The translations under genes were made by a program, and so were the position numbers. A stretch of DNA of 64,000 bases from Saprospiraceae bacterium (GTDB taxonomy: Bacteria > Bacteroidota > Bacteroidia > Chitinophagales > Saprospiraceae): the NCBI GenBank assembly GCA_022841745.1, contig JALHQW010000020.1:1-64000 (forward strand). Direction: 5' to 3'. Below are positions 1 through 64,000 of the stretch, one piece after another (position 1 is the stretch's first letter; each line of letters opens with the position of its first letter). Below the pieces are notes generated by a model. It made no database searches. It was given only the letters and a program-made list of their open reading frames with translations, and was not told the DNA's origin.

Positions 1-1154
1 GGGTCGTCAACGAGCGCACGGAAGCCCTTGGCGGCAGTACCCTGACCATTTACGACCCGGACGCTCCCAATGCTGAATTCCTGCAGCGGGTGGACGGCAA
101 CGCCTGGCACTTCATGTCGCTGCCGACGGGCATTGCCTTCAGCGACAATTTCAACTTCGCCACCTCCCCGGGAGTCCAGGATGCCAACCATAATGGCGGC
201 ACCTTCACAGGCCCCGCCCTCTGGTCGAGCGACGCCGATATTTATGCCCAACCTTCCGGCGGTAATGGCAGCCACCTCGACATGCTGCACGGCAGCCCGT
301 TCAGCATGGGCGTCGCCAGCGAAGGGGACAACGCGTTCTGGGTCTTCGACGGCTGGAACGAGACCATCGTGCGCTATGACTTCAAGGGCGACCACGGCCC
401 CGGCAACGACGACCACGCCAACGGCATCGTGCGCCGCTACACGGAGATACAGGTAAAAAAGGACGGGTTCGTGCCGAGCCACCTTGTGCTGGACAAAGCC
501 ACGGGCTGGCTCTACGTCGTGGACAACGGCAACGACCGGGTACTGCGCCTCGACATCAACTCCGGCAGCGTCGTCAACACGTTGCCAAACATCAACGAGC
601 CGCTGGCAGAGCATTCCGAAATGGGCGGGGTGACTTGGGAGGTCATCGTGCAGGACAGCATCGAGCGGCCCTGCGGCATCGAGGTCATGGGCAACCGCCT
701 CCTCGTTGGCGACTACGCTTCCGGCGACATTTACATTTATGACCTCGAAAACGGCTTCGCCGAACTGGGGCGCATTGCCACCGGGCAAGCGGGCCTGACG
801 GGCATCAAAGTAGGGCCTGACGGTGCCATCTGGTTCACCAACCGCCTGCAAAACAGCCTGACGAAAGTAGTGCCCGGCGAAGTCAGCGCCACCGGGGAGC
901 AGGCTTGGGAAAGCCATCTTTCCGTATCGCCGAACCCCACCTCCGGCAGCTTGCTGGTGCGCCTGCCTGAATTGCCCACAGGCAACGAGGTTTTGTTGGA
1001 GATTTCCGATTTGACGGGGAGAAAACTTTTGACAGAAAAGAGCGGCGCGCAAGTTCACCAATTCAACCTTGGCAATCTTTCCAGCGGTATTTACCTGCTG
1101 TCCATTCGGAGTGGGGCGTTTTTTGCCACCCGGAAGGTTGTTTTGGAAAAATAA
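1..1154 (+). CDS. Secreted beta-propeller (NHL/SMP-30-like) protein with T9SS sorting domain, 5' end missing
   Basis: The reading frame is open from base 3, so the N-terminus lies upstream and the internal GTG at 90 is not the real start. The visible part has repeated motifs typical of beta-propeller blades: a WVFDGWNETIVRYD segment, then LYVVDNGNDRVLRLD, LLVGDYASGDIYIYD and GPDGAIWFTN. This fits an NHL/SMP-30-type propeller. The last ~75 residues (SVSPNPTSG, then ISDLTGRKL, then LSSGIYLLSI and a basic VVLEK end) are a canonical T9SS type A sorting domain, so the protein should be exported and attached at the cell surface or released. It lies just upstream of an MbnP-like gene. Its ligand or enzymatic role cannot be read from the sequence. 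Confidence 0.8.
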   Translation, partial: VVNERTEALGGSTLTIYDPDAPNAEFLQRVDGNAWHFMSLPTGIAFSDNFNFATSPGVQDANHNGGTFTGPALWSSDADIYAQPSGGNGSHLDMLHGSPFSMGVASEGDNAFWVFDGWNETIVRYDFKGDHGPGNDDHANGIVRRYTEIQVKKDGFVPSHLVLDKATGWLYVVDNGNDRVLRLDINSGSVVNTLPNINEPLAEHSEMGGVTWEVIVQDSIERPCGIEVMGNRLLVGDYASGDIYIYDLENGFAELGRIATGQAGLTGIKVGPDGAIWFTNRLQNSLTKVVPGEVSATGEQAWESHLSVSPNPTSGSLLVRLPELPTGNEVLLEISDLTGRKLLTEKSGAQVHQFNLGNLSSGIYLLSIRSGAFFATRKVVLEK

Positions 1155-1161
1155 AATCTCA

Positions 1162-1196
1162 TGCTGCGCCGCCGTGCGAAACGTGGCGGCGCAGCA
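1162..1196. terminator. Perfect 12-bp GC-rich hairpin after the beta-propeller gene
   Basis: TGCTGCGCCGCC (1162-1173) and GGCGGCGCAGCA (1185-1196) are perfect inverted repeats with an 11-nt loop, 8 bases after the stop codon. No U-tract follows, so it may be a weak terminator or an mRNA-stabilising stem-loop. It also argues against an upstream start for the next gene at 1161. Confidence 0.55.
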
Positions 1197-1235
1197 AATA
1201 GCAAATCCATTTTCAAAATTCAAAACCCAATTTTT

Positions 1236-2213
1236 ATGAAGAACAGATTTTTACATTTCCTTCTCCTTTCGCTGCTTGCCAATGGGCTTTTTGCCCAAAT
1301 GGACGTGGCGCTGCACCTGCACCCGAAGCTGGGCGACCAGTCCTTTGCGCTCAACACGACGGCGACCGCCGAGATGGGCTACCCCTTCCGGGTCACCCGC
1401 CTGCAGTATTATGTCAGTGAAATCAAACTCGTCCACGATGGCGGGCAGGTGACGCCCGTGACCGACCTCTACCTGCTGGTGACGGCGCAAAAGGACAGCA
1501 TCTTTGAGCTTGGTAGCTTCCCGGTGACGACCATCGAGGGCATCGAGTTCAGCATCGGCGTGGACGCCGCCCACAACCACCTCGACCCGGCGAGCTACGC
1601 CAACGACCACCCGCTGGCACCGAAAAACCCCTCCATGCAATGGGGCTGGTCGGCGGGCTACCGCTTCATCGCTTTGGAGGGCAAGACGAGCAACAACGGC
1701 GGCACTTCCTTCCCTGATGTGTTCCAAGTGCATACCATTGACGATGCCAACTACCAGAACCTCAGTATTCCCGTGGAGGGTGTAATGGACGGCGGCCACT
1801 TGGCCATCAACCTCGACGCAAACTACCACCACATCCTCGCTGAACTTGACGTGACTGGCGGTGTGACCTCCCACGCAGCCACGGGCGCTTCCGCCACCAT
1901 TGCGGAGAACATGAAGAACCATGTGTTCACGCCCTCCGTCGTGAGCGGCGTGACCGAGCCGGGCGTTGCCGGCACGTTTGGCATTTCGCCTAACCCGACA
2001 AATGGCAGCGCCACGCTTCGCTACGACCTGCCCGGCTACGAGCAACTAACACTGACGGTGAGCGACCTCGCCGGAAGGACGGTTTTGACGAAGGAACTGA
2101 GCGGCTCGGCGCAGTCGGTTTCGTTGGAAACGGACTGGCAGCCGGGGATTTATGTTGCCCGGATTTTTAGCGGGGACAAGTATTTGGCACTTGAAAAACT
2201 CGTAGTGAAATAA
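1236..2213 (+). CDS. mbnP: MbnP-like copper-binding protein with T9SS sorting domain
   Basis: 325 aa. The ATG at 1236 gives a clean signal peptide (MKNRFLHFLLLSLLANGLFAQ). Family features of MbnP-like proteins are visible: FRVTRLQYYVSEIKL (51-65), GVDAAHNH...DHPLAP (109-129) and the Trp-rich MQWGWSAGYRFIALEG (134-149). In methanotrophs MbnP is a periplasmic copper protein in which a tryptophan is converted to kynurenine by the di-haem partner MbnH, creating a Cu(I) site. Here a di-haem CcP/MauG-family gene follows 35 bp downstream, matching that pairing. Residues ~250-325 (FGISPNPTNG...ISDLAGR-type...GIYVARI) are a T9SS type A sorting domain, so this homologue is probably surface-exposed rather than only periplasmic. 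Family call is confident; copper binding is inferred. Confidence 0.8.
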   Translation: MKNRFLHFLLLSLLANGLFAQMDVALHLHPKLGDQSFALNTTATAEMGYPFRVTRLQYYVSEIKLVHDGGQVTPVTDLYLLVTAQKDSIFELGSFPVTTIEGIEFSIGVDAAHNHLDPASYANDHPLAPKNPSMQWGWSAGYRFIALEGKTSNNGGTSFPDVFQVHTIDDANYQNLSIPVEGVMDGGHLAINLDANYHHILAELDVTGGVTSHAATGASATIAENMKNHVFTPSVVSGVTEPGVAGTFGISPNPTNGSATLRYDLPGYEQLTLTVSDLAGRTVLTKELSGSAQSVSLETDWQPGIYVARIFSGDKYLALEKLVVK

Positions 2214-2248
2214 ATAACTGGAAAGGCTTGTAAAACAACATCGCAAAA

Positions 2249-3253
2249 GTGAAAAACAGCTTTTTGCTCATAACCTGCCTGCTCCTTTTCTCCTGCAAAA
2301 AAGAGCAGTCCGAACCGTCCGCCGAGCCACTGCTTGCCGTGCCGGAGGGCTTTCCTGCGCCCGTTTTTCCCGAAGGGAACGAACTGACTCAGGAGCGGTG
2401 GGCATTGGGCAAAAGGTTGTTTTTCGACCCCATCCTGTCCAGTGACCGCACGGTTTCCTGTGCTTCGTGCCACCTGCCGGAAATGGCGTTTACCGATGGA
2501 AAGCAGTTCAGCGAGGGCGTGGACGGAAGGCTCGGAAATCGCAATGCGCCGACACTCGCCAATGTCGCTTACCACCCGTATTATACGAGGGAGGGCGGCG
2601 TGCCGACGCTGGAAATGCAAATCCTCGTGCCGATACAGGAACACGCCGAATTCGACATGAACATCCTCGACATTGCGGAGCGGCTGAACGCCGACAGCAG
2701 CTATGTGAGGGAGAGCCGGGCAGCTTACGACCGGGTGCCCGACGCTTTCGTCATCACTCGTTCGATTGCCTGTTTCGAGCGCACGATGTTGAGCGGCAAC
2801 TCGCCCTACGACCAGTATTTGCAGGGAAAAACCAATGTGTTGACGGCGGCGGAGCGGCGGGGGATGGACTTGTTTTTTGGTGAAAAAACCAACTGCTCAC
2901 AATGCCACGGCGGATTTAACTTTACCAACTATGCTTTCGAAAACAATGGGCTTTACGAAGACTACCCCGACCCCGGCCGCTTCCGGCTGACGGGCGACGA
3001 AGCAGACCGGGCGCTGTTCAAGGTGCCGACGCTGCGCAATGTGGGCGTGACCGCACCCTATATGCACGATGGCTCGCTGCCGACACTGGAGTCAGTGATA
3101 GAACATTACAATTCAGGCGGAAAAAACCACCCGCACAAGAGCGGGTTGGTGAAGCCGCTCGGCTTGACGGCGGCGGAACGGGCTGACCTCGCGGCATTTT
3201 TGGAAAGCCTGACGGACGACGATTTTTTGAACAATCCTAAGTTTAAGAAATAA
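2249..3253 (+). CDS. mbnH: Di-haem cytochrome c peroxidase/MauG family lipoprotein, probable MbnH partner
   Basis: 334 aa from a GTG start that gives a lipoprotein signal (LLLFSC, Cys16). Two c-type haem sites are present: CASCH (71-75) and CSQCH (216-220). The C-terminal PYMHDGSLPTLESVIEHYN (270-288) is typical of the CcpA/MauG superfamily. The position immediately after the MbnP-like gene suggests it modifies that protein (Trp to kynurenine) as MbnH does, rather than acting as a plain H2O2 scavenger. Being lipid-anchored, it would act in the periplasm or outer leaflet. An ordinary cytochrome c peroxidase is the alternative, since MbnH and CcP cannot be separated by eye. Confidence 0.8.
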   Translation: MKNSFLLITCLLLFSCKKEQSEPSAEPLLAVPEGFPAPVFPEGNELTQERWALGKRLFFDPILSSDRTVSCASCHLPEMAFTDGKQFSEGVDGRLGNRNAPTLANVAYHPYYTREGGVPTLEMQILVPIQEHAEFDMNILDIAERLNADSSYVRESRAAYDRVPDAFVITRSIACFERTMLSGNSPYDQYLQGKTNVLTAAERRGMDLFFGEKTNCSQCHGGFNFTNYAFENNGLYEDYPDPGRFRLTGDEADRALFKVPTLRNVGVTAPYMHDGSLPTLESVIEHYNSGGKNHPHKSGLVKPLGLTAAERADLAAFLESLTDDDFLNNPKFKK

Positions 3254-3262
3254 CCGAATGGC

Positions 3263-3958
3263 ATGATAAATCAGGAACTTGAAAAACTATACAATACTCA
3301 TAAAAGCAACCTGACCGGGCTGTTCGATGATGAATTTGACGGTCCTTTATTGATGTATTGCTGGGAGGAAGAATTTAAGGCTTCCGATTACAAAATCCTT
3401 TTTGTTGGCAAAGAGCTAAATGGCTGGATTGGGTATTTTGCTGATGACATTGATTTACTGCGGAAGCGATATGAAGACTTCGGGCTATGCACACAAGAAG
3501 GAAGTAACAGAAATTCAAGGCTTTGGAAATACATGTACGACTTTAATTCAAGGTTAAATCCTGCTTGCGAAGGCAAGAAAAACTTCATGTGGACGAATGT
3601 ATCGAAATGCTGTACTTGGAAAGGAAAAGGCTTGGATTGGGAAAGCCATCAAAAAATAGTCGCCAACTTCAATGTGCTTGAATGCGAAATAAAAATCCTC
3701 CAACCGGATGTGATTATCTTCTTCACCGGGCCCTATTACGATGACAAAATAAGAATTCAAATCACCGATGATTTGGTCTTCAGGCAAGTGGTAGAGCATA
3801 TTCCTTCGAGAGAACTGGCGCGGCTGGAAAACATCAATCTGCCTTATTTCACTTACAGGTTGTATCACCCGGATTACATGGACATTTACAAACCGGACAA
3901 AAGGAGCCACCTCGACATCATTGAAAATGAAATAAAAACTGTCAACGTGAAGGCATAA
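3263..3958 (+). CDS. Protein of unknown function, possibly uracil-DNA-glycosylase-fold
   Basis: 231 aa, no signal peptide or membrane segment, so cytoplasmic. Segments resemble the uracil-DNA glycosylase superfamily: KILFVGKELNGW (~44-55; cf. the VGxxPG loop), MWTNVSKCC, ILQPDVIIFFTGPYY (~148-162; cf. a strand followed by G) and a late YHPDY (cf. the H-P-S motif). The match is partial and I do not assign an activity. Base composition is clearly more AT-rich than the GC-rich genes on either side. It sits between two di-haem peroxidase genes, where a cytoplasmic DNA-type protein is out of place, so it is probably a separate insertion. Confidence 0.6.
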   Translation: MINQELEKLYNTHKSNLTGLFDDEFDGPLLMYCWEEEFKASDYKILFVGKELNGWIGYFADDIDLLRKRYEDFGLCTQEGSNRNSRLWKYMYDFNSRLNPACEGKKNFMWTNVSKCCTWKGKGLDWESHQKIVANFNVLECEIKILQPDVIIFFTGPYYDDKIRIQITDDLVFRQVVEHIPSRELARLENINLPYFTYRLYHPDYMDIYKPDKRSHLDIIENEIKTVNVKA

Positions 3959-3993
3959 TGCTGGCTCACAATTCAAAAAAACAATCAAGTAAA

Positions 3994-5073
3994 ATGAAAA
4001 AAATAATCCTCGTTTTTTTTGCCATCGCAGCCCTGATGGTAGCCTGCGACCCCGACGACGACACGGTGAAAGCCGTCTATGACCCCACGCCCTACGCCCT
4101 TGATTATGGCGAGTTCCCAGACCCAGACATTCCTGCCGACAACGTGCCGACAGTCGCCGGGGTGCAGTTGGGGCGGATGCTTTTTTATGAAAAGCAATTG
4201 TCGAAGGACGGCTCACAGTCCTGCGCCGATTGCCATTTGCAAAAGGACGGGTTCAGCGACATACGGCAGTTCAGCCTCGGCGTGGAGCAGTTGCCGGGCA
4301 AGCGGCAGGCGATGGCGGTGTTCAACCTCGCCTGGCACAAGAACGGGATGTTCTGGGACGGTCGGGTGCCAAAGGTGAGAGACCAAGCCTTGAAGCCAAT
4401 CCAAGACCCGCTGGAAATGAACGAGACCCTCGAAAACGCCGTCGCCAAACTCAAAGCGGACAAGCGCTACACCGACCAGTTCATCCGGGCGTTCGGCGAC
4501 GATAACATTACCTCGGAGCGCATGGGGCTGGCGATGGAGCAGTTCGAGTTCACGATGGTTTCCAACAAATCAAAGTACGACCGCTACCTCGCCGGAACGG
4601 AAGCGCTGACGGACAGCGAAGAGCGTGGGCGGGTGCTGTTCTTTGCCGAGTTCGACCCTTTCAGTGGTCAGAAGGGCGGCGAGTGCTTCCATTGCCACGG
4701 CGGCTTCAACTTCACCAACGACGAGTACATGAACAACGGCTTGGATGAGGAAGCAAATTTCACGGACGATGGTCGCTCGAAAGTGACCAACAACCCGGCG
4801 GACAGGGCTAAGTTCAAAGTGACGAGCCTGCGGAACATCGCCATCACCCCGCCCTACATGCACGATGGGCGCTTTGCGACACTGGAACAGGTCATTGAGC
4901 ACTACAACACAGGCGTGAGGAACTCGCCGACCGTGGATGGGCTGCTTTTCAACAATCTCAATCCAGGCGGCTTGCAGCTAACAGACCAAGACAAGGCTGA
5001 CCTCGTGGCTTTCCTAAAGACGCTGACGGATGTGTCTTTTCTGGAGGATGAGCGGTTTTCGAGTCCGTTTTAA
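3994..5073 (+). CDS. Di-haem cytochrome c peroxidase lipoprotein
   Basis: 359 aa. The start at 3994 is chosen because it begins the lipoprotein signal MKKIILVFFAIAALMVAC (Cys18); the frame is open back to 3958. Haem motifs are CADCH (77-81) and CFHCH (231-235). FWDGRVPKVRDQALKPI and DPLEMN (120-143) and PYMHDGRFATLEQVIEHYN are CcpA/MauG signatures. Expected to be a periplasmic lipid-anchored peroxidase reducing H2O2 with electrons from small cytochromes, or a MauG-like oxidase. It is a paralogue of the 2249-3253 product, with the EM dipeptide of the classical family retained here but not there. Confidence 0.85.
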   Translation: MKKIILVFFAIAALMVACDPDDDTVKAVYDPTPYALDYGEFPDPDIPADNVPTVAGVQLGRMLFYEKQLSKDGSQSCADCHLQKDGFSDIRQFSLGVEQLPGKRQAMAVFNLAWHKNGMFWDGRVPKVRDQALKPIQDPLEMNETLENAVAKLKADKRYTDQFIRAFGDDNITSERMGLAMEQFEFTMVSNKSKYDRYLAGTEALTDSEERGRVLFFAEFDPFSGQKGGECFHCHGGFNFTNDEYMNNGLDEEANFTDDGRSKVTNNPADRAKFKVTSLRNIAITPPYMHDGRFATLEQVIEHYNTGVRNSPTVDGLLFNNLNPGGLQLTDQDKADLVAFLKTLTDVSFLEDERFSSPF

Positions 5074-5089
5074 AATTGAGTTGGGTGAT

Positions 5090-5151
5090 AATGAGGGCGG
5101 CTGAGTCGCTTCGCTGCGCCTATTTTTAAGAGTGCCGACCCTCATTTTTTT
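5090..5151 (+). terminator. Probable rho-independent terminator after the second peroxidase
   Basis: AATGAGGG (5090-5097) pairs with CCCTCATT (5139-5146), followed by a run of T. The long loop contains further GC-rich pairing potential (GGC with GCC). It lies 17 bp after the stop codon of the peroxidase gene. Confidence 0.55.
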
Positions 5152-5235
5152 CAAGGGGTGGGTTTTTGACCAAATTTTTAAACCGGGCGACAGGCTCGAC
5201 ACTTGCCGCCTTTCATTCTTTAAATTTTCAAACTT

Positions 5236-5661
5236 ATGAAATCCATGTTCAAAACATTGCCGATTTGCTTGCTGCTGGCAGGCGCATTCCTGCTGGCGGG
5301 ATGCCAGAAGGAAGAATTGCCGAAAAATGCTGATGCCATTTACGTCAAATTCGTCAACAAGGCGGGCGCCAACCTAACGGGGCTTGCCGTGAGCCGACTG
5401 GAAGTGGAAGACTTGTCGAAGGGCAAGTCATCGGGCTACCTGCGCTACGAGTCGCTGGGCGAGCAGTTCCAGTATGCGTTGGTGGACGCCACCTGCATGA
5501 TGAACGGAAAAAGGTATTACCGGTCGTCCGCTTGCAGCGGCATCTGTGGCACATCGTCCGCGCCCAACGGCAAATGGCTGGACAAAGGATATTACAAAGT
5601 GGTCATCACCAAGTCGAACGAACTTGGCGGCAACTACCTTGATTTCAGGCTTTCAAACTAA
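5236..5661 (+). CDS. Small lipoprotein of unknown function
   Basis: 141 aa with a clear lipoprotein signal (FLLAGC, Cys23). The mature part is short and beta-rich in appearance (YVKFVNKAGANLTGL, YYKVVITKSNELGGNYLDFRL). It has four mature cysteines, two in the cluster SSACSGICGTSS, which could form disulfides. No known family recognised. It stands alone, after a terminator-like hairpin. Confidence 0.7.
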   Translation: MKSMFKTLPICLLLAGAFLLAGCQKEELPKNADAIYVKFVNKAGANLTGLAVSRLEVEDLSKGKSSGYLRYESLGEQFQYALVDATCMMNGKRYYRSSACSGICGTSSAPNGKWLDKGYYKVVITKSNELGGNYLDFRLSN

Positions 5662-5755
5662 ATTTTATACCTGTTGCTGATTGTTCGGGTTGCTCCTCTG
5701 ATAAAGGCAGACAGCATCGTTCAACGCATAATTGTTTGACCAAAAATCAATAGTC

Positions 5756-6199
5756 ATGTGCGCTAAAAAAATCTTTCAGTACACGTTTTACCCGTTCAGG
5801 AAGCTAACGGACAAAGCAGCCATAAGAGCCACGACCCTAATAATGCTGGTATGCTCGGCAATCGGGCTATCAGCCCAATCGGACGCCAATACGATATTGG
5901 GCAAATGGGAGAACAGCGAGCGGGGTCATGTCGTGGAGGTGGTTCAGCAAGGGGATACCTACTCCGCCAGCATACTTCAATCGGAAAAAGCGGGTGAAAC
6001 CGGTAAGCGAGTAGCTTGGGGATTGCGCTTCGACTCAAAGGAAAAGGAATGGGCTGGTGGAGAAGTACAGTTGCCGAAAATGAAGCACTCAGCAAGTTGC
6101 TATGCGACCCTTAAAGGCAACGACACACTCATCATCACCGGATACCACGGCTTTCGGTTTTTGGGCAGTTCCAAGACTTTTAAGCGGGTGAAGGCCTAA
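5756..6199 (+). CDS. DUF2147-family secreted protein
   Basis: 147 aa from the ATG at 5756 (the frame extends to a TTG at 5732). The hydrophobic segment AAIRATTLIMLVCSAIGLSAQ is a signal peptide preceded by a basic, aromatic-rich N-region. The mature part has the DUF2147 pattern: ILGKWENSERGHVVEVVQQGDTYSASI, then VAWGLRFDSKEKEWAGGEV and a C-terminal GYHGFRFLGSSKTFKRV. Such proteins are small secreted beta-barrel-like domains of unknown function common in Bacteroidota. Confidence 0.75.
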   Translation: MCAKKIFQYTFYPFRKLTDKAAIRATTLIMLVCSAIGLSAQSDANTILGKWENSERGHVVEVVQQGDTYSASILQSEKAGETGKRVAWGLRFDSKEKEWAGGEVQLPKMKHSASCYATLKGNDTLIITGYHGFRFLGSSKTFKRVKA

Positions 6200-6225
6200 G
6201 GATTGTTCACTTCAAAATGCTTATT

Positions 6226-6891
6226 ATGAAAACGGTTATTAACACCACAACCACCCATGTCCCGGCGCTACGCTTCAACTGGCTCACCGGGTTCTACGAC
6301 CGCCTGATAGCGGCGACCATGCCTGAAAGGGCATTCAAGATGGCGCTCGTCCAGCAGGCTGGCATCCGTCCTGGCGACCAAGTGCTCGACTTCGGAACGG
6401 GAACAGCTACCCTGTCCATATTGCTTGCCGAACAACACCCTGACGCCGATGTGAAGGGCGTGGACGTGGACGAAAAAGTGTTGTCTATCGCCCGCAGGAA
6501 GGTCGAAGAGAGCAGTGCCGCTGTGCGATTGGTGCGGTACGACGGAAATAAACTGCCGTTTGAGTCCCGCACCTTCGACCGGGCGGTATCGTCGTTGGTG
6601 TTCCACCACCTGACCCGTTCGCAGCGCCAGCAGGCTTTGAGAGAGCTGAACCGGGTACTCGTGCCGGGTGGCGAAGTGCATATTGCCGATTGGGGTAAGC
6701 CTGCCAACGGCTTGCAACGGCTATTGTTTTACCTTGTGCAACTGCTCGACGGGTTCGAGACGACTGCTGACAGTGTCCGGGGCATCTTGCCGGAAATGCT
6801 TTATGAGGCGGGCTTCGATAATGTGGAGGAGACAGGGAAGTACAAGACCGTTTTCGGGACGCTGCGGATGTGGCGCTGCACGAAATGGTAA
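6226..6891 (+). CDS. Class I SAM-dependent methyltransferase
   Basis: 221 aa from ATG 6226 (a second ATG at 6217 is possible). Motif I VLDFGTGTATLSILLAE (53-69) and the acidic VKGVDVDEKVLSIARRK bind S-adenosylmethionine. VRLVRYDGNKLPFESRTFDRAVSSLVFHHL is the UbiE/Methyltransf_11 motif II-III region and LNRVLVPGGEVHIADWG is the post-motif strand. The substrate is not determinable. Ten bp downstream begins a broken Crp/Fnr gene, so the two may once have been co-transcribed. Confidence 0.8.
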   Translation: MKTVINTTTTHVPALRFNWLTGFYDRLIAATMPERAFKMALVQQAGIRPGDQVLDFGTGTATLSILLAEQHPDADVKGVDVDEKVLSIARRKVEESSAAVRLVRYDGNKLPFESRTFDRAVSSLVFHHLTRSQRQQALRELNRVLVPGGEVHIADWGKPANGLQRLLFYLVQLLDGFETTADSVRGILPEMLYEAGFDNVEETGKYKTVFGTLRMWRCTKW

Positions 6892-6900
6892 TAGAATCTT

Positions 6901-7578
6901 ATGCGCCGAAAATTGGACAACCATGAATTAAAGCAGACGGGGCTTTGGGACAGCCTGACTGACGGCGACCGGGAGTCGTTTTTGTACTGGGCATACGTTC
7001 AAGACCTTGCGAAGTGGTATATTTTGTTCCATGAGGGTGAGAAGGGGGATGAAGTATTCGTGTTGGTTTCGGGGAAAGTACAGCTTTTGCAGGATGTGGG
7101 CGAGAACAATGAAACCACCGTCCACCTCGCCCGACCGGGCGAGGTGCTGGGGGAAAGGCTGTTGACGGGCGCAATGCACTATAACTGACGGGCGGAGACG
7201 CTGGAGGACAGCACGGTGATCGTGCTTCCGGCATCCATTTTTTCGCAAATCCTGCAAAGAAGCCCAAAGGCGGCTTGGCATTTTTACCAGTCGCTGCTGT
7301 TGCGCCTGCAAAAAACGGAGCAACGGATGCTGCACTTCCGCTACAACCGCACGGAAAACCGCATCCGGCTTTTTCTGACGGATTGGGTAAGGGAGGAGGG
7401 TAGGCAGTTGGCAACGGGCGAGTGGGAGATAACCTCAATGCTGACCCACAGTATGATTGCCAGTTTGTCCAACTCGTCGAGGCAGTATGTGACGGATTTT
7501 TTGAACGCCTTGCGAAAGCAAGGTGTCCTGCGCTATGACCGACGTCGAATGGTCATCCAGCGGCTGGACTTGTTGTGA
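6901..7578 (+). pseudogene. Crp/Fnr-family regulator interrupted by an in-frame TGA
   Basis: A single reading frame (226 codons including the stop) encodes an entire Crp/Fnr protein: cyclic-nucleotide-binding domain with ILFHEGEKGDEVFVLVSGKV and HLARPGEVLGERLL, a dimerisation helix, then a winged-HTH (HSMIASLSNSSRQYVTDFLNALRKQGVLRYD). It is cut only by TGA at 7186-7188, between MHYN and RAETLEDST. The intact paralogue at 55008 has VYEYRAETATEST at the same place, so the stop replaces one internal residue without any frame change. Both halves look otherwise undamaged, so the mutation is recent, or it is a sequencing or assembly error. TGA is an ordinary stop elsewhere in this window, so recoding is unlikely. 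Confidence 0.8.
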
Positions 7579-7653
7579 GCGTTGCCATTTTGAAACACTC
7601 GCAGGTTTGGCTGTACGGGGCGAGTAAGCGCAATTGTCATTTATCATAAAACA

Positions 7654-8517
7654 ATGTCCATGAAAAAACTCCCTGTTTTCTTCCTCTTGGCTGCGAGTGT
7701 ACTCGCCCTTTCTTTTTGGATGGAAAGCCCCTGCGACTCGCCACTCGTCGGCGGGCACACGGGCGCACCTGGCGAGACGGGCTGCGACGGCTGTCACGGC
7801 GGGACGCCCAACACCGGACCCGGTACGCTCACCCTTGACTGGTCAGACACCAGCGGGCATTACGTTCCCGGTCAGGTCTATGATGCCATTGTCACCCTCG
7901 AACAAGCCGACCGGGACAAACTCGGCTTCGTGGCATTGGCGTTGAAAGACAGCGGCAACACCACCACCGGGCAGTTTTCGATTGACGATGCCGACCGCAC
8001 ACGGACGTTCAGCGATGGTCCCCGAAAGTACGTCTCGCACACGCCCTGCGGGGCTGATGCTGTTCCGTCTGGCTCTTTATCCTGGACGTTTCATTGGCAG
8101 GCGCCCGCTACCGATGTGGGAGCCGTCACGATTTATCTGGCAGGGCTTGCCGCCAACCACAATCACAATACATCCGGCGACGACGCTTACGAACTGACAT
8201 TGCACCTCACGCCTGCGGACTCAGTCGCTTCGGCGAGCGGGGAGCGCTTCGATAAAGCTGCGTTTTCCCTGCACCCGAACCCGGTTTTGGCAGGCGGACA
8301 ATTGAACGTCCGGCTGACGCTGCCAAAGGCGGGCAGGCTTGAGTTTCGGCTGTTGGATGTGGCGGGTCGGGCGGTACGCAGTTTTGATTTTGGGGAGAAG
8401 GGGGCAGGTGAGCAAATGTCCTTACTGGACTTGGCTGGCTTGGGTAGTGGGGTTTATTTTCTGGAAGCATCCCTGGCGGGCAGGGAACTGGCTGTGGAAA
8501 AAATCCTATTGCGTTGA
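7654..8517 (+). CDS. Choice-of-anchor V domain protein with haem-like CxxCH and T9SS sorting domain (copy 1)
   Basis: 287 aa (or 285 from ATG 7660). Signal peptide MKKLPVFFLLAASVLALSF. The mature start HTGAPGETGCDGCHGG (33-48 from the second Met) matches the choice-of-anchor V domain, whose conserved CxxCH could bind haem c or metal. A beta-sandwich Reeler-like domain follows, then a T9SS type A sorting domain (SLHPNPVLAGG...LLDVAGRAV...GSGVYFLEA). A very close paralogue lies at 21374-22231 in the same orientation; residues ~24-190 are nearly identical. Function unknown; a surface redox or metal-binding role is inference from the CDGCH and the neighbours. Confidence 0.8.
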   Translation: MSMKKLPVFFLLAASVLALSFWMESPCDSPLVGGHTGAPGETGCDGCHGGTPNTGPGTLTLDWSDTSGHYVPGQVYDAIVTLEQADRDKLGFVALALKDSGNTTTGQFSIDDADRTRTFSDGPRKYVSHTPCGADAVPSGSLSWTFHWQAPATDVGAVTIYLAGLAANHNHNTSGDDAYELTLHLTPADSVASASGERFDKAAFSLHPNPVLAGGQLNVRLTLPKAGRLEFRLLDVAGRAVRSFDFGEKGAGEQMSLLDLAGLGSGVYFLEASLAGRELAVEKILLR

Positions 8518-8565
8518 ACTTGCTGCCCATAGCAGTTGCAAAGCGCTTGCAAACTTTCAAAAGCC

Positions 8566-9573
8566 ATGAAAAGAAGCACCTATATTTTCTTCCTCGCTTG
8601 TTGTTTTCAGGCGCTCGACCTGCCAGCACAGGAATTCGCTATTTTCACCAACAACAGCGCCACTTGGGACGGTAAGCCGCTGACCCTTTCCGGCAAGGTT
8701 GGCTACAATACGCAAACTCGCCACCTGTCCTTGTCCAACCGCTCCCGCTACCAAACGAAGGTCAATGTACACACCCATTCCAACCTCGATTTTGTTTATT
8801 TCACCGACGACCACGGTAATCAGGGAAATCAGATTGCGGTCAGTCTGCCGCCTGGCTCGACCTACCGTGTCAATGTTTTTGGCTATCTGGAAAGCGGCGG
8901 TGAAAATGTCTATAACGACGACTTGGGGCTGGATGTGGAATATCTCGACCAATATGGGAGGCGTTTGATGACCAATTATTGGGAATACCCTGTTTCGATT
9001 TATTTCAGGTCTTCCGGGTCGGGGGGGAATTCCAGTGGCGGGTTCGGAAAACCGAATCATTATGAAGTGATTACCATCAACGGGCTTCCCGCTCGGTGGC
9101 ACACCTCCGACCTGCCGCTTAAGCTGTACTCCAACCACCGGCAATACGGTTTTTCATCGGAATACGACAAAGTGCTTCTCCGCACAGTACTCGTATGGAA
9201 CAATGTGGCTGAAAGCATCGGGATATCGCAAGGCTTTTTCGAGTTGACCAATTCTTCCTCCAATGCCAACATTCAGATTGATTGGTCGGGGCAGTACGTG
9301 GAAAGGGGAGCTATGGGAGTTGCCTACTACATGAAAGGCTTGGTCGCCATGCTCCCCATGCGCTACTACCAAAACGAGGGCGCTGCCGCCGAAACGCTTT
9401 TGCAGGAACTTTGCCACATGCTCGGACCGGAACACTCGGAATACCCTGCCGACATCATGTACGGCACCGTTCACGGGCATTCGCACGATTTGGCGGAAGT
9501 GACCGTCACCGACCGAGACCGACAAATGCTGGGTTGGCTGTACTCACAAAGGAATTATTACCCGTTTCGGTGA
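8566..9573 (+). CDS. Secreted matrixin-like protein with degenerate zinc motif
   Basis: 335 aa from ATG 8566, where the signal peptide MKRSTYIFFLACCFQALDLPAQ starts (frame open to a TTG at 8536). The C-terminal third resembles matrixin/M10-type metalloproteases: LLQELCHMLGPEHSEYPADIMYG (278-300), where HExxHxxGxxH would be expected, followed by the Met-turn DIM. Here the first zinc histidine is replaced by Gln280 and the usual Gly by Cys283, while Glu281, His284 and His290 remain. It may be an inactive pseudoprotease, or Cys283 may take part in metal binding. The N-terminal part (QEFAIFTNNSATW...) is unrecognised. No T9SS sorting domain. Confidence 0.65.
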   Translation: MKRSTYIFFLACCFQALDLPAQEFAIFTNNSATWDGKPLTLSGKVGYNTQTRHLSLSNRSRYQTKVNVHTHSNLDFVYFTDDHGNQGNQIAVSLPPGSTYRVNVFGYLESGGENVYNDDLGLDVEYLDQYGRRLMTNYWEYPVSIYFRSSGSGGNSSGGFGKPNHYEVITINGLPARWHTSDLPLKLYSNHRQYGFSSEYDKVLLRTVLVWNNVAESIGISQGFFELTNSSSNANIQIDWSGQYVERGAMGVAYYMKGLVAMLPMRYYQNEGAAAETLLQELCHMLGPEHSEYPADIMYGTVHGHSHDLAEVTVTDRDRQMLGWLYSQRNYYPFR

Positions 9574-9621
9574 GGCTTTGCCTTGCAGGAGCGATTTCTT
9601 TCACCTAACAACTCAAACTTT

Positions 9622-10206
9622 ATGAAGAACTTCCACTTTATCCTCCGTTCCCTGTTTGCCCTTTCCTTGTTCATCTTTGCTACTGCTTGCAACAACAACC
9701 TGAAGCAAACGCTCAAGGACAAAGACGCTGCACTCGGCGCCCAAAAGACGAAGATAGCTGAACTGGAAAACAAGAACGACCAGTTGGCTGCGGACAACGG
9801 GCGCTTGAAGGAAGATGCCTCCAAAGCCGACAAACGTTCCGGTGAACTTGAAAAGCAACTTTACGAATGCTGCCCAAGCGGTGGAAGGCCGAAATCCGGC
9901 AATGCCGACCTCGTAAAGTACTATCTCATTCAGGCGCAGGCAGAAACAGAAAAGGCAGGCGCCCGCTTCAAGCAAAGCGACTATGTGGGCATCAACGAAC
10001 ACGCAGCCAAAGCACTGGCTGCCATCACAGCGTTGGCTGCCCTTTCCGGCGAAAGCAATTCTGGGTTGTCAAGAGCCTTGGAGGATGCCAGGGAAGAGGC
10101 GTTGGGGCTGGTGGAAGCCACAGCCAAAAAGCAGCACGACAACAGCCACGACCACCATGAGCACCTCGAAGCTGCTGTAAAAGCATTGGAAAAGTTGATA
10201 GACTAA
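9622..10206 (+). CDS. Coiled-coil lipoprotein
   Basis: 194 aa from ATG 9622, beginning the lipoprotein signal that ends FIFATAC (Cys23). Residues ~27-85 are a heptad-rich coiled coil (LKDKDAALGAQKTKIAELE...). The C-terminal part is helical and Ala/Glu-rich, with a His-rich stretch HDNSHDHHEH that could bind metal. Probably anchored to the inner face of the outer membrane as a structural or scaffolding protein; no specific family recognised. Confidence 0.7.
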   Translation: MKNFHFILRSLFALSLFIFATACNNNLKQTLKDKDAALGAQKTKIAELENKNDQLAADNGRLKEDASKADKRSGELEKQLYECCPSGGRPKSGNADLVKYYLIQAQAETEKAGARFKQSDYVGINEHAAKALAAITALAALSGESNSGLSRALEDAREEALGLVEATAKKQHDNSHDHHEHLEAAVKALEKLID

Positions 10207-10208
10207 AC

Positions 10209-10245
10209 AATTTCAGCCGCCAAATCTGTTTGGTGGCTGAAATTT
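10209..10245 (+). terminator. Hairpin terminator after the coiled-coil lipoprotein
   Basis: A long imperfect inverted repeat (arms 10209-10224 and 10229-10245, core TTTCAGCC with GGCTGAAA) with a 4-nt loop begins 2 bp after the stop codon and ends in AATTTAAT. A related sequence (AGCCGCCAA with TTGGTGGCT) recurs at 14612-14635, suggesting a small family of repeat hairpins. Confidence 0.65.
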
Positions 10246-10265
10246 AATCGTCCAAAATAGTTGCA

Positions 10266-11348
10266 ATGAAAAACACCACTAACATTAATCTTTGCTACCC
10301 AGTGTCGTGCTGGCTGTTGTTTCTGGCAGTTTTGTTTACGGGACAGGCGCTTGGGCAAAACACCACTGGCATCCAGTCTGGCGTAGAGGAGTTTCCCAAC
10401 TACCATCCTTTGGTGGTTCATTTCCCTATCGTACTGCTGTTGCTTGCTGCCTTGATGCAAGTTGCCGGGTTTTTCATCAAGAGCGAAGGCTATCACCGGA
10501 CCATCTTCGTTCTGGCGGTGCTGGGTTATGCCACCGCCTGGTTTGCCGCTGCTTGGCGGCATCCACATATTGACCCCGATGCCGTGAGTACCGCCGCGAA
10601 GCATATTTTCGATGAGCATCAAAAATACGCCCGGTGGTCGGTCTGGGCTGGCGGAGTTGGCGCGCTTGCCAAGGGCATAGAGCTTTATTTTAAAAGGCGC
10701 TTGGGTTGGGCGCTTTTAACCACTTTGCTGCTCGCCGTGGCGGGGGGTTTGGTTGCTGTGTCGGGGCATCACGGCGCCGAGCTGGTACACAAGCACGGCA
10801 TCGGTCCAAAAGGTGGTTTCTTAAAAAAATCAACGGCATCTATCCCACCTGAAGTGTATCAAAACCCCAATGCCATCGAAAACGACACTATCCTAAAAAG
10901 TATTCATGCGACAACAACAGGAACACTTGGAAACACGACTGTTCAAATTCGATATTCCTCGCCCAAAGTGCGCGGACGTGTTATCTGGGGGGAGTTGGTG
11001 CCTTTCGGCGAAATTTGGGTGGCAGGTGCCAACAATGCTACGAGCGTGGAATTCAGCGGGGCAGTCGAGGTCAACGGTACGCTGGTCGAAGCAGGCAAGT
11101 ATGCGTTTTTTGCCATCCCCGGGGCGGAAAGTTGGACGCTGATTCTAAATAAAAATTGGGACCAACATCTTGCGGACGAGTATGAACCGAAAGACGACGT
11201 GGTGAGTGTGGAGGCTAAGCCGCTGCCCAATACGCATACTGAGCGCCTACAATATTTTGTGGAACCCCCATCGGGTGATGCCAGTGGCGGTATTTCGATG
11301 GCTTGGGAATCACTCAAAGTCCTTCTTCCGGTAAAGGCGAAATCATGA
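10266..11348 (+). CDS. DUF2231-DUF2911 fusion membrane protein
   Basis: 360 aa. The N-terminal half has a signal or TM segment (~12-30) and the DUF2231 signature FPNYHPLVVHFPIVLLLLAALMQ (~43-65), with further TM helices to ~175. DUF2231 is a 4-TM domain often found with haem or c-type cytochrome proteins, and the conserved histidines here are His46 and His51. The C-terminal half (~195-355) is DUF2911: VQIRYSSPKVRGRVIWGELVPFGEIWVAGANNAT and AGKYAFFAIPG. The C-terminal domain is expected to lie in the periplasm. Function of both domains is unknown; the fusion joins a membrane anchor to a secreted beta-domain. Confidence 0.8.
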   Translation: MKNTTNINLCYPVSCWLLFLAVLFTGQALGQNTTGIQSGVEEFPNYHPLVVHFPIVLLLLAALMQVAGFFIKSEGYHRTIFVLAVLGYATAWFAAAWRHPHIDPDAVSTAAKHIFDEHQKYARWSVWAGGVGALAKGIELYFKRRLGWALLTTLLLAVAGGLVAVSGHHGAELVHKHGIGPKGGFLKKSTASIPPEVYQNPNAIENDTILKSIHATTTGTLGNTTVQIRYSSPKVRGRVIWGELVPFGEIWVAGANNATSVEFSGAVEVNGTLVEAGKYAFFAIPGAESWTLILNKNWDQHLADEYEPKDDVVSVEAKPLPNTHTERLQYFVEPPSGDASGGISMAWESLKVLLPVKAKS

Positions 11349-11383
11349 ACATTTTACTAATGGGTATTTATTTTTCTTGAAAA

Positions 11384-12682
11384 ATGCTTCATTTCCAAAC
11401 CCTTATCCGGCAATACAAGACCGACCCGGAATCGGTCTATAACACCTGGTTCGTCAACAACGAAGAAAGGCTGAAAGCCTTCCGCAGCATCCGCCGGGGC
11501 GTGATGCAAGTGGTGAGCGACATCAAAGGCGGGCGCTTCGGCAACGACTTCAAAGGCTCCTCGCTGGAATTCGTGCTGGGCTGTATCACCGAGCAAAAGC
11601 AGGTGTTCGAGGGAGCGGCGCACCCGTTTTACTGGAAACCCAAGTTGCGCATTCCCGATATTTACGAGAACGAAGCGAACAAGCAGGCTTTCGGACAGTT
11701 TCTCGAAAATTGCCTGAACGCCAAGAACGAAAAGCACTTGCTCGACGAAATCCTTCGATTGGACAATTTGAAAATCAAGGGCTTGGGACCTGCTGTCGCC
11801 AGCATCCTGTATTTCCTGCACCCGACCCTCATCCCGCCGTTCAACACCGCCATTGTCAACGGTTTCAACACGCTTTTTAAGGACAAAAAGAAACTCGGTT
11901 CCTGGCAGGAGTACCTCAAGCTGCGGGAGGTGCTGCTCGACACGAATCTGAAATACCGACCCGACCTTTCCACCGACCTCGGCGCGCTCGCCGGGCTGCT
12001 TTTCGAGGTAGGCTCGCAGAAAATGGCGGCGGGAATGGACGAGTACCTGTCGGAAGCTGAACGGGAAAAATTGGAGAAAGTCATCGAAAAGCGGCGGCGG
12101 GAAGTATTGAACGAGCGAGCGGAAGAAAGCCTGCACACCGAAATGCAGTACCACCTTGTAAAAATCGGCAACGCCCTCGGCTACGACGTGTTCCCGGCGA
12201 GCAACGACCGCTCGAAAAGTTACGACGGGCAAAGCTTCTCGTTTCTTTGCCCCTGCGCTTTTCCCGACCTGCCTATCGAGCGGGACACGCTCAACACCGT
12301 GAAGCTCATTGATATTCTTTGGTTTGAAAAAAACACCCCGAACGTGGTGGCAGCTTTCGAGGTGGAAAAAAGCACCTCCATTTACAGTGGCATCCTGCGC
12401 CTGACCGACCTCTCGTATTCGATTGCAGACGGGGATGAGACGTTTTACATCGTCATCCCCGACAGCCGGGAGAAGGACGTGCTGCTGCAACTCTCCCGAC
12501 CCGCCCTAAAAAACAACAGCGTCGAAATCCGCTACATCCTGTTCTCCGACCTGCGCACCCACTGCGATGCATTGTGCAAGTTCGGCGACAGCCACCACAT
12601 CATGCAGAAAATAGCGAGGAAAGCGGGGCAGGCTTTTATAAATGAAGTGAATGGACAATCGAGTTTGGGTAAAAAAAGATAA
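11384..12682 (+). CDS. Predicted nuclease: HhH domain plus PD-(D/E)XK-type C-terminal domain
   Basis: 432 aa, no signal peptide. Residues ~129-140 (LKIKGLGPAVAS) form a helix-hairpin-helix DNA-binding motif in a helical region like those of HhH-GPD glycosylases. After a charged helical linker (~222-250), the C-terminal domain has His251-Thr-Glu253, then KLIDILWF (Asp310) and AAFEVEKSTSIYSGILRLTDL (Glu326, Glu328, Lys329). This Asp...ExEK arrangement fits a PD-(D/E)XK nuclease fold, as in some predicted restriction endonucleases. No methyltransferase is adjacent, so it could be a solitary restriction enzyme, a repair nuclease or a defence effector. Activity is inferred, not shown. Confidence 0.65.
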   Translation: MLHFQTLIRQYKTDPESVYNTWFVNNEERLKAFRSIRRGVMQVVSDIKGGRFGNDFKGSSLEFVLGCITEQKQVFEGAAHPFYWKPKLRIPDIYENEANKQAFGQFLENCLNAKNEKHLLDEILRLDNLKIKGLGPAVASILYFLHPTLIPPFNTAIVNGFNTLFKDKKKLGSWQEYLKLREVLLDTNLKYRPDLSTDLGALAGLLFEVGSQKMAAGMDEYLSEAEREKLEKVIEKRRREVLNERAEESLHTEMQYHLVKIGNALGYDVFPASNDRSKSYDGQSFSFLCPCAFPDLPIERDTLNTVKLIDILWFEKNTPNVVAAFEVEKSTSIYSGILRLTDLSYSIADGDETFYIVIPDSREKDVLLQLSRPALKNNSVEIRYILFSDLRTHCDALCKFGDSHHIMQKIARKAGQAFINEVNGQSSLGKKR

Positions 12683-12762
12683 TTCTGTGGTAACATTTCA
12701 CTTTAAAAAGGAATCAAATAGCTTCCTTCGGAGCGTAATCTTTTTAACCTAAATATTTTACA

Positions 12763-14592
12763 ATGAAAGCAGAACAAACCTCGAAAGCAAAGCCCCACCA
12801 ACAAAAGGAGCATTGCGAGCCAGTAGAAGCTGGTATCAGCCCAAGTATCCATCGAAGGATACTCACTTTCCTTAACAATGCCATTCGCCCGGAAGACCTT
12901 GCGTTTGAAAAAAACGCCCTGACCCACGACGAGGGCAATCCCATCCATGAGGACAACCCGGAAGAATTGCACGGAAAGCGAAAAAAACTCCTTGACCTCG
13001 GCATTGCCAAAGAAATCCTCGAATTCAGGGACAAGGAGTTTCCGTTCGGGTTTCGCAGCTTGAGGGATTTGGTGGAACTGAGGCAGTTTGACTTCAGCCG
13101 TATTGAAGTTCTTTTTTCCCATTTGTCGCCAGCAACATTTGGTCAATGGAGGACATTGCCTTACCCAATAACCACACAAAATCCCGGTGGTGGCGCTGAA
13201 TTTCCCATCGAGGTGGTACATGCAGCCTTATTGCATACGGGAAAGGTGGTGTTCATTCCTGCCGACTTTGGAAATGCCAGATGGAAGACCCCGATTTGGG
13301 ACCCCAACGATGAGGCAACCCCCCGGTTCGAGTACCCTCTCATTGACCCCGATTACTCATTGCTGTGCAGCGGGCATTGTTTTTTGTCCAACGGTCATTT
13401 GCTGGCGGTGGGTGGCGGTGGCGACCTGAACGTTACCCCTACTGCTTGGTGGGGATTCAAGTTAGACCCCGTCGCCAGAACGTGGACAAGGACGGCTGGA
13501 AGGATGGATGAATACAAATGGTATCCGACTGCTGTAGTCCTGCATGATAAGCGGGTGTTGGTTACCTGTGGAAACACTATTGGAGAGATGGAAATCTACA
13601 ATGAGGACACCGATATGTTCGAGCCAGTTACAGGTGACTCCCTTCGTTTCCCGAACTTGTACCCCGGACTGCACGTACTGCCCAATGGAGCAACGTTCTA
13701 TTCCAGAACCGGATGGGGAAGTGCCACGAACAGCTCACCTCGTTCCAATGACAACTCCGCCTATTTCACCTTTGCCGCCTCCCCGGCAAACACAGGCGCA
13801 TGGACGGGCATTACACCTTCGACGGTCAACCGCTGCAAAGGGATGTCGGTGATGATACTGCAAAATTCCTTTCCCTCGACCAGGATACTGGTAGTTGGTG
13901 GCAGCGATGCAAGCGGCAATGGCGTCAATTCAGCCGAGGTGATAGACCTGTCCATTCTTTCGGCTGCCTCTGCCTGGACGTCCACCGGGGTGTTGCCCGA
14001 TACGCTTCCCCGCAGACAATGCAATGCGGTGTTGTTGCCAGACAGCACGGTGTTCGTGGCGGGTGGCGTCCTGTCGAACAATTCACCCTGCATGTTGTAC
14101 AACGCAACCACCAACGCTTGGACGGCAATGGATGAATTGCCTTCGGTCAGGGCTTACCATTCCGTGATGCTTTTGCTGCCGAGCGGCAAGGTGATGATGG
14201 CAGGCGGGACAGCGGAAGCCGGAGGGATGCCGGGAAGCCCAAACATTGAGGTTTTCAGTCCGCCTTACCTGTTCAGAGGGGCTCGTCCGGTGATTTCAAG
14301 TGCACCCGCATTGGTTCATCACGGGCAGAATTTTGTCATCGAGTCGCCCGACGCCTCCACCATCGTGAAAGTCGTTTTGGTCAGACCGATGGCGGTGACT
14401 CATCAAACGGATGCCGAGCAGCGGGTGCTGGAAATGCCATACATCCACGACCACGCAAACCCAACGAGGCTGACCTTGACAGCGCCACACGGCGGGCATC
14501 CCCACGTCATTGCTCCAATGGGTTATTACATGATGTTTGCCATAAATAACAACGGAGTTCCTTCGGTTGCTTCGTGGGTTTACTTGCATTGA
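12763..14592 (+). CDS. Galactose-oxidase-like copper radical oxidase (GlxA-type kelch protein)
   Basis: 609 aa. The body is a seven-bladed kelch-type propeller followed by a C-terminal E-set/DUF1929-like domain. All copper-radical-oxidase active-site residues are recognisable: Cys202 (LLCSGH) and Tyr254 (KWYPT), which would form the thioether-linked tyrosyl radical cofactor; Tyr465-His466 (RAYHS) and His547 (VTHQTDAEQR), which bind copper. It should therefore oxidise an alcohol or aldehyde to produce H2O2. Notably I see no signal peptide: the N-terminus (MKAEQTSKAKPHQQKEHCEP) is hydrophilic, followed by ~110 unusual helical residues, and there is no T9SS tail. Substrate unknown. It is followed by a perfect terminator hairpin. 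Confidence 0.85.
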   Translation: MKAEQTSKAKPHQQKEHCEPVEAGISPSIHRRILTFLNNAIRPEDLAFEKNALTHDEGNPIHEDNPEELHGKRKKLLDLGIAKEILEFRDKEFPFGFRSLRDLVELRQFDFSRIEVLFSHLSPATFGQWRTLPYPITTQNPGGGAEFPIEVVHAALLHTGKVVFIPADFGNARWKTPIWDPNDEATPRFEYPLIDPDYSLLCSGHCFLSNGHLLAVGGGGDLNVTPTAWWGFKLDPVARTWTRTAGRMDEYKWYPTAVVLHDKRVLVTCGNTIGEMEIYNEDTDMFEPVTGDSLRFPNLYPGLHVLPNGATFYSRTGWGSATNSSPRSNDNSAYFTFAASPANTGAWTGITPSTVNRCKGMSVMILQNSFPSTRILVVGGSDASGNGVNSAEVIDLSILSAASAWTSTGVLPDTLPRRQCNAVLLPDSTVFVAGGVLSNNSPCMLYNATTNAWTAMDELPSVRAYHSVMLLLPSGKVMMAGGTAEAGGMPGSPNIEVFSPPYLFRGARPVISSAPALVHHGQNFVIESPDASTIVKVVLVRPMAVTHQTDAEQRVLEMPYIHDHANPTRLTLTAPHGGHPHVIAPMGYYMMFAINNNGVPSVASWVYLH

Positions 14593-14611
14593 CAGGAAAT
14601 AGCGTGATTGA

Positions 14612-14635
14612 AGCCGCCAAATTTGGTTGGTGGCT
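14612..14635. repeat. Small inverted repeat related to the hairpin at 10209-10245
   Basis: AGCCGCCAA (14612-14620) and TTGGTGGCT (14627-14635) form a short stem with one mismatch. The same core (GCCGCCAAAT...TTGGTGGCT) occurs in the 10209-10245 hairpin, both just after + strand genes. Confidence 0.5.
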
Positions 14636-14652
14636 GTTGAATAAACTTTTGC

Positions 14653-14692
14653 AATGGCGTTGTGCTGCCCATAGCGGAAGCACAACGCCATT
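14653..14692 (+). terminator. Perfect 14-bp stem-loop terminator after the copper radical oxidase
   Basis: AATGGCGTTGTGCT (14653-14666) and AGCACAACGCCATT (14679-14692) are perfect inverted repeats with a 12-nt loop, followed by TCTTAATTT. It ends 16 bp before the start of the M43 protease gene, separating the two transcripts. Confidence 0.75.
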
Positions 14693-14708
14693 CTTAATTT
14701 GTCAAAAC

Positions 14709-16796
14709 ATGAAAAACGACACTACATACCGCCTGCCGACCCTTCTGCTTCTCGCCGCCGGGCTGTTTTTCCTGCCGGAAAACCTGCCCGCCCAGCAAGT
14801 CCCCTGCCTGTTTGACAGCTTGTACCCGCCCCAGCGTTTGGAGCGGGCGGAGAAGCGCATCCGGGCAAAATTGGCGGAAAACGCCTCCGGGCAAACGGCA
14901 AGGAGCAACGATGACAGCGTCCGCATCATCCCGGTCGTGGTACACGTCATCCAGAATGGCGGCACGGAAAATATCTCTTACGCGCAGATTGAAAGCCAAA
15001 TTCGCATCCTCAACGAGGACTACGGCAAGCTGCCCGGCACGCCCGGCGACGGCAACGGCGTGGACACGGGCGTTCGTTTTTGCCTCGCAAAAAAAGACCC
15101 GCAAGGTCGCTGCACCAACGGCGTCGTCCGTCTGCGAACGCCCCTGACCAATCACAAGCCCGTCGAGCGGGCAATGCTCAAGGAACTTTCTTTTTGGGAC
15201 AACACCCGCTACCTCAACATGTACGTCGTGAAAACCATCGAGGGCAACGTCGGCGGTTACGCCTCCTTCCCCTACACGCCGCCCGACGAGGACGGCATCG
15301 TGGTGAGAGCCAACCTGTTCGGCGACGAGGGCACGGCTGCCGCTTCGGGCGGGCGCACGACCACGCACGAACTGGGACATTGGTTCGGGTTGTACCACAC
15401 CTTCAATGGGGGTTGCGGGCAGGACACCTGCGCCCACGGCGATTTCGTCTGCGACACGCCGCCCGTCGCCAATCCCAACTTCACCTGCAACCTGAACGCC
15501 AACTCCTGCTCCAACGATAACCCCAACCTGACCGACCAGGTGCGCAACTACATGGATTACACGCCCGACGCCTGCAAAAACTTGTTCACGCAAGGGCAAA
15601 AAGAACGCATCCAAGCCACGCTCGACACGGTTCGAACCCTCATCTGGTCGCCAGACAACCTGCTCGCCACCGGTTGCGACTCGGCTTACCAGCCGCCAGC
15701 CATTTGTTCTGTTGCGGCAGATTTCGTGACCCTCACACCGACCGTTTGCACGGGCAACAGCGCCTATTTCATTGACCGTTCGCTTAACGGGGCGACTTCG
15801 TGGCAATGGCTTTTCCCTGGTGGAAACCCTTCGTCTTCCACCGCCCAAAACCCGACCGTCGCCTACGACACGGTGGGCGTGTACGACGTGACGCTCATCG
15901 TCGCCAATGCCGAGGGCACCGACACGCTCACGCTCGCTGGCTACCTCGAAGTCACCGAGCCGGGCATCGGCGACCCCCTGCCCTTTATTCGGAATTTCGA
16001 CGACGGGCAGTACCCGCCTGAAGGCATCACGGTCTATAATCCCGACGCCCAAATCGCTTGGGAACTCGACAGCCTCGCCGCCAAAACTGCGCCGTATTCC
16101 ATGCGCATCAACAACCTCGACAACACGAACTATGGCACACTGGACTGGCTCGAACTCCCCTTCCTCGACCTTAGCTCCGCCCATCCCGACTCCACGCTCC
16201 GCATGACTTTTTGGTGGGCTTATGCCCGCAGCGACGCCAACTTCTCCGATGAGCTTATTGTGCAACTGTCGAAGGATTGCGGCTTCACCTACGTGCCCAT
16301 TTTCAGCAAATCGGGCAACGCCCTCGTCACGGGACCTACCCAGACGACGCCTTTCATTCCCGACTCTACGCAATGGAAAAAGGCAGTCATTAACCTGAAC
16401 ACCTACCGGGATGAACGCTACGTGAAAATCCGAATCGTAAACGTGACCGATGGCGGCAACAACCTCTACGTGGATGACCTGAACATCGGCGACGGCAGCG
16501 ACGGCAATCCGACCGCCGTGACGCCCCCGCCTGCTGGCGACCCCTTCCCGAACCTTCGCCTGACGCCTGACCGGGCAGGCGGGCGCTTGCTGCTCTGGGC
16601 GAATGTGGCGAGGCAGTTGACCTTCGAGGCGGTGCTGTTCGATGCGGCGGGCAGGGCAGTGCGTACCTGGCAAAACGAGGTACTCGAAGCGGGCAGCCCG
16701 GCAGCGGTTTTGCCCGTGGGTGACTTGACAGGAGGGATGTATTTTTTGAGAATTGAAAATGAAGGTGGGGCGGGGACGGTGAAGGTGGCGTGGTAA
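14709..16796 (+). CDS. Secreted M43 (pappalysin-family) zinc metalloprotease with PKD and T9SS domains
   Basis: 695 aa from ATG 14709, which starts the signal peptide (TLLLLAAGLFFLPENLPAQ); the open frame further upstream overlaps the previous gene and a terminator, so it is not used. The catalytic motif HELGHWFGLYH (220-230) has all three zinc histidines, and the Met-turn NYMDYTPDACKNLFT follows near residue 290. Four or more cysteines around CAHGDFVCDTPP fit the disulfide-rich pappalysin M43 family. A PKD-like domain (~345-430; SWQWLFPGGNPSSSTAQNP...), a concanavalin-like sandwich, and a short T9SS sorting domain at the end (LFDAAGRAV...GGMYFLRIE) complete it. Expected extracellular endoprotease. 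Confidence 0.85.
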   Translation: MKNDTTYRLPTLLLLAAGLFFLPENLPAQQVPCLFDSLYPPQRLERAEKRIRAKLAENASGQTARSNDDSVRIIPVVVHVIQNGGTENISYAQIESQIRILNEDYGKLPGTPGDGNGVDTGVRFCLAKKDPQGRCTNGVVRLRTPLTNHKPVERAMLKELSFWDNTRYLNMYVVKTIEGNVGGYASFPYTPPDEDGIVVRANLFGDEGTAAASGGRTTTHELGHWFGLYHTFNGGCGQDTCAHGDFVCDTPPVANPNFTCNLNANSCSNDNPNLTDQVRNYMDYTPDACKNLFTQGQKERIQATLDTVRTLIWSPDNLLATGCDSAYQPPAICSVAADFVTLTPTVCTGNSAYFIDRSLNGATSWQWLFPGGNPSSSTAQNPTVAYDTVGVYDVTLIVANAEGTDTLTLAGYLEVTEPGIGDPLPFIRNFDDGQYPPEGITVYNPDAQIAWELDSLAAKTAPYSMRINNLDNTNYGTLDWLELPFLDLSSAHPDSTLRMTFWWAYARSDANFSDELIVQLSKDCGFTYVPIFSKSGNALVTGPTQTTPFIPDSTQWKKAVINLNTYRDERYVKIRIVNVTDGGNNLYVDDLNIGDGSDGNPTAVTPPPAGDPFPNLRLTPDRAGGRLLLWANVARQLTFEAVLFDAAGRAVRTWQNEVLEAGSPAAVLPVGDLTGGMYFLRIENEGGAGTVKVAW

Positions 16797-16885
16797 AGAG
16801 CAGGGAAGGGGGAACTACGGCAGTTTTTGTCACCGTTTTAAAGGATGACTTAACTAAGTTAGTTTTAAATTTTTACTGTGTCACC

Positions 16886-16916
16886 TTGTTTAATTGAATG
16901 AACTAATCTAATTTTG
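16886..16916 (+). promoter_or_regulatory. Bacteroidota-type promoter upstream of the RloA gene
   Basis: An exact -7 element TAATTTTG (16909-16916, consensus TAnnTTTG) is preceded by TTG at 16886-16888 with a 20-nt spacer, as in Bacteroidota primary-sigma promoters (-33 TTG or TTTG). It is 22 bp from the RloA start. The flanking 16797-16938 region is strongly AT-rich and also carries AACTAA-G-TTAGTT, a small palindrome that may be an operator. Confidence 0.6.
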
Positions 16917-16938
16917 CAAAAAAAATGCAAAATAGGCT

Positions 16939-18300
16939 ATGTTGATAGAATTTAAAGTATCGAACTATCGGTCAATTGGAGATGAGCAGGTAATCAGTTT
17001 TGTGCCTGCACCCAAGCAGCGGGATTACCCGTTCAACGTCATTTCCAAGGGGAACTACAAGGCATTGAATGCCATAGGAGTGTACGGCGCTAACGGTAGC
17101 GGGAAAAGTAACCTGCTACGCTCTATGAGCGTATTTGACAAGATATTGCATCTGTCAGCCCGAACCTTGTCCACGACAAGGTTGCCCTACGACCCGTTTC
17201 TGTTGCGTGAAGGATGGGAAAACAAGCCTACACGGTTTGAGATTACATTTTTGGTGGGTGATGACAAAAAGTACCGATACGGCTTCGAGTACAATCAAGA
17301 TGAAATAGTCTCGGAATGGCTGTACCGCAAGTTTTTGGGCAGGGAGGTATCGCTTTTTCTGAGAGAAAAAGACACTATTGATGTTTCTTCCGCTTTCAAC
17401 AAAGATGGCAAAGGGAGTTCCAAATTATTTGATGCCGCCGTGGAAGCTACCCGTCCCAATGCCTTGTTCCTTTCTTTTTGCGACACGTTCAATATCGAGG
17501 AGGCTAAGGCGATTTTCCAATGGTTCAAGCATTTCTACATGATTGACGGACTGAACACGGGGGTGGAAGGCTGGCAAACGGTGGACATTTGGAACAAGTC
17601 GGAAGAAGGCAAAGAACAGATAACGGCTTATCTCAAGCGCATAAAAGACCTCGGAATCGCCTTCGTGAACGTCACGAGCAAGGATTTCAATGCCGCCGAT
17701 TTGCCGGAGGGCATGAACGATGACATGAGGAATGCCCTTATCCGGGAATTGAGCGGTAAAAAGGGCTATTCTATCTTTTCAGGGCACCAGTTGTATTCAG
17801 CTGAGGGCGCTCCCACAGGGAAGCATATTTCATGGAAAATCGAGGAAAGGGAATCGGCAGGCACGAACAAAATATTCCATCTTATAGGACCCATCTTACG
17901 AATTTTAAGTCAGGGCGGTGTACTGATTATCGACGAAATTGAAGCCAAGATGCACCCGCATTTGACGTTGGACATCATCAATTTGTTTTTGAATGCGGAA
18001 ACAAACACCAACCAAGCGCAACTGATATTCGCCACGCACGATACCAACCTGCTCACCTATTCCAGCCTTCGTCGGGACCAGATTTATTTTGTCGAAAAGA
18101 ACGAGTGGGAATCAACGGAAGCGTACTCGCTTTCCGACTTTGTTTATTTGGGAGAAAACGGTGAGACTAAATCCGTCAAGGAGCGCCCGGACACCGATAA
18201 AGAGAAAAGGTACATCGAGGGTCGCTACGGTGCTGTTCCTGTGTTGGGCAACTTTCATTTTCATTCTCAAACAACAGACGCCAATGGCAAAGAGAGGTAA
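16939..18300 (+). CDS. rloA: RloA/AbiLi-like AAA ATPase of a defence pair
   Basis: 453 aa. N-terminal MLIEFKVSNYRSIGDEQVISF is the classic start of RecF/SMC-like AAA_15/AAA_21 ATPases. Walker A GANGSGKS is at 50-57; a signature-like ESAGTNK at 305-311; Walker B VLIIDEIE at 328-335; and a His-switch FATHDTNLL at 364-372. Length and order match RloA/AbiLi proteins, which act with the TOPRIM-like partner RloB/AbiLii in phage defence (abortive infection). The partner gene overlaps the last 17 bases. The gene is AT-richer than the flanking T9SS genes and has its own promoter, consistent with acquisition as a cassette. Confidence 0.85.
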   Translation: MLIEFKVSNYRSIGDEQVISFVPAPKQRDYPFNVISKGNYKALNAIGVYGANGSGKSNLLRSMSVFDKILHLSARTLSTTRLPYDPFLLREGWENKPTRFEITFLVGDDKKYRYGFEYNQDEIVSEWLYRKFLGREVSLFLREKDTIDVSSAFNKDGKGSSKLFDAAVEATRPNALFLSFCDTFNIEEAKAIFQWFKHFYMIDGLNTGVEGWQTVDIWNKSEEGKEQITAYLKRIKDLGIAFVNVTSKDFNAADLPEGMNDDMRNALIRELSGKKGYSIFSGHQLYSAEGAPTGKHISWKIEERESAGTNKIFHLIGPILRILSQGGVLIIDEIEAKMHPHLTLDIINLFLNAETNTNQAQLIFATHDTNLLTYSSLRRDQIYFVEKNEWESTEAYSLSDFVYLGENGETKSVKERPDTDKEKRYIEGRYGAVPVLGNFHFHSQTTDANGKER

Positions 18301-18994
18301 GCTCGCAAAGTTCGCAACAGAGGCATCAGAACAAAGACCCGTAAAGTTCAGGAAATACCAATATCTGTTCCTGATTGTCTGCGAAGACCAAAAGACGGAA
18401 CGCGTCTATTTTGAGCGGTTTAAGTCGCAAATCCCGTCAGAGACTATCTACCTGGAGGCAATCGGAACAGGACTTGATGCGAAGGGCGTAGTTGAAAAAA
18501 CGCTGGAAGAAAGAACCTTGCTTGCCCAAAAGGCAAAACGGGAAGTTGATGTGACATGGGCGGTTTTTGACGTTGACGATGCGAACATCAACATAGGGAA
18601 GGCACAGCGTTTTCAGGATACTTGCAAAATCGGGGAGGAAAACAACATACAGCTTGCTTACAGCAACGAAGTATTCGAGTTATGGCTGTTGCTCCACCTG
18701 ACTGCCATTGACAGCCAAAAGCCTTTGCCGAGGGCAGAAGTTTATAGACTGCTGGGAGAGCAGGTGCTCAGGCGGGCAGGGCATGAAGCATTTGAATACA
18801 CCCACGGAGATACCCAAATTCTGGACAAAGTACATTCTGTTGGAAATCAGGAAATAGCCATAGAAAGGGCTGCCGATTTGCTAAAACAGCACGGCAAACG
18901 GGAACCGCTCAATGCCAATCCAAGCACGAAAGTGCATTTGCTGGTTCAAGATTTATTGAGTTGGATACGATACTACACCTACTCGCCTGAGTAG
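18284..18994 (+). CDS. rloB: RloB/AbiLii-like defence protein
   Basis: 236 aa. The ATG at 18284 lies within the last codons of rloA, the usual coupled arrangement. FLIVCEDQKTERVYFERF (29-46) and TWAVFDVDDANIN (91-103) give a conserved acidic set (Glu34, Glu39, Asp96, Asp98, Asp99) that fits the TOPRIM-like fold proposed for RloB. A later LAYSNEVFELWLLLH is highly typical of RloB proteins. With RloA it should form an AbiL-type system in which the ATPase controls the nuclease-like partner. Catalytic activity is inferred from the family. Confidence 0.85.
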   Translation: MAKRGKLAKFATEASEQRPVKFRKYQYLFLIVCEDQKTERVYFERFKSQIPSETIYLEAIGTGLDAKGVVEKTLEERTLLAQKAKREVDVTWAVFDVDDANINIGKAQRFQDTCKIGEENNIQLAYSNEVFELWLLLHLTAIDSQKPLPRAEVYRLLGEQVLRRAGHEAFEYTHGDTQILDKVHSVGNQEIAIERAADLLKQHGKREPLNANPSTKVHLLVQDLLSWIRYYTYSPE

Positions 18995-19607
18995 CAAAAG
19001 CTGATTGCCAACCCTGGTCATACTCTTCCTTTCAAAAAATCAATCCTTTCCCGCCACGGCAGGCAACCATTTCGGGCATTCCGTTGAACAGTAAGGTGCA
19101 GCACAAGCCAATTATGAGATTAGAAGACAAAATAGACAAAGCGAGGTTCAGGGCAGCCGCCTGGCTTGCCAATTGGCTGAAGGTCTTCGGCTATGGAGGA
19201 ACTGCCAGCGCCCTGTTGACGGCTAACGAGCGCTTCGTTTGTCCGCTCTGCGCATTGCTCCGGGCTATGCGTCGGAAGAATCCCCGACTGGTCGCCCGTT
19301 TTTCCAAATTTTGTGCGACCTGCATGGAGGCGGTTCGAGGCAACGGACGAACGGTTTTGTACTGCATCGTCTGCGTTTTGAGGGCAGCCAGAACCCGGTG
19401 CTTGTTGGCTGATTTGTACGTCCTTGAAATATGGAGCCACCAGAAAATCCCGATTTTCCTGCGGAATCAGCAATGGCGGAATTGAGGCGACGACCTTGCC
19501 ATGACCCTGAATTTCGTCGGGGAGACCCCCTTCCACGAAGCGGGTTCACGAATATTTTTCCTCACGCAACGGTCTTGACCGCTGTCATTTCAAAATTAAT
19601 TCAACGC
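18995..19607. other. 613-bp region without a confident gene, downstream of rloAB
   Basis: No protein family could be recognised on either strand. One + frame from ATG 19114 to 19485 and two - strand frames in the same stretch are open, but none has convincing composition or a clear ribosome-binding site. The content may be decayed coding sequence left at the edge of the defence cassette. The last ~30 bp form the upstream region of the multicopper oxidase gene. Confidence 0.4.
19114..19485 (+). CDS. Doubtful small Cys-rich hypothetical protein
   Basis: 123 aa from ATG 19114 (or 133 from 19084). The start MRLEDKIDKARFRAAAWLANWLKVFGYGG could be an amphipathic helix. Cys pairs occur in VCPLCALL, KFCATCMEAV and YCIVCVLRA, which could bind zinc or metal. 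The high Arg/Leu/Ala content and overlapping open frames on the other strand make an accidental reading frame just as likely. Confidence 0.25.
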   Translation: MRLEDKIDKARFRAAAWLANWLKVFGYGGTASALLTANERFVCPLCALLRAMRRKNPRLVARFSKFCATCMEAVRGNGRTVLYCIVCVLRAARTRCLLADLYVLEIWSHQKIPIFLRNQQWRN

Positions 19608-21305
19608 ATGAAATCCATACTCAAACAATTGGTTTGCTGCGGCTTCGCCGCAATCACCGTTCCGGCATTTGCCCAAACGCCCGTTCCCATCCCGCCCACG
19701 CTGTCGGGCAACACGATTGACCTGACCGTACAGCACGGCACGACCGAAATCTACCCCGGTTTTGCTACCAATACGGTCGGCTACAACGGCAGCTTCCTCG
19801 GCCCGACCATCCTGCTCGATGCCGGGCAGCAGGTCACGCTCAACGTCCACAACCAGCTTGGCGACACCACGACCGTGCATTGGCACGGCTTGAACGTGTC
19901 GCCCGCCAACGATGGCAGCCCGCACGTGATGATTATGGCGGACGAGACTTGGTCGCCCTCCTTTCCCGTGCTGGACAAAGCTGCCACGTACTGGTACCAC
20001 CCGCACCTGCACGGCAAGACGATGGACCAGGTACTGCTCGGCGCTGCGGGCTTTATCTTCGTACGGGACGCCGAGGAAGCCGCCCTCGACCTGCCCCGCA
20101 CCTACGGCACGGACGACGTGCCGCTGGTGTTCCAGTTCAAAACCTTCGATGCTGACAAGCAAATCATGATGGAGGACGAAATGGACAACGCCGTGCTGGT
20201 GAACGGCGTGGTGGACGGGGTGCTGAACAGCCCGGCGCAGGTGGTTCGCTACCGCCTGCTCAACGGCTCCAGCCACCGTTTCTTCAACTTCGGCTTCTCC
20301 AACAACAAGCAGTTCAAGCAGATCGCCTCCGATGCCGGGCTGCTCGATGCGCCCGTTGCCCTGACCCGCCTCATCCTCGCCCCCGGCGAGCGGGCAGAAA
20401 TCCTCGTGGACTTGGGCAACGAACAGGGCAACACGCTGACGCTGAAATCCTTCGGAACGGAACTGCCGCAGGGCTTCCCCGGCGGCACGATGATGATGGG
20501 CGGCATGGAAGGTCCGCTCGACGATACCGACTTTTCGGTACTGACCATCCACGTCGGAGCGCCGACCAACGACCCCGTGACGACCGTCCCGACCGCCCTC
20601 ACCACCAACGAGGTGCTGTCGCAAACGGGCGCTGCGACCCGCTCGATTGGCTTCTCCGCACAGCCGATGATGAGCATGACGAATTTTTTCATCAACAATA
20701 AGAAGTTCGACATGGAGGAGGTGGAGTTCACCACCGAGCAGGACAAGGTGGAGGTCTGGAACATCACGAACCAGACCATGATGGCGCACCCGTTCCATAT
20801 CCACGGCAACCATTTCTATGTGCTGCAAGTGAACGGCGCAACCCCGCCGCCCAACATGCGGGGCAGGAAGGACGTGGTGGTGGTGCCGCCGATGAACGGC
20901 AGCGTGAAGCTCGTGACGAGGTACGAAAACTATGGCGACCCGATGCTGCCGTATATGTTCCATTGCCATATCCTCAGCCACGAGGACGGCGGCATGATGG
21001 GGCAGTTCATCGTGAACCCGACCGCCAGCGCCACGACGGATTTGGAGCAACAAGGTTCGCTGACCATCTCGCCGAACCCCGGCAAGGGCAATTTTGTCAT
21101 CGAGGCGGATTTGCCGCAGGCGGGCGACGCCACGCTGACGCTCCATTCTTCGGACGGCAGGCTGCTGGAAACGAGGAAGCTGGAAGGGCTGAACACGGGC
21201 ATCCAACAAATCCCGGCGAATTTCACGGGTCTGGCGGCTGGCTGGTACTGGCTGACCTTGCAGCGTGGGGAGCGGGTGTTTTCGGGGAAGGTGGTGGTGG
21301 AATAG
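19608..21305 (+). CDS. Multicopper oxidase with T9SS sorting domain
   Basis: 565 aa from ATG 19608 with signal peptide (LVCCGFAAITVPAFAQ). All four copper-ligand motifs are present: HWHG (91-94), HPHLHG (131-136), HPFHIHG (394-400) and HCHILSHEDGGMMG (452-465), giving a type 1 site plus a trinuclear cluster. The layout matches CueO/FtsP/CotA-type three-domain oxidases; the Met-rich stretch GGTMMMGGMEG (~292-302) recalls the Met-rich loops of cuprous oxidases. Residues ~484-565 (SLTISPNPGKG...GLAAGWYWLTL...VVVE) are a T9SS sorting domain, so it is exported to the surface. Probable Cu(I) or phenol/metal oxidase supporting copper tolerance. Confidence 0.9.
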   Translation: MKSILKQLVCCGFAAITVPAFAQTPVPIPPTLSGNTIDLTVQHGTTEIYPGFATNTVGYNGSFLGPTILLDAGQQVTLNVHNQLGDTTTVHWHGLNVSPANDGSPHVMIMADETWSPSFPVLDKAATYWYHPHLHGKTMDQVLLGAAGFIFVRDAEEAALDLPRTYGTDDVPLVFQFKTFDADKQIMMEDEMDNAVLVNGVVDGVLNSPAQVVRYRLLNGSSHRFFNFGFSNNKQFKQIASDAGLLDAPVALTRLILAPGERAEILVDLGNEQGNTLTLKSFGTELPQGFPGGTMMMGGMEGPLDDTDFSVLTIHVGAPTNDPVTTVPTALTTNEVLSQTGAATRSIGFSAQPMMSMTNFFINNKKFDMEEVEFTTEQDKVEVWNITNQTMMAHPFHIHGNHFYVLQVNGATPPPNMRGRKDVVVVPPMNGSVKLVTRYENYGDPMLPYMFHCHILSHEDGGMMGQFIVNPTASATTDLEQQGSLTISPNPGKGNFVIEADLPQAGDATLTLHSSDGRLLETRKLEGLNTGIQQIPANFTGLAAGWYWLTLQRGERVFSGKVVVE

Positions 21306-21325
21306 ACGGTTTGATTTAACTAAAA

Positions 21326-21356
21326 GGGTAGGACAGCACGATTCGCTGTCCTACCC
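21326..21356 (+). terminator. Perfect 12-bp stem-loop after the multicopper oxidase
   Basis: GGGTAGGACAGC (21326-21337) and GCTGTCCTACCC (21345-21356) pair perfectly around a 7-nt loop, 20 bp after the stop. It is followed by ATCTCAATATTTTT, a loose T-rich tract, so it likely terminates the oxidase transcript. Confidence 0.7.
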
Positions 21357-21373
21357 ATCTCAATATTTTTCCG

Positions 21374-22231
21374 ATGAAAAAACTCCCTGTCGTACTTTTC
21401 CTGTTGGCGGTGCTGCTCGCCCTTTCTTTTTTGACCGAAGGGCCTTGCGACTCGCCCCTCGTCGGCGGTCACACGGGCGCACCCGGCGAAACGGGCTGCG
21501 ACGGCTGCCACGGCGGAACGCCCAACACCGGCCCTGGTACGCTTACCCTCGACTGGTCGGACACCAGCGGGCATTACGTCCCCGGTCAGGTGTACGATGC
21601 CGTCGTGACGCTCGCCCAAGCCGACAGGGACAAGTTCGGTTTCGTGGCGCTGGCACTCAAGGACAGCGGCAATACCACCACCGGGCAGTTTTCGATTGAC
21701 GACGCTGACCGCACCCGCACCTTCAACGATGGCCCCCGGAAGTACGTCTCGCACACGTCCTGCGGTGCAGATGCCGCTCCCCTCGGTTCGCTGTCGTGGA
21801 CTTTCCATTGGCAAGCGCCAGCTACCGACGTGGGAGCCGTCACAATTTATCTGGCAGGGCTTGCCGCCAACCACAACCACGCCACCTCTGGCGACGACGC
21901 CTATGAACTGGCACTGCACCTCACGCCCGCCGACACGGTGGCTTCTGCGAGCGGGGAGCGCCTCGACGAGGCTGCGTTTTCCCTGCACCCAAACCCAGTT
22001 TCGGCAGGTGGGCTATTGAATGTCCGGCTGATGATGCCGCAGGTGGGAAGGCTGCAATTCTTGCTCCTCGACGTGGCGGGGCGGACGGTGCGCCGTTTTG
22101 ATTTGGGCGAAAAAGCAACGGGCAATCAGATGTTTGAACTGGAAACGGCTGGTTTGGCGGCAGGGGTATATTCCCTAGAGGCCCGCCTGTCGGGAGAGTG
22201 GCTTGGTGCTGCAAGGGTGGTGGTGGAGTGA
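21374..22231 (+). CDS. Choice-of-anchor V domain protein with CxxCH and T9SS sorting domain (copy 2)
   Basis: 285 aa. Signal peptide, then the same HTGAPGETGCDGCHGGTPNTG motif as copy 1 at 7654. The anchor V domain is nearly identical to copy 1 at protein level and very similar in DNA, while the signal peptide and the T9SS sorting domain (SLHPNPVSAGG...LLDVAGRTVRRF...GVYSLEA) have diverged more. It begins 17 bp after the oxidase terminator. The CxxCH may hold haem c; if so it could pass electrons to or from the neighbouring oxidases, which is inference. Confidence 0.8.
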   Translation: MKKLPVVLFLLAVLLALSFLTEGPCDSPLVGGHTGAPGETGCDGCHGGTPNTGPGTLTLDWSDTSGHYVPGQVYDAVVTLAQADRDKFGFVALALKDSGNTTTGQFSIDDADRTRTFNDGPRKYVSHTSCGADAAPLGSLSWTFHWQAPATDVGAVTIYLAGLAANHNHATSGDDAYELALHLTPADTVASASGERLDEAAFSLHPNPVSAGGLLNVRLMMPQVGRLQFLLLDVAGRTVRRFDLGEKATGNQMFELETAGLAAGVYSLEARLSGEWLGAARVVVE

Positions 22232-22264
22232 AAATTACGCAGACGGGGAGTAATAAAATTCAGC

Positions 22265-22693
22265 ATGAAAATTCGACATTCACTGGTTGGTTCTGCTTTC
22301 GCCTTCCTGCTGGCGACGAGTTGCTGCTGGCTGCAGTTTGTGGCAGTGGCCTTGGGTGGAGCAGCTGGGCTGTCGGCGCTTTCGGTGGGGCTGGAAAAAT
22401 ACAGCGGATTGCTCATGGTTTTGGGCATCGGGCTGGCAGGTTGGGCTGGCTGGCTTTTTTGGCAAAAAAGAAAATCCAGACAATCGGGCAGCATCGTTTT
22501 GCAGAGCCTACTTACTTGCCCAAACTGTGGATTTCAAAAAGAGGAAACCATGCCCACGGATGCTTGTCGGTTTTTCTACGAGTGTGAAAACTGCCACGTT
22601 ATGCTTCGCCCCAAAGCGGGTGACTGTTGTGTATTTTGCAGTTTTGGCTCGGTTAAATGCCCGCCGATACAGCAGGGGCAAGGCTGCTGTTAA
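22265..22693 (+). CDS. GDCCVxC-domain membrane protein with MerT-like N-terminus
   Basis: 142 aa. Two TM helices occupy ~10-38 and ~48-66; the first carries SCCWLQ, like the vicinal-Cys helix of the mercuric transporter MerT. The soluble C-terminal part has CPNCGF (85-90), CENCHVML (107-114) and the diagnostic GDCCVFCSFGSVKCPPIQ (119-136), ending CC. This is the Bacteroidota GDCCVxC family found in heavy-metal loci. The cysteines probably shuttle a soft metal (Cu, Hg, Cd) across the inner membrane. It sits directly in front of a CopB-type ATPase. Confidence 0.8.
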   Translation: MKIRHSLVGSAFAFLLATSCCWLQFVAVALGGAAGLSALSVGLEKYSGLLMVLGIGLAGWAGWLFWQKRKSRQSGSIVLQSLLTCPNCGFQKEETMPTDACRFFYECENCHVMLRPKAGDCCVFCSFGSVKCPPIQQGQGCC

Positions 22694-22713
22694 CACTGAT
22701 TTCAATTTCAAAT

Positions 22714-24771
22714 ATGGAACATCAACACCACCAACACGGGCAAGCCGCAGTGCCGCCCGCTAAGGCACATGAGCACGGCAAGCAAGCACCGCCCGCAGGC
22801 GGACATGCCGACCATGCCGCCCACCACGACCATTCCGCCATGATTGGCGACTTCCTTCGCCGCTTCTGGGTCTGTCTGGCGCTGACCGTTCCAGTCGTTT
22901 TCATCTCGCCCATGTTCCAACACGCTGTCGGGTACAGCTTCGATTTTCCCGGCAGGAACTGGGTCTCGTTTGCCCTAGGAACCATCATTTTCATTTACGG
23001 CGGCAAGCCGTTCCTGACGGGGCTGTTGGATGAACTGCGCCGCCGCTCGCCCGGCATGATGACGCTCATCGGCGTCGCCATTTCCGTCGCCTATCTGTAC
23101 AGCACGGCGGTCGTCTTCCGGCTGGTGGCGGGCATGGATTTCTACTGGGAACTGGCCACGCTCATCGTCATCATGCTGTTGGGGCATTGGCTCGAAATGA
23201 AAAGCGTCGCCGGGGCATCGAAGGCGCTGGAAATGATTGTGAAAATGCTGCCTGCCGAAGCCCACATGTATCACGGCGAAATGCTCCACGACATGCGGGT
23301 GGACGAACTCAAAATCGGCGACCTGGTGCTGGTGAAGCCCGGCGAAAAAATCCCGGTGGATGGCACGGTGACGGAAGGCGAAAGCCTCGTGGACGAGAGC
23401 ATGTTGACGGGCGAAAGCGTTCCCGTGAAAAAATCGCCCGGCTCGAAAATCATCGCTGGTGCGCTCAACGGCGAGGGCAGCCTGAAAGCCACGGTCGACA
23501 AAGTTGGCAAGGAAAGTTACCTGAACAAAGTCATCACGATGGTGCAGGAGGCGCAGGCTGCCAAGTCGCAGACCCAACTCCTGGCAGACCGTGCTGCCCG
23601 CTGGCTCACGTTCATCTCCATCGGCGTGGGCGTAACGACGCTGGCGGTCTGGCTGGCAAAAGGGCAGGGGCTGGCATTTGCCTTGGAGCGCATGGTGACG
23701 GTCATGGTCACTGCCTGCCCCCATGCCCTCGGCGTGGCAATACCGCTAGTGGTGGCGATTTCGACCGCCATGAGCGCCCGGCGTGGCTTGCTCATCCGCA
23801 ACCGCACGGCATTCGAGAGCGCCCGCAAAATCACGGCAATGGTGTTCGACAAGACCGGGACGCTGACGGAAGGCAAGTTCGGCGTGTCGAGGGTCGAGCC
23901 GCTGGACGGCGCCCGCTCTGCGGACGACCTGCTGGCGCTCACTGCCGCCCTCGAACAGCACAGCGAACACCCGATTGCCAAAGGCATCGTGCGGGCGGCG
24001 AATGAAAAATACCTGGCACTGCCCGCCATTTCCAATTTTTCCTCCATAACCGGGAAGGGCATTCAGGGCGATGTTTCCGGCAAAAAAATAAACGTGGTCA
24101 GCCCCGGTTATTTGCTTGAAAAAGACATTGCACAGCCGAAAAACGCAGTCGGAAATGCTGCCGAGACAGTGGTTTTTGTGTTGGAGAATGAAAAGCTGGT
24201 GGGCTTCATTGCCCTTGCCGACCAAATCCGACCGGACGCCAAAACTGCCGTCGAGGATTTGAAAAAACAGGGAATCAAGGTCTTCATGGCGACGGGCGAC
24301 AACGAGCGGGTGGGCAAGGCGGTGGCAGAAGCATTGGGCTTGGATGGCTACTACGCCGAGGTGCTGCCGCACGAGAAAGTGGACATCGTGAAAAGCCTCC
24401 AAAAGAAAGGCGAGTTCGTTGCCATGACGGGCGACGGCGTGAACGACGCCCCGGCACTGGCTCAGGCAGACGTGGGCATCGCCGTCGGCAGCGGCACGGA
24501 CATCGCCGCCGAAACCGCTGACATCATCCTCACGGAAAGCCGTCCTTCCGACGTGCTGGGCTTGGTCAATTTCGGCAAAGCCACCTATCGGAAAATGGTG
24601 CAGAACCTGCTCTGGGCAACGGGCTACAACGTGTTCGCCATCCCGTTGGCGGCGGGGGTTTTGTACCCAACTTTTACTTTGAGTCCGGCGCTGGGGGCAG
24701 TACTGATGGCACTGAGCACGGTGGTGGTGGCGTTGAATGCGCAGTTGCTGAAGTCGGCACTTCAAAAATGA
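22714..24771 (+). CDS. copB: CopB-type (P1B-3) copper-translocating P-type ATPase
   Basis: 685 aa from ATG 22714. The N-terminus (1-44) is His-rich (MEHQHHQHGQ...HADHAAHHDHS) instead of carrying an HMA domain. Actuator motif LTGESVP (231-237), metal-site CPH in TACPHALGVAIPL (Cys335-Pro-His337), phosphorylation DKTGT (379-383), SEHPIAKGIV (HP motif) and GDGVNDAPALAQADVGIAVGSGTD hinge are all present. The CPH motif marks the CopB (P1B-3) subgroup, which exports copper, in contrast to the CPC of CopA. It pumps copper from the cytoplasm to the periplasm, where the RND systems downstream can take over. Confidence 0.9.
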   Translation: MEHQHHQHGQAAVPPAKAHEHGKQAPPAGGHADHAAHHDHSAMIGDFLRRFWVCLALTVPVVFISPMFQHAVGYSFDFPGRNWVSFALGTIIFIYGGKPFLTGLLDELRRRSPGMMTLIGVAISVAYLYSTAVVFRLVAGMDFYWELATLIVIMLLGHWLEMKSVAGASKALEMIVKMLPAEAHMYHGEMLHDMRVDELKIGDLVLVKPGEKIPVDGTVTEGESLVDESMLTGESVPVKKSPGSKIIAGALNGEGSLKATVDKVGKESYLNKVITMVQEAQAAKSQTQLLADRAARWLTFISIGVGVTTLAVWLAKGQGLAFALERMVTVMVTACPHALGVAIPLVVAISTAMSARRGLLIRNRTAFESARKITAMVFDKTGTLTEGKFGVSRVEPLDGARSADDLLALTAALEQHSEHPIAKGIVRAANEKYLALPAISNFSSITGKGIQGDVSGKKINVVSPGYLLEKDIAQPKNAVGNAAETVVFVLENEKLVGFIALADQIRPDAKTAVEDLKKQGIKVFMATGDNERVGKAVAEALGLDGYYAEVLPHEKVDIVKSLQKKGEFVAMTGDGVNDAPALAQADVGIAVGSGTDIAAETADIILTESRPSDVLGLVNFGKATYRKMVQNLLWATGYNVFAIPLAAGVLYPTFTLSPALGAVLMALSTVVVALNAQLLKSALQK

Positions 24772-24803
24772 TGAGCAGTGTGATAGTCGCTAAGAAGTGG
24801 ACG

Positions 24804-27002
24804 TCAAAAACCGATTTGCAATCCCGCGAATAAATACCTCGGCAGCCCCAAGCGGATGCCTTGCGGGCGATGGGTAACGATATACCGCTTATCCATCAGG
24901 TTTTTCACGGAAAAATTCAGGCGGATTTTGGTGTTCGGAATTTTCCAGCCGGTGTTGGCATCAAGCAGCCAGTAAGCGGGCAGCCTGCCCGTGCGACCAT
25001 TGGCGGTGGGAGCTACGGTGTTCAGTTCATCCGAAAATTGCTCTGCGACAAATGTTCCGTTCAATACGACAGACCAGCCGAACGGCGCTTCGAAAACGAG
25101 CGAGCCATTTGCCAGCCATTCCGGGGAATAAGGCGTGAAGTTACCGTCTATGTTGACCTGCTCGCCGCCCTGCGTCAGGAAGCGGTCGCCCTCGAAGGTG
25201 GATTGGAGCGCTGTGCCGTTCAGGTCAAGTTTCAGGGCATAGCCGCCCAGCCAAGAACTAAAATCGAGGTTCACGCCCGCTTCGACGCCCTGGTGCTTCG
25301 TTTCACCACCATTCACCAACCCAGCGCCTGCACCGCCGGAGGATTGGGAAACAGGAATAATTTGATTGGAAAAATCGAGCAGGAAGCCCGTCAACTCGAA
25401 GCCGAGCAGTTTGTTCAGCTTGCGGCGCACGCCGAGTTCGTAGTTCCAGCTTTCCTCCGCATCCAATTGAATGGCTTCGCCTGTGTTGGTGATGGCGTCT
25501 TTCACACGGGGCGGCGCAAAGCCTTTGTGGACGCCTCCGAACACGGTCATGCCTTCGGCAATTTTGTAGGTGAAACCGCCGCCCGGCAGCAGCCCTACCA
25601 CGTCGCTTCCTGCGACCACGCTGGTGTCCGTAACAACGCCGTTGAACTTGTTCCGCAAGATGTTCCGCTCGTAGTCGTAGCGTTCCACGCGAAGCCCAGC
25701 GCTCAGGGTCAGTCTGGGCGTGACGGAAAAACGGTTTTGCAGAAAAACGCTGAACGCCTGCCCGGTGCGGATTTCGTCTTCCACCAAATCGCCGGAGCCC
25801 GCGTCGTTTTTTTTCCCGTTGACCCGCTGCTCGAATGCCCGCTCGTACAGAAATCTTGCGCCGAAATCCAATTCGTTTTCAATAGAGAACAGGCGGTGGT
25901 GATAGTTGAGCCGGGGCTCTACGCCAGCCACCTCGAACTGGCGGTTGCGCCCGCCAGTGCTGTTGAGCATAAAAACAGCGCCGCCTGCCACGCTGGTGTC
26001 GCCCCACACGACGCCGGTTTGGTTGGCGGCGCTCGGGTTTTCGGAGAAATCCTGTCTGCGCCAGTTGCGCGTGGTGGTGTAGCCGAACACCGAGGTTTTG
26101 ATTTTCAAATCCTCGGTCAGTCGGTAGTCGTAAAGCAGGCTGGAGGAGTAGCGGCGGATGGTGAGTTGGTCGTCCGGCGCCATTTTCACAAAATCCTGCC
26201 CGCCCCGGTCGTACATGGTCTGGGTCAATCCAAGATAGGTAGCGTCCGATTTTTCGTCGTACACGCCAATCTTCAGGGCAAGGTCCGATTTTTTACTGGC
26301 GGCGAGCCTGATTTTGGCGCTCAGGTCATTGATGTTGAAACCAACATAGCCAACCTGGTCTGCTTGTTTGTGCAGAAAATTGACAGAATAGCCGACGTTG
26401 CCGACGGTCGAACCGTAATTGAGCAGACTGCTGAACATTTCGCCTTGCCCGCCAGTGATTTTCAAGAAACCGGCAGCAGTTTCCGGCGGGTCAGCGGTGA
26501 TGTAGTTCAGTACGCCGCCAATGGTTTGCGGGCCGAACAAAATTTGCCCACTGCCTTTCAGCAACTCCACGCCGCTCATGCGCTCGATGGCGGGTGTGTA
26601 GTATAGTTCCGGCTCGCCGTAGGGGTTGAGGGCGACGGGGATGCCGTCTTCGAGCACCAGTAAGCTCCGGCTGCGGTCGGAGTCGAGACCCCGCACGGAT
26701 AGGTTGAGGCGCAGCCCCGCCCCTTCTTCGTCCACGACGTGTACGCCGGGGATTTTGCGCAGGACTTCGTTGCCGCTTATTGGGGCGATTTGGGTGATTT
26801 TTGCCGAATTGAGGTAAAAAACAGAGCCTGGTATTTTTTGGAAAACGCCGTCCCGCTGACCGACCACGCTAATCGCTGGAATTTCAATAATCCGGACGCT
26901 GTCAACAATTCCAGCCTGCTGCGAGAAACAGGGCAGCGTCAACAGCAAAGCAACACTGAGGCAGGAAAGCTGCCAAAGCCCATTCGAAGTATTCAGGTTC
27001 AT
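24804..27002 (-). CDS. TonB-dependent outer-membrane receptor
   Basis: 732 aa, the only convincing minus-strand gene. Signal peptide LSVALLLTLPCFSQQ, then a TonB-box-like region and plug domain (NEVLRKIPGVHVVDEEGAGLRLNLSVRGL and GVELLKGSGQILFGPQTIGGVLNYI), followed by a 22-strand barrel ending in YLFAGLQIGF with terminal Phe. RGLDSDRSRSLLVLEDGIPV is like FecA/siderophore receptors. The ligand is unknown: a ferric or cupric chelate is reasonable given the neighbours and the divergent metal-type AraC regulator. It converges on copB with only 32 bp between and is divergent from the AraC gene across a 334-bp region with palindromes. Confidence 0.85.
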   Translation of the reverse strand: MNLNTSNGLWQLSCLSVALLLTLPCFSQQAGIVDSVRIIEIPAISVVGQRDGVFQKIPGSVFYLNSAKITQIAPISGNEVLRKIPGVHVVDEEGAGLRLNLSVRGLDSDRSRSLLVLEDGIPVALNPYGEPELYYTPAIERMSGVELLKGSGQILFGPQTIGGVLNYITADPPETAAGFLKITGGQGEMFSSLLNYGSTVGNVGYSVNFLHKQADQVGYVGFNINDLSAKIRLAASKKSDLALKIGVYDEKSDATYLGLTQTMYDRGGQDFVKMAPDDQLTIRRYSSSLLYDYRLTEDLKIKTSVFGYTTTRNWRRQDFSENPSAANQTGVVWGDTSVAGGAVFMLNSTGGRNRQFEVAGVEPRLNYHHRLFSIENELDFGARFLYERAFEQRVNGKKNDAGSGDLVEDEIRTGQAFSVFLQNRFSVTPRLTLSAGLRVERYDYERNILRNKFNGVVTDTSVVAGSDVVGLLPGGGFTYKIAEGMTVFGGVHKGFAPPRVKDAITNTGEAIQLDAEESWNYELGVRRKLNKLLGFELTGFLLDFSNQIIPVSQSSGGAGAGLVNGGETKHQGVEAGVNLDFSSWLGGYALKLDLNGTALQSTFEGDRFLTQGGEQVNIDGNFTPYSPEWLANGSLVFEAPFGWSVVLNGTFVAEQFSDELNTVAPTANGRTGRLPAYWLLDANTGWKIPNTKIRLNFSVKNLMDKRYIVTHRPQGIRLGLPRYLFAGLQIGF

Positions 27003-27114
27003 ATTGAAGAAATTTGAAAGCCAAGTTTAACCAGCTGCCGCAAAGGTAGATGGGAAGAGATGGGCGCCCAATCACCCTTTTCAAGGGGAGGCTTCCAAAA
27101 TTTATTTGTGCGGA

Positions 27115-27130
27115 TACCTATCATTAGGTA
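27115..27130. promoter_or_regulatory. Operator-like palindrome between the TonB receptor and AraC genes
   Basis: TACCTATCATTAGGTA: TACCTA (27115-27120) and TAGGTA (27125-27130) are perfect 6-bp inverted repeats around TCAT. The 10-mer TATCATTAGG in it also occurs at 55707-55716, next to another 6-4-6 palindrome. The size and spacing suit a dimeric regulator. Confidence 0.45.
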
Positions 27131-27275
27131 GGTCTATGACCTCATAAGTTAATCGTCCGGTGCGATTTTTAGATGCACAGGCAACCCAAATCCTGTTCAT
27201 ATTGAACAGATAAATGGCATAGCCAATCAATTCAGTCATGTGGATTAGGCGAGGTATGTTCTGCACTCCGCCGCT

Positions 27276-27295
27276 AGCACCGCTAATTAGGTGCT
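27276..27295. promoter_or_regulatory. Second inverted repeat upstream of the AraC regulator
   Basis: AGCACC (27276-27281) and GGTGCT (27290-27295) with an 8-nt spacer, 41 bp before the AraC start. May be an operator for autoregulation or a 5' UTR stem. Confidence 0.35.
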
Positions 27296-27336
27296 TATCT
27301 ATGAAGTTTTGTTACTTGCAATAAATAAAAGTCAGG

Positions 27337-27900
27337 ATGATACTTTTCATCAAAAACATGGTCTGCGCCCGTTGCGAGCGCATGGTTCAGCGGCTACTGG
27401 CGGAGGTTGGGTTGGCGGCGAAAACCGTGCGACTCGGCGAAGCGGACATCGAGGGCGAACCGACCCCGTCGCAGTTGGAGGCGCTGCGGGCTGCCCTGCA
27501 AACGGAGGGCTTGGAACTGCTCGACGACCGCACGAGCCGCCTTGTGGGGCAGGTGAAGAACCTCGTCGTACAGGAAATACACCATGAGCCACAGAAGCCG
27601 GAAACGATGAACTTTTCCGACTTCCTGTCCAAGAAGGCGGGCTACGACTACTCGCACCTGAGCAGGCTGTTCTCGTCGGTGGAAGGGGTGACGATTGAGA
27701 AGTTCATCATCGCCCAGAAGATAGAGCGAGTGAAGGAACTGTTGGTGTACGACGAGCTGACGATGGGCGAAATCGCTTGGCGCTTGGGCTACAGCAGTTC
27801 GCAGCACCTGTCGAACCAGTTCAGGCAGGTGACAGGCATGACGCCGACGCAGTTCAAGGGCCATCATGGGCAGGGGCGGAGAAGGTTGGATGAGCTATAG
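27337..27900 (+). CDS. AraC-family regulator with metal-binding-like N-terminal domain
   Basis: 187 aa. The N-terminus FIKNMVCARCERMVQRLLAEVGL (4-26) resembles an HMA heavy-metal domain with a CxxC (Cys10, Cys13). Residues ~90-185 are an AraC/XylS HTH: DYSHLSRLFSSVEGVTIEKFIIAQKIERVKELLVYDELTMGEIAWRLGYSSSQHLSNQFRQVTGMTPTQF in short pieces (both HTHs visible). Such HMA-AraC proteins in Bacteroidota neighbour copper or heavy-metal genes and likely act as metal-responsive activators. It is placed to control both the divergent receptor and the downstream HMA/RND genes. Confidence 0.8.
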   Translation: MILFIKNMVCARCERMVQRLLAEVGLAAKTVRLGEADIEGEPTPSQLEALRAALQTEGLELLDDRTSRLVGQVKNLVVQEIHHEPQKPETMNFSDFLSKKAGYDYSHLSRLFSSVEGVTIEKFIIAQKIERVKELLVYDELTMGEIAWRLGYSSSQHLSNQFRQVTGMTPTQFKGHHGQGRRRLDEL

Positions 27901-27983
27901 CCCAAAATCCTGTACCCAATTTCCAGAATTCTGTAACGCTTTTGCTCGCCGCTGCCCGGAACTTTGCCCTAAAAAAATCACCA

Positions 27984-28739
27984 ATGATGACACATGAATT
28001 TTCCGTGACCGGAATGACCTGCGGCGGCTGCACAGCTACCGTCAAAAAAGCCCTTGAAAAAGTACCGGGCATCACCGCCGCCCGCGTAACCCAAGCCCCA
28101 CCGATTGCCGTCCTCGACATGGAGCGGCACGTCGGCTTGGGCGAACTGAAGGCGGCGCTGAAAGACCACCCCAAGTACCAAATCGGCGAAGCACCTGTGA
28201 AAGCACAGGCCCATGCCCCGAAGCCTGCGCCCGCAACGGCTGAGGTGGAGGAAAAGCAGTCGTTCTTGAAAACCTACAAGCCGATTTTGCTGGTATTCGG
28301 CTATATCGTCGGCGTGACGCTGCTGGTCGAATTTGCCGCCGACAGCTTTGACGGGATGCGATGGATGCGGCATTTTATGGCGGGCTTCTTCCTCGTTTTT
28401 TCGTTTTTCAAGCTGCTCGACGTACCGGCCTTCGCCATGTCGTACAGCAGCTACGACCTCGTGGCAAGGCGTTGGCTTGGCTGGGGATACGTTTACCCAT
28501 TTGTGGAATTGGCTTTCGGGATTTTGTTCCTGACCAATATCCAGCCCGTTTTCACGAATGCCGCTGCCTTTGTTGTCATGGGCGTCAGCACATTGGGGGT
28601 CATCCAAAGCCTGTTGGCGAAGCGCAAGTTCCAATGCGCCTGCCTCGGTGCGGTGTTCAACCTGCCCATGTCCACGATTACGCTGGTGGAGGACTTGCTG
28701 ATGGTAGGGATGTCGGGGGCGATGTTGTTCATGCTGTAA
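27984..28739 (+). CDS. HMA-domain plus MauE/DoxX-like membrane protein
   Basis: 251 aa from ATG 27984. N-terminal HMA domain with VTGMTCGGCTATVKKALEKVPGI (8-30; Cys13 and Cys16 bind soft metal). After an Ala/Pro linker, four TM helices (~87-105, ~112-130, ~150-190, ~205-245) form a MauE/DoxX-like domain. Cys in KFQCACLG near the third loop may also bind metal. Expected to receive metal in the cytoplasm and act in the inner membrane; a role in metal transfer or disulfide chemistry is possible. It sits 92 bp before the first RND pump. Confidence 0.8.
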   Translation: MMTHEFSVTGMTCGGCTATVKKALEKVPGITAARVTQAPPIAVLDMERHVGLGELKAALKDHPKYQIGEAPVKAQAHAPKPAPATAEVEEKQSFLKTYKPILLVFGYIVGVTLLVEFAADSFDGMRWMRHFMAGFFLVFSFFKLLDVPAFAMSYSSYDLVARRWLGWGYVYPFVELAFGILFLTNIQPVFTNAAAFVVMGVSTLGVIQSLLAKRKFQCACLGAVFNLPMSTITLVEDLLMVGMSGAMLFML

Positions 28740-28831
28740 AATCATTGAATTGAAAGCTATATTCACCCTGCTAAAAAAACTTTTCAAGGCGGTTTTCCTC
28801 AAAAAATGCTGCCGCTGAAAACAAAATACTT

Positions 28832-31800
28832 ATGGTAGAAAAACTCGTCCAAATTTCCCTTCGCAACCGGCTGCTCGTGCTGATGGCGGCGGCTGGCTTG
28901 TTCGCATGGGGCATCTTCTCCGTGCGCAACAACCCGATTGATGCCATCCCGGATTTGTCGGAAAACCAGGTCATCGTCTTCACCGAATGGATGGGGCGCA
29001 GCCCGCAGCTCATCGAAGACCAGGTGACCTACCCACTGGTGTCCAATTTGCAGGGCATTCCGAAGGTGAAAAACATCCGGGGCAGTTCCATGTTCGGGAT
29101 GAGCTTCGTCTATGTCATTTTCGAGGACAACACGGACATCTACTGGGCAAGGACGAGGGTGCTGGAACGCCTCAACTTCGCCCAGCGCCTGCTGCCCGAA
29201 GGTGCAACGCCCAGCCTCGGACCGGACGGCACGGGCGTTGGCCATATCTTCTGGTACCACCTCGATGCCCCCGGCATGGACTTGGGCGAGCAACGGGCCT
29301 TGCAGGACTGGTACGTCAAATTCGCCCTGCAAACCGTGCCGGGCGTCAGCGAGGTGGCATCGTTCGGCGGCTTTGGAAAGCAGTACCAAGTGAACATTGA
29401 CCCCTATAAACTGAACTACTACAACGTCCCACTCATGGACGTGCTGAACGCCATCCGCAGCAACAACAATGATGTGGGCGGTCGCAAGTTCGAAATGTCC
29501 GACATGGCGTACATCGTGCGGGGCTTGGGTTATTTGAAAAAAACGGAGGACATCGAGAACATCCCGGTCGGCAATTACGGCAGCGTGCCTGTGCGGGTGC
29601 GGGACGTAGCGAACGTGCAGATGGGCGGCGACCTGCGCCTCGGCATCTTCGACATGGACGGCAAAGGCGAGGTGGTCGGTGGCATCGTAGTCATGCGCTA
29701 CGGCGAGAACGCCGACAACGTCATCAAAGCGGTGAAGAAAAAAATGGCGGAGGTCGAAAAAGGCTTGCCGCCCAATGTAAAGTTCAAGGTCAGCTACGAC
29801 CGCAGCGAACTCATCGAAGCCGCCATCGAATCGGTGAAGGGGACGCTGACGGAGGAGATGATTGCCGTGTCCATCGTGGTGCTGCTGTTCCTGTTCCATT
29901 GGCGTAGTGCCTTGATAATCTTGATACAACTGCCCATTTCGGTAGCCGTCGGCTTCATCTTGCTCGAAGCCTTTGGGCTTTCCTCCAACATCATGTCGCT
30001 GACGGGCATCGCCCTTGCCATCGGGGTGGTGGTGGACGACGGCATCGTGATGGTCGAAAATGCGTACCGACACTTGGCGGAGGCGACGTGGGCAAAAACC
30101 TTTGCAGAGCGCCTAACCGTCATCGAAAAAGCCTGCAAGCAGGTAGGGCCCGGCGTGTTTTTTTCCACCATCGTGACCATCGCCTCGTTCCTGCCGGTCT
30201 TTTTGCTGACGGGCATGGAAGGCAAACTGTTCTCCCCGTTGGCTTGGACGAAGACCTTCATCCTGCTGGTGGATGCCTTCCTCGCCATCACGCTGACGCC
30301 CGTGCTGATTGCCCTGATTTTGAAAGGGAAACTGAAGCCGGAGAGCGCCAACCCCATCACCCGTTTTCTGGAAAAACTGTACACGCCCGTACTGAAACTT
30401 TGTTTGCGCTGGCGCAAAACGACGCTTGCCGTGATGCTTATCGCCCTAGCGGTCAGCGTCCCGATGATGATGCGCTTGGGTACGGAGTTCATGCCGCCGC
30501 TCGACGAAGGCTCGCTGCTGTTCATGCCCGTGACGCTGCCCGACGTGTCCAATTCGGAGGTCAAGCGGCTTTTGCAGGTACAGGACAAGCTCATCGCCTC
30601 CGTGCCGGAGGTGAGCCATGTGCTCGGAAAGGCGGGTCGGGCGAACACTGCGACAGACAACTCGCCCATCAGCATGATTGAGACCATCATTTTGCTGAAG
30701 CCCAAAAACGAGTGGCGGGCGGGCCTGTCCAAAAACGACATCATCAACGAGCTGAACGGCAAGCTGCAAATCCCCGGCGTGGTCAACGGCTGGACGCAGC
30801 CCATCATCAACCGAATCAACATGCTTTCGACGGGCATCCGCACCGACGTGGGCTTGAAGGTTTACGGACAAAACCTCGACACGATTTACTCCGTCGCGCA
30901 GGTGCTGAAAAAGGAACTCGAAGGCATTGAGGGCGTGAAAGACCTCTACGTGGAACCCATCACGGGCGGCAAGTACATTGACATCGTGGTAAAACGGGAG
31001 GAAATCGGGCGCTACGGCCTGAGCGTGGACGACGTGAACATGCTGGTCGAAAGCGCGCTCGGCGGCATGGTGCTGACCACTACCGTCGAGGGGCGGCAGC
31101 GCTTCACGGTCAATGCCCGCTTCGCCCAAGACTTTAGAAACAACCTCGACGCCCTGCGCCGCCTGCAAGTGCAGACCGCCCGCTACGGCCCCATCCCGCT
31201 CGAAGCGGTAGCCGACGTGCGGATAAGCGAAGGTCCGCCGATGATAAATTCAGAAAACGCCATGCTGCGGGGTACGGTACTGTTCAACGTGCGGGAACGT
31301 GACCTCGGTGGCACGGTGCAAGAAGCGCAGCAAAAATTGGACGCCGCCGTGAAGCAATTGCCGAAAGGCTATTACATTGAATGGAGCGGGCAGTGGGAAA
31401 ACCAAATCCGGGCGAGCCAGACGCTGAAGCTCATCCTTCCCATCGTGCTGCTCATTATCTTTTTTGTGCTGTACATGACCTACCACTCTGTCAAGGAGGC
31501 GCTCATCACGATGATAACCGTGCCTTTTGCGCTTATTGGTGGGGTTTATATGGTTTATTTTTATGGGGCAAACCTGTCGGTAGCGGTGGCGGTGGGCTTC
31601 ATCGCCCTGTTCGGCATGGCCATCGAAACGGCGATGCTGATGACCATTTACCTCAACGAAGCCATGCAACGGCTCGTGGAGGAGAAAGGAAATACCCGTG
31701 AGTCCATCACCAATGCCGACATCCGGGATTGGGTCATCTGGGGGGCAGCCAAGCGCCTCCGACCCAAATTGATGACGGTTTCAGTGTCGCTTTTCGGTCT

Positions 31801-31987
31801 CATCCCCATCCTTTGGGCGACGGGTGTCGGCAGCGACATGATGTTGCCCATCACGATTCCGCTCATCGGCGGTACGATTTCATCCACCATCTATGTGCTG
31901 CTTGTCACGCCCGTTGTTTTTGAAATGACGAAGGAGCGGGAATTGCGGCGGCAGGGAAAAATTGAAGTGTATGATGTGCAGGAGTAA
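28832..31987 (+). CDS. cusA: CusA-type heavy-metal efflux RND pump (system 1)
   Basis: 1051 aa, normal for HME-RND inner-membrane pumps. Twelve TM helices and two large periplasmic loops are visible. TM4 reads GIALAIGVVVDDGIVMVENAYRHL, close to the Cu/Ag subgroup (HME4) pattern GIAIAIGxMVDAAIVMIEN, suggesting monovalent Cu/Ag export by proton antiport. It captures metal in the periplasm or from the CopB ATPase and passes it through the adjacent adaptors and TolC-like channel. The TolC gene overlaps its 3' end. Confidence 0.9.
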   Translation: MVEKLVQISLRNRLLVLMAAAGLFAWGIFSVRNNPIDAIPDLSENQVIVFTEWMGRSPQLIEDQVTYPLVSNLQGIPKVKNIRGSSMFGMSFVYVIFEDNTDIYWARTRVLERLNFAQRLLPEGATPSLGPDGTGVGHIFWYHLDAPGMDLGEQRALQDWYVKFALQTVPGVSEVASFGGFGKQYQVNIDPYKLNYYNVPLMDVLNAIRSNNNDVGGRKFEMSDMAYIVRGLGYLKKTEDIENIPVGNYGSVPVRVRDVANVQMGGDLRLGIFDMDGKGEVVGGIVVMRYGENADNVIKAVKKKMAEVEKGLPPNVKFKVSYDRSELIEAAIESVKGTLTEEMIAVSIVVLLFLFHWRSALIILIQLPISVAVGFILLEAFGLSSNIMSLTGIALAIGVVVDDGIVMVENAYRHLAEATWAKTFAERLTVIEKACKQVGPGVFFSTIVTIASFLPVFLLTGMEGKLFSPLAWTKTFILLVDAFLAITLTPVLIALILKGKLKPESANPITRFLEKLYTPVLKLCLRWRKTTLAVMLIALAVSVPMMMRLGTEFMPPLDEGSLLFMPVTLPDVSNSEVKRLLQVQDKLIASVPEVSHVLGKAGRANTATDNSPISMIETIILLKPKNEWRAGLSKNDIINELNGKLQIPGVVNGWTQPIINRINMLSTGIRTDVGLKVYGQNLDTIYSVAQVLKKELEGIEGVKDLYVEPITGGKYIDIVVKREEIGRYGLSVDDVNMLVESALGGMVLTTTVEGRQRFTVNARFAQDFRNNLDALRRLQVQTARYGPIPLEAVADVRISEGPPMINSENAMLRGTVLFNVRERDLGGTVQEAQQKLDAAVKQLPKGYYIEWSGQWENQIRASQTLKLILPIVLLIIFFVLYMTYHSVKEALITMITVPFALIGGVYMVYFYGANLSVAVAVGFIALFGMAIETAMLMTIYLNEAMQRLVEEKGNTRESITNADIRDWVIWGAAKRLRPKLMTVSVSLFGLIPILWATGVGSDMMLPITIPLIGGTISSTIYVLLVTPVVFEMTKERELRRQGKIEVYDVQE

Positions 31988-33239
31988 TTTTTTGAGGATA
32001 AAAATTGGAGTGGTGGCAGTGGGCTTTTTGTTCCAAAAAAGCCCTGCACAACAGTTGCTCCCGCTCGACACGATCCTGAACCGCATCGAGCGTGGCCACC
32101 CCGCCCTGAAAGCCCCCGATGCCCGCATCCAGGAACTCGACACCTATGCCAAGGGAACGGTGACGCTGCCTCCGCCCCGAGTCAGCAGCGGCTTATGGAT
32201 GACGCCCTACAACCCGAAAAGGTGGAGCCAAAGCGGTGCGCATGGCGATGGCATGGGCAGCTTCATGGTATCGGGCGAGCAGATGCTGCCCAACCGCAAA
32301 ATGCAGGAAGCTGAGGGGCGCTACATGGCGTCCATGTCGGCGATGCAGGGGGCAGAAAAGGGCGTGATGCGGAACATGCTGTTTGCCGAAGCAAAAAGCG
32401 CCTACTTCAACTGGCTGGTGCTGAAACGCAAAACCGCCGTGCTGGACGAGAGCAAGAACCTTCTCCGCCTGATGATTGAGAGTGCCAAGCAGCGCTACCA
32501 GTTCAACCGGGAAAAGCTCGGCAGCATCTACAAGGCCGAAGCGGAACTCGCCGACCTCGACCGGATGCAGGCGATGTACGCCGGGGAAATCCGGCAGCAG
32601 AAGACAATGCTCGAAGCCTTGATGCAGTTCCCACAGGAGGTAGATTTCGACGTGGACACCATCTGGCAAATGCCAACGCTGCCCAGTTTGCCCGACACCG
32701 CCCTCGTCGCTGCCCGCAGCGACATTCGGGTAGTGGAAGCCAACCTGCGTACTGCCCGGCTCGAACAGGAGTTCAACCGTTCCAAGCTAAAGCCGGAGTT
32801 TGGCGTCCGCTACGACCACATGTTTGCATTTGGCGGGCAGCCGTGGCAGTTCTCGCTCATGGGCATGATGACCGTGCCAATTGCGCCTTGGGCGAACAAA
32901 GACATCAAGACCCGCATCGAGGGCATTGACTTCCGGCTGGCAGCGTTTGAGTGGGAAAAAGCCGCCATTGCCAACGCCGTGCGGGGCGCAGCAGCCGACC
33001 GCCTCGTGATGATGCAAACCCTGCAAAACCAAATCGAACGTTATGAAAACGACATCGTGCCCAACCAGCGCAAGCGTTTCCAAAGCACCCTGCTCGCCTA
33101 CGAGCAGAACACCGACGAACTGTTCATGGCACTCGATGCCTGGCTCGAACTGAAAATGAGCCGCCTTGCGCAACTCGACCTTCTCCAACAACTGCTTCAA
33201 GCCAAAAACGCTTATGAAAAAGAACTGGAAATACGGTAA
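31971..33239 (+). CDS. TolC-family outer-membrane efflux channel (system 1)
   Basis: 422 aa from ATG 31971 (a second ATG is at 31974); the start overlaps the end of the pump by 17 bp, indicating translational coupling. Signal sequence IKIGVVAVGFLFQKSPAQQ. Long helical repeats such as DTILNRIERGHPALKAPDARIQEL and the ELKMSRLAQLDLLQQLLQAKNAYEKELEIR end fit OEP/TolC. Met-rich stretches (GDGMGSFMVSGEQMLPNRKMQ and SMSAMQGAEKGVMRNM, in short pieces) and HGDGMG suggest Cu(I)/Ag(I) handling. Function: duct through the outer membrane for CusA. Confidence 0.85.
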   Translation: MMCRSNFLRIKIGVVAVGFLFQKSPAQQLLPLDTILNRIERGHPALKAPDARIQELDTYAKGTVTLPPPRVSSGLWMTPYNPKRWSQSGAHGDGMGSFMVSGEQMLPNRKMQEAEGRYMASMSAMQGAEKGVMRNMLFAEAKSAYFNWLVLKRKTAVLDESKNLLRLMIESAKQRYQFNREKLGSIYKAEAELADLDRMQAMYAGEIRQQKTMLEALMQFPQEVDFDVDTIWQMPTLPSLPDTALVAARSDIRVVEANLRTARLEQEFNRSKLKPEFGVRYDHMFAFGGQPWQFSLMGMMTVPIAPWANKDIKTRIEGIDFRLAAFEWEKAAIANAVRGAAADRLVMMQTLQNQIERYENDIVPNQRKRFQSTLLAYEQNTDELFMALDAWLELKMSRLAQLDLLQQLLQAKNAYEKELEIR

Positions 33240-34665
33240 TATCTTCGGATTGCTTGCCTTGCTGCTGCTCTTTTTTGCAGCCTGCAATAACGGTTCAGCC
33301 GACCACTCGCAGCATGGCGGGAAAGCCGCCGCCTACCAGTGCCCCATGAAGTGCGAGGGCGACAAGACCTACCCCCAGCCCGGCTCCTGCCCGGTCTGCA
33401 AAATGGACTTGAAGCCCGTCGAGATGCCCGCCGGACACGACCACTCCGCCATGCAGCACGACACGGCGGCGGTGGTTTACACCTGCCCTATGCACCCCGA
33501 AATCGTGCGGGACGAACCGGGAACTTGCCCGATTTGCAAAATGGACTTGGTAAAAAAGGAGACTTCCGCATCCAGCGACAATGACCACGGCAGCCACGCA
33601 GCCCCATCTGCCGACCTCGACTTTTTGTTGAAACCGACCTACGAGTACGTTTTGACCTCAGTAAAAACCGCCCGACCGGAACGGAAAACGCTCGCTGCCA
33701 GCATCGAAGCGCCGGGCTACCTCGCCTACGATGCCCGAAAGGTGCAGGCGATATCGGCACGGTTCGGCGGGCGCATCGAGCGGCTGTACGTCAAGTACCT
33801 GTACCAGCCCGTGCGGAAGGGGCAGCGCATCCTCGACATTTACAGCCCGGAGATCGCTACGGCGCAGCAGGAATTGATTTTCCTGCTGGAAAACGACGCT
33901 GACAACAAGGCATTGATTGAAAATGCCCGCCGCCGCCTGTCGCTGCTCGGCATGACGGCGGCACAAATCGGCGAGGTGGAAAAGACCAGGAAGCCTTCGC
34001 TGTCGCTGCCTGTTTTCAGCCCCTACGACGGGCTGGTTTTTGAAAAAGCCATGCCTGCCCTGGCATTGCCCGGTTCGGAAATGGGGGAAGGCATGGAAAA
34101 TGGCGGCGGCGCAGCCTTGCCCACTTCCCTTGCCGCCGATGGCGAGCTTTCCCTGCGGGAAGGGATGTACGTGCAAAAAGGGCAGCGGCTGTTCAGCCTG
34201 CAAAGCCTATCCACCGTCTGGGCGGTGCTCGAATTTTACCCGTCAGACGTGGCGCTGGTCAAGGTGGGGCAGCCCGTGAGCGTCCGCATCGAGCCGTTCG
34301 ACCAGCAGTTTTCAGGAAAAGTCAATTACATCGAGCCGCAGTTCGGGACGGGCGGCAAGAACATCCGGGCGAGGGTCTATCTCGACAATCCGGGCGGCAA
34401 GTTGAAGCCGGGGGCATTGCTGAAAGCGACCGTGCAGGCGAGCGGGCGTTCCGCCATTTGGATTCCAAAGACCGCTGCCCTCGACCTCGGCAGGCAACGG
34501 GTGGTGTTTTTGAAAAAAGACGGCGTTTTTCAAAGCAAAAAAATTGAGGTAGGCAGCATGTCCGGCGGTTGGCTGGAGGTGCGGTCGGGCATCTCGGAAA
34601 ACGACGAGATTGCCGCCGATGCACAGTTCCTCATGGACAGCGAGAGTTTTGTGAAATCAAATTGA
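33214..34665 (+). CDS. RND membrane-fusion adaptor with two heavy-metal-binding domains (system 1, first adaptor)
   Basis: 483 aa from ATG 33214, overlapping the TolC gene by 26 bp. Lipoprotein signal LLLFFAAC (Cys24). Two HMBD-type motifs follow: YQCPMKCEGDKTYPQPGSCPVCKMDL and YTCPMHPEIVRDEPGTCPICKMDL (each a CPM...CPxCKM, shown in part). His-rich linkers (DHSQHGG, GHDHSAMQHD, DNDHGSHA) lie between them. The rest is a CusB-like adaptor with barrel-sandwich (GGRIERLYVKYLYQPVRKGQ), helical hairpin, beta-barrel and membrane-proximal domains. It links CusA to the channel and feeds copper to it. Confidence 0.9.
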   Translation: MKKNWKYGNIFGLLALLLLFFAACNNGSADHSQHGGKAAAYQCPMKCEGDKTYPQPGSCPVCKMDLKPVEMPAGHDHSAMQHDTAAVVYTCPMHPEIVRDEPGTCPICKMDLVKKETSASSDNDHGSHAAPSADLDFLLKPTYEYVLTSVKTARPERKTLAASIEAPGYLAYDARKVQAISARFGGRIERLYVKYLYQPVRKGQRILDIYSPEIATAQQELIFLLENDADNKALIENARRRLSLLGMTAAQIGEVEKTRKPSLSLPVFSPYDGLVFEKAMPALALPGSEMGEGMENGGGAALPTSLAADGELSLREGMYVQKGQRLFSLQSLSTVWAVLEFYPSDVALVKVGQPVSVRIEPFDQQFSGKVNYIEPQFGTGGKNIRARVYLDNPGGKLKPGALLKATVQASGRSAIWIPKTAALDLGRQRVVFLKKDGVFQSKKIEVGSMSGGWLEVRSGISENDEIAADAQFLMDSESFVKSN

Positions 34666-34671
34666 TTGAAA

Positions 34672-35898
34672 ATGAGCTATTTAATAAAAAATGTTGCCTT
34701 GACTGTCTTGCTGCTGACGGCTGCTGCTTGCAATGAAAGCCCCCCCGAAGCTGTGCCGGAAAACGTCTATTACACCTGCTCGATGGACCCGCAGGTGATG
34801 GAGAAAAAGCCGGGCACTTGTCCGATTTGCAAGATGGACCTGGTGCGGGTGGAAGTTGACCCGAACCAGAAAGCAGGCGAGTTGAAGTTGAGCGAGCAGC
34901 AAATCCAGTTGGCGAACATCCAGACGGACACCGTGCGGCTGCGACCGCTCGGCGAGGAAATCACCCTTTCGGCTACGCTGAAGGAAAACCAGAACCTCGT
35001 GAACGTGGTCACGTCGAGGATTGCGGGAAGGGTCGAGCGGCTTTTCGTGCGAAACATTGGCGAACCCGTGCGGGCGGGACAAGCGGTTTTTGAACTGTAC
35101 AGCGAGGAACTTGCCGCTGCCCAGCAGGATTACCTGTTGGCATTGCAGAGCAAAAAACGTTACGCCGACACCGAGCCGAACTTTGCCCGCATTGCCGACG
35201 CCGCCCGCAACAAACTCTTGCTATGGGGAATGGCCGAGCGCCAAATCGCCGACCTCGAACTAAACGGCAAGCCCGGCAACACCCTCACTTTTTACAGCAA
35301 ATACAGCGGCATCGCCACGGAGGTCAGCGTCGCCGAGGGCGATTACGTGGCGGAAGGCTCGCCCGTGCTGCGCCTTGCCAACCTGGGCACACTTTGGGCA
35401 GAGGCACAGCTTTACGTCAGCGACCTGCCGTTTTTGGCCAAGACCGGGGAGGCGTTGGTGGAAATCCCTTCTATCTCCGACCAGAAGCTGCGGGGCGTGG
35501 TCAGTTTCGTGAACCCCTCGCTCGAAGCCTCCTCCAAAATCGTGATGGTTCGGGTGGAAATCCCCAACCCAAACGGCGACTACCAGCCGGGGATGCAGGC
35601 TTGGATGACATTGAAGGGCAAGGTCAGGAACGCCATCGCCGTACCGACCAATGCACTCATACAGGGGAAAAACGGAGCTACGGTTTGGCTTAAAAATGCC
35701 AGCGGCGCTTTTGAAAGCCGCATGGTGACGATGGGCAAGACCAACCGGGATTTCACGGAAATCACCGAAGGCTTGCAGGCTGGCGAGGTGGTCGTTGTTT
35801 CGGGGGCATACCTGCTGCACAGCGAGCTGGTGTTCAAAAAAGGAGCGAACCCGATGGCGGGGCATGATATGGGAGGCGGTGAGCATGGGGGGCATTGA
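34672..35898 (+). CDS. RND membrane-fusion adaptor with one heavy-metal-binding domain (system 1, second adaptor)
   Basis: 408 aa from ATG 34672 (a TTG at 34666 is also in frame). Lipoprotein signal VLLLTAAAC. One HMBD motif YTCSMDPQVMEKKPGTCPICKMDLVRV is near the start (a partial match, with CSM instead of CPM). A CusB-like adaptor body follows: SRIAGRVERLFVRNIGEPVRAGQ, a short hairpin (ELAAAQQDYLLALQSKK), barrel and C-terminal GHDMGGGEHGGH His tail. Seven bp after the first adaptor's stop, so it is in the same operon. Two adaptors for one pump may work as hetero-oligomers or with different metals. Confidence 0.85.
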   Translation: MSYLIKNVALTVLLLTAAACNESPPEAVPENVYYTCSMDPQVMEKKPGTCPICKMDLVRVEVDPNQKAGELKLSEQQIQLANIQTDTVRLRPLGEEITLSATLKENQNLVNVVTSRIAGRVERLFVRNIGEPVRAGQAVFELYSEELAAAQQDYLLALQSKKRYADTEPNFARIADAARNKLLLWGMAERQIADLELNGKPGNTLTFYSKYSGIATEVSVAEGDYVAEGSPVLRLANLGTLWAEAQLYVSDLPFLAKTGEALVEIPSISDQKLRGVVSFVNPSLEASSKIVMVRVEIPNPNGDYQPGMQAWMTLKGKVRNAIAVPTNALIQGKNGATVWLKNASGAFESRMVTMGKTNRDFTEITEGLQAGEVVVVSGAYLLHSELVFKKGANPMAGHDMGGGEHGGH

Positions 35899-35979
35899 TT
35901 TAGAAGAAGTACCTCCAATTAAAACTGGCAACCATATTGATATAAAACAGATAGCCACAATGAACTACTTTTGTGCTTG

Positions 35980-36384
35980 ATGAAAAAATTCCTGCCCATA
36001 TTCCTTGCCTTCCTGATGCTGGCGACGAGTTCGCCTACCGGACAGGGCATCAGCACGGTGATGAAGCTGGGCGGGTTTGTTCACCATTTCATCCACCACA
36101 TCACCTGCCACGGCGACAAAATTGGCTTGGGTGACTTCGTGGCCCTGCACTATTCCGACCACGGACACCACGAGGAAGACCACCAAGAACACGGAAACCT
36201 GCCTTTCAGCCACGATCACGACCAGCAGGGCATTGCCACACATGGCTTTTGGTTGGTTTCACAACAGTATGAAACGCTTGCTTTTTGCAAAAGAGATATT
36301 TTCTCCAATCCGCTGATTTTCCACTCGCAGCAATTTCATTCCTCCGCCTACTCGGGCGACATCTGGCAGCCACCAAGGGCATAA
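35980..36384 (+). CDS. His-rich secreted protein of unknown function at the head of RND system 2
   Basis: 134 aa from ATG 35980. N-terminal MKKFLPIFLAFLMLATSSPTGQG is a signal peptide. The mature part has His clusters HHFIHHITCHGDKIG and DHGHHEEDHQEHG and HDHDQQG, clear metal-binding composition. No family recognised. Located 82 bp after system 1 and 100 bp before the system 2 adaptor, where small periplasmic metal chaperones are often found. Confidence 0.7.
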   Translation: MKKFLPIFLAFLMLATSSPTGQGISTVMKLGGFVHHFIHHITCHGDKIGLGDFVALHYSDHGHHEEDHQEHGNLPFSHDHDQQGIATHGFWLVSQQYETLAFCKRDIFSNPLIFHSQQFHSSAYSGDIWQPPRA

Positions 36385-36484
36385 CCGCCTGCCAGCCCTT
36401 TTATAAGTTTCCCTTTTTCAAGATACTTCCCAGCATTGCCACGCGCCATGCCGGGCAGCATCCATTCATTCAATTTCAACAACA

Positions 36485-38023
36485 ATGAAAAATATCATGC
36501 TGCCATTGGCAGCTCTTTTGTGCTTCCTGTTTGGCTGCACCCACTCGCATGATGCCGATAGTGACCATGCCCACGACGCTGCGGGCAACCACATCACGCC
36601 CGCCGAACCTTCTTTGGAAGCCCTCGCTTTCACGCTTTACACCGACAAAACCGAGCTTTTCGTGGAGTTCAAGCCACTTGTCGTGGGGCAGGAGAGCCGT
36701 TTTGCCGCACACTTCACGGCGCTCGGCGACCTGTTCAAGGCCGTCGGCGAGGGCAGCGTGACCCTCTCTTTGAAAAAAGGGGAGGCCACGGGACAGTCCA
36801 TCACCGCCGACAAGCCCGAAGTGCCGGGCATCTTCCGCCTCCGCATGACGCCCAAGCAGGCGGGGGTTTACAGCCTCGTATTCGACATCAAAACGCCAGC
36901 CTACACCGACCAAATCACCATCCCCGATGTGGAGGTTTATGCCGACGAAAAAACGGCGATTGTTAAACAAGCTCCCGAGGAAGGCGGTGGCAGCGACATC
37001 TCCTACCTGAAGGAGCAGGCTTGGAAGGTCGAGTTTGCTAATGCCCCGGCAAGGGTGCAGCCCTTCGCCGAGGTGGTGCGCACGAGCGGGCAAATCCTCG
37101 CCGCCCCCGGTGACGAGGCGGTGCTGACGGCCCAAGTCAGCGGCATCGTTTCCTTTTCGCTCAACAGCATGGTGGTGGGCAGCCCCGTGGCTGCTGGGGC
37201 AAGGCTTTTCACCGTGAAAAGCAACGAGGTGGTACAGAGCAACCTCGGCTCAGCGGTCAAACAGGCGGAAAACGATGTGGCGACCGCCCAAAAGCAATAC
37301 GACCGGGCGAGCGAACTGGTCAAGGACAAAATCATTTCCGAAAAGGAATTTCTGGAGGCAAAGCTCCGCCTCGAAAATGCCCAGGCACAACTAAAGAATG
37401 TTTCCGTTTCCAGCAGTTTCAATAAAAACAGGCAAAGCGTGGCTGCGCCGATTGGCGGTTTTTTGAAAAACGTGCTGGTCGAAAACGGCGCATTCGTCAA
37501 CGCGGGGCAATCGCTGGCAACCGTCTCGAAAAGCAGGCGGCTGTTGTTGCGGGCGGATGTTTCCCAGAAATACTTCCCGAAGCTCGCCATGTTCACCGCC
37601 GCCAATTTCAAGACCGCCGACGGGCAGGTTTTCAGCACGAAGAACCTGAACGGGCGGGTCGCTTCCACGGGCAAATCCGCTGCTGCGGGTTCGCCCTTCC
37701 TGCCCATCCATTTTGAAATTGACAACGTGGGCAACTTCGTCCCCGGCTCGGTGGTCGAGGTGTTCTTGCAGTCTGGCACGACGCCCTCGCTGGTACTGCC
37801 GACCTCGGCCCTGGTGGAGGAGCAGGGTATTTTTTATGCCTATGTCCAAACCGAGGGTGAGTCCTTCCAAAAGCGGGAACTCAAAATCGGCGCAACGGAC
37901 GGGCTGAACGTGCAGGTGCTTTCGGGCATCGCCGAGGGCGAGCGGGTCGTGACCAAGGGGGCTTTTCAAATCAAACTTTCCACCGCTTCCGGCACCATGC
38001 CTGCGCATGGCCACGAGCATTAA
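36485..38023 (+). CDS. CzcB/CusB-family RND adaptor (system 2)
   Basis: 512 aa, lipoprotein signal ALLCFLFGC (Cys18) followed by His/Asp-rich HSHDADSDHAHDA. Residues ~40-160 form an extra N-terminal domain found in CzcB-like adaptors of this phylum (FTLYTDKTELFVEFKPLVVGQESRF...). The adaptor core follows with lipoyl halves, a hairpin (AENDVATAQKQYDRASELVKDKIISEKEF), a beta-barrel and a membrane-proximal domain. C-terminal AHGHEH tail. It pairs with the RND pump 12 bp downstream. Confidence 0.85.
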   Translation: MKNIMLPLAALLCFLFGCTHSHDADSDHAHDAAGNHITPAEPSLEALAFTLYTDKTELFVEFKPLVVGQESRFAAHFTALGDLFKAVGEGSVTLSLKKGEATGQSITADKPEVPGIFRLRMTPKQAGVYSLVFDIKTPAYTDQITIPDVEVYADEKTAIVKQAPEEGGGSDISYLKEQAWKVEFANAPARVQPFAEVVRTSGQILAAPGDEAVLTAQVSGIVSFSLNSMVVGSPVAAGARLFTVKSNEVVQSNLGSAVKQAENDVATAQKQYDRASELVKDKIISEKEFLEAKLRLENAQAQLKNVSVSSSFNKNRQSVAAPIGGFLKNVLVENGAFVNAGQSLATVSKSRRLLLRADVSQKYFPKLAMFTAANFKTADGQVFSTKNLNGRVASTGKSAAAGSPFLPIHFEIDNVGNFVPGSVVEVFLQSGTTPSLVLPTSALVEEQGIFYAYVQTEGESFQKRELKIGATDGLNVQVLSGIAEGERVVTKGAFQIKLSTASGTMPAHGHEH

Positions 38024-38035
38024 AACCCAAAACCA

Positions 38036-41000
38036 ATGCTCAACAAAATAATTCATTTCTCCTTGCAAAACCGCCTGCTCATCGTGGTAGCCTCGGTTTT
38101 GCTGGTCGTTTTCGGTTCCTTCGTCGCCACCCGCATGGAGGTGGACGTGTTCCCCGACCTCACCGCCCCGACCGTCGTGGTGATGACCGAAGCGCATGGC
38201 ATGGCACCGGAGGAGGTCGAAAAACTCGTCACCTTCCCCATTGAAACGGCGGTGAACGGGGCGACCAACGTGCGCCGGGTGCGCTCGTCCTCGATGGCGG
38301 GCATCAGCATCGTCTGGGTCGAGTTCGAGTGGAACACCGATATTTTCAAGGCCCGGCAAATCGTCACCGAGCGCACCGCCTCCGTTGCCGCAAGGCTGCC
38401 GCAGGGCGTGGGCAACCCGACCCTTGCGCCACAGGCGAGCATCATGGGCGAAATCATGCTCATCAGCCTGACCGCCGACTCGACCTCTCAAATGGACTTG
38501 CGGACCATCGCCGACTGGACGCTGCGCCCCAACCTTTTGGCGACGGGCGGCGTGGCGCAGGTCATCGTCATCGGCGGCGAATACAAGCAGTACCAGATAT
38601 TGGCTTCGCCACAAAAAATGGCTGCCTACGGCGTATCGCTCGACGAACTGCTGACGGCTTGCGAGGGTGCAAACGGCAACTCGTCGGGCGGATTCATGTC
38701 AGAATTTGGCAACGAGTATGTCGTGCGTGGCATGGGCCGGACGAGCGATTTGGCGGAACTCGGCAAGTCGGTGGTCAAGGCGACGCCGCAGGGAATAGTG
38801 AAAATCGAGGACGTGGCGACGCTGCAAATTGGGGCTGCGCCCAAAATCGGCGACGGCTCGCTGCGGGGCAAGCCTGCTGTCATCCTGACCGTGCAAAAAC
38901 AGCCCGCCACCAACACCCTCGCCCTCACCGAGACCATTGACCGCAACATCGCCGACCTGCAAAAGACGCTACCGCCCGACGTGAAAATCAACACCCGCAT
39001 CTTCCGGCAAGCGGATTTCATCAACGCCAGCATCAGCAATATCCAAAAGACCTTGCTCGAAGGCAGCGCATTTGTGGTCATTATCCTGTTCCTGTTTTTG
39101 ATGAACTGGCGGGCGACAGCGATTTCCCTCGTGGCCATTCCAATCTCGCTCATCGTCGCCATTTTGACCCTGAAATGGCTCGGTTTCACCATCAACACCA
39201 TGTCGCTCGGCGGCATGGCCATCGCCATCGGCGACCTCGTTGACGATGCCATCATTGACGTGGAGAACGTGTTCAAGCGGTTGAAACAAAATGCCGTCTT
39301 GCCGCCAGAGGAGCGGCGGGGCATTCTGGAGGTCGTTTTCGACGCCAGTTTTGAAATCCGCACGAGCATCATCAATGCTACTTTCATCATCATCGTGGCG
39401 TTCCTGCCGCTGTTTTTCCTGTCCGGTATGGAGGGCAAACTGCTCGCCCCGCTCGGCATTGCTTTCATCGTGTCGCTGTTCGCCTCGCTGGTAGTGAGCA
39501 TCACGCTCACACCCGTGCTGTGTAGTTTCCTTTTGACGAACGAAAAATCGCTGCAAAAGCAGCACGGCGAATCTTGGCTCGTGCAGCGCTTGCAAAGTGG
39601 TTATTCCAACATGCTGCGGGGCGTGATGCGGGCAAAAACTGCCGTCATCGCTGCCGCTGTGGTGCTGGTCGCCGTGGCAATTTTCGGGCTGTCGCAATTG
39701 GGGCGCAGCTTTTTGCCAGAGTTCAACGAAGGCTCGCTCGTCATTTCGGCGGTCAGCTTGCCGGGCATTTCGTTGGAAGAAAGCAACAAAATCGGCACCC
39801 GGGTGGAGGAGGAACTACTGAAAGTCCCCGAAATCCAGGTGACCACCCGCCGCACGGGTCGGGCGGAACTCGACGAACACGCACAGGGCGTGAACTCCGC
39901 AGAGATTGATGCGCCATTTGTTTTGGAAAAAAGAACCCGTGCCGAGTTCATGGCGGAGGTGCGGGAGCGACTTGGCAACGTCTCCGGGGCGAACCTGACC
40001 ATCGGGCAGCCCATCGGCCACCGGATTGACCACATGCTTTCCGGCACACGGGCGAACATCGCCATCAAGGTTTTCGGCAGCGACCTGAACCGCCTCTACA
40101 CCCTCTCGAAGGAAGTGCAGGCAGCCATCACGGGCATCCCCGGCCTCGTGGACGTAGGCGTGGAGCAGCAAATCGAAATCCCGCAGGTGCAAATCAAGGC
40201 GAGGCGGGAAATGCTCAACCACTACGGCATCCCGGTCGGCAAATTTAACGAGTTTGTGGACGTGGCGTTTGCGGGGGAAAAAGTATCGGAGGTCTTCGAG
40301 GGCAACCAGCGCTTCGACCTCGTGCTGCGCTTCGACGATGCCAACCGGGGCAAAATCGAGAACATCCGAAACACGATGATTGACGCCGCCAACGGCCAAA
40401 AAATCCCCCTCCACTACGTCGCCGATGTGGTAAGCGTTTCAGGCCCGAACACCATCAACCGGGAGAACGTCGGGCGCAAGACCGTCGTCTCGGTGAACGT
40501 GGCGGGGCGTGACCAAAAGAGCGCCGTCGAGGAAATCCGGCAAAAAGTAGGGGAAAAGGTGAAGTTGCCAGAAGGCTACCGCATCGAGTACGGCGGGCAG
40601 TTTGAGGCGGAAGCAGAAGCCTCCCGAACGCTGGTATTGACCTCGCTGCTCTCGCTGCTGGTGATTTTCCTGTTGCTTTTTCAGGAGTTCAAAAGCCTGA
40701 AAACGACGACCATCATCCTGCTGAACCTGCCGCTGGCCCTGATTGGGGGGGTGTTCAGCATCTGGGTCACGTCGGGCATCTTGAGCATCCCGGCCATCAT
40801 CGGATTCATCACCCTTTTTGGTGTGGCCACCCGCAACGGCATCCTGCTCGTGTCCCGCTACAAAGCCTTGCAGGAAGAAGGTAAGCCGATTTTGGAGGTT
40901 ATCATGGAAGGCTCGGTTGACCGCCTCTCGCCGATTTTGATGACGGCGCTGACGGCGGGGCTGGCGCTCATCCCGCTCGCCATCGCTGGCGACCTGCCCG

Positions 41001-41125
41001 GCAATGAAATCCAAAGCCCGATGGCGAAGGTGATTTTAGGGGGCTTGTTCACTTCCACCTTGCTCAATATTTTCATTGTGCCGGTGGTGTATTATTTGAG
41101 CAATAAGAAAAGCCAAAAGCCATGA
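38036..41125 (+). CDS. CusA/CzcA-family RND efflux pump (system 2)
   Basis: 1029 aa with the usual 12 TM helices and two periplasmic porter loops. TM4 reads GGMAIAIGDLVDDAIIDVENVFKRL, a signature different from both the CusA-like pump at 28832 and the CzcA-like pump at 44402; this subgroup is common in Bacteroidota and its metal is not known. Start 12 bp after the adaptor. The downstream MFS gene overlaps its stop by 4 bp (ATGA). Confidence 0.85.
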   Translation: MLNKIIHFSLQNRLLIVVASVLLVVFGSFVATRMEVDVFPDLTAPTVVVMTEAHGMAPEEVEKLVTFPIETAVNGATNVRRVRSSSMAGISIVWVEFEWNTDIFKARQIVTERTASVAARLPQGVGNPTLAPQASIMGEIMLISLTADSTSQMDLRTIADWTLRPNLLATGGVAQVIVIGGEYKQYQILASPQKMAAYGVSLDELLTACEGANGNSSGGFMSEFGNEYVVRGMGRTSDLAELGKSVVKATPQGIVKIEDVATLQIGAAPKIGDGSLRGKPAVILTVQKQPATNTLALTETIDRNIADLQKTLPPDVKINTRIFRQADFINASISNIQKTLLEGSAFVVIILFLFLMNWRATAISLVAIPISLIVAILTLKWLGFTINTMSLGGMAIAIGDLVDDAIIDVENVFKRLKQNAVLPPEERRGILEVVFDASFEIRTSIINATFIIIVAFLPLFFLSGMEGKLLAPLGIAFIVSLFASLVVSITLTPVLCSFLLTNEKSLQKQHGESWLVQRLQSGYSNMLRGVMRAKTAVIAAAVVLVAVAIFGLSQLGRSFLPEFNEGSLVISAVSLPGISLEESNKIGTRVEEELLKVPEIQVTTRRTGRAELDEHAQGVNSAEIDAPFVLEKRTRAEFMAEVRERLGNVSGANLTIGQPIGHRIDHMLSGTRANIAIKVFGSDLNRLYTLSKEVQAAITGIPGLVDVGVEQQIEIPQVQIKARREMLNHYGIPVGKFNEFVDVAFAGEKVSEVFEGNQRFDLVLRFDDANRGKIENIRNTMIDAANGQKIPLHYVADVVSVSGPNTINRENVGRKTVVSVNVAGRDQKSAVEEIRQKVGEKVKLPEGYRIEYGGQFEAEAEASRTLVLTSLLSLLVIFLLLFQEFKSLKTTTIILLNLPLALIGGVFSIWVTSGILSIPAIIGFITLFGVATRNGILLVSRYKALQEEGKPILEVIMEGSVDRLSPILMTALTAGLALIPLAIAGDLPGNEIQSPMAKVILGGLFTSTLLNIFIVPVVYYLSNKKSQKP

Positions 41126-42351
41126 CAAAAACCTTTTTTCAAGCCATGATTGAGCCTTTCAAGGCTTTGTCAAACAAGGTTTTTTCGAGGCTCTACTTTG
41201 CCCAGACCATCAGTTTGATTGGCGATGCGTTCACTTGGGTAGGCTTGGCGTTGCTGGCCTACGAAATTGACAAGGAACGCTCGCCCGTCATTTTGGCGAC
41301 CGCACTGACCTTGCGGGTGACGGCCTTTATCATTTTTTCGCCGTTTGCGGGCGTTTTGGCCGACCGGGTGGAGCGCAAAAAAATCCTGTACGCCACCCAT
41401 TTTATCCGAATGGTGATTGTCGGCTGCCTGCCCTTTATCAACGCCGAGTGGCAGATTTATGTGCTGGTTTTTTTGCTCAACGTGTTCAACGCCTTTTTCA
41501 CGCCGACCTACCGGGCGATTATCCCGCAAATTATCGAGGGGAAATACTTCCGGGAAGCCGTTGGGCTGTCCACCGCCACGTTTCAGGTTTTGGGGATTTT
41601 AGGGCCGGCACTGGCTGGCATCATGGCGGTCTGGTTCGGGGCGAGGGAAATATTTTTGATTGATGCGCTGACATTCGTGCTCGCAGGGGTTTTAATACTT
41701 TCCATTCCCGAGACGGAATTACAAAAAGGCGTTGCCAAAAACGCTGGCTCAAAAGGCACTTGGCCGGAGGTCTGGAAAGGCATCCGCCTGTTGTTCGGCA
41801 ACAAAATCCTGCGGTTTGCTTTGTCCATCGAGTTTGTTTCGGCCATCGCCGGGGCGCAGATTTTGGTCAACACGATTCAGCACGTCAAAAACGGGCTGCA
41901 CTTGGGCGACGATAAATATGGTTGGGCAATGGCGGTTTTTGGCATTGGTGCGGCGGTTGCTGCATTTGTCGCTGGCATTTTGGACAGGACAAAAACAAGG
42001 CAGGTCTCGCTCATCCTCGGGGCGATGCTGTTGGGATTGGCCATCAGTTTTGCCAATTTCGCAACCTACCCGGTTTTGCTGATGCTTTGGATTTTGGCAG
42101 GGTTGGGTCAAAGCCTTGCCGAAATGCCTTCCGAAACGCTCATCGGCGAACAAATCGCTTCCGATGACCAAGGAAAAGTCTATGGCTCCCACTTTGCGTT
42201 TTCGCATTTGTGGTGGGCGATAGCCTATCCGATTGCGGGTTTTTTTGGGAGCAATTTTCCCGAAAAAACATTCCTCTACGGTGGCCTGCTGACGCTCGCA
42301 TTGGGCGTGGCCGCCGTGCTCATTTTTTCAATCTTCAAAAAAAGGACATGA
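41122..42351 (+). CDS. MFS transporter inserted in RND operon 2
   Basis: 409 aa, 12 predicted TM helices, no signal peptide. Start SRLYFAQTISLIGDAFTWVGLALLAYEI and ADRVERKKILYATHFIRM (motif A, loop 2-3) are typical of MFS_3/EntS-like exporters. It overlaps the RND gene by 4 bp upstream and the TolC gene by 4 bp downstream, so it is translationally coupled to both. It may export a metal chelate or a different substrate from the cytoplasm to the periplasm where the RND pump takes over. Confidence 0.8.
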   Translation: MTKTFFQAMIEPFKALSNKVFSRLYFAQTISLIGDAFTWVGLALLAYEIDKERSPVILATALTLRVTAFIIFSPFAGVLADRVERKKILYATHFIRMVIVGCLPFINAEWQIYVLVFLLNVFNAFFTPTYRAIIPQIIEGKYFREAVGLSTATFQVLGILGPALAGIMAVWFGAREIFLIDALTFVLAGVLILSIPETELQKGVAKNAGSKGTWPEVWKGIRLLFGNKILRFALSIEFVSAIAGAQILVNTIQHVKNGLHLGDDKYGWAMAVFGIGAAVAAFVAGILDRTKTRQVSLILGAMLLGLAISFANFATYPVLLMLWILAGLGQSLAEMPSETLIGEQIASDDQGKVYGSHFAFSHLWWAIAYPIAGFFGSNFPEKTFLYGGLLTLALGVAAVLIFSIFKKRT

Positions 42352-43526
42352 AAAATAAATTCATTTTGCTGTTGGCATTGGCTTTTTCAGCCCTTGCCGA
42401 CGCACAATCGAGCCTCGGAACGGTGCTGGCCTCGGTGGAGAAAAACAACCGTTCGCTCGCCGCCGACCGCCAGTTTTGGGAGGCCAAAAAACTGGAATAC
42501 AAAACGGGGCTGACGCTGCCCAACCCGACGGTTCAGGGGCAGTACCTGTTTGGCTCCCCGGCTGCTGCGGGTGACCAGACCGACTTTTTCGCCGTGCAGC
42601 CCTTCGATTTTCCGACGACCTACAAAAAGCGGAGGGAACTGGCGGCGGCGCAGGGCGCAGTTTCCACTTCCCAAATCGCCGCCCGGCGGCAGGAGGTTTT
42701 GCTCGAAGCAAAGCTGCTTTGCCTCGAAACGGTTTACCGCAACAAACTGGTGGCGCAGCACGAGCGGCGGCGGGCGGGCTTGGAGGAATTGCGGAGCGAT
42801 TTCCAGACCAAGCTCGACCGGGGCGACGGCAATATTTTGGACGTGAACAAAGTGAGGCTGCAACTCTTGGAAATCACGCAGTTGCAAGCCGAAAACGCCG
42901 TCGAACTGCAAAAACTGCAAACGCAGTTGACGGGACTCAACGGTGGCGAGGCGCTTGTTTTCACGGACACGGTTTATCCGCCGCTGCCCGAATTCGCAGC
43001 TTTCGAGCAACTCGAAAGGGAAATCGAAGCCTCCGACCCGTTGCGCCAAAGCCTTGAACAGGAAAAGCGCATCGCCGAAAAGCAGTCAGACTTGGCGCAG
43101 GCTTGGCGGTTGCCGAAATTCGAGGCGGGCTACCATTACCAGGGCATTCTGGGGCAGCGTTTCAATGGCGTACATGCAGGGATTACGCTGCCGATTTGGG
43201 AACAAAAGCACCGGAAGGAGGCGCAACAGGCGCAGGTTTTGTTCGCCGATTTGCAAATCCAGACCCACCGCAACGAGCATTTTTTTGAAATAAAAGAAGG
43301 GTACGAGCGGCAGGCTGCACTGCGAAAATCGCTCGACGAATACCGCAAGGCAATTGCCTCGGTCAGCAACACGGCCTTGTTGGACAAGGCGTTGCGGCTG
43401 GGGGAAATCACTACCATCGAGTATTTTCTGGAGATGAGTTTTTACCAAAATGCGGTGCTGCATTTCCTGAAAACGGAGCAGGATTACCAGGTGGCGGTGG
43501 CGGGACTGATGCGGTATCGGTTGTGA
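42348..43526 (+). CDS. TolC-family outer-membrane channel (system 2)
   Basis: 392 aa from ATG 42348 (ATGA overlap with the MFS stop). Signal peptide FILLLALAFSALADAQ. Long helical OEP repeats, e.g. SLGTVLASVEKNNRSLAADRQFWEAKKLEYKTG in parts, LPNPTVQGQYLF (typical of channel strands) and LPKFEAGYHYQGILGQRFNGVHAGITLPIW. Acts as the exit duct for pump 2. No terminator directly after, but a hairpin follows at 43826. Confidence 0.85.
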   Translation: MKNKFILLLALAFSALADAQSSLGTVLASVEKNNRSLAADRQFWEAKKLEYKTGLTLPNPTVQGQYLFGSPAAAGDQTDFFAVQPFDFPTTYKKRRELAAAQGAVSTSQIAARRQEVLLEAKLLCLETVYRNKLVAQHERRRAGLEELRSDFQTKLDRGDGNILDVNKVRLQLLEITQLQAENAVELQKLQTQLTGLNGGEALVFTDTVYPPLPEFAAFEQLEREIEASDPLRQSLEQEKRIAEKQSDLAQAWRLPKFEAGYHYQGILGQRFNGVHAGITLPIWEQKHRKEAQQAQVLFADLQIQTHRNEHFFEIKEGYERQAALRKSLDEYRKAIASVSNTALLDKALRLGEITTIEYFLEMSFYQNAVLHFLKTEQDYQVAVAGLMRYRL

Positions 43527-43558
43527 AATTTCTGAATCCCAGCCAAATTATTTTGCCA

Positions 43559-43687
43559 ATGAACAACTCAGTTCTGATTTTCATCAAAGACCTGCGTATG
43601 CTTTTTGTCTTTGTCGTACTTTTTCGGTGGCGGAAAAGGCGACGGGCTAAAGATGATTTGTTCGACAGCTTCGAAGATGAAGCCTGA
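43559..43687 (+). CDS. Possible 42-aa protein or relic of a repeat element
   Basis: MNNSVLIFIKDLRMLFVFVV is followed by LFRWRKRRRAKDDLFDSF and an acidic end: one hydrophobic segment with a strongly basic flank. It begins 33 bp after the TolC stop. The core DNA (TTTGTCGTACTTTTTCGG and an inverted AAAAGG) resembles short intergenic repeats that recur in Bacteroidota genomes, so this could be non-coding. Confidence 0.3.
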   Translation: MNNSVLIFIKDLRMLFVFVVLFRWRKRRRAKDDLFDSFEDEA

Positions 43688-43728
43688 CAACAATTTGAGT
43701 TCACTGAAGAATCAATCTCAGTATTTTC

Positions 43729-43801
43729 GGAGCTACAGGACTAATGCATGGAAGTAAAATGCTAACAATTTGATTGTCAATGGCATTAGTCGTACAGCTC
43801 C
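43729..43801. repeat. Nested three-level palindrome (73 bp)
   Basis: Three concentric perfect inverted repeats: GGAGCT (43729-43734) with AGCTCC (43796-43801); GACTAATGC (43739-43747) with GCATTAGTC (43783-43791); and ACAAT (43765-43769) with ATTGT (43773-43777). The spacers between arm levels are equal (4 and 4 nt) on both sides. The form suggests a structured RNA, a protein-bound cruciform, or a miniature repeat. It lies in the 404-bp gene-free zone between RND systems 2 and 3. Confidence 0.6.
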
Positions 43802-43825
43802 TATAATTTGATGCCCAAATCAAAA

Positions 43826-43872
43826 AGCGGAAAGTCGGGCTGTTTCGTAAATGCCCGACTTTCCCGTTTTTT
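43826..43872 (+). terminator. Strong rho-independent terminator between RND systems 2 and 3
   Basis: CGGAAAGTCGGGC (43828-43840) pairs with GCCCGACTTTCCCG (43853-43866) with a single-base bulge, 12-nt loop, and is followed directly by TTTTTTG. It ends the transcript of system 2 and sits 59 bp before the next gene. Confidence 0.8.
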
Positions 43873-43918
43873 GCAATCATCTGTACGGGCACTGGCAACT
43901 TTTCAACAAATTTCCCGT

Positions 43919-43926
43919 TACCTTTG
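43919..43926 (+). promoter_or_regulatory. -7 promoter element for the DUF6660-like gene, giving a nearly leaderless transcript
   Basis: TACCTTTG matches TAnnTTTG exactly and stops 4 bp before the ATG at 43931, so the transcript would begin at or next to the start codon. No clear -33 TTG is at the proper distance, so use as a promoter is probable but not certain. Confidence 0.5.
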
Positions 43927-43930
43927 CCAC

Positions 43931-44272
43931 ATGAAGCAGTTTCTCCGCATATTCTGCCTGTACATGTTCACGCTGTCGTGCCTCCCGTGCAACGATGGCG
44001 AGCATGGGCATGATGCCGCTCCGGGCGGCGGGGAAACCACCGTGCAGTCGGATAGCCATGACAGCCCGACGCACGAGCACTGCGCCGATTTCTGCTCCCC
44101 GTTCTGCACCTGCACCTGCTGCGGCTGCGTGGCCTCCTCCGATAAAACCGCCACACTGGAACTCTATCCGCCCGTCCTGAACATCAAAAAGACGGCGTTC
44201 ACCTACCAATCCCCGTTCACGTCGGCCCACCACCGGGCGCTGTTCCGTCCTCCTATTAGTAAGTTGGGTTAA
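43931..44272 (+). CDS. DUF6660-like small Cys/His-rich lipoprotein-like protein
   Basis: 113 aa from ATG 43931. Hydrophobic start MKQFLRIFCLYMFTLSCLPC, which fits a signal or lipobox (SCLPC), then a His/Asp region (GEHGHDAAPGG) and the cluster HEHCADFCSPFCTCTCCGC (~48-66), characteristic of Bacteroidota DUF6660 proteins that neighbour CzcA-type pumps. Six or more cysteines plus His suggest soft or transition metal binding in the periplasm. Located 129 bp before a CzcA-TolC fusion. Confidence 0.7.
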   Translation: MKQFLRIFCLYMFTLSCLPCNDGEHGHDAAPGGGETTVQSDSHDSPTHEHCADFCSPFCTCTCCGCVASSDKTATLELYPPVLNIKKTAFTYQSPFTSAHHRALFRPPISKLG

Positions 44273-44401
44273 TCTTTCCTGCCGCTGGCCTTGGCCATTG
44301 GCTGCTTGCATTTTGCTATTGGTTCAGCTATTGGCGTCCCTGCCAACCGTTGCGATCCTCGGCAAAATGCTGTTTCCCTGTTTCATCAACCCAACCTATC
44401 C

Positions 44402-47400
44402 ATGCTTGACAAAGTCATCCATTTCAGCATAAAGAATAAGTTCGTCGTGGGCTTGTTCACGCTGGCACTGGCGGTCTGGGGCGTCTGGTCTTTTTCGAGG
44501 CTGCCCATTGACGCCCTGCCCGACATCACCAACAATCAGGTGCAGGTCATCACGACCGCACCCACCTTGGCCGCTCAAGAGGTCGAAAAATTCATCACTT
44601 ACCCCATCGAGCAGGCGGTGAAGCCCATCCCCAAAATCGTCGAACTGCGCTCCATCAGCCGCTTCGGGTTGAGCGTCGTCACCGTCGTGTTCGAGGAGGA
44701 GGTGGACATTTTTTGGGCAAGGACGCAAATCAACGAGCGCCTGAAAGAAGCCGAAAACAATATCCCCGAAGGTTTTGGGACGCCAGAAATGGCCCCCATC
44801 AGCACGGGCCTCGGCGAGATTTACCAGTACGTCGTGTTCCCAAAGCCCGGTTTCGAGGACCAGTACAACGCCATGGACTTGCGCACCGTGCAGGACTGGA
44901 TTATCAAGCCTCAGCTCATCGGCACGAAGGGTGTGGCCGAGGTGAACACCCTCGGCGGGATGCTCAAACAGTACGAAATCGCCGTGCAGCCCGACAAGCT
45001 TCGGAGCATGAACACCACCATGCCCGAAATCCTCGAAGCGCTTGAACGCAACAACGAGAACACCGGTGGGGCGTACATTGACAAAAAGCCCAACGCCTAC
45101 TTCATCCGGGGCATCGGCATGGTCAACGGCATCAGCGACATCCAGAAAATCGTCGTCAAAAACCAGAACGGCATCCCCATCCTCGTGCGGGACGTGGCCA
45201 CGGTGCAGTTCGGCAGTTCCATCCGTTACGGTGCCACCACCAAGGACGGCAAGGGCGAGGCGGTCAGCGGCATGGTGATGATGCTCAAGGGCGAGAACAG
45301 CGCAGAGGTCGTCACCCGTGTCAAGGAAAAAATGGAGCAAATCCGAAAGTCCCTGCCCGAAGGCGTGGACGTTGAGCCGTTCCTCGACCGCACCAAATTG
45401 GTCAACAACGCCATCGGCACGGTGGAGAAGAACCTGCTGGAAGGGGCGCTCATCGTCATCTTCATCCTCGTGCTGCTCATCGGCAACTGGCGGGCGGGCC
45501 TCGTGGTGGCCTCGGTCATCCCGCTGGCGCTGCTGTTTGCGGTGAGCATGATGAACCTGTTCGGCGTCAGCGGCAACCTGATGAGCCTTGGGGCGATTGA
45601 CTTCGGACTGATTGTGGACGGGGCGGTGATTATCGTGGAGGCCATCGTCCACCGATTGCAGGTCACGGACAAGGGCAAACTGACGAAAAGCCAGATGGAC
45701 GATACCGTTTATCAGGCTTCCAGCAAAATCAGGAGCAGCGCCGCCTTCGGCGAAATCATCATCCTCATCGTCTATCTGCCCATCCTGGCGCTGGTGGGCA
45801 TCGAGGGCAAGATGTTCAAGCCCATGGCGCAGACCGTTTCCTTCGCCATTCTGGGGGCGTTCATCCTGTCGCTGACCTACGTGCCGATGATGGCCGCCCT
45901 GTTCCTGAGCAAGACGACGGGCCACAAGGCCAATATCTCCGACCGTATCATCTCGTTCTGCTACCGCATCTACCAGCCGATGCTGGAAGGGGCGATGAAA
46001 ATGAAGGCACTCGTGGTCGGGCTGGCAATTGCCTTTTTCGCCCTCTCGCTGCTGGTCTTTGGGCGGCTGGGCGGCGAGTTCATCCCCACCTTGGAGGAGG
46101 GGGACATTGCCACACACGTCATCATCCCGCCGGGCAGTTCGCTGTCGCAGGAAATCGAGACGACGACAAAGGCCGAACAGATTTTGATGGCGAAGTTCCC
46201 GGAGGTCAAGCAGGTGGTCTCTAAAATCGGCAGCGCAGAAGTGCCGACCGACCCCATGCCGATGGAAGTGGCCGATGCAATGGTCATCTTGAAGGATAAA
46301 TCAGAATGGACTTCCGCCCACACAAAGGAAGAACTCATGTCAAAAATGGAACATGCCCTCGACGATATTCCGGGCGTGACCACCGAGTTCACGCAGCCCA
46401 TCCAGATGCGCTTCAACGAACTGATGACGGGCGTGCGCAGCGACGTGGCGGTGAAGATTTTTGGCGAGGACATTGACCTGCTGGCCGGACTGGCCGACCA
46501 GGCCATGCCGATGATACAAGGCGTGAAGGGCGTGGAAGATGCCCGACCGGAGGCCGTCTCCGGCCTGCCGCAAATCACGGTGAAGTACAACAAGGACAAG
46601 CTGGCGCTCTACGGCCTGAACGTGGGCGACCTCAACCAAATCGTGCGCACGGGCTTTGCGGGCGAAAAGGCGGGCGTCGTTTACGAAGGCGAAAAACGGT
46701 TCGACCTCGTGGTGCGCCTCCAGAACGACAGCCGACAGGACATCGGCAACCTAAAAAACCTGTACGTCTCCCTGCCGTCGGGCAGCCAGATACCGCTCGA
46801 ACAGGTGGCGGACATCGCCCTCGAACCCGGCTTTTCGCAAATCAGCCGGGAGGACGGCAAGCGCCGCATCGTCATCGGCTTCAACGTGCGGGGGCGTGAC
46901 GTGAAGAGCGTCGTGAACGAGATACAGGCGAATTTGGACGCAAAACTCAAAATGCCGCCCGGCTACTATGTCACCTACGGCGGGCAGTTCCAGAACCTCG
47001 TGGAGGCGAACAAACGGCTCTCCGTGGCCGTGCCCGTTGCGCTGGCGTTGATTTTCGTGCTCCTGTTCTTCACCTTTGGCAGCATCAAACAATCGCTCCT
47101 GATTTTCACCGCCATCCCGCTTTCGGCCATCGGCGGCGTGTTCGCTTTGTGGCTGCGGGGGATGCCCTTCTCGATTTCGGCGGGCGTGGGCTTCATCGCC
47201 CTGTTCGGCGTGGCGGTGCTGAACGGCATCGTGCTCATCGGCTATTTCAACCAACTGAAAAGCGAGGGAATGTCCGACGTTTTGCAGCGCATCCGGGAAG
47301 GCACGAAAGTCCGTTTGCGCCCCGTCATCATGACAGCGTCGGTGGCCTCGCTCGGCTTTTTGCCAATGGCACTCAGCACCGGGGCGGGCGCAGAGGTGCA

Positions 47401-48757
47401 GAAGCCATTGGCCACGGTGGTCATCGGCGGACTGATTACGGCGACGCTTTTGACACTCATTGTACTGCCCATCCTGTACTATATTTTTGAGGAAAAACTG
47501 AAAGGCAGACGAAAAAAAGCCTTGCCGCTGGCGGCTGTGCTGGCCTTGTTCCTTTGCCCTTCGGTAAAAACGAGCGCCCAAGCACCGAACCTCACGCTGC
47601 CGGAAGCACTCGAACTGGCGTACAAGAACAACCCGTTGCTGCAAGCCAACACCCTCGAAATACAGTCGCACGAGGCGCTGCAACGGGGGGCGGGCGCTTT
47701 GCCGAAAACGGATTTCGGGGCGCAACTGGGGCAGTTCAACAGCCGAAGGTTTGACCAGAACTTTTCCGTGTCGCAGGACATCCCGAACCCCGCCCTATTG
47801 AAGGCAAGGCGCAACGTGGCAGTACAGGAAACGGGCCTCGCCCAATCGCAGCTTGCCATTTCCAGAAACGAGCTGACCTACCAAATCCGGCAGGGCTGGC
47901 ACCAAATCCAGTACCTGCAGACATTGGAGGAAGCCCTGACCCGTGAGGACAGCCTGTTGGGGCAGTTCGTGCGGGCGGCCACGCTCAAGCTGAAAACGGG
48001 CGAAAGCACCCTGCTGGAAAAGACGACCGCCGAGACCCGCCAGCAACAGTTGCTGCAAAGCATCCAGCAGGTGCGGGCATCGGTGGAGGCGGAAAAGGCC
48101 GTGCTGCGCCAATGGCTCAACCTGACGGGCGACTTTTCGGTGGACGGTGGCGGTTTGGTGGCGCTCGTGTTTCCGGCAACCGTGGACACCAGCCTGTTGC
48201 GGGGCAACCCGCAGCTGCTTTTTGCGCAGCAGCAAATCGCACTCGCCGAGGCCGAGCGGCGGCTGGCCAATGCCGAGCGGCTGCCCGACTTCCGGGCGGG
48301 CTACTTCGTGCAGTCCATCGCCGGGCCGCAGGACGTGGACGGCGAGGTCAAAAACTACAACGCCGTGCCCCGCTTTCAGGGCGTACAGTTGGGCGTCAGC
48401 ATCCCCATCTTCGGGGCGAGGGGCTACCGTGCCAGGGCCGAGGCCGCCGAGCTGCAGGCGCTGGCGCAGCGCAGGCAGGGCGAGCACCTGCGGGCGCAAC
48501 TGCAAGGCCAGTTGGCACAACAGGCCGCACAGTATGTTTTTTGGAAAAACAACGTGGCGTATTTTGAAAACACGGCATTGCCCAATGCAAAATCCATTGT
48601 CCAAAACGCCTCGAAAGCCTATTTCGGCGGCGACATCGGCTACGTGGAATACGCACAGGCACTGCAGACCAACCTTGAAATCCAACGGGCGCACTTGGAG
48701 GCCGTCAACAGCCTCAACCAGACCGTGGTTTCCATCCAATTTCTCATCAGCCAATAA
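44402..48757 (+). CDS. czcA: CzcA-type RND pump fused to a TolC outer-membrane channel domain (system 3)
   Basis: 1451 aa. Residues ~1-1035 are an HME-RND pump (start MLDKVIHFSIKNKFVVGLF). TM4 reads GAIDFGLIVDGAVIIVEAIVHRL, the CzcA/CnrA/NccA (Zn/Co/Ni/Cd) pattern. After EEKLKGRRKKALP a new segment LAAVLALFLCPSVKTSAQA resembles a signal peptide, then NLTLPEALELAYKNNPLLQANTLEIQ begins a complete TolC/OEP domain to the end. Such fusions are known in Bacteroidota. How the C-terminal part crosses to the outer membrane is unclear. The adaptor gene follows 7 bp downstream. Confidence 0.9.
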   Translation: MLDKVIHFSIKNKFVVGLFTLALAVWGVWSFSRLPIDALPDITNNQVQVITTAPTLAAQEVEKFITYPIEQAVKPIPKIVELRSISRFGLSVVTVVFEEEVDIFWARTQINERLKEAENNIPEGFGTPEMAPISTGLGEIYQYVVFPKPGFEDQYNAMDLRTVQDWIIKPQLIGTKGVAEVNTLGGMLKQYEIAVQPDKLRSMNTTMPEILEALERNNENTGGAYIDKKPNAYFIRGIGMVNGISDIQKIVVKNQNGIPILVRDVATVQFGSSIRYGATTKDGKGEAVSGMVMMLKGENSAEVVTRVKEKMEQIRKSLPEGVDVEPFLDRTKLVNNAIGTVEKNLLEGALIVIFILVLLIGNWRAGLVVASVIPLALLFAVSMMNLFGVSGNLMSLGAIDFGLIVDGAVIIVEAIVHRLQVTDKGKLTKSQMDDTVYQASSKIRSSAAFGEIIILIVYLPILALVGIEGKMFKPMAQTVSFAILGAFILSLTYVPMMAALFLSKTTGHKANISDRIISFCYRIYQPMLEGAMKMKALVVGLAIAFFALSLLVFGRLGGEFIPTLEEGDIATHVIIPPGSSLSQEIETTTKAEQILMAKFPEVKQVVSKIGSAEVPTDPMPMEVADAMVILKDKSEWTSAHTKEELMSKMEHALDDIPGVTTEFTQPIQMRFNELMTGVRSDVAVKIFGEDIDLLAGLADQAMPMIQGVKGVEDARPEAVSGLPQITVKYNKDKLALYGLNVGDLNQIVRTGFAGEKAGVVYEGEKRFDLVVRLQNDSRQDIGNLKNLYVSLPSGSQIPLEQVADIALEPGFSQISREDGKRRIVIGFNVRGRDVKSVVNEIQANLDAKLKMPPGYYVTYGGQFQNLVEANKRLSVAVPVALALIFVLLFFTFGSIKQSLLIFTAIPLSAIGGVFALWLRGMPFSISAGVGFIALFGVAVLNGIVLIGYFNQLKSEGMSDVLQRIREGTKVRLRPVIMTASVASLGFLPMALSTGAGAEVQKPLATVVIGGLITATLLTLIVLPILYYIFEEKLKGRRKKALPLAAVLALFLCPSVKTSAQAPNLTLPEALELAYKNNPLLQANTLEIQSHEALQRGAGALPKTDFGAQLGQFNSRRFDQNFSVSQDIPNPALLKARRNVAVQETGLAQSQLAISRNELTYQIRQGWHQIQYLQTLEEALTREDSLLGQFVRAATLKLKTGESTLLEKTTAETRQQQLLQSIQQVRASVEAEKAVLRQWLNLTGDFSVDGGGLVALVFPATVDTSLLRGNPQLLFAQQQIALAEAERRLANAERLPDFRAGYFVQSIAGPQDVDGEVKNYNAVPRFQGVQLGVSIPIFGARGYRARAEAAELQALAQRRQGEHLRAQLQGQLAQQAAQYVFWKNNVAYFENTALPNAKSIVQNASKAYFGGDIGYVEYAQALQTNLEIQRAHLEAVNSLNQTVVSIQFLISQ

Positions 48758-48764
48758 AAATAAA

Positions 48765-50114
48765 ATGAGCAAGAAATTCAAGATAATCGGCGGCATCGCA
48801 TTTGCCGCACTGCTCGGCACCATCATCTGGGCCTTGTTCTTCCGCCACGAGCACACCGAGGGCGACGGTCACGACCACGACCATGCGGGCGAAAAGGCCG
48901 AGGCCGCACACGAGGAAGGCGGGCACGAAGAAAACCCCGCCGTGAAGGAAGTCCACTTGAACGAGGCGCAGTACAAGGCGACGGGCCTCGTGCTGGGCGG
49001 TTTTGAAAAAAAGAACCTCTCGGAGGTCATCAACGCCAACGGTTACACGAAGCTGCCGCCGCAGAACCAGGCGCAGGTGAGCGTACAACTGCCCGGCACC
49101 ATCCAGAGCATCAAGGTCATCGAGGGGCAGGCCGTGAAGGCGGGGCAGGTGCTGGCCACGATGCAGAGCATGGCCTTCAACAACCTGCGGCTCGACCGGG
49201 AAAAACTCAACCAAGAACTTGCTGCTTCGCAAACAAACTTGGAGTACCTGAAACTCGAATTTGCCCGTCAAAAAGAATTGACGGACGAAAACGTGAACGC
49301 AAAGAAGGTGTTCCAGAAGGTGAGTTCCGACCTGCAAATGGAGGAGGCGAAAATCAAGACGCTGAAAAACCAAATCGGGATTTTGAGCCAGAACATCCAG
49401 ATTGGCGGCAATTCCTCCTCGCCGACCATCAACATTATCGCCCCGATTTCAGGCCATATCACCGAGGTACACGTGACCATCGGCTCGGCGGCGGAGGTGG
49501 GAAAGCCGCTGTTCAGCATCGTGGACAACTCGAAGATGCACGTTGATTTGCTGGTCTATGAAAAAGACCTGTTCAAGGTGAAGCCCGGCCAGACGGTGCG
49601 CTTCATCCTCACCAACCAGGACGGCTCGGAACTGCGGGGCAAGGTGTTCAGCGTGGGCAAGTCTTTCGAGAACGAGACGAAATCGGTGGCCGTCCACGCC
49701 GACATCCTGAACGAGCGGCAGTTGCTCATCCCCGGCATGTACGTCAATGCGCTGGTGGACGTGGGCAGCAGCACGGTGGACGCCCTGCCCGTGGACGCCG
49801 TCATCAAGGCCGAGGGGCGGGAGTTCATCTTCGTTTTGGGCGAGGAAGCAGCGGCGGGCGGTGCAAAGGAGGTGGCTGCCCACGACGAGGAGGAAGGCCA
49901 CTCGCACGACGACGGCGACCCGCACGAGGAGGCCGAGGGCAAGGAGTACCACTTCCAGCGCATCGAGGTGAAGTCGGGGGCCTCGCAGCTCGGCTACGTG
50001 CAGGTTACGCCGCTGCAGCCCTTGGCGGCGGGACAGAACATCGTGGTGAAAGGGGCTTATTACTTGCAATCGCACCTGACGAAATCGGAAGGCGGCGGGG
50101 GGCATGAGCATTGA
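48765..50114 (+). CDS. CusB/CzcB-family adaptor, His-rich (system 3)
   Basis: 449 aa from ATG 48765. N-terminal TM anchor IIGGIAFAALLGTIIWALFF, no lipobox. A His/Glu/Asp linker (HEHTEGDGHDHDHAGEKAEAAHEEGGHEE) comes next, shown only in part. Core: lipoyl pieces around PGTIQSIKVIEGQAVKAGQ, a hairpin (LAASQTNLEYLKLEFARQKELTDENV), a barrel, and an inserted acidic/His loop (AAHDEEEGHSHDDGDPHEE, ~370-390). C-terminal GGGGHEH. Acts with the CzcA-TolC fusion. Confidence 0.85.
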   Translation: MSKKFKIIGGIAFAALLGTIIWALFFRHEHTEGDGHDHDHAGEKAEAAHEEGGHEENPAVKEVHLNEAQYKATGLVLGGFEKKNLSEVINANGYTKLPPQNQAQVSVQLPGTIQSIKVIEGQAVKAGQVLATMQSMAFNNLRLDREKLNQELAASQTNLEYLKLEFARQKELTDENVNAKKVFQKVSSDLQMEEAKIKTLKNQIGILSQNIQIGGNSSSPTINIIAPISGHITEVHVTIGSAAEVGKPLFSIVDNSKMHVDLLVYEKDLFKVKPGQTVRFILTNQDGSELRGKVFSVGKSFENETKSVAVHADILNERQLLIPGMYVNALVDVGSSTVDALPVDAVIKAEGREFIFVLGEEAAAGGAKEVAAHDEEEGHSHDDGDPHEEAEGKEYHFQRIEVKSGASQLGYVQVTPLQPLAAGQNIVVKGAYYLQSHLTKSEGGGGHEH

Positions 50115-50209
50115 GAAATTTGGAAATCGAAGATTCACGAAAGTAAATTGAAAATATGCCAGTCGAGCGAGCGGTGGCTTGCCCGGCTGGTTCCATCAAG
50201 ATTTGCAAC

Positions 50210-50578
50210 ATGAAATTCAACTGGAACATACCGAAGGGCTTGAAAAGCCACTACCAAGCGGAACTCTCGCAGTACGCCGGGGCGCTGCGGGCGGGGCATT
50301 TGCAGCAGGCTTGGCGACACTTGGAGCGGGCGCACATTCTGGGGCAAGCCTACCCGAAGGAGCACACCTATGTGCATTGGAAGATGCTGCAATTCGGCTT
50401 TCAAATCAAGAGCCGGAAAGAAGTCTTGGGGCAAATCCCACGGCTGCTGGTGGGTGGTGTGAAGTCCTTCGTGGGCAGGATTCCCGTGGGCAACACGGGC
50501 GGCGCAAACGTGCCGCCATTGCTGCCGATGGAGATTCCGGGGGATTTGATGGAGGTGCTGGAGCGCAACAAAAGTTAA
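50210..50578 (+). CDS. DUF3703 family protein
   Basis: 122 aa from ATG 50210 (an upstream start at 50156 is possible). Contains the family pattern AGHLQQAWRHLERAHILGQ, then EHTYVHWKMLQFGFQ, EVLGQIPRLLVGG and RIPVGNTGGANVPPLLPMEIP. No signal peptide. DUF3703 proteins are small, cytoplasmic, often next to CzcA/CusA efflux genes, and of unknown function. The conserved H and M residues may be related to metal. Confidence 0.85.
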   Translation: MKFNWNIPKGLKSHYQAELSQYAGALRAGHLQQAWRHLERAHILGQAYPKEHTYVHWKMLQFGFQIKSRKEVLGQIPRLLVGGVKSFVGRIPVGNTGGANVPPLLPMEIPGDLMEVLERNKS

Positions 50579-50640
50579 TCAACCCGCAGCTGGGGCTTCT
50601 CTCTGGCGGCGCTTTTTTTCATTCACTAAATTATTTCAAG

Positions 50641-50826
50641 ATGAAAAAGTCAATTTTCTACCTGTTCGTTTTTGCCCTTTTGGGCTTTGCCGCTTGCCGG
50701 GAAGGGCACTCCCACGAAGGCGACCACCAGCACAAGTCCGGCGACGAAAAGCACGAAGGGCACGGCACGGCTGCCGACACGATGCACCACGAGCATGCGC
50801 CTGGCGACACGACGCACAATCATTGA
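50641..50826 (+). CDS. Small His-rich lipoprotein
   Basis: 61 aa. Lipoprotein signal FVFALLGFAAC, then almost only His/Glu/Asp/Gly: GHSHEGDHQHKSGDEKHEGHG and MHHEHAPGDTTHNH (in pieces). Likely an outer-membrane or periplasmic metal sponge that buffers zinc, cobalt, nickel or copper for the efflux system upstream. A long overlapping frame from 50179 is not used because only this ATG gives a coherent signal peptide. Confidence 0.7.
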   Translation: MKKSIFYLFVFALLGFAACREGHSHEGDHQHKSGDEKHEGHGTAADTMHHEHAPGDTTHNH

Positions 50827-50877
50827 AGTTAGTGTCAGGGAGGCGAAAAACTTCCCTGGCTCAAATCTTTTACCAAC

Positions 50878-52650
50878 ATGAAAAAACAGCTTTACATCCT
50901 GCTATTCGCCTCGTTCATGTCGGCCACCGCCGCCATTTCGCAGGACGAGCTACTGCCGAGGGGCTTCTCCCCGGCTGAACTGCAATGGCTGTCAGAAAAC
51001 AAGACCGTTCCCGGTGCCACCGCCTTCGGCATCACCGAGCCGCCCCCGCAGCCCGTGCGGGCGATGGCGGAGTGGGAGGAGATGCAGGCGATGGTCGTCA
51101 CTTGGCGCAGCAACAAGCCGATTCTGGCGCAAATCATACAAGCCGCCAAGGAGGAGGTGCGGGTCATCGTCGTGAACGATGACCTTGCCGACTGCCAAAC
51201 GGAACTGACCAACTTCGACGTTGACTGGCAATCGGGCAACGTCGAGTTCCTGCAAGCGCCGAGCAACAGCGTCTGGATTCGGGACTACGGCGCAAACCCG
51301 GTTTACCTGAACGGTGTGGACTCGCTGGCGCTGGTGGACTGGATTTACAACCGTCCCCGCCCCCTCGACGACATCATTCCCGATGCGGTGGGCAGCTATT
51401 TCGGCTTGCCTGTGTACAGCACCACCGAAGCGCCCTACGACCTGGCGCACCCCGGCGGCAACAACTTCTCCGACGGCATGGGAACCAATTTTTCTTCCAA
51501 ACTGGTGCTCTTGGAAAACGGCTTTGGCAACCAATGGGGCACCAGCAACCACACGGAGGAGGGTGTGGACAGCATCATGGAGCGGTTTTACGGCATTGAC
51601 CGCTACGTGAAGTTCGACGTGCTTCCCTACGACGGCATCCACCATATTGACATGCACATGAAGCTGCTGAACGAGACGACTTTGCTCGTCGGTGAGTACC
51701 CGGAGGGTGTGCCTGACCGGGCGCAAATTGAAACGAACCTCCAATACCTGCTGGACAATTTCACCACGCCCTTCGGTACGCCGTACCGGGTCATCCGAGT
51801 ACCAATGCCACCCAAAAATGGGTTGTATCCCAGCTTGGGAGCGCCGTTGCGCACTTACGTCAACTCGTTCATCGTCAACAAAACGGTGCTCTTGCCCACC
51901 TACGAGGAGCAGTACGACACGACGGCGCTCCGCATCTGGCGGGACGCCATGCCGGGCTACCGCATCGTAGGCATCAACTGCAACGGCATCATTGACGCCG
52001 GGGGCGCCATCCACTGTATCGTGAAGGAGGTGGGGGTGCAAGACCCGCTGCTCATCCAGCACCGCCCGTTGGAGGACATCGTCGGCACGAACCCGCCCGC
52101 CTACCAAGTGGACGCATGGGTGCGCCACCGCAGCGGCGTTGCTGGGGCGACGCTCTACTTCACCACCGACACCACCGCCGCTTGGCAAAGCCTCGGCATG
52201 GCATTGGAAAACGCCGACAGCAACCGCTGGTCGGCAGCCATCCCGCAGCAGCCAGCGGGCAGCACCGTTTATTACTACATCCACGCCATAGCCAATTCCG
52301 GCAAGCAGGTCGTGCGCCCGCTGGTGGCACCGGAGGGCTGGTTCCGCTTCCGCATCCACCCGACGACGGCAGTGCAAGAAACGGTAGCAGCATCGGCTCA
52401 GTTGGGCAATATTTATCCCAACCCGGCGAGTGCCCTCACCTGTGTTCCCGTCCAGTCTGAGGGTGGGGGCGAAGCCACCATCGAAATCAACGACCTGTTG
52501 GGGCGGAGGATGGAAACGGTATTTTCGGGGCGGCTTCCGGCGGGTATTTCCCGGCACTATTTCGATGCGGGGCAGTTCCCGACGGGCGTCTATCTGGTGA
52601 CGCTGCGGGGCGGGGGCAGCACGGAAACCCGCAAAACCATCATCAAATGA
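50878..52650 (+). CDS. Secreted peptidylarginine/agmatine-deiminase family enzyme with T9SS sorting domain
   Basis: 590 aa. Signal peptide (ILLFASFMSATAAISQ). The pentein fold of the PAD/agmatine deiminase family covers ~45-390. Catalytic residues: Asp136 (VWIRDYGANPV), His256 and Asp258 (HHIDMHMK) and Cys380 (GGAIHC). After ~395 an extra domain (~400-500) and a T9SS type A sorting domain (GNIYPNPASA...INDLLGRRM...TGVYLVTLRGG...IIK) follow, as in the P. gingivalis peptidylarginine deiminase PPAD. It could citrullinate or deiminate C-terminal arginine of peptides or agmatine. Which one cannot be read, as the Arg-specificity residues are not certain. Confidence 0.85.
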   Translation: MKKQLYILLFASFMSATAAISQDELLPRGFSPAELQWLSENKTVPGATAFGITEPPPQPVRAMAEWEEMQAMVVTWRSNKPILAQIIQAAKEEVRVIVVNDDLADCQTELTNFDVDWQSGNVEFLQAPSNSVWIRDYGANPVYLNGVDSLALVDWIYNRPRPLDDIIPDAVGSYFGLPVYSTTEAPYDLAHPGGNNFSDGMGTNFSSKLVLLENGFGNQWGTSNHTEEGVDSIMERFYGIDRYVKFDVLPYDGIHHIDMHMKLLNETTLLVGEYPEGVPDRAQIETNLQYLLDNFTTPFGTPYRVIRVPMPPKNGLYPSLGAPLRTYVNSFIVNKTVLLPTYEEQYDTTALRIWRDAMPGYRIVGINCNGIIDAGGAIHCIVKEVGVQDPLLIQHRPLEDIVGTNPPAYQVDAWVRHRSGVAGATLYFTTDTTAAWQSLGMALENADSNRWSAAIPQQPAGSTVYYYIHAIANSGKQVVRPLVAPEGWFRFRIHPTTAVQETVAASAQLGNIYPNPASALTCVPVQSEGGGEATIEINDLLGRRMETVFSGRLPAGISRHYFDAGQFPTGVYLVTLRGGGSTETRKTIIK

Positions 52651-52690
52651 TTTATCCATCTATTTCATCACTTTTTTAAATCCATGTTTT

Positions 52691-53383
52691 ATGAAAAAAT
52701 TCCTTTTTACCCTTTGCACGTTGGCGCTGGCGGCAATGCCGCTCTGGGCGCAGGACATCGCCGTGGACGACGACAGCCTTTACACCGAGTCGGATGTCTC
52801 GGAGTTTGAATTTTATGCACAGACACACGTGCGCAACAACGGCAGCGAGGATGTGACCCTCAAATGGGAGCGAAACATCGAACAATTGCCGGAGGGCTGG
52901 ACCACCAATTTTTGCGACAAGAACCTGTGCTATGCCAGCTTTGTGACCACGGCGGAGTTCGACCTGTTGGCCAATGGCGACGAGGGCCTCCTGAAGCCGC
53001 TGTTCCGACCAAACGGCAAGCCGGGTACCTGCATCTACCGCATCACGCTGACCAGCCTCACGCCAGGCATTGACTACACGGAAAGCATCGTGTGGGTGGC
53101 AGTTGCCACGGGCGTCAGTGCCGCCGCAGAGGTGCTGTCGGCAAGGGACGTGGCGCTGTACCCGAACCCTGCCACGGACGAGCTGACGGTGGCGGTCGCA
53201 GACGCCCATTTCAAGGGGGACTGGTTGGTGACGAACGCCGCCGGACAAATCGTGCTAACCCGTCCCAATGCCCCCACAATAGGGCAAATGGACATTTCGG
53301 GCTTATCGGAGGGGCTGTACTTCCTGCACCTGCAAACGGAGGAAGGGCAGACCGTCGTCACGAAAAAATTCATCATCCAATAG
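52691..53383 (+). CDS. Small T9SS-exported protein of unknown function
   Basis: 230 aa. Signal peptide (TLCTLALAAMPLWAQ), a ~120-residue beta domain with VRNNGSEDVTLKWERNIEQLPEGW and an FCDKNLCYASF pair, and a T9SS sorting domain (VALYPNPATDELTV...NAAGQIV...GLSEGLYFLHLQT). The beta domain resembles COG1470-like or ASPM-type Ig modules, but no family is assigned. Followed directly by a terminator. Confidence 0.75.
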   Translation: MKKFLFTLCTLALAAMPLWAQDIAVDDDSLYTESDVSEFEFYAQTHVRNNGSEDVTLKWERNIEQLPEGWTTNFCDKNLCYASFVTTAEFDLLANGDEGLLKPLFRPNGKPGTCIYRITLTSLTPGIDYTESIVWVAVATGVSAAAEVLSARDVALYPNPATDELTVAVADAHFKGDWLVTNAAGQIVLTRPNAPTIGQMDISGLSEGLYFLHLQTEEGQTVVTKKFIIQ

Positions 53384-53398
53384 TCTTTCTTTAGACCT

Positions 53399-53434
53399 CC
53401 CGGCAGGCTTCCGGGTCTGCCGGGTTATTTTATT
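53399..53434 (+). terminator. Rho-independent terminator after the small T9SS gene
   Basis: CCCGGCAG (53399-53406) and CTGCCGGG (53417-53424), 10-nt loop, followed by TTATTTTATT. It comes 15 bp after the stop codon and 9 bp before the next gene. Confidence 0.8.
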
Positions 53435-53442
53435 GTGGGCAA

Positions 53443-53868
53443 ATGCGCGTGATTTCTGCCTTTTTCATGGTCATGCTGTTGCTGTTGCCCATCCTGCTGC
53501 GGCTGGGGCTGCTCGGCCATTACCAGTTGAACAGGGCGGAAATCACCCGGCTGCACTGCATCAACCGGGACAAGCCAGCGATGCACTGCAAGGGCAAGTG
53601 CTATTTGCGGTCACAGTTGGAGAAGGCACAGCGGGAACAGGAAAGCATGGAGGGTATTTTTGCCGGATGGGACAAATGGGAGGAATGGTTGCCAATGACC
53701 GAGTTCAACTGGCAACCCTGCCAGCCGACGGAACGGGGGGATAGGGCCGAAACTTCCCACCACACCATGCAAGGCTTGGGCTTCCGGTCTGGCGTGTTCC
53801 GACCGCCGCCATTGGCGGGCAGCAGCGAACGGTTATCCCTTCACGGGAAAACCATGAACACGACCTGA
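53443..53868 (+). CDS. Small membrane-anchored protein with conserved CINRDKPAMHCKGKC segment
   Basis: 141 aa. N-terminal TM or signal helix (ISAFFMVMLLLLPILLRLGLL), then HCINRDKPAMHCKGKCYLRSQL with Cys39, Cys49 and Cys53 and two His: a strong metal-binding candidate. This element is recurrent in Bacteroidota but unnamed to my knowledge. The C-terminal half is polar (FNWQPCQPTERGD...). Likely a periplasmic-facing metal-binding protein. Confidence 0.65.
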   Translation: MRVISAFFMVMLLLLPILLRLGLLGHYQLNRAEITRLHCINRDKPAMHCKGKCYLRSQLEKAQREQESMEGIFAGWDKWEEWLPMTEFNWQPCQPTERGDRAETSHHTMQGLGFRSGVFRPPPLAGSSERLSLHGKTMNTT

Positions 53869-53893
53869 TTTGTTGACCAAAATTAATTCAAAC

Positions 53894-54283
53894 ATGAAAT
53901 TCAAGTTTTTCAAGGCTACCGCAACGGTAGCTCTCAGCATAGCCGTCTTCGTGGTGGCAATGGCAACCACCTCCTGCAAGGACGACGACGGAAAACCAAA
54001 AGTAGACTGCTCGACCGTCACCGGGGCGACGTTCACCAGCAACAGCGGCAAGATTGCCACCCTCCTCGAAAGCAAGTGCGCCACAGCCGGTTGCCATGCC
54101 ACGGGCGGGGCAGGCGCCGAGCATTGGGAGTGGTCAACGGACTACGATACCGTGAAGGAGCATTTCGGGCACATGCTCGAAGCAGTGGAAGCTGGCACGA
54201 TGCCGGAGGAAGGGTCGACCGAACTGACGGACGAGGAAATGGACCAACTGCTCTGCTGGCAGGAGGCAGGCTTCCCGGAATAA
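53894..54283 (+). CDS. Small lipoprotein with CX4CH haem-like motif
   Basis: 129 aa from ATG 53894. Lipoprotein signal AMATTSC. IATLLESKCATAGCHATGG contains a Cys-X4-Cys-His, which can bind haem c in some cytochromes and is common in Bacteroidota cytochrome-like domains; a Met or His downstream (GHMLEAVEAGTMP) may be the other ligand. C-terminal DQLLCWQEAGFPE is like the end of cytochrome c domains. Probably a small periplasmic monohaem cytochrome. Confidence 0.65.
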   Translation: MKFKFFKATATVALSIAVFVVAMATTSCKDDDGKPKVDCSTVTGATFTSNSGKIATLLESKCATAGCHATGGAGAEHWEWSTDYDTVKEHFGHMLEAVEAGTMPEEGSTELTDEEMDQLLCWQEAGFPE

Positions 54284-54382
54284 ATTGGATTGCGTTAGTG
54301 CTTTCAAGTGCAGCGGCTGGCCCCCTACTCGTAAATGGCTATTCAATGGGTAGCCGCCGCTGCCTTCTTAAATCAACACGAC

Positions 54383-54802
54383 ATGGAAAAGGCAAACATC
54401 AAATCAATGAAATGGTCAATGTTGCTCGGTACGGCAACCCTGTTGTGCCTGGCCGCTTGCGACGACGACTGCCCACAGGTGGACACGCAATCGCCCCGCC
54501 TCACGGTCACGTCGCCACAGGAGGGGCAGGCGTACAAGAACGGCGACACCATCCGCATTGAGGCGAGCGTGACCGACAACGAACTCCTGCACGAGTATAT
54601 CTGGGGCATCCGGGACGATACTTCGGGGGTGGTCGTGCCGGACACCATCGCCTATGCCCACGACAAAATGGAACACTCGTTCAACGGGTTTTACGTCGTC
54701 AGCGGGGTGACCACAGCCGCCCTCTGGACGGTGACGGTACATGCAGACGACGAGGAGCACAATTCGGACGAAAAAAAGGTGAGCATCGTGGTGAGCCAGT
54801 AG
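54383..54802 (+). CDS. Small lipoprotein with DUF4625-like domain
   Basis: 139 aa from ATG 54383. Lipoprotein signal LLCLAAC. Mature part: DTQSPRLTVTSPQEGQAYKNGDTIRIEASVTDNELLHEYIWGIRDD, then WTVTVHADDEEHNSDEKKVSIVV; a single Ig-like (DUF4625) domain, seen in Bacteroidota lipoproteins next to TonB receptors or metal genes. Function unknown. Follows the cytochrome-like lipoprotein by 99 bp. Confidence 0.7.
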   Translation: MEKANIKSMKWSMLLGTATLLCLAACDDDCPQVDTQSPRLTVTSPQEGQAYKNGDTIRIEASVTDNELLHEYIWGIRDDTSGVVVPDTIAYAHDKMEHSFNGFYVVSGVTTAALWTVTVHADDEEHNSDEKKVSIVVSQ

Positions 54803-54862
54803 TGGCAAACCTGCAACGGTAGAGTTCCAAGAATAGGTTTTTTGGGGTTAATTAAGCTGGCA

Positions 54863-54900
54863 AGCGGCGGCGCTCCTCCCCCTCCGAGGGCGCTGCCGCT
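54863..54900. repeat. GC-rich hairpin in the intergenic region before the Crp/Fnr gene
   Basis: AGCGGCGGCGC and GGCGCTGCCGCT pair with one mismatch across 54863-54900, with an ~14-nt loop. Together with the terminator-like hairpin at 54954 it makes the 205-bp gap structured. Confidence 0.45.
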
Positions 54901-54953
54901 CCTTTGCTCCCCACGATGGGCACAGACAGGTTTTTCTTCTTTATAGGATGGCG

Positions 54954-54997
54954 GCGGCCACGGCAGGGCTGAGGGATGGGTGGCCGCTGTTTTTTTG
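54954..54997 (+). terminator. Terminator or attenuator immediately before the Crp/Fnr gene
   Basis: GCGGCCAC (54954-54961) and GTGGCCGC (54980-54987) pair perfectly, followed by TGTTTTTTTG. The T-tract ends 10 bp before the ATG at 55008, so either the regulator's promoter overlaps the hairpin or the hairpin attenuates its transcription. Confidence 0.7.
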
Positions 54998-55007
54998 ATT
55001 TACGATT

Positions 55008-55676
55008 ATGACGGACGAAACGATAAAGCAACTCGACATCTGGGACTGGCTGACAAAAGTGGAGCGGAAGCTGCTGTCGGCGGCGGCAAGCGTGGAAACC
55101 GTGCCGAGGGGCAAGGTGCTGTTCCACGAAGGGGAAAAGGGCGACCGGGTGGGGCTGCTCGCAGTGGGAAAGCTGCTGCTGGTGCAGCCCGTCGCCGGGC
55201 ACGAGGATGTGGTGCTGCACGTAGTGCGCCCCGGCGAGGTGTTCGGGGAAACGCTGCTGGCGGAGGCCTCCCCCGTTTACGAGTACCGGGCGGAAACTGC
55301 AACGGAAAGCACGGTCGTGTTCGTGCCACTGCCCCTGTTTTCGGACATTGCCCAGCAGAACCCACTCGCCGCCTTCCAGCTTCTACGCTTGGCGATGCAG
55401 CGACGGCAGGTGGCGGAGCGCCGTCTGCTCGACGTGCGCTACCAAACGGTCGAGTTCCGCATCAGGAAGCTGCTCCGGGAAATCATGGAAACTGAGGGCA
55501 GGTTGTTGAAGAACGGCGAGGTAGAACTGCCAATGAGGCTGCCGCACCGATTGGTGGCACAATTGTGCGTCACGTCGAGGCAGAGCGTGACTATCCATTT
55601 GCTCGATCTGAAAAAACAAGGCATCCTCCGGTACAACCACTACCACATGGTGGTTCGGCAGCCGGGGATGTTGTGA
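55008..55676 (+). CDS. Crp/Fnr-family transcriptional regulator
   Basis: 222 aa. cNMP-binding domain (VPRGKVLFHEGEKGDRVGLLAVGK...HVVRPGEVFGETLL), dimer helix (LRLAMQRRQVAERRLLDVRYQTVEFRIRKLL) and a winged HTH (LPHRLVAQLCVTSRQSVTIHLLDLKKQGILRYN). Paralogue of the interrupted gene at 6901. No Cys cluster for an iron-sulfur centre, so probably effector- or haem-dependent rather than FNR proper. It is directly upstream of the redox operon at 55760 and may control it through the palindrome at 55689. Confidence 0.85.
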   Translation: MTDETIKQLDIWDWLTKVERKLLSAAASVETVPRGKVLFHEGEKGDRVGLLAVGKLLLVQPVAGHEDVVLHVVRPGEVFGETLLAEASPVYEYRAETATESTVVFVPLPLFSDIAQQNPLAAFQLLRLAMQRRQVAERRLLDVRYQTVEFRIRKLLREIMETEGRLLKNGEVELPMRLPHRLVAQLCVTSRQSVTIHLLDLKKQGILRYNHYHMVVRQPGML

Positions 55677-55688
55677 GTGGCGACTAAA

Positions 55689-55704
55689 TTTAGACTTATC
55701 TAAA
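55689..55704. promoter_or_regulatory. Operator-like palindrome upstream of the DUF1111 operon
   Basis: TTTAGA (55689-55694) and TCTAAA (55699-55704) are perfect inverted repeats around CTTA. It lies 56 bp before the DUF1111 start and 27 bp before the -7 element, a good place for a Crp/Fnr-type activator. Confidence 0.5.
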
Positions 55705-55730
55705 AATATCATTAGGGCAGTAAAATAATT

Positions 55731-55738
55731 CATCTTTG
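55731..55738 (+). promoter_or_regulatory. -7 promoter-like element upstream of the DUF1111 operon
   Basis: CATCTTTG (7 of 8 to TAnnTTTG) at 55731-55738 is 21 bp before the ATG. No -33 TTG at the proper distance, as expected for an activator-dependent promoter. Confidence 0.4.
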
Positions 55739-55759
55739 CATGACCAAACTTTTTGTCTC

Positions 55760-56962
55760 ATGTCAACACCATTGCCATACAAACTCCCCATCGTCCTATT
55801 TGCGCTTGCCACGCTGGGTGCTTGCGAGAAGGTGCTGCCCCCGTCACCCGCCGAAAACGAGTTGCTCGACGGCCCGGTAGCTGGCCTGAGCGGTGAGGAG
55901 CATTTACAGTTCCTAAACGGCGACATCGCCTTCAACGACGAGGTTTTCACCCCTGAAACAGGACTGGGGCCTCGCTTCGTGGCCACCTCCTGTGGCAGTT
56001 GCCATGCCGGGGACGGTAAGGGGACGCCGTTCACCACGCTCACCCGCTTCGGGCAAACGGACTCGACGGGCAACCAATACCTCCACCTCGGAGCGCCGCA
56101 ACTGCAGCACCGTTCAATTGCAGGCTACCTGCCAGAACAACTGCCACCCGGAGCAACTTTCACCATGCTCACGCCGCCTGCCAACACGGGGCTTGGCTTC
56201 CTGGATTTTGTGGAGGATGCCGACATCTTGGCGATGGCGGACGAAAACGACAGCGATGGCGACGGGATTTCGGGCGTCCCGAACTGGGTGAACCTGCGGG
56301 GTTACGTGCAACCCAGAACCAACGCCATCTCCATAAACGGCAAGCACATCGGGCGCTTCGGCAAAAAAGCAGGCACCTACGACCTGCTGCAGCAAACGGC
56401 GACCGCCTACAATCAGGACATCGGCATTGCCTCCACTTACGAACCTTACGACACCTACTCCGGCAACGAGATTGACCCCGAAGTGACCAACCAGACCGTG
56501 CTGGATGTGGTGTTCTACCTGCGGACGCTCAAAACGCCCCTGCCCCGCAACATGAACGACCCCGACGTGGCGGCTGGGCGACAGCTTTTTGCCCAAATCA
56601 ACTGCGCCGCCTGCCACCGCCCCGAACTCAAAACGGGTGAAAGCCCCATCCCAGCATTGGCGCACCAAACGTTCTACCCCTACACCGACCTGCTGCTGCA
56701 TGACATGGGCGAGGCGCTGGACGACGGCTACACCGAAGGCTCGGCGACCGCCGCCGAATGGCGCACCCCGCCGCTCTGGGGCTTGGGGCTGTCGCCCAAT
56801 TCGCAGGGGGGGCGCTATTTCCTGCTGCACGACGGCAGGGCGGGGAGCATCGAGGAAGCGATTTTGCTGCACGGCGGCGAAGCCGAAGCCAGCCGGAACC
56901 AATACCAGTCCCTCAGCGACGGTGATAAACAAAAACTCCTGATTTTTCTGGAAAACCTTTGA
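55760..56962 (+). CDS. DUF1111-family di-haem oxidoreductase lipoprotein
   Basis: 400 aa from ATG 55760. Lipoprotein signal (LFALATLGAC, Cys22). Two haem sites CGSCH (78-82) and CAACH (282-286). DUF1111 signature parts: GLGPRFVATSCGSCH, RFGQTDSTGN, DENDSDGDGISGVPNWVNL and RTPPLWGLGLS...YFLLHDGRAGSIEEAILLHGGEA (in parts). Such proteins are thiol- or alkyl-hydroperoxide- or peroxidase-like redox enzymes in the periplasm. The following Rieske protein starts 2 bp after its stop, so they form an operon. Confidence 0.85.
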   Translation: MSTPLPYKLPIVLFALATLGACEKVLPPSPAENELLDGPVAGLSGEEHLQFLNGDIAFNDEVFTPETGLGPRFVATSCGSCHAGDGKGTPFTTLTRFGQTDSTGNQYLHLGAPQLQHRSIAGYLPEQLPPGATFTMLTPPANTGLGFLDFVEDADILAMADENDSDGDGISGVPNWVNLRGYVQPRTNAISINGKHIGRFGKKAGTYDLLQQTATAYNQDIGIASTYEPYDTYSGNEIDPEVTNQTVLDVVFYLRTLKTPLPRNMNDPDVAAGRQLFAQINCAACHRPELKTGESPIPALAHQTFYPYTDLLLHDMGEALDDGYTEGSATAAEWRTPPLWGLGLSPNSQGGRYFLLHDGRAGSIEEAILLHGGEAEASRNQYQSLSDGDKQKLLIFLENL

Positions 56963-56964
56963 CG

Positions 56965-57405
56965 ATGGAGCGACGAGAATTTTTGAAACATTCCTGCCTC
57001 GCCTGCCTTGCTGCCGGGGTTTCGGGCGTCATTTTACAGGGATGCGGCTCGGTGCATTGGGCGGCGGGCAGCGTAGAAAACGATACCGTCGCATTGCGGA
57101 AGGCGGAATTTGCCTACCTCAAAAAAGGCGAGCCAGCCGTCCGGCAATGGGTGCTGTTGAAGACCGAAGCACTGCCCTTACCCATCGGCGTTTTCCGGTC
57201 GGGCGAGGACGAGTACGCCGCCACCTACCTCGAATGTACGCACCAGCAGTGCGAACTGGCACCCGAAGGCGACCACCTGCAATGCCCCTGCCACGGCTCG
57301 GAGTTTTCCGGCACAGGGAAATTGCAACGGGGCCCCGCCGAAGCCGATTTGAAGCGGTTCGGCGTCACGACCGACGAAGACCATATTTATATCCTGCTGA
57401 AATGA
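56965..57405 (+). CDS. Rieske [2Fe-2S] protein with Tat-type signal
   Basis: 146 aa from ATG 56965. RREFLKHSCLACLAAGVSG is a twin-arginine signal, ending in a lipobox-like LQGC. Cluster ligands: Cys91-Thr-His93 (CTHQQC) and Cys107-Pro-Cys109-His110 (CPCHGS); Cys96 and Cys109 may form the stabilising disulfide. Length fits a stand-alone Rieske domain. It may pass electrons to the di-haem lipoprotein upstream; a bc1-like complex is not visible. The porin gene overlaps the stop by 4 bp. Confidence 0.9.
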   Translation: MERREFLKHSCLACLAAGVSGVILQGCGSVHWAAGSVENDTVALRKAEFAYLKKGEPAVRQWVLLKTEALPLPIGVFRSGEDEYAATYLECTHQQCELAPEGDHLQCPCHGSEFSGTGKLQRGPAEADLKRFGVTTDEDHIYILLK

Positions 57406-58637
57406 AAAAAATCCTGACCACCCTCCTCGGCTTTTCCCTGCTGTGCGCTGCCCCCGTTTTTTCACAGCCTGACAGTTCGGCATGGCTCAAAAGGACGGCT
57501 TCCGATACCTCGAAATCCCAACTCAACATGGACGCTGTCTATAACCGTCCCTTTTTGCAGGCGGGCAAGACGCCCGTAGCCGTCGGAGGCTACGTGGAAA
57601 CGAAGGCGGAGTACCTGCGTACAGACGGCATCTCGGAAGGGTTCGGGTTCCAGATGCAGCGCACCACGCTGTTCCTGTCCTCGTCGCTGCACCGGAAAAT
57701 CAAGTTCCTGACCGAAATCGAGTTCGAGGAGGGCACACGGGAAATCAACATCGAGTTCGCCTCGCTCGACCTGCAGTTCGACCCGCTGTTCAACCTTCGG
57801 AGCGGCATCGTGATGAACCCCATCGGGGCGTTCAACCAAAACCACGACGGACCGAAATGGGAGTTCAACGACCGCCCCATCGCCGCCACCCAACTCCTGC
57901 CCGCCACCTTCAGCAACGTGGGCATGGGTGTTTGGGGCAAACACGCCCGCCGGGGCTGGGTCTTTGCCTACGAGGCTTACCTGACCAACGGTTTCGACGA
58001 CCGCATCATCGCCAACGGGGAGAACAAGACCTTCCTGCCAGCCGCCAAACCGAACCCCGCCCGTTTCGAGGAGAGCTTCAACGGCGTGCCGCTTTTTACG
58101 GGCAAAATTGCCGTCCGCAACCGACGTTGGGGCGAAATCGGTTTTTCGACCATGCAGGGCGTTTACAACAAGTTTGAGGAGGACGGCTTGCGGCTCGACC
58201 AGAAAAGGGCGGTGCGGGCATGGGCAATTGACTTCAATGCCACCCTGCCCAAACTTGGAACCACCCTCAACGGCGAGTGGGCCTGGGTGTCGGTGGACGT
58301 GCCGGAGACCTACTCCCAACAGTTCGGCGACAGGCAGCGGGGCGGCTTCCTCGACATCGTGCAGCCCGTGCTGAAGCGCAAGATGCTGGGCTTCGACAAC
58401 GCCGTGCTCAACCTCTCTTTACGCTTGGAGTACGTGGACTGGAACCTGGGGAAGTTCCGGGAAACGAAAGGGAACATCGCCGACCACATCTGGGCGGTGG
58501 TGCCTGCCGTCAGTTTCCGCCCCACTGCCCAAACGGTGCTCCGCTTCAATTACCGCTACCTCGCCCAGACCGATATTTTGGGAAACCCGCCCGCTTTAAC
58601 GGGAGGTTTTCAGGTGGGGGTGGCGAGTTATTTTTAG
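57402..58637 (+). CDS. Porin-like outer-membrane beta-barrel protein
   Basis: 411 aa. Start overlaps the Rieske stop (ATGA). Signal peptide (LLGFSLLCAAPVFSQ). Repeated amphipathic strands, QMQRTTLFLSSSLHRKIKFLTEIEFEEGTREINIEFASLDLQF in parts, and a final FQVGVASYF with terminal Phe fit a barrel; NPIGAFNQNHDGPKWEFNDRP resembles phosphate-selective-porin-like proteins. The substrate is not known. The operon DUF1111-Rieske-porin is probably for uptake or delivery of an electron-transfer substrate. Confidence 0.8.
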   Translation: MKKILTTLLGFSLLCAAPVFSQPDSSAWLKRTASDTSKSQLNMDAVYNRPFLQAGKTPVAVGGYVETKAEYLRTDGISEGFGFQMQRTTLFLSSSLHRKIKFLTEIEFEEGTREINIEFASLDLQFDPLFNLRSGIVMNPIGAFNQNHDGPKWEFNDRPIAATQLLPATFSNVGMGVWGKHARRGWVFAYEAYLTNGFDDRIIANGENKTFLPAAKPNPARFEESFNGVPLFTGKIAVRNRRWGEIGFSTMQGVYNKFEEDGLRLDQKRAVRAWAIDFNATLPKLGTTLNGEWAWVSVDVPETYSQQFGDRQRGGFLDIVQPVLKRKMLGFDNAVLNLSLRLEYVDWNLGKFRETKGNIADHIWAVVPAVSFRPTAQTVLRFNYRYLAQTDILGNPPALTGGFQVGVASYF

Positions 58638-58669
58638 GATTGCTCTTTAAATTCAAAAAATTAGGAACT

Positions 58670-59761
58670 GTGCAATATCAAATCATAAATAACCTTCTCC
58701 CAAGTAATCGTCATTTGGAAAGAATAAAAACCTTGCTTGAACAGAGTAAGACGGTGATAATTGTTAGCCCATTTTTAATGCCGGATTTCAAGCGTTTTTT
58801 TGAAAATATTGATTTGTGCTCACTTGAAAAAATTGAGATGATTACGACGTTGCCACCAAATTCGGTTGAGCAATTTCCTAAAATCAATTCCTTGATTTCT
58901 CTGCTCGAAACTCCGGGAATAATGGACGGCTCAATTGATTGCACTATCTCAATAAATAATCGGCTGCACGGGAAAATTTACATTTTCAAAATGCCTGAAG
59001 GCGGGATGGCAGCCATTCTTACTTCAGCAAACTTTACTCAAAAAGGGCTTTCCTATAACCACGAATGGGGCGTTGAAATATCCGACCCTGAGATTATAGC
59101 AAACATTGAACAATCAGTTAGAGACAATCAGGAATTTTCAATTCCTGATTTGGAAAGCCTTTACTTGTGCAGGGAAAGGTTGAATGAGTTTTTGGAGGTC
59201 AAGCCAGATTCGATAAAACCAGTTTCTATTGACTTGGATTTGTCGAAATACCTACAGCCTGATAGGTCAATTAAAATAGGCAAATCCGCTACTTACTGGC
59301 TCAAACCTATTGGCGTGACTGGAGACCCTGTGACTCCTGACTGGCCACCATTTGACGCACCAATTTATCCGCTTCACTTTCATTGGAACCCAAGGAGTGT
59401 TAAATTTGGAGACATCATGGTTTGCTATGGAATTGGGGCAGGGAAAGTGCTTTCCATTTATCGGGTAATTTCTGCGCCACAGCAAATAAACCCTGACGAA
59501 TATGATGAAGAATGGATGGAGCGATGGTCATGGTTTGTAGATGGTGAAAACCTTACCCCAAATTATGGAAGGGTATGGTCAAATCACGAACTGTACCTGT
59601 CAAGTTTGAGGAATGATTTTCTCGACAAATTTCCAGAAAAACTAATCACAGGAAATTCTCAAAGCCTTGGGGCTTTGAACTATAAAAAAGACAAATTCAG
59701 GCTTTCGCCTGAGTTCGCCCAATTCATTTTAAACCAAGTTCATTCGCTAAACAATAGCTAA
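58670..59761 (+). CDS. PLD-type nuclease candidate with a PUA/EVE-like C-terminal domain
   Basis: 363 aa from GTG 58670. Residues ~20-160 fit a phospholipase-D-like fold: VIIVSPFLMPDF, a single HxK (LHGKIYIFKM) and AILTSANFTQKGLSYNHEWGVEI (the SAN and E of the HKD box). The C-terminal third contains YWLKPIG, YPLHFHWNPRSVKFGDIMVCYG and GAGKVLSIYRVIS, resembling an EVE/PUA-like base-recognition fold. PLD plus a reader domain recalls BfiI- or NgoFVII-type restriction enzymes. AT-richer than its neighbours and no methyltransferase nearby. Function inferred only. Confidence 0.65.
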   Translation: MQYQIINNLLPSNRHLERIKTLLEQSKTVIIVSPFLMPDFKRFFENIDLCSLEKIEMITTLPPNSVEQFPKINSLISLLETPGIMDGSIDCTISINNRLHGKIYIFKMPEGGMAAILTSANFTQKGLSYNHEWGVEISDPEIIANIEQSVRDNQEFSIPDLESLYLCRERLNEFLEVKPDSIKPVSIDLDLSKYLQPDRSIKIGKSATYWLKPIGVTGDPVTPDWPPFDAPIYPLHFHWNPRSVKFGDIMVCYGIGAGKVLSIYRVISAPQQINPDEYDEEWMERWSWFVDGENLTPNYGRVWSNHELYLSSLRNDFLDKFPEKLITGNSQSLGALNYKKDKFRLSPEFAQFILNQVHSLNNS

Positions 59762-59766
59762 TTCCT

Positions 59767-61827
59767 ATGCTCAACAAAGACCCTCACCACACCCACACCT
59801 ACGACGCACAGGGCAACATGACCTGCTGCTCCCTCGAAGAAAAAGTCTATGCCAAGGCGGGCGCAAAAGCCCTGCTCAATGGGCACGCCGAAGGCGACGG
59901 CCACGACCACGGCGAAGAACACGCCGACGGTGACGGGCACGACCATGCGGGCGGCGGCGAAAGCAACCTGCGCCTGTTCCTGCCCGCCATCATCAGTTTT
60001 GTCCTGCTGATAATTGCCCTCGCCTTCGACAATAGCTGGCTGCCGAAGCCTTCATTTTTCGAGGGTTGGCTGCGGCTCGGCTGGTACATCGCCGCCTACC
60101 TGCCCGTCGGCTTCCCCGTCATCCGGGAGATGTTCGGGGCAATCGGCAAGGGCGAGTTCTTCTCCGAGTTCACGCTCATGTCCATCGCCACCGTCGGCGC
60201 ATTTGCCATCGGCGAGTACCCGGAGGGCGTGGCGGTCATGCTGTTCTACGCCGTCGGCGAGGTGTTCCAGACTATGGCCGTGCGCCGTGCGAAGGGCAAC
60301 ATCAAAGCCCTGCTCGACCAGCGCCCCGACGAGGTGACGCTGCTCGAAAATGGCTCGGCCCGCACCGGCAAAGCCGAGACCGTGCAAATCGGGAGCATCC
60401 TCCAACTGCGCCCCGGCGAGAAGCTGGCGCTCGACGGCGAGCTGCTCTCCGACGCCTCCTCCTTCAACACGGCGGCGCTCACGGGCGAGAGCAAGCCCGA
60501 CACCAAGGCGAAGGGCGACCCCGTGCTGGCGGGCATGATTAACCTCAACACCGTGGCGCAGGTGCGGGTGACGACCGCCTACACGGACAGCAAGCTCTCC
60601 AAAATCCTCGAACTGGTACAAAATGCCACGGCGCAAAAAGCCCCAACGGAACTGTTCATCCGCAAGTTTGCGAAGGTTTACACGCCCATCGTGGTGGTGC
60701 TGGCGGTGCTGATAGTCGCCGTGCCCTACTTCGTGGTGGAAGGCTACCAGTTCCGGGACTGGCTTTACCGGGCGCTGGTGTTCCTCGTCATCTCCTGCCC
60801 CTGCGCACTTGTGATTTCGATTCCACTCGGCTATTTCGGCGGCATAGGGGCGGCGAGCCGCAACGGGATTTTGTTCAAAGGCTCGAACTTCCTCGACATC
60901 ATGGCGACGGTGAAAAACGTGGTGATGGACAAAACGGGCACCATGACCGAGGGCGTGTTTAAGGTGCAGGAGGTGAAAATCAACCCCGGCTTTGACGAAA
61001 AAACCGTACTGTCTTGGGTCAATGCGCTGGAAAGCAACAGCACCCACCCCGTGGCGAGCGCCATCCGGCAGCACGTCGGGGAGGTGGACAACTCGTTGAA
61101 ATTCAGTGAGATTGAAGAAGTGGCTGGGCATGGGCTGCGGGCGGTGCTGGGCGGCAAGCCCGTGCTCGTCGGCAATTTTCGGCTGATGGACAAGTTCGGC
61201 ATCGGCTACCCCGCCGAGCTTGCCAGCATCCCACTGACCATCATCGCCGTTGCAGAAAACGGACAGTTCGTAGGCTACCTCACCATCGCCGACGCCATCA
61301 AGGAGGATGCGCAGGCTGCCGTGGACAAACTGCACTCGCTCGGCGTCAAGCTCACCATGTTGAGCGGCGACAAGACGGCGGTGGTGCGCTATGTGGCGGA
61401 CAAGCTCGGCATTGACAATGCCCACGGCGACCTGCTGCCGGAGGACAAAGTGAACAAGGTGCAGGAAATAAAAGCCCGAAACGAAAGCGTCGCCTTCGTC
61501 GGTGACGGCGTGAACGACGCCCCGGTGGTCGCCCTCAGCGATGCGGGCATTGCGATGGGCGGCCTCGGCAGCGACGCCACCATCGAGACCGCCGACGTGG
61601 TGATTCAGGACGACCGCCCCTCGAAAATCCCGCTCGCCATCCAAATCGGCAAGGCGACGAAGCGCATCGTCTGGCAGAACATCACGCTGGCTTTCGTGGT
61701 GAAGGGCATCGTGCTGGTGCTGGGCGCTGGCGGTTTGGCCACGATGTGGGAGGCGGTGTTTGCGGACGTAGGGGTGGCGCTGCTGGCGATTTTGAATGCG
61801 GTGCGGGTGCAGCAGGTGAGGTTTTGA
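59767..61827 (+). CDS. zntA: Zn/Cd/Pb-type (P1B-2) heavy-metal P-type ATPase
   Basis: 686 aa. N-terminus MLNKDPHHTHTYDAQGNMTCC with a CC pair and His/Asp-rich stretch (40-61) replaces an HMA domain. Actuator LTGES (238-242), CPC in ISCPCALVISIPL (Cys344-Pro-Cys346), DKTGT (388-392), STHPVASAI (HP motif) and GDGVNDAPVVALSDAGIAM. The CPC with ISIPLGYFGGIG and the C-terminal TM helix pattern (LVLGAGGLATMWEAVFADVGVALLAILNAVR) are typical of ZntA/CadA. It would export zinc, cadmium or lead from the cytoplasm. Confidence 0.9.
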   Translation: MLNKDPHHTHTYDAQGNMTCCSLEEKVYAKAGAKALLNGHAEGDGHDHGEEHADGDGHDHAGGGESNLRLFLPAIISFVLLIIALAFDNSWLPKPSFFEGWLRLGWYIAAYLPVGFPVIREMFGAIGKGEFFSEFTLMSIATVGAFAIGEYPEGVAVMLFYAVGEVFQTMAVRRAKGNIKALLDQRPDEVTLLENGSARTGKAETVQIGSILQLRPGEKLALDGELLSDASSFNTAALTGESKPDTKAKGDPVLAGMINLNTVAQVRVTTAYTDSKLSKILELVQNATAQKAPTELFIRKFAKVYTPIVVVLAVLIVAVPYFVVEGYQFRDWLYRALVFLVISCPCALVISIPLGYFGGIGAASRNGILFKGSNFLDIMATVKNVVMDKTGTMTEGVFKVQEVKINPGFDEKTVLSWVNALESNSTHPVASAIRQHVGEVDNSLKFSEIEEVAGHGLRAVLGGKPVLVGNFRLMDKFGIGYPAELASIPLTIIAVAENGQFVGYLTIADAIKEDAQAAVDKLHSLGVKLTMLSGDKTAVVRYVADKLGIDNAHGDLLPEDKVNKVQEIKARNESVAFVGDGVNDAPVVALSDAGIAMGGLGSDATIETADVVIQDDRPSKIPLAIQIGKATKRIVWQNITLAFVVKGIVLVLGAGGLATMWEAVFADVGVALLAILNAVRVQQVRF

Positions 61828-61941
61828 AATGAACATTTTGCAAAAATCATCGCTCCCCATGACGCAAGTCATCCTTCACCCCCTTTAATCCCCGCAACTT
61901 CGCAAGAATCAAGGCAAGACGGGTTCGTTAAAAATTTCGCC

Positions 61942-62892
61942 ATGAAAAAATTGATTTTTGCGATGCTTGCAATGGGTTTGGCGGCATTGTACTTCTCCTG
62001 CCAAAAGGAGGAAAACCCAATAGTCCCAGCAGCCCAGGAGGAAATGCTCATCGGGCAGATTGTCGCAGCTACAAATGTGGAAATGGTTGGCATTGCGGAT
62101 TTGCCTTCGGGCATCAACAACTACGTGCAGCAAAACCATGCGCCTTTCGACATCGAGGCGGCGTACCATGCGCCCAATCTCGGCTATGAAGTGATGCTGG
62201 AAAACGGGCTTTGCCTTTTCTTCGGCACGAACGGCAACCACCTCAATCATGACGGCATGCACGGCGACGATGGCAATCACCACGGCGGTATGGGCCAGGG
62301 GTTCAACCACTGCATGGCTGGCGACACGCTGGACGCAGCCGACCTGCCGCAAGCTATCATCAATTACATCAACACAAATTATTCCGGCAACACAGTCCTC
62401 ACCGTTGTCGTCAAGCCCAGCGGCAAGTTGGGCGTAGAACTGAGCGGCGGTGCGATGCTGATGTTCTATCCCGATGGCAGCTTTATCCATTTGTGCGATG
62501 CACAGGGCGGCGGGGGCAATCATGGTCACGGGCATGGGAACATGGGCGGCCCAGGCTGGCATTGCGACCCCGGCAGCATGATGGGTGGTCAGGGACATGG
62601 AAACCACGGGGGAATGGGTGGTCAAGGTCATGGTAATCATGGCGGCATGGGCGGTCATCACGGGAACATGGGAACTCAGCCCGACTCGAACGAACCTTGC
62701 TGGGGCGGCACGGGAATTTCCATTGACAATTTTCCAACAGCCATTACTACCTACGTGAGCGCTAACCACCCGGACGCAACGGTGGTTCATGCCATGCAAA
62801 CCTTCGGTGGCGAGTATTTCTTGCGATTGTCGGATTGCGCAAGATTGGTTTTTGATGAGAATGGGAACATTCTTTTCGATAGTGGTGATTGA
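61942..62892 (+). CDS. PepSY-like lipoprotein with Gly/His/Met-rich repeats
   Basis: 316 aa. Lipoprotein signal (LAALYFSC, Cys20). Three PepSY-like repeats: ADLPSGINNYVQQNH (~52), ADLPQAIINYINTNY (~133) and DNFPTAITTYVSANHP (~256), each with a following beta-stranded half (e.g. FGGEYFLRLSD). Between repeats are Gly/His/Met-rich linkers: NHLNHDGMHGDDGNHHGGMGQGFNH and the tandem GGQGHGNHGGMGGQGHGNHGGMGGHHGN (in parts). Likely binds copper or zinc in the periplasm or on the surface. It follows the Zn/Cd ATPase. Confidence 0.8.
   Translation: MKKLIFAMLAMGLAALYFSCQKEENPIVPAAQEEMLIGQIVAATNVEMVGIADLPSGINNYVQQNHAPFDIEAAYHAPNLGYEVMLENGLCLFFGTNGNHLNHDGMHGDDGNHHGGMGQGFNHCMAGDTLDAADLPQAIINYINTNYSGNTVLTVVVKPSGKLGVELSGGAMLMFYPDGSFIHLCDAQGGGGNHGHGHGNMGGPGWHCDPGSMMGGQGHGNHGGMGGQGHGNHGGMGGHHGNMGTQPDSNEPCWGGTGISIDNFPTAITTYVSANHPDATVVHAMQTFGGEYFLRLSDCARLVFDENGNILFDSGD
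62581..62670 (+). repeat. Tandem DNA repeats coding for Gly/His/Met linker
   Basis: Two 33-bp units (ATGGGTGGTCAGGGACATGG... and ATGGGTGGTCAAGGTCATGG...) and a third degenerate one encode MGGQGHGNHGG, MGGQGHGNHGG and MGGHHGN. Synonymous differences show that they are not a very recent slip. Confidence 0.75.
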
Positions 62893-62930
62893 TGGTACGA
62901 GGTGATATTTGAAGGCAATTATTTGTACAA

Positions 62931-62970
62931 AAAAAACGCCCGTTTTCCATGTACGAAAACGGGCGTTTTT
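62931..62970. terminator. Strong bidirectional rho-independent terminator
   Basis: AAAAAACGCCCGTTTTC (62931-62947) and GAAAACGGGCGTTTTT (62954-62969) form a near-perfect stem with a 6-nt loop and A/T tails on both sides. Separates the metal genes from the recombinase. Confidence 0.9.
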
Positions 62971-63028
62971 ATTTCCACTTATTTTACCCTAAAATTGTGC
63001 ATTAAAAATCAACACAAACCTTTTTTTG

Positions 63029-63640
63029 ATGCAACCGAAGATTTACGCCTATATCCGCATTTCCAAAGACACTTCCGACGCCGAAAACCAGCGGCATGAA
63101 ATCCTGACGTTCTACAATAATAAGGTGTCGCCAGAATGGGTCGAAGAATTGGTAACTGGCAACTCCAATGCCGATGACCGCAAGCTCGGCGAACTCATCG
63201 AACGACTGCAAGCGGGCGATACGCTCGTGGTGGCGGACGTGAGCCGCCTCGGTCGCCGGTCGCTGGATGTGATGGAGACGGGTGCCCGCGTTGTGAAGAA
63301 GAAAGCCAGGCTCATCGCCTGCAAGTCCAAGCTCGAACTGAAGGATGACATCGGCAGCGAGGTGATGTTCTTCGCCCTCAGCCTCGCCGCCCGCATCGAG
63401 CGGGAGATGATTTCGGAACGCACCAAGGCGGCGCTAAACCGCAAACGGTCGGAGGGCATGGTGCTCGGCAGGCCCAAGGGCAGTACCAATATCAACAAAA
63501 CCCTGCTCGAAAACGAGGCGGACGTGCGGCGGCTCGTGGCGGCGGGGGTGAGCGTGAGCGCCATCGGGCGGGCATACAAGTTGAACCGCAGGACGGTGAC
63601 GGTGTTCTTGAAGGCGAAAGGGTTGGGATTGGGTAGCTAA
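63029..63640 (+). CDS. Serine recombinase (resolvase/invertase family)
   Basis: 203 aa from ATG 63029. Catalytic domain: IYAYIRISKD (Ser12 nucleophile), LQAGDTLVVADVSRLGRRSLDVME, and ERTKAALNRKRSEGMVLGRPKGS in the E-helix, then a C-terminal HTH (VSVSAIGRAYKLNRRTVTVFL). Length and order match Pin/resolvase-type enzymes that excise or invert DNA. No partner transposase is seen. It may act on this island, but no crossover site was identified. Confidence 0.85.
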   Translation: MQPKIYAYIRISKDTSDAENQRHEILTFYNNKVSPEWVEELVTGNSNADDRKLGELIERLQAGDTLVVADVSRLGRRSLDVMETGARVVKKKARLIACKSKLELKDDIGSEVMFFALSLAARIEREMISERTKAALNRKRSEGMVLGRPKGSTNINKTLLENEADVRRLVAAGVSVSAIGRAYKLNRRTVTVFLKAKGLGLGS

Positions 63641-63692
63641 ACCAGTTAACTTTTATGATGCTCTTCCGTTCAACAGTCCAAATCAAATCAAC

Positions 63693-64000
63693 ATGGATAC
63701 GCGGGCAGCTTTCAAAGAATTCATTCTTGAGTTCATCCCAATTAGTTACAGCCTTTCCCCAAAGCATTCCATCGAATTAAGGCGCTTTGCAGAAGTTCTA
63801 CAACTTGTCTTCAAAAAGAAGTTAGAAATGGAACTGCCCAAGGATGGCAGCTTCTATCTTGATTTGTTGCAGGAAATCGGTTATCCCCTGAAGTTTGAGT
63901 TGCCCGAAGATTATTTTAGGAAGCATACTGAGAAAGACTTCAACATGATTGGCCATTCCGTTAGAGTGCAATGCTCGCCAAAGGTGGTCAGGGAACTAAA
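63693..64000 (+). CDS. Hypothetical protein, runs off the end of the window
   Basis: Open to the last base, 102 codons, from ATG 63693: MDTRAAFKEFILEFIPISYS...LRRFAEVLQLVFKKKLEMELP and further. Hydrophilic, no signal or membrane segment, AT-richer than the rest. No family recognised. 52 bp after the recombinase. Confidence 0.65.
   Translation, partial: MDTRAAFKEFILEFIPISYSLSPKHSIELRRFAEVLQLVFKKKLEMELPKDGSFYLDLLQEIGYPLKFELPEDYFRKHTEKDFNMIGHSVRVQCSPKVVREL

Follow-up and report, generated by a model that had tools for sequence, protein, structure and literature searches.

Does the start of a contig from a Saprospiraceae bacterium (GenBank assembly GCA_022841745.1, contig JALHQW010000020.1) encode a copper system of the MbnP/MbnH kind, and if so, which enzyme would act on the copper protein, and where in the cell would that protein work? 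The window, that is, the whole stretch of 64,000 nucleotides analysed here, carries a gene for an MbnP-like protein with a T9SS tail and, directly after it, a gene for a di-haem enzyme (D1), a pair singled out by a first-pass annotation. That annotation mentioned neither a second di-haem enzyme gene further downstream (D2) nor the loss of the inter-haem Trp in D1. The features referred to below, all on the forward strand, are as follows.

3..1154, +: upstream protein, truncated by the contig start, that carries a T9SS tail and weakly matches the beta-propeller model Vgb_lyase
1236..2213, +: T9SS-tailed MbnP-like protein, 325 aa, with the MbnP domain at residues 23-207 and the T9SS type A tail at residues 250-325
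1635..1649, +: codons of M134-Q135-W136-G137-W138 (the WxW motif), W136 aligned to the leading Trp of the 7L6G WNW
2249..3253, +: D1, an MbnH-like di-haem lipoprotein, 334 aa, with C71ASCH, C216SQCH, axial-type Y287 and Arg114
2588..2620, +: D1 signature REGGVPTLEMQ (Arg114 onward)
3958..5073, +: D2, the other MbnH-like di-haem lipoprotein (listed length 371 aa), with Trp133 in FWDGR, Y316, and CDPDDD after the lipobox
19431..21305, +: multicopper oxidase with a T9SS-like tail of 23.1 bits (Pfam cut-off 27), the nearest downstream copper-type gene, not adjacent
22657..24771, +: P-type ATPase (E1-E2_ATPase), copper type by our own reading of its CPH motif, with no specific model

The MbnP-like protein and its predicted export

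The MbnP open reading frame starts with ATG at 1236 and stops at 2213. Its product scores 118.1 bits against PF20243 (MbnP) over residues 23-207 (Pfam cut-off 27), and the tail at residues 250-325 matches both PF18962 (29.1 bits, cut-off 27) and TIGR04183 (35.8 bits, cut-off 23), so that the annotated union of an MbnP Trp core with a T9SS type A tail stands, all three models being over their cut-offs. The NCBI equivalog model for MbnP, TIGR04052, gives 49.7 bits, under its curated cut-off of 140, and for this reason we call the protein MbnP-like and not an equivalog. The 7L6G entry is titled after a four-Cys motif, which is absent here, the 325-aa translation holding no Cys at all, and a phmmer search of the PDB with the window protein returned no MbnP match, just a T9SS tail. 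A profile of 23 PF20243 proteins matches 7L6G, the MbnP of Methylosinus trichosporium (E 1.5e-8). With an AlphaFold model made from a 23-protein PF20243 alignment (mean pLDDT 85.9), the top six Foldseek matches in the PDB are the six chains of 7L6G (best E 2.4e-7, TM 0.42-0.47), the best match after them having E 8.7e-5. W136 and W138 sit in PSMQWGWSAGYRF, within residues 134-140, where the annotation had suggested looking for the modified Trp; they do align with the WNW of 7L6G, M134, W136 and W138 falling on MAWNW and H166 on the His of VHVG in the profile alignment. The WGW loop is the worst-modelled part of the protein (pLDDT ~54 in block 131-140). In MbnP, the Cu(I) site is reportedly made of a His, a Met and a kynurenine formed from the first Trp of WxW, and we take M134, W136 and H166 to be the counterparts of these ligands.

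PF20243 was found in 97 of 395 Bacteroidota genomes, and 113 stretches around above-cut-off matches were taken from this phylum draw, plus those of the window's own genome, a partial match at a contig end (G192:C31) being left out. A contig scan with the 13 T9SS-tailed MbnPs of the draw found 309 stretches encoding a relative, of which the best 80 were used, ranked by how closely they resemble the complete query sequence with its tail. Both sets together form a T9SS group of 96 MbnPs at 92 loci, one locus (L232, a copy of L143) having been dropped. M134, W136, G137 and W138 are present in 96/96 members of this group and H166 in 95/96 (best 80 of 309 included); among 109 other MbnPs, the Met is present in 85, the two Trp in 105 and 93, and the His in 106. 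WGW belonged to the search pattern for the scan-set loci and is present there by construction; in the phylum draw, which is independent of that pattern, it occurs in 13/13 T9SS-tailed MbnPs (12 genomes, the window's giving two). Three additional His mark the T9SS group (best 80 of 309 included) vs the other MbnPs: H67 (91/96 vs 1/109), H135 (89/96 vs 9/109, Gln in the window protein) and H213 (96/96 vs 2/109). Tails were called with our own profile, built with those of the 13 draw proteins, and by eye in four cases (L140 and L161 as tailed, L113 and L114 as without tail). The profile finds a tail in 83/84 WGW MbnPs of the scan set (best 80 of 309 stretches), L209 having none by this measure yet being counted among the 96, and TIGR04183 matches 10/13 T9SS-tailed MbnPs of the draw (E up to 0.01).

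The genome of the window encodes the T9SS, with SprA at 2225 bits and the PorU sortase at 1260 bits; to our knowledge, this system is confined to Bacteroidota. A sorting domain, a signal peptide judged by eye (ending LFA/Q, without a lipobox) and the T9SS genes together mark the MbnP-like protein as a predicted T9SS type A substrate. By a simple pattern, a lipobox is present in 12/84 scan-set MbnPs (best 80 of 309) vs 88/107 other MbnPs, and in 77/82 D1s and 66/79 D2s (best 80 of 309 included, with L232, the copy of L143, still in these D1 and D2 tallies and in those for the acidic stretch). Acidic residues after the lipobox Cys form a lipoprotein export signal in Bacteroidetes, according to one study (PMC5080379). 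At least two such residues follow the Cys in 54/66 D2s and 27/77 D1s (best 80 of 309 included), in 30/78 other di-haem lipoproteins and in 60/89 lipoprotein MbnPs; the strict form C-x-K-(D/E)2 is rare (13 D2s and 5 D1s, best 80 of 309 included, and one other di-haem lipoprotein). Since the acidic stretch is frequent in D2 and in lipoprotein MbnPs, D2 and the ordinary lipoprotein MbnPs of Bacteroidota may both lie outside the cell; in D1 it is not above other di-haem lipoproteins, and we therefore make no such claim for D1. Ordinary Bacteroidota MbnPs being perhaps surface lipoproteins themselves, the view of the first-pass annotation that surface exposure would be a different use of the system finds no support as worded.

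Two di-haem enzymes beside the MbnP-like gene

D1 runs from a GTG start at 2249 to 3253, 35 bases from the MbnP open reading frame, and has a CCP_MauG match of 164.5 bits, haem motifs CASCH (C71-H75) and CSQCH (C216-H220) and, by eye, a lipobox Cys16. The MbnH model TIGR04039 gives 297 bits, below its curated cut-off of 362.85, vs 198 bits for the MauG model TIGR03791. By sequence, the closest PDB entry is MbnH 6E1C (226.9 bits), followed by cytochrome c peroxidases at 142 and lower and MauG at 77 and lower; a fold search returned 6E1C first (E 2.8e-21), with a Shewanella peroxidase (7.5e-14) and MauG (4.9e-12) behind it, the predicted model used being poor (no haem, mean pLDDT 72.7, weak around residue 114). 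Y287 aligns with the Tyr of MbnH and with the axial Met of the Nitrosomonas peroxidase 1IQC, a column that holds Tyr in 120 and Phe in 11 of 131 aligned di-haem enzymes. With its lipobox, Tyr ligand and closest match to 6E1C, the gene next to MbnP is indeed of the annotated MbnH/MauG lipoprotein type. The proposed comparison by HMM and AlphaFold model bears out kinship with 7L6G and 6E1C, at scores under the TIGR04052 and TIGR04039 cut-offs.

A tree was made by a quick method, with SH-aLRT support alone, from 26/82 D1s, 24/79 D2s, 44/108 other enzymes, L166, MbnH and four bacterial cytochrome c peroxidase references, MauG and BthA being left out. The peroxidases stand apart (support 100), D2 forms a single clade of its own (99), and D1 occupies one side of a branch (90), beside MbnH (87), a placing that is tentative because MbnH's own branch is long (1.41). 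By model scores, PDB matches, fold and tree, D1 is nearer MbnH than either MauG or the cytochrome c peroxidases (branch support 87 only, in this tree without MauG). The annotation named two outcomes that would speak against its reading, and neither was observed: D1 does not group with the four peroxidase references, and both Trp of WxW are there. We rejected a cytochrome c peroxidase (CcpA) identity for D1 on the PDB matches, the fold search, Tyr in place of Met at the 6-coordinate haem, and the tree.

At the inter-haem column, the 131 enzymes have Trp in 98, Arg in 13, Tyr in 11, Ala in 4, Phe in 2, Leu in 2 and His in one. Twelve of the 13 Arg belong to D1s adjoining a T9SS-tailed MbnP, the thirteenth (L110) lying elsewhere on the tree, and L166 (Phe) is the sole T9SS-MbnP locus of the draw without Arg. 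Among D1s counted by motif (best 80 of 309 included, L232, the copy of L143, still counted), Arg is present in 81/83, Lys in one (L234) and Thr in one (L195). The placing of Arg on the Trp column draws on the 131-sequence alignment, the Trp of 1IQC and a D1-D2 profile-profile alignment, in which hhalign sets Arg114 on Trp133; in an ungapped alignment to MbnH alone, T113 would match its Trp, MbnH being one residue longer after that Trp. Judged from these alignments, it is certain that the D1 column holds something other than Trp, and likely that Arg stands at exactly that position.

D2 scores 249.7 bits against TIGR04039, below the cut-off of 362.85, and has Y316, invariant in 12 rows, and the inter-haem-type Trp133. 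A second cluster copy lies on the same contig as the window's, and its D2 starts at the equivalent of 3994. An open reading frame between D1 and D2 (3263-3958) has a uracil-DNA-glycosylase match under the cut-off and is missing in this second copy.

The gene set across Bacteroidota and its metal-gene neighbours

D1 and D2 were assigned by motif, inside the stretch examined per locus. Across the 92 T9SS-MbnP loci (best 80 of 309 included), D1 is found at 82 and D2 at 78: all three genes at 70, D1 without D2 at 12, D2 without D1 at 8, and neither at 2. The pairing with a D1-type enzyme noted in the window thus goes beyond chance. In six of the 22 incomplete loci, every MbnP has <2.3 kb of downstream sequence, whereas in the other 16 at least one MbnP has ~3 kb or more (best 80 of 309 included), so that contig ends leave most of the absences unexplained; the three-gene set is often, not always, complete. 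Gene order varies (MbnP-D1-D2 at 60 loci, MbnP-D2-D1 at 9, D2-MbnP-D1 at one, best 80 of 309 included), and the keeping of content while order changes argues for MbnP, D1 and D2 acting together. We rejected D1 alone as 'MbnH', given a second enzyme at 70/92 loci (best 80 of 309 included) and the inter-haem Trp gone.

The scan set (best 80 of 309) spans Saprospiraceae, Flavobacteriales, Cryomorphaceae, Chitinophagales and others, and named carriers are Edaphocola flava HME-24, E. aurantiacus H2 and Phaeocystidibacter luteus LMG 25704. To check the linkage independently of MbnP, the 395 genomes were scanned with a DNA pattern for the D1 signature; it occurs at 9 places in 8 genomes, all within ~1 kb of a T9SS-MbnP motif, being strict enough to miss the D1s of G059, G232 and G109. 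The MbnP-motif pattern occurs at 15 places in 14 of these genomes, of which 12 are T9SS-MbnPs of the draw and the others a lipoprotein MbnP (G041:C16), the partial G192:C31, and G249. At one locus, L125, D2 follows a lipoprotein MbnP that has WGW, and D1 follows a T9SS-MbnP; this arrangement points to two MbnP/enzyme pairs as the likely origin of the cassette.

Metal-type genes were counted as multicopper oxidase, RND, P-type ATPase, HMA and HYC_CC_PP. One lies within 3.5 kb at 50/92 T9SS loci (best 80 of 309 included) vs 3/109 other MbnP loci, a comparison biased toward T9SS loci, from whose neighbours the HYC_CC_PP and HMA profiles were made. Without HYC_CC_PP the counts are 27/92 vs 2/109, and without HMA as well 17/92 vs 2/109 (best 80 of 309 included in both); the RND and P-type queries were window proteins read by us as copper types, Pfam giving ACR_tran and E1-E2_ATPase only. 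The unbiased draw has a metal-type gene within 3.5 kb at just 2/13 T9SS loci. Of the copper exporters that the first-pass annotation had placed downstream, the metal context holds in relatives but not close to the window copy, whose nearest downstream copper-type genes are the multicopper oxidase at 19.4 kb and the P-type ATPase at 22.7 kb. No metal-type gene lies within 3.5 kb of the window copy on its visible side, the upstream side being out of view because the contig starts 1.2 kb upstream of MbnP; upstream of the second cluster copy lie genes for a multicopper oxidase and an HMA protein. Relatives of the upstream protein, of which L023 has a full copy, occur near the cassette at 15/93 loci (best 80 of 309 included).

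A candidate copper site, its proposed maturation and its known relatives

From the families, folds, motif alignment, gene linkage and metal-gene neighbourhood in many relatives obtained here, we infer Trp oxidation, copper binding, a division of enzyme roles, export and location. The reading we favour, to which we give slightly better than even chances, is oxidation of W136 by D1, D2 or both, and copper binding by the MbnP-like protein at the cell surface. The protein would enter the periplasm by Sec and be carried by the T9SS across the outer membrane, to be anchored on the surface. D1, the most likely oxidising enzyme because its gene directly follows MbnP and it lies beside MbnH on the tree, would oxidise W136, the leading Trp of WGW. 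The product, probably kynurenine, would form the Cu(I) site together with M134 and H166. D2, with its relay Trp, would join the same maturation or support D1, and the loaded protein would hold copper extracellularly, for storage, detoxification or uptake. Counter to this run the missing inter-haem Trp of D1, the scores under the TIGR04039 and TIGR04052 cut-offs, the 2/13 metal-type neighbourhoods of the unbiased draw and the lack of any on the visible side of the window copy, the 22/92 incomplete loci (best 80 of 309 included), and the poor modelling of the WGW loop and of D1 around residue 114. Arg at the relay position nonetheless does not exclude bis-Fe(IV)-type chemistry in D1, because BthA, with Ser257 in place of Trp, forms bis-Fe(IV) and requires its Tyr ligand (PMC6405878).

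D2 might instead be the enzyme that modifies the Trp, with D1, devoid of the relay Trp, as an accessory or peroxidase partner. D2 retains FWDGR and the Tyr, is more conserved (63% mean column identity over 12 rows vs 48% over 13 rows for D1), directly follows a lipoprotein MbnP with WGW at L125, and occurs without detected D1 at 8/92 loci (best 80 of 309 included), 7 of which hold at least 3 kb downstream of an MbnP. We nevertheless regard this as improbable, if the strongest competitor: the D1 signature was seen solely beside T9SS-MbnPs among 395 genomes, D1 sits beside MbnH on the tree, D1 occurs without detected D2 at 12/92 loci (best 80 of 309 included), and the BthA precedent (PMC6405878) weighs in the same direction. 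That both enzymes are peroxidases against copper-driven hydrogen peroxide, beside an unmodified MbnP that binds copper passively, would fit the CCP_MauG fold, the metal-type neighbours and E134, in our own judgement a putative distal Glu, kept in 13/13 rows of the D1 alignment. It seems the least probable of the alternatives, given Tyr instead of Met at the axial position of both enzymes, the peroxidase references apart on the tree (support 100) and a WxW, needless for a passive site, in 13/13 T9SS-tailed MbnPs of the draw.

The T9SS-tailed clade might also have shifted to a different site, with H67, H213 and mostly H135 forming another metal site, or with a product other than kynurenine. The enrichment of these His in the T9SS group (best 80 of 309 included) and the presence of two enzymes instead of one agree with such a shift, whereas the Met/Trp/His set aligned with 7L6G is retained and H135 is Gln in the window, and we consider it unlikely. 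A bolder version of the favoured reading, which we hold to be equally unlikely, is that D1, sister to MbnH and with Arg for the relay Trp, and D2 oxidise both Trp of WGW, either successively or one ahead of export and the other after it, to give a doubly modified surface copper site, perhaps with extra His ligands.

MbnP/MbnH of M. trichosporium (7L6G, 6E1C) share with the cassette the fold, WxW with a preceding Met and a following His, an adjacent di-haem enzyme with Tyr, and the copper context. The cassette differs in adding a T9SS tail, a second di-haem enzyme and extra conserved His, in lacking Cys in MbnP and the inter-haem Trp in D1, and in scoring under the TIGR04052 and TIGR04039 cut-offs. 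MbnB (TIGR04159) has no match in the window's genome, which by this criterion has no methanobactin operon; MbnP/MbnH pairs extend far past methanobactin producers (PMC3621798). A copper protein beside a di-haem enzyme is likewise found in MopE/SACCP of Methylococcus capsulatus and CorA/CorB of Methylomicrobium album, which differ from the cassette in a copper site of two His and kynurenine, in a single di-haem enzyme and in that the T9SS is uninvolved. MopE is secreted, CorA is on the cell surface, SACCP itself is surface-located with MopE, and the kynurenine comes from Trp (PMC3621798, PMC3912023), while the MopE and CorA sequences are described as not markedly similar to MbnP (PMC3621798). 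Surface location by itself is therefore not new, and on this count too the annotated contrast with the methanotroph system finds no support as worded.

Like D1, BthA of Burkholderia thailandensis is a di-haem enzyme with a Tyr ligand and no inter-haem Trp, with Ser257, not Arg; we know of no MbnP partner of BthA. In MauG, the inter-haem Trp mediates charge sharing. MauG, which has Trp93 (PMC6405878), resembles the cassette enzymes in its Tyr-ligated haem and in the oxidation of a partner-protein Trp proposed for them, but it is a weaker match to D1 and its partner is methylamine dehydrogenase. Other PF20243 MbnP and di-haem pairs in Bacteroidota have the same family and the same adjacency, and differ in a mostly lipoprotein MbnP, other di-haem clades and metal-type neighbours at 3/109 loci.

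Kynurenine copper sites have been described in a few methanotrophs, and we know of no earlier instance in which one substrate is matured by two MauG-superfamily enzymes, nor of a Trp-derived copper site on T9SS cargo. A literature search, mostly among papers outside subscription, yielded nothing on a T9SS-exported MbnP or a two-enzyme cassette, which is weak evidence. The three-gene set looks like a new, widespread form of the MbnP/MbnH copper system in Bacteroidota, and its surprising part is the two-enzyme design, with one enzyme lacking the relay Trp. If the reading we favour is true, kynurenine copper chemistry would extend to many Bacteroidota, tied to the T9SS, and nature would provide, next to a shared substrate, pairs of enzymes of which one has the inter-haem Trp and the other lacks it, so that the extent to which long-range Trp oxidation needs this Trp, the question posed by BthA, could be tested directly.

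Duplication of the cluster and a possible ancestral pairing of its genes

The contig carries the cluster of T9SS-tailed MbnP and the two MbnH-like di-haem lipoproteins, D1 and D2, two times, and the copies are 85-93% identical over four pieces in the comparison of the window with L023 (L-numbers denote DNA stretches fetched around MbnP genes).

Cluster copies
Copy 1: window 1-7571 and 19084-19789
Copy 2: L023 5301-12405 (contig C20 106000-118404)

Compared with the other copy, the one in the window contains one more ORF between D1 and D2 (3263-3958); in L023 the equivalent of window position 7571 joins directly to that of 19084. Consecutive genes at L125 2175-5971 encode a lipoprotein MbnP with the WGW motif, D2, T9SS-tailed MbnP and D1, a four-gene row that possibly represents an ancestral double pair.

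Residues at the inter-haem Trp column

The MbnP partners of L081, L088, L090-L092, L096, L102, L103, L107 and L108 have Tyr at the inter-haem Trp column, and other partners have Phe, Ala, Leu or His; apparently, the MbnP partners in Bacteroidota have lost this Trp on several occasions. A di-haem enzyme of another family is also encoded in the window.

DHOR di-haem enzyme (PF06537, 235.7 bits): window 55736-56962

Recurrent neighbours and other proteins with T9SS or T9SS-like tails

Two families recur beside the cassette: a small His/Cys-rich protein, whose representative matches HYC_CC_PP (NF047658), at 32 of 93 loci, and a T9SS-tailed protein with weak beta-propeller matches (15/93). Also found were a choice-of-anchor V protein that bears both a T9SS-like tail and a CDGCH motif, present in the window as two copies (80.6% identical in DNA), and multicopper oxidases with T9SS-like tails, scoring 23 bits each, below Pfam's 27.

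Neighbouring proteins and proteins with T9SS-like tails
His/Cys-rich small protein, example: L217 5344-5814, plus 31 further loci
T9SS-tailed, weak beta-propeller family, examples: L023 4268-6454; L179 8591-10672
Choice-of-anchor V protein, copies: window 7654-8517 and 21374-22231
Multicopper oxidases: window 19431-21305; L210 8232-9914

The CDGCH-containing protein is possibly a haem-bearing surface protein, and the multicopper oxidases represent a second copper protein that may take the same export route as MbnP.
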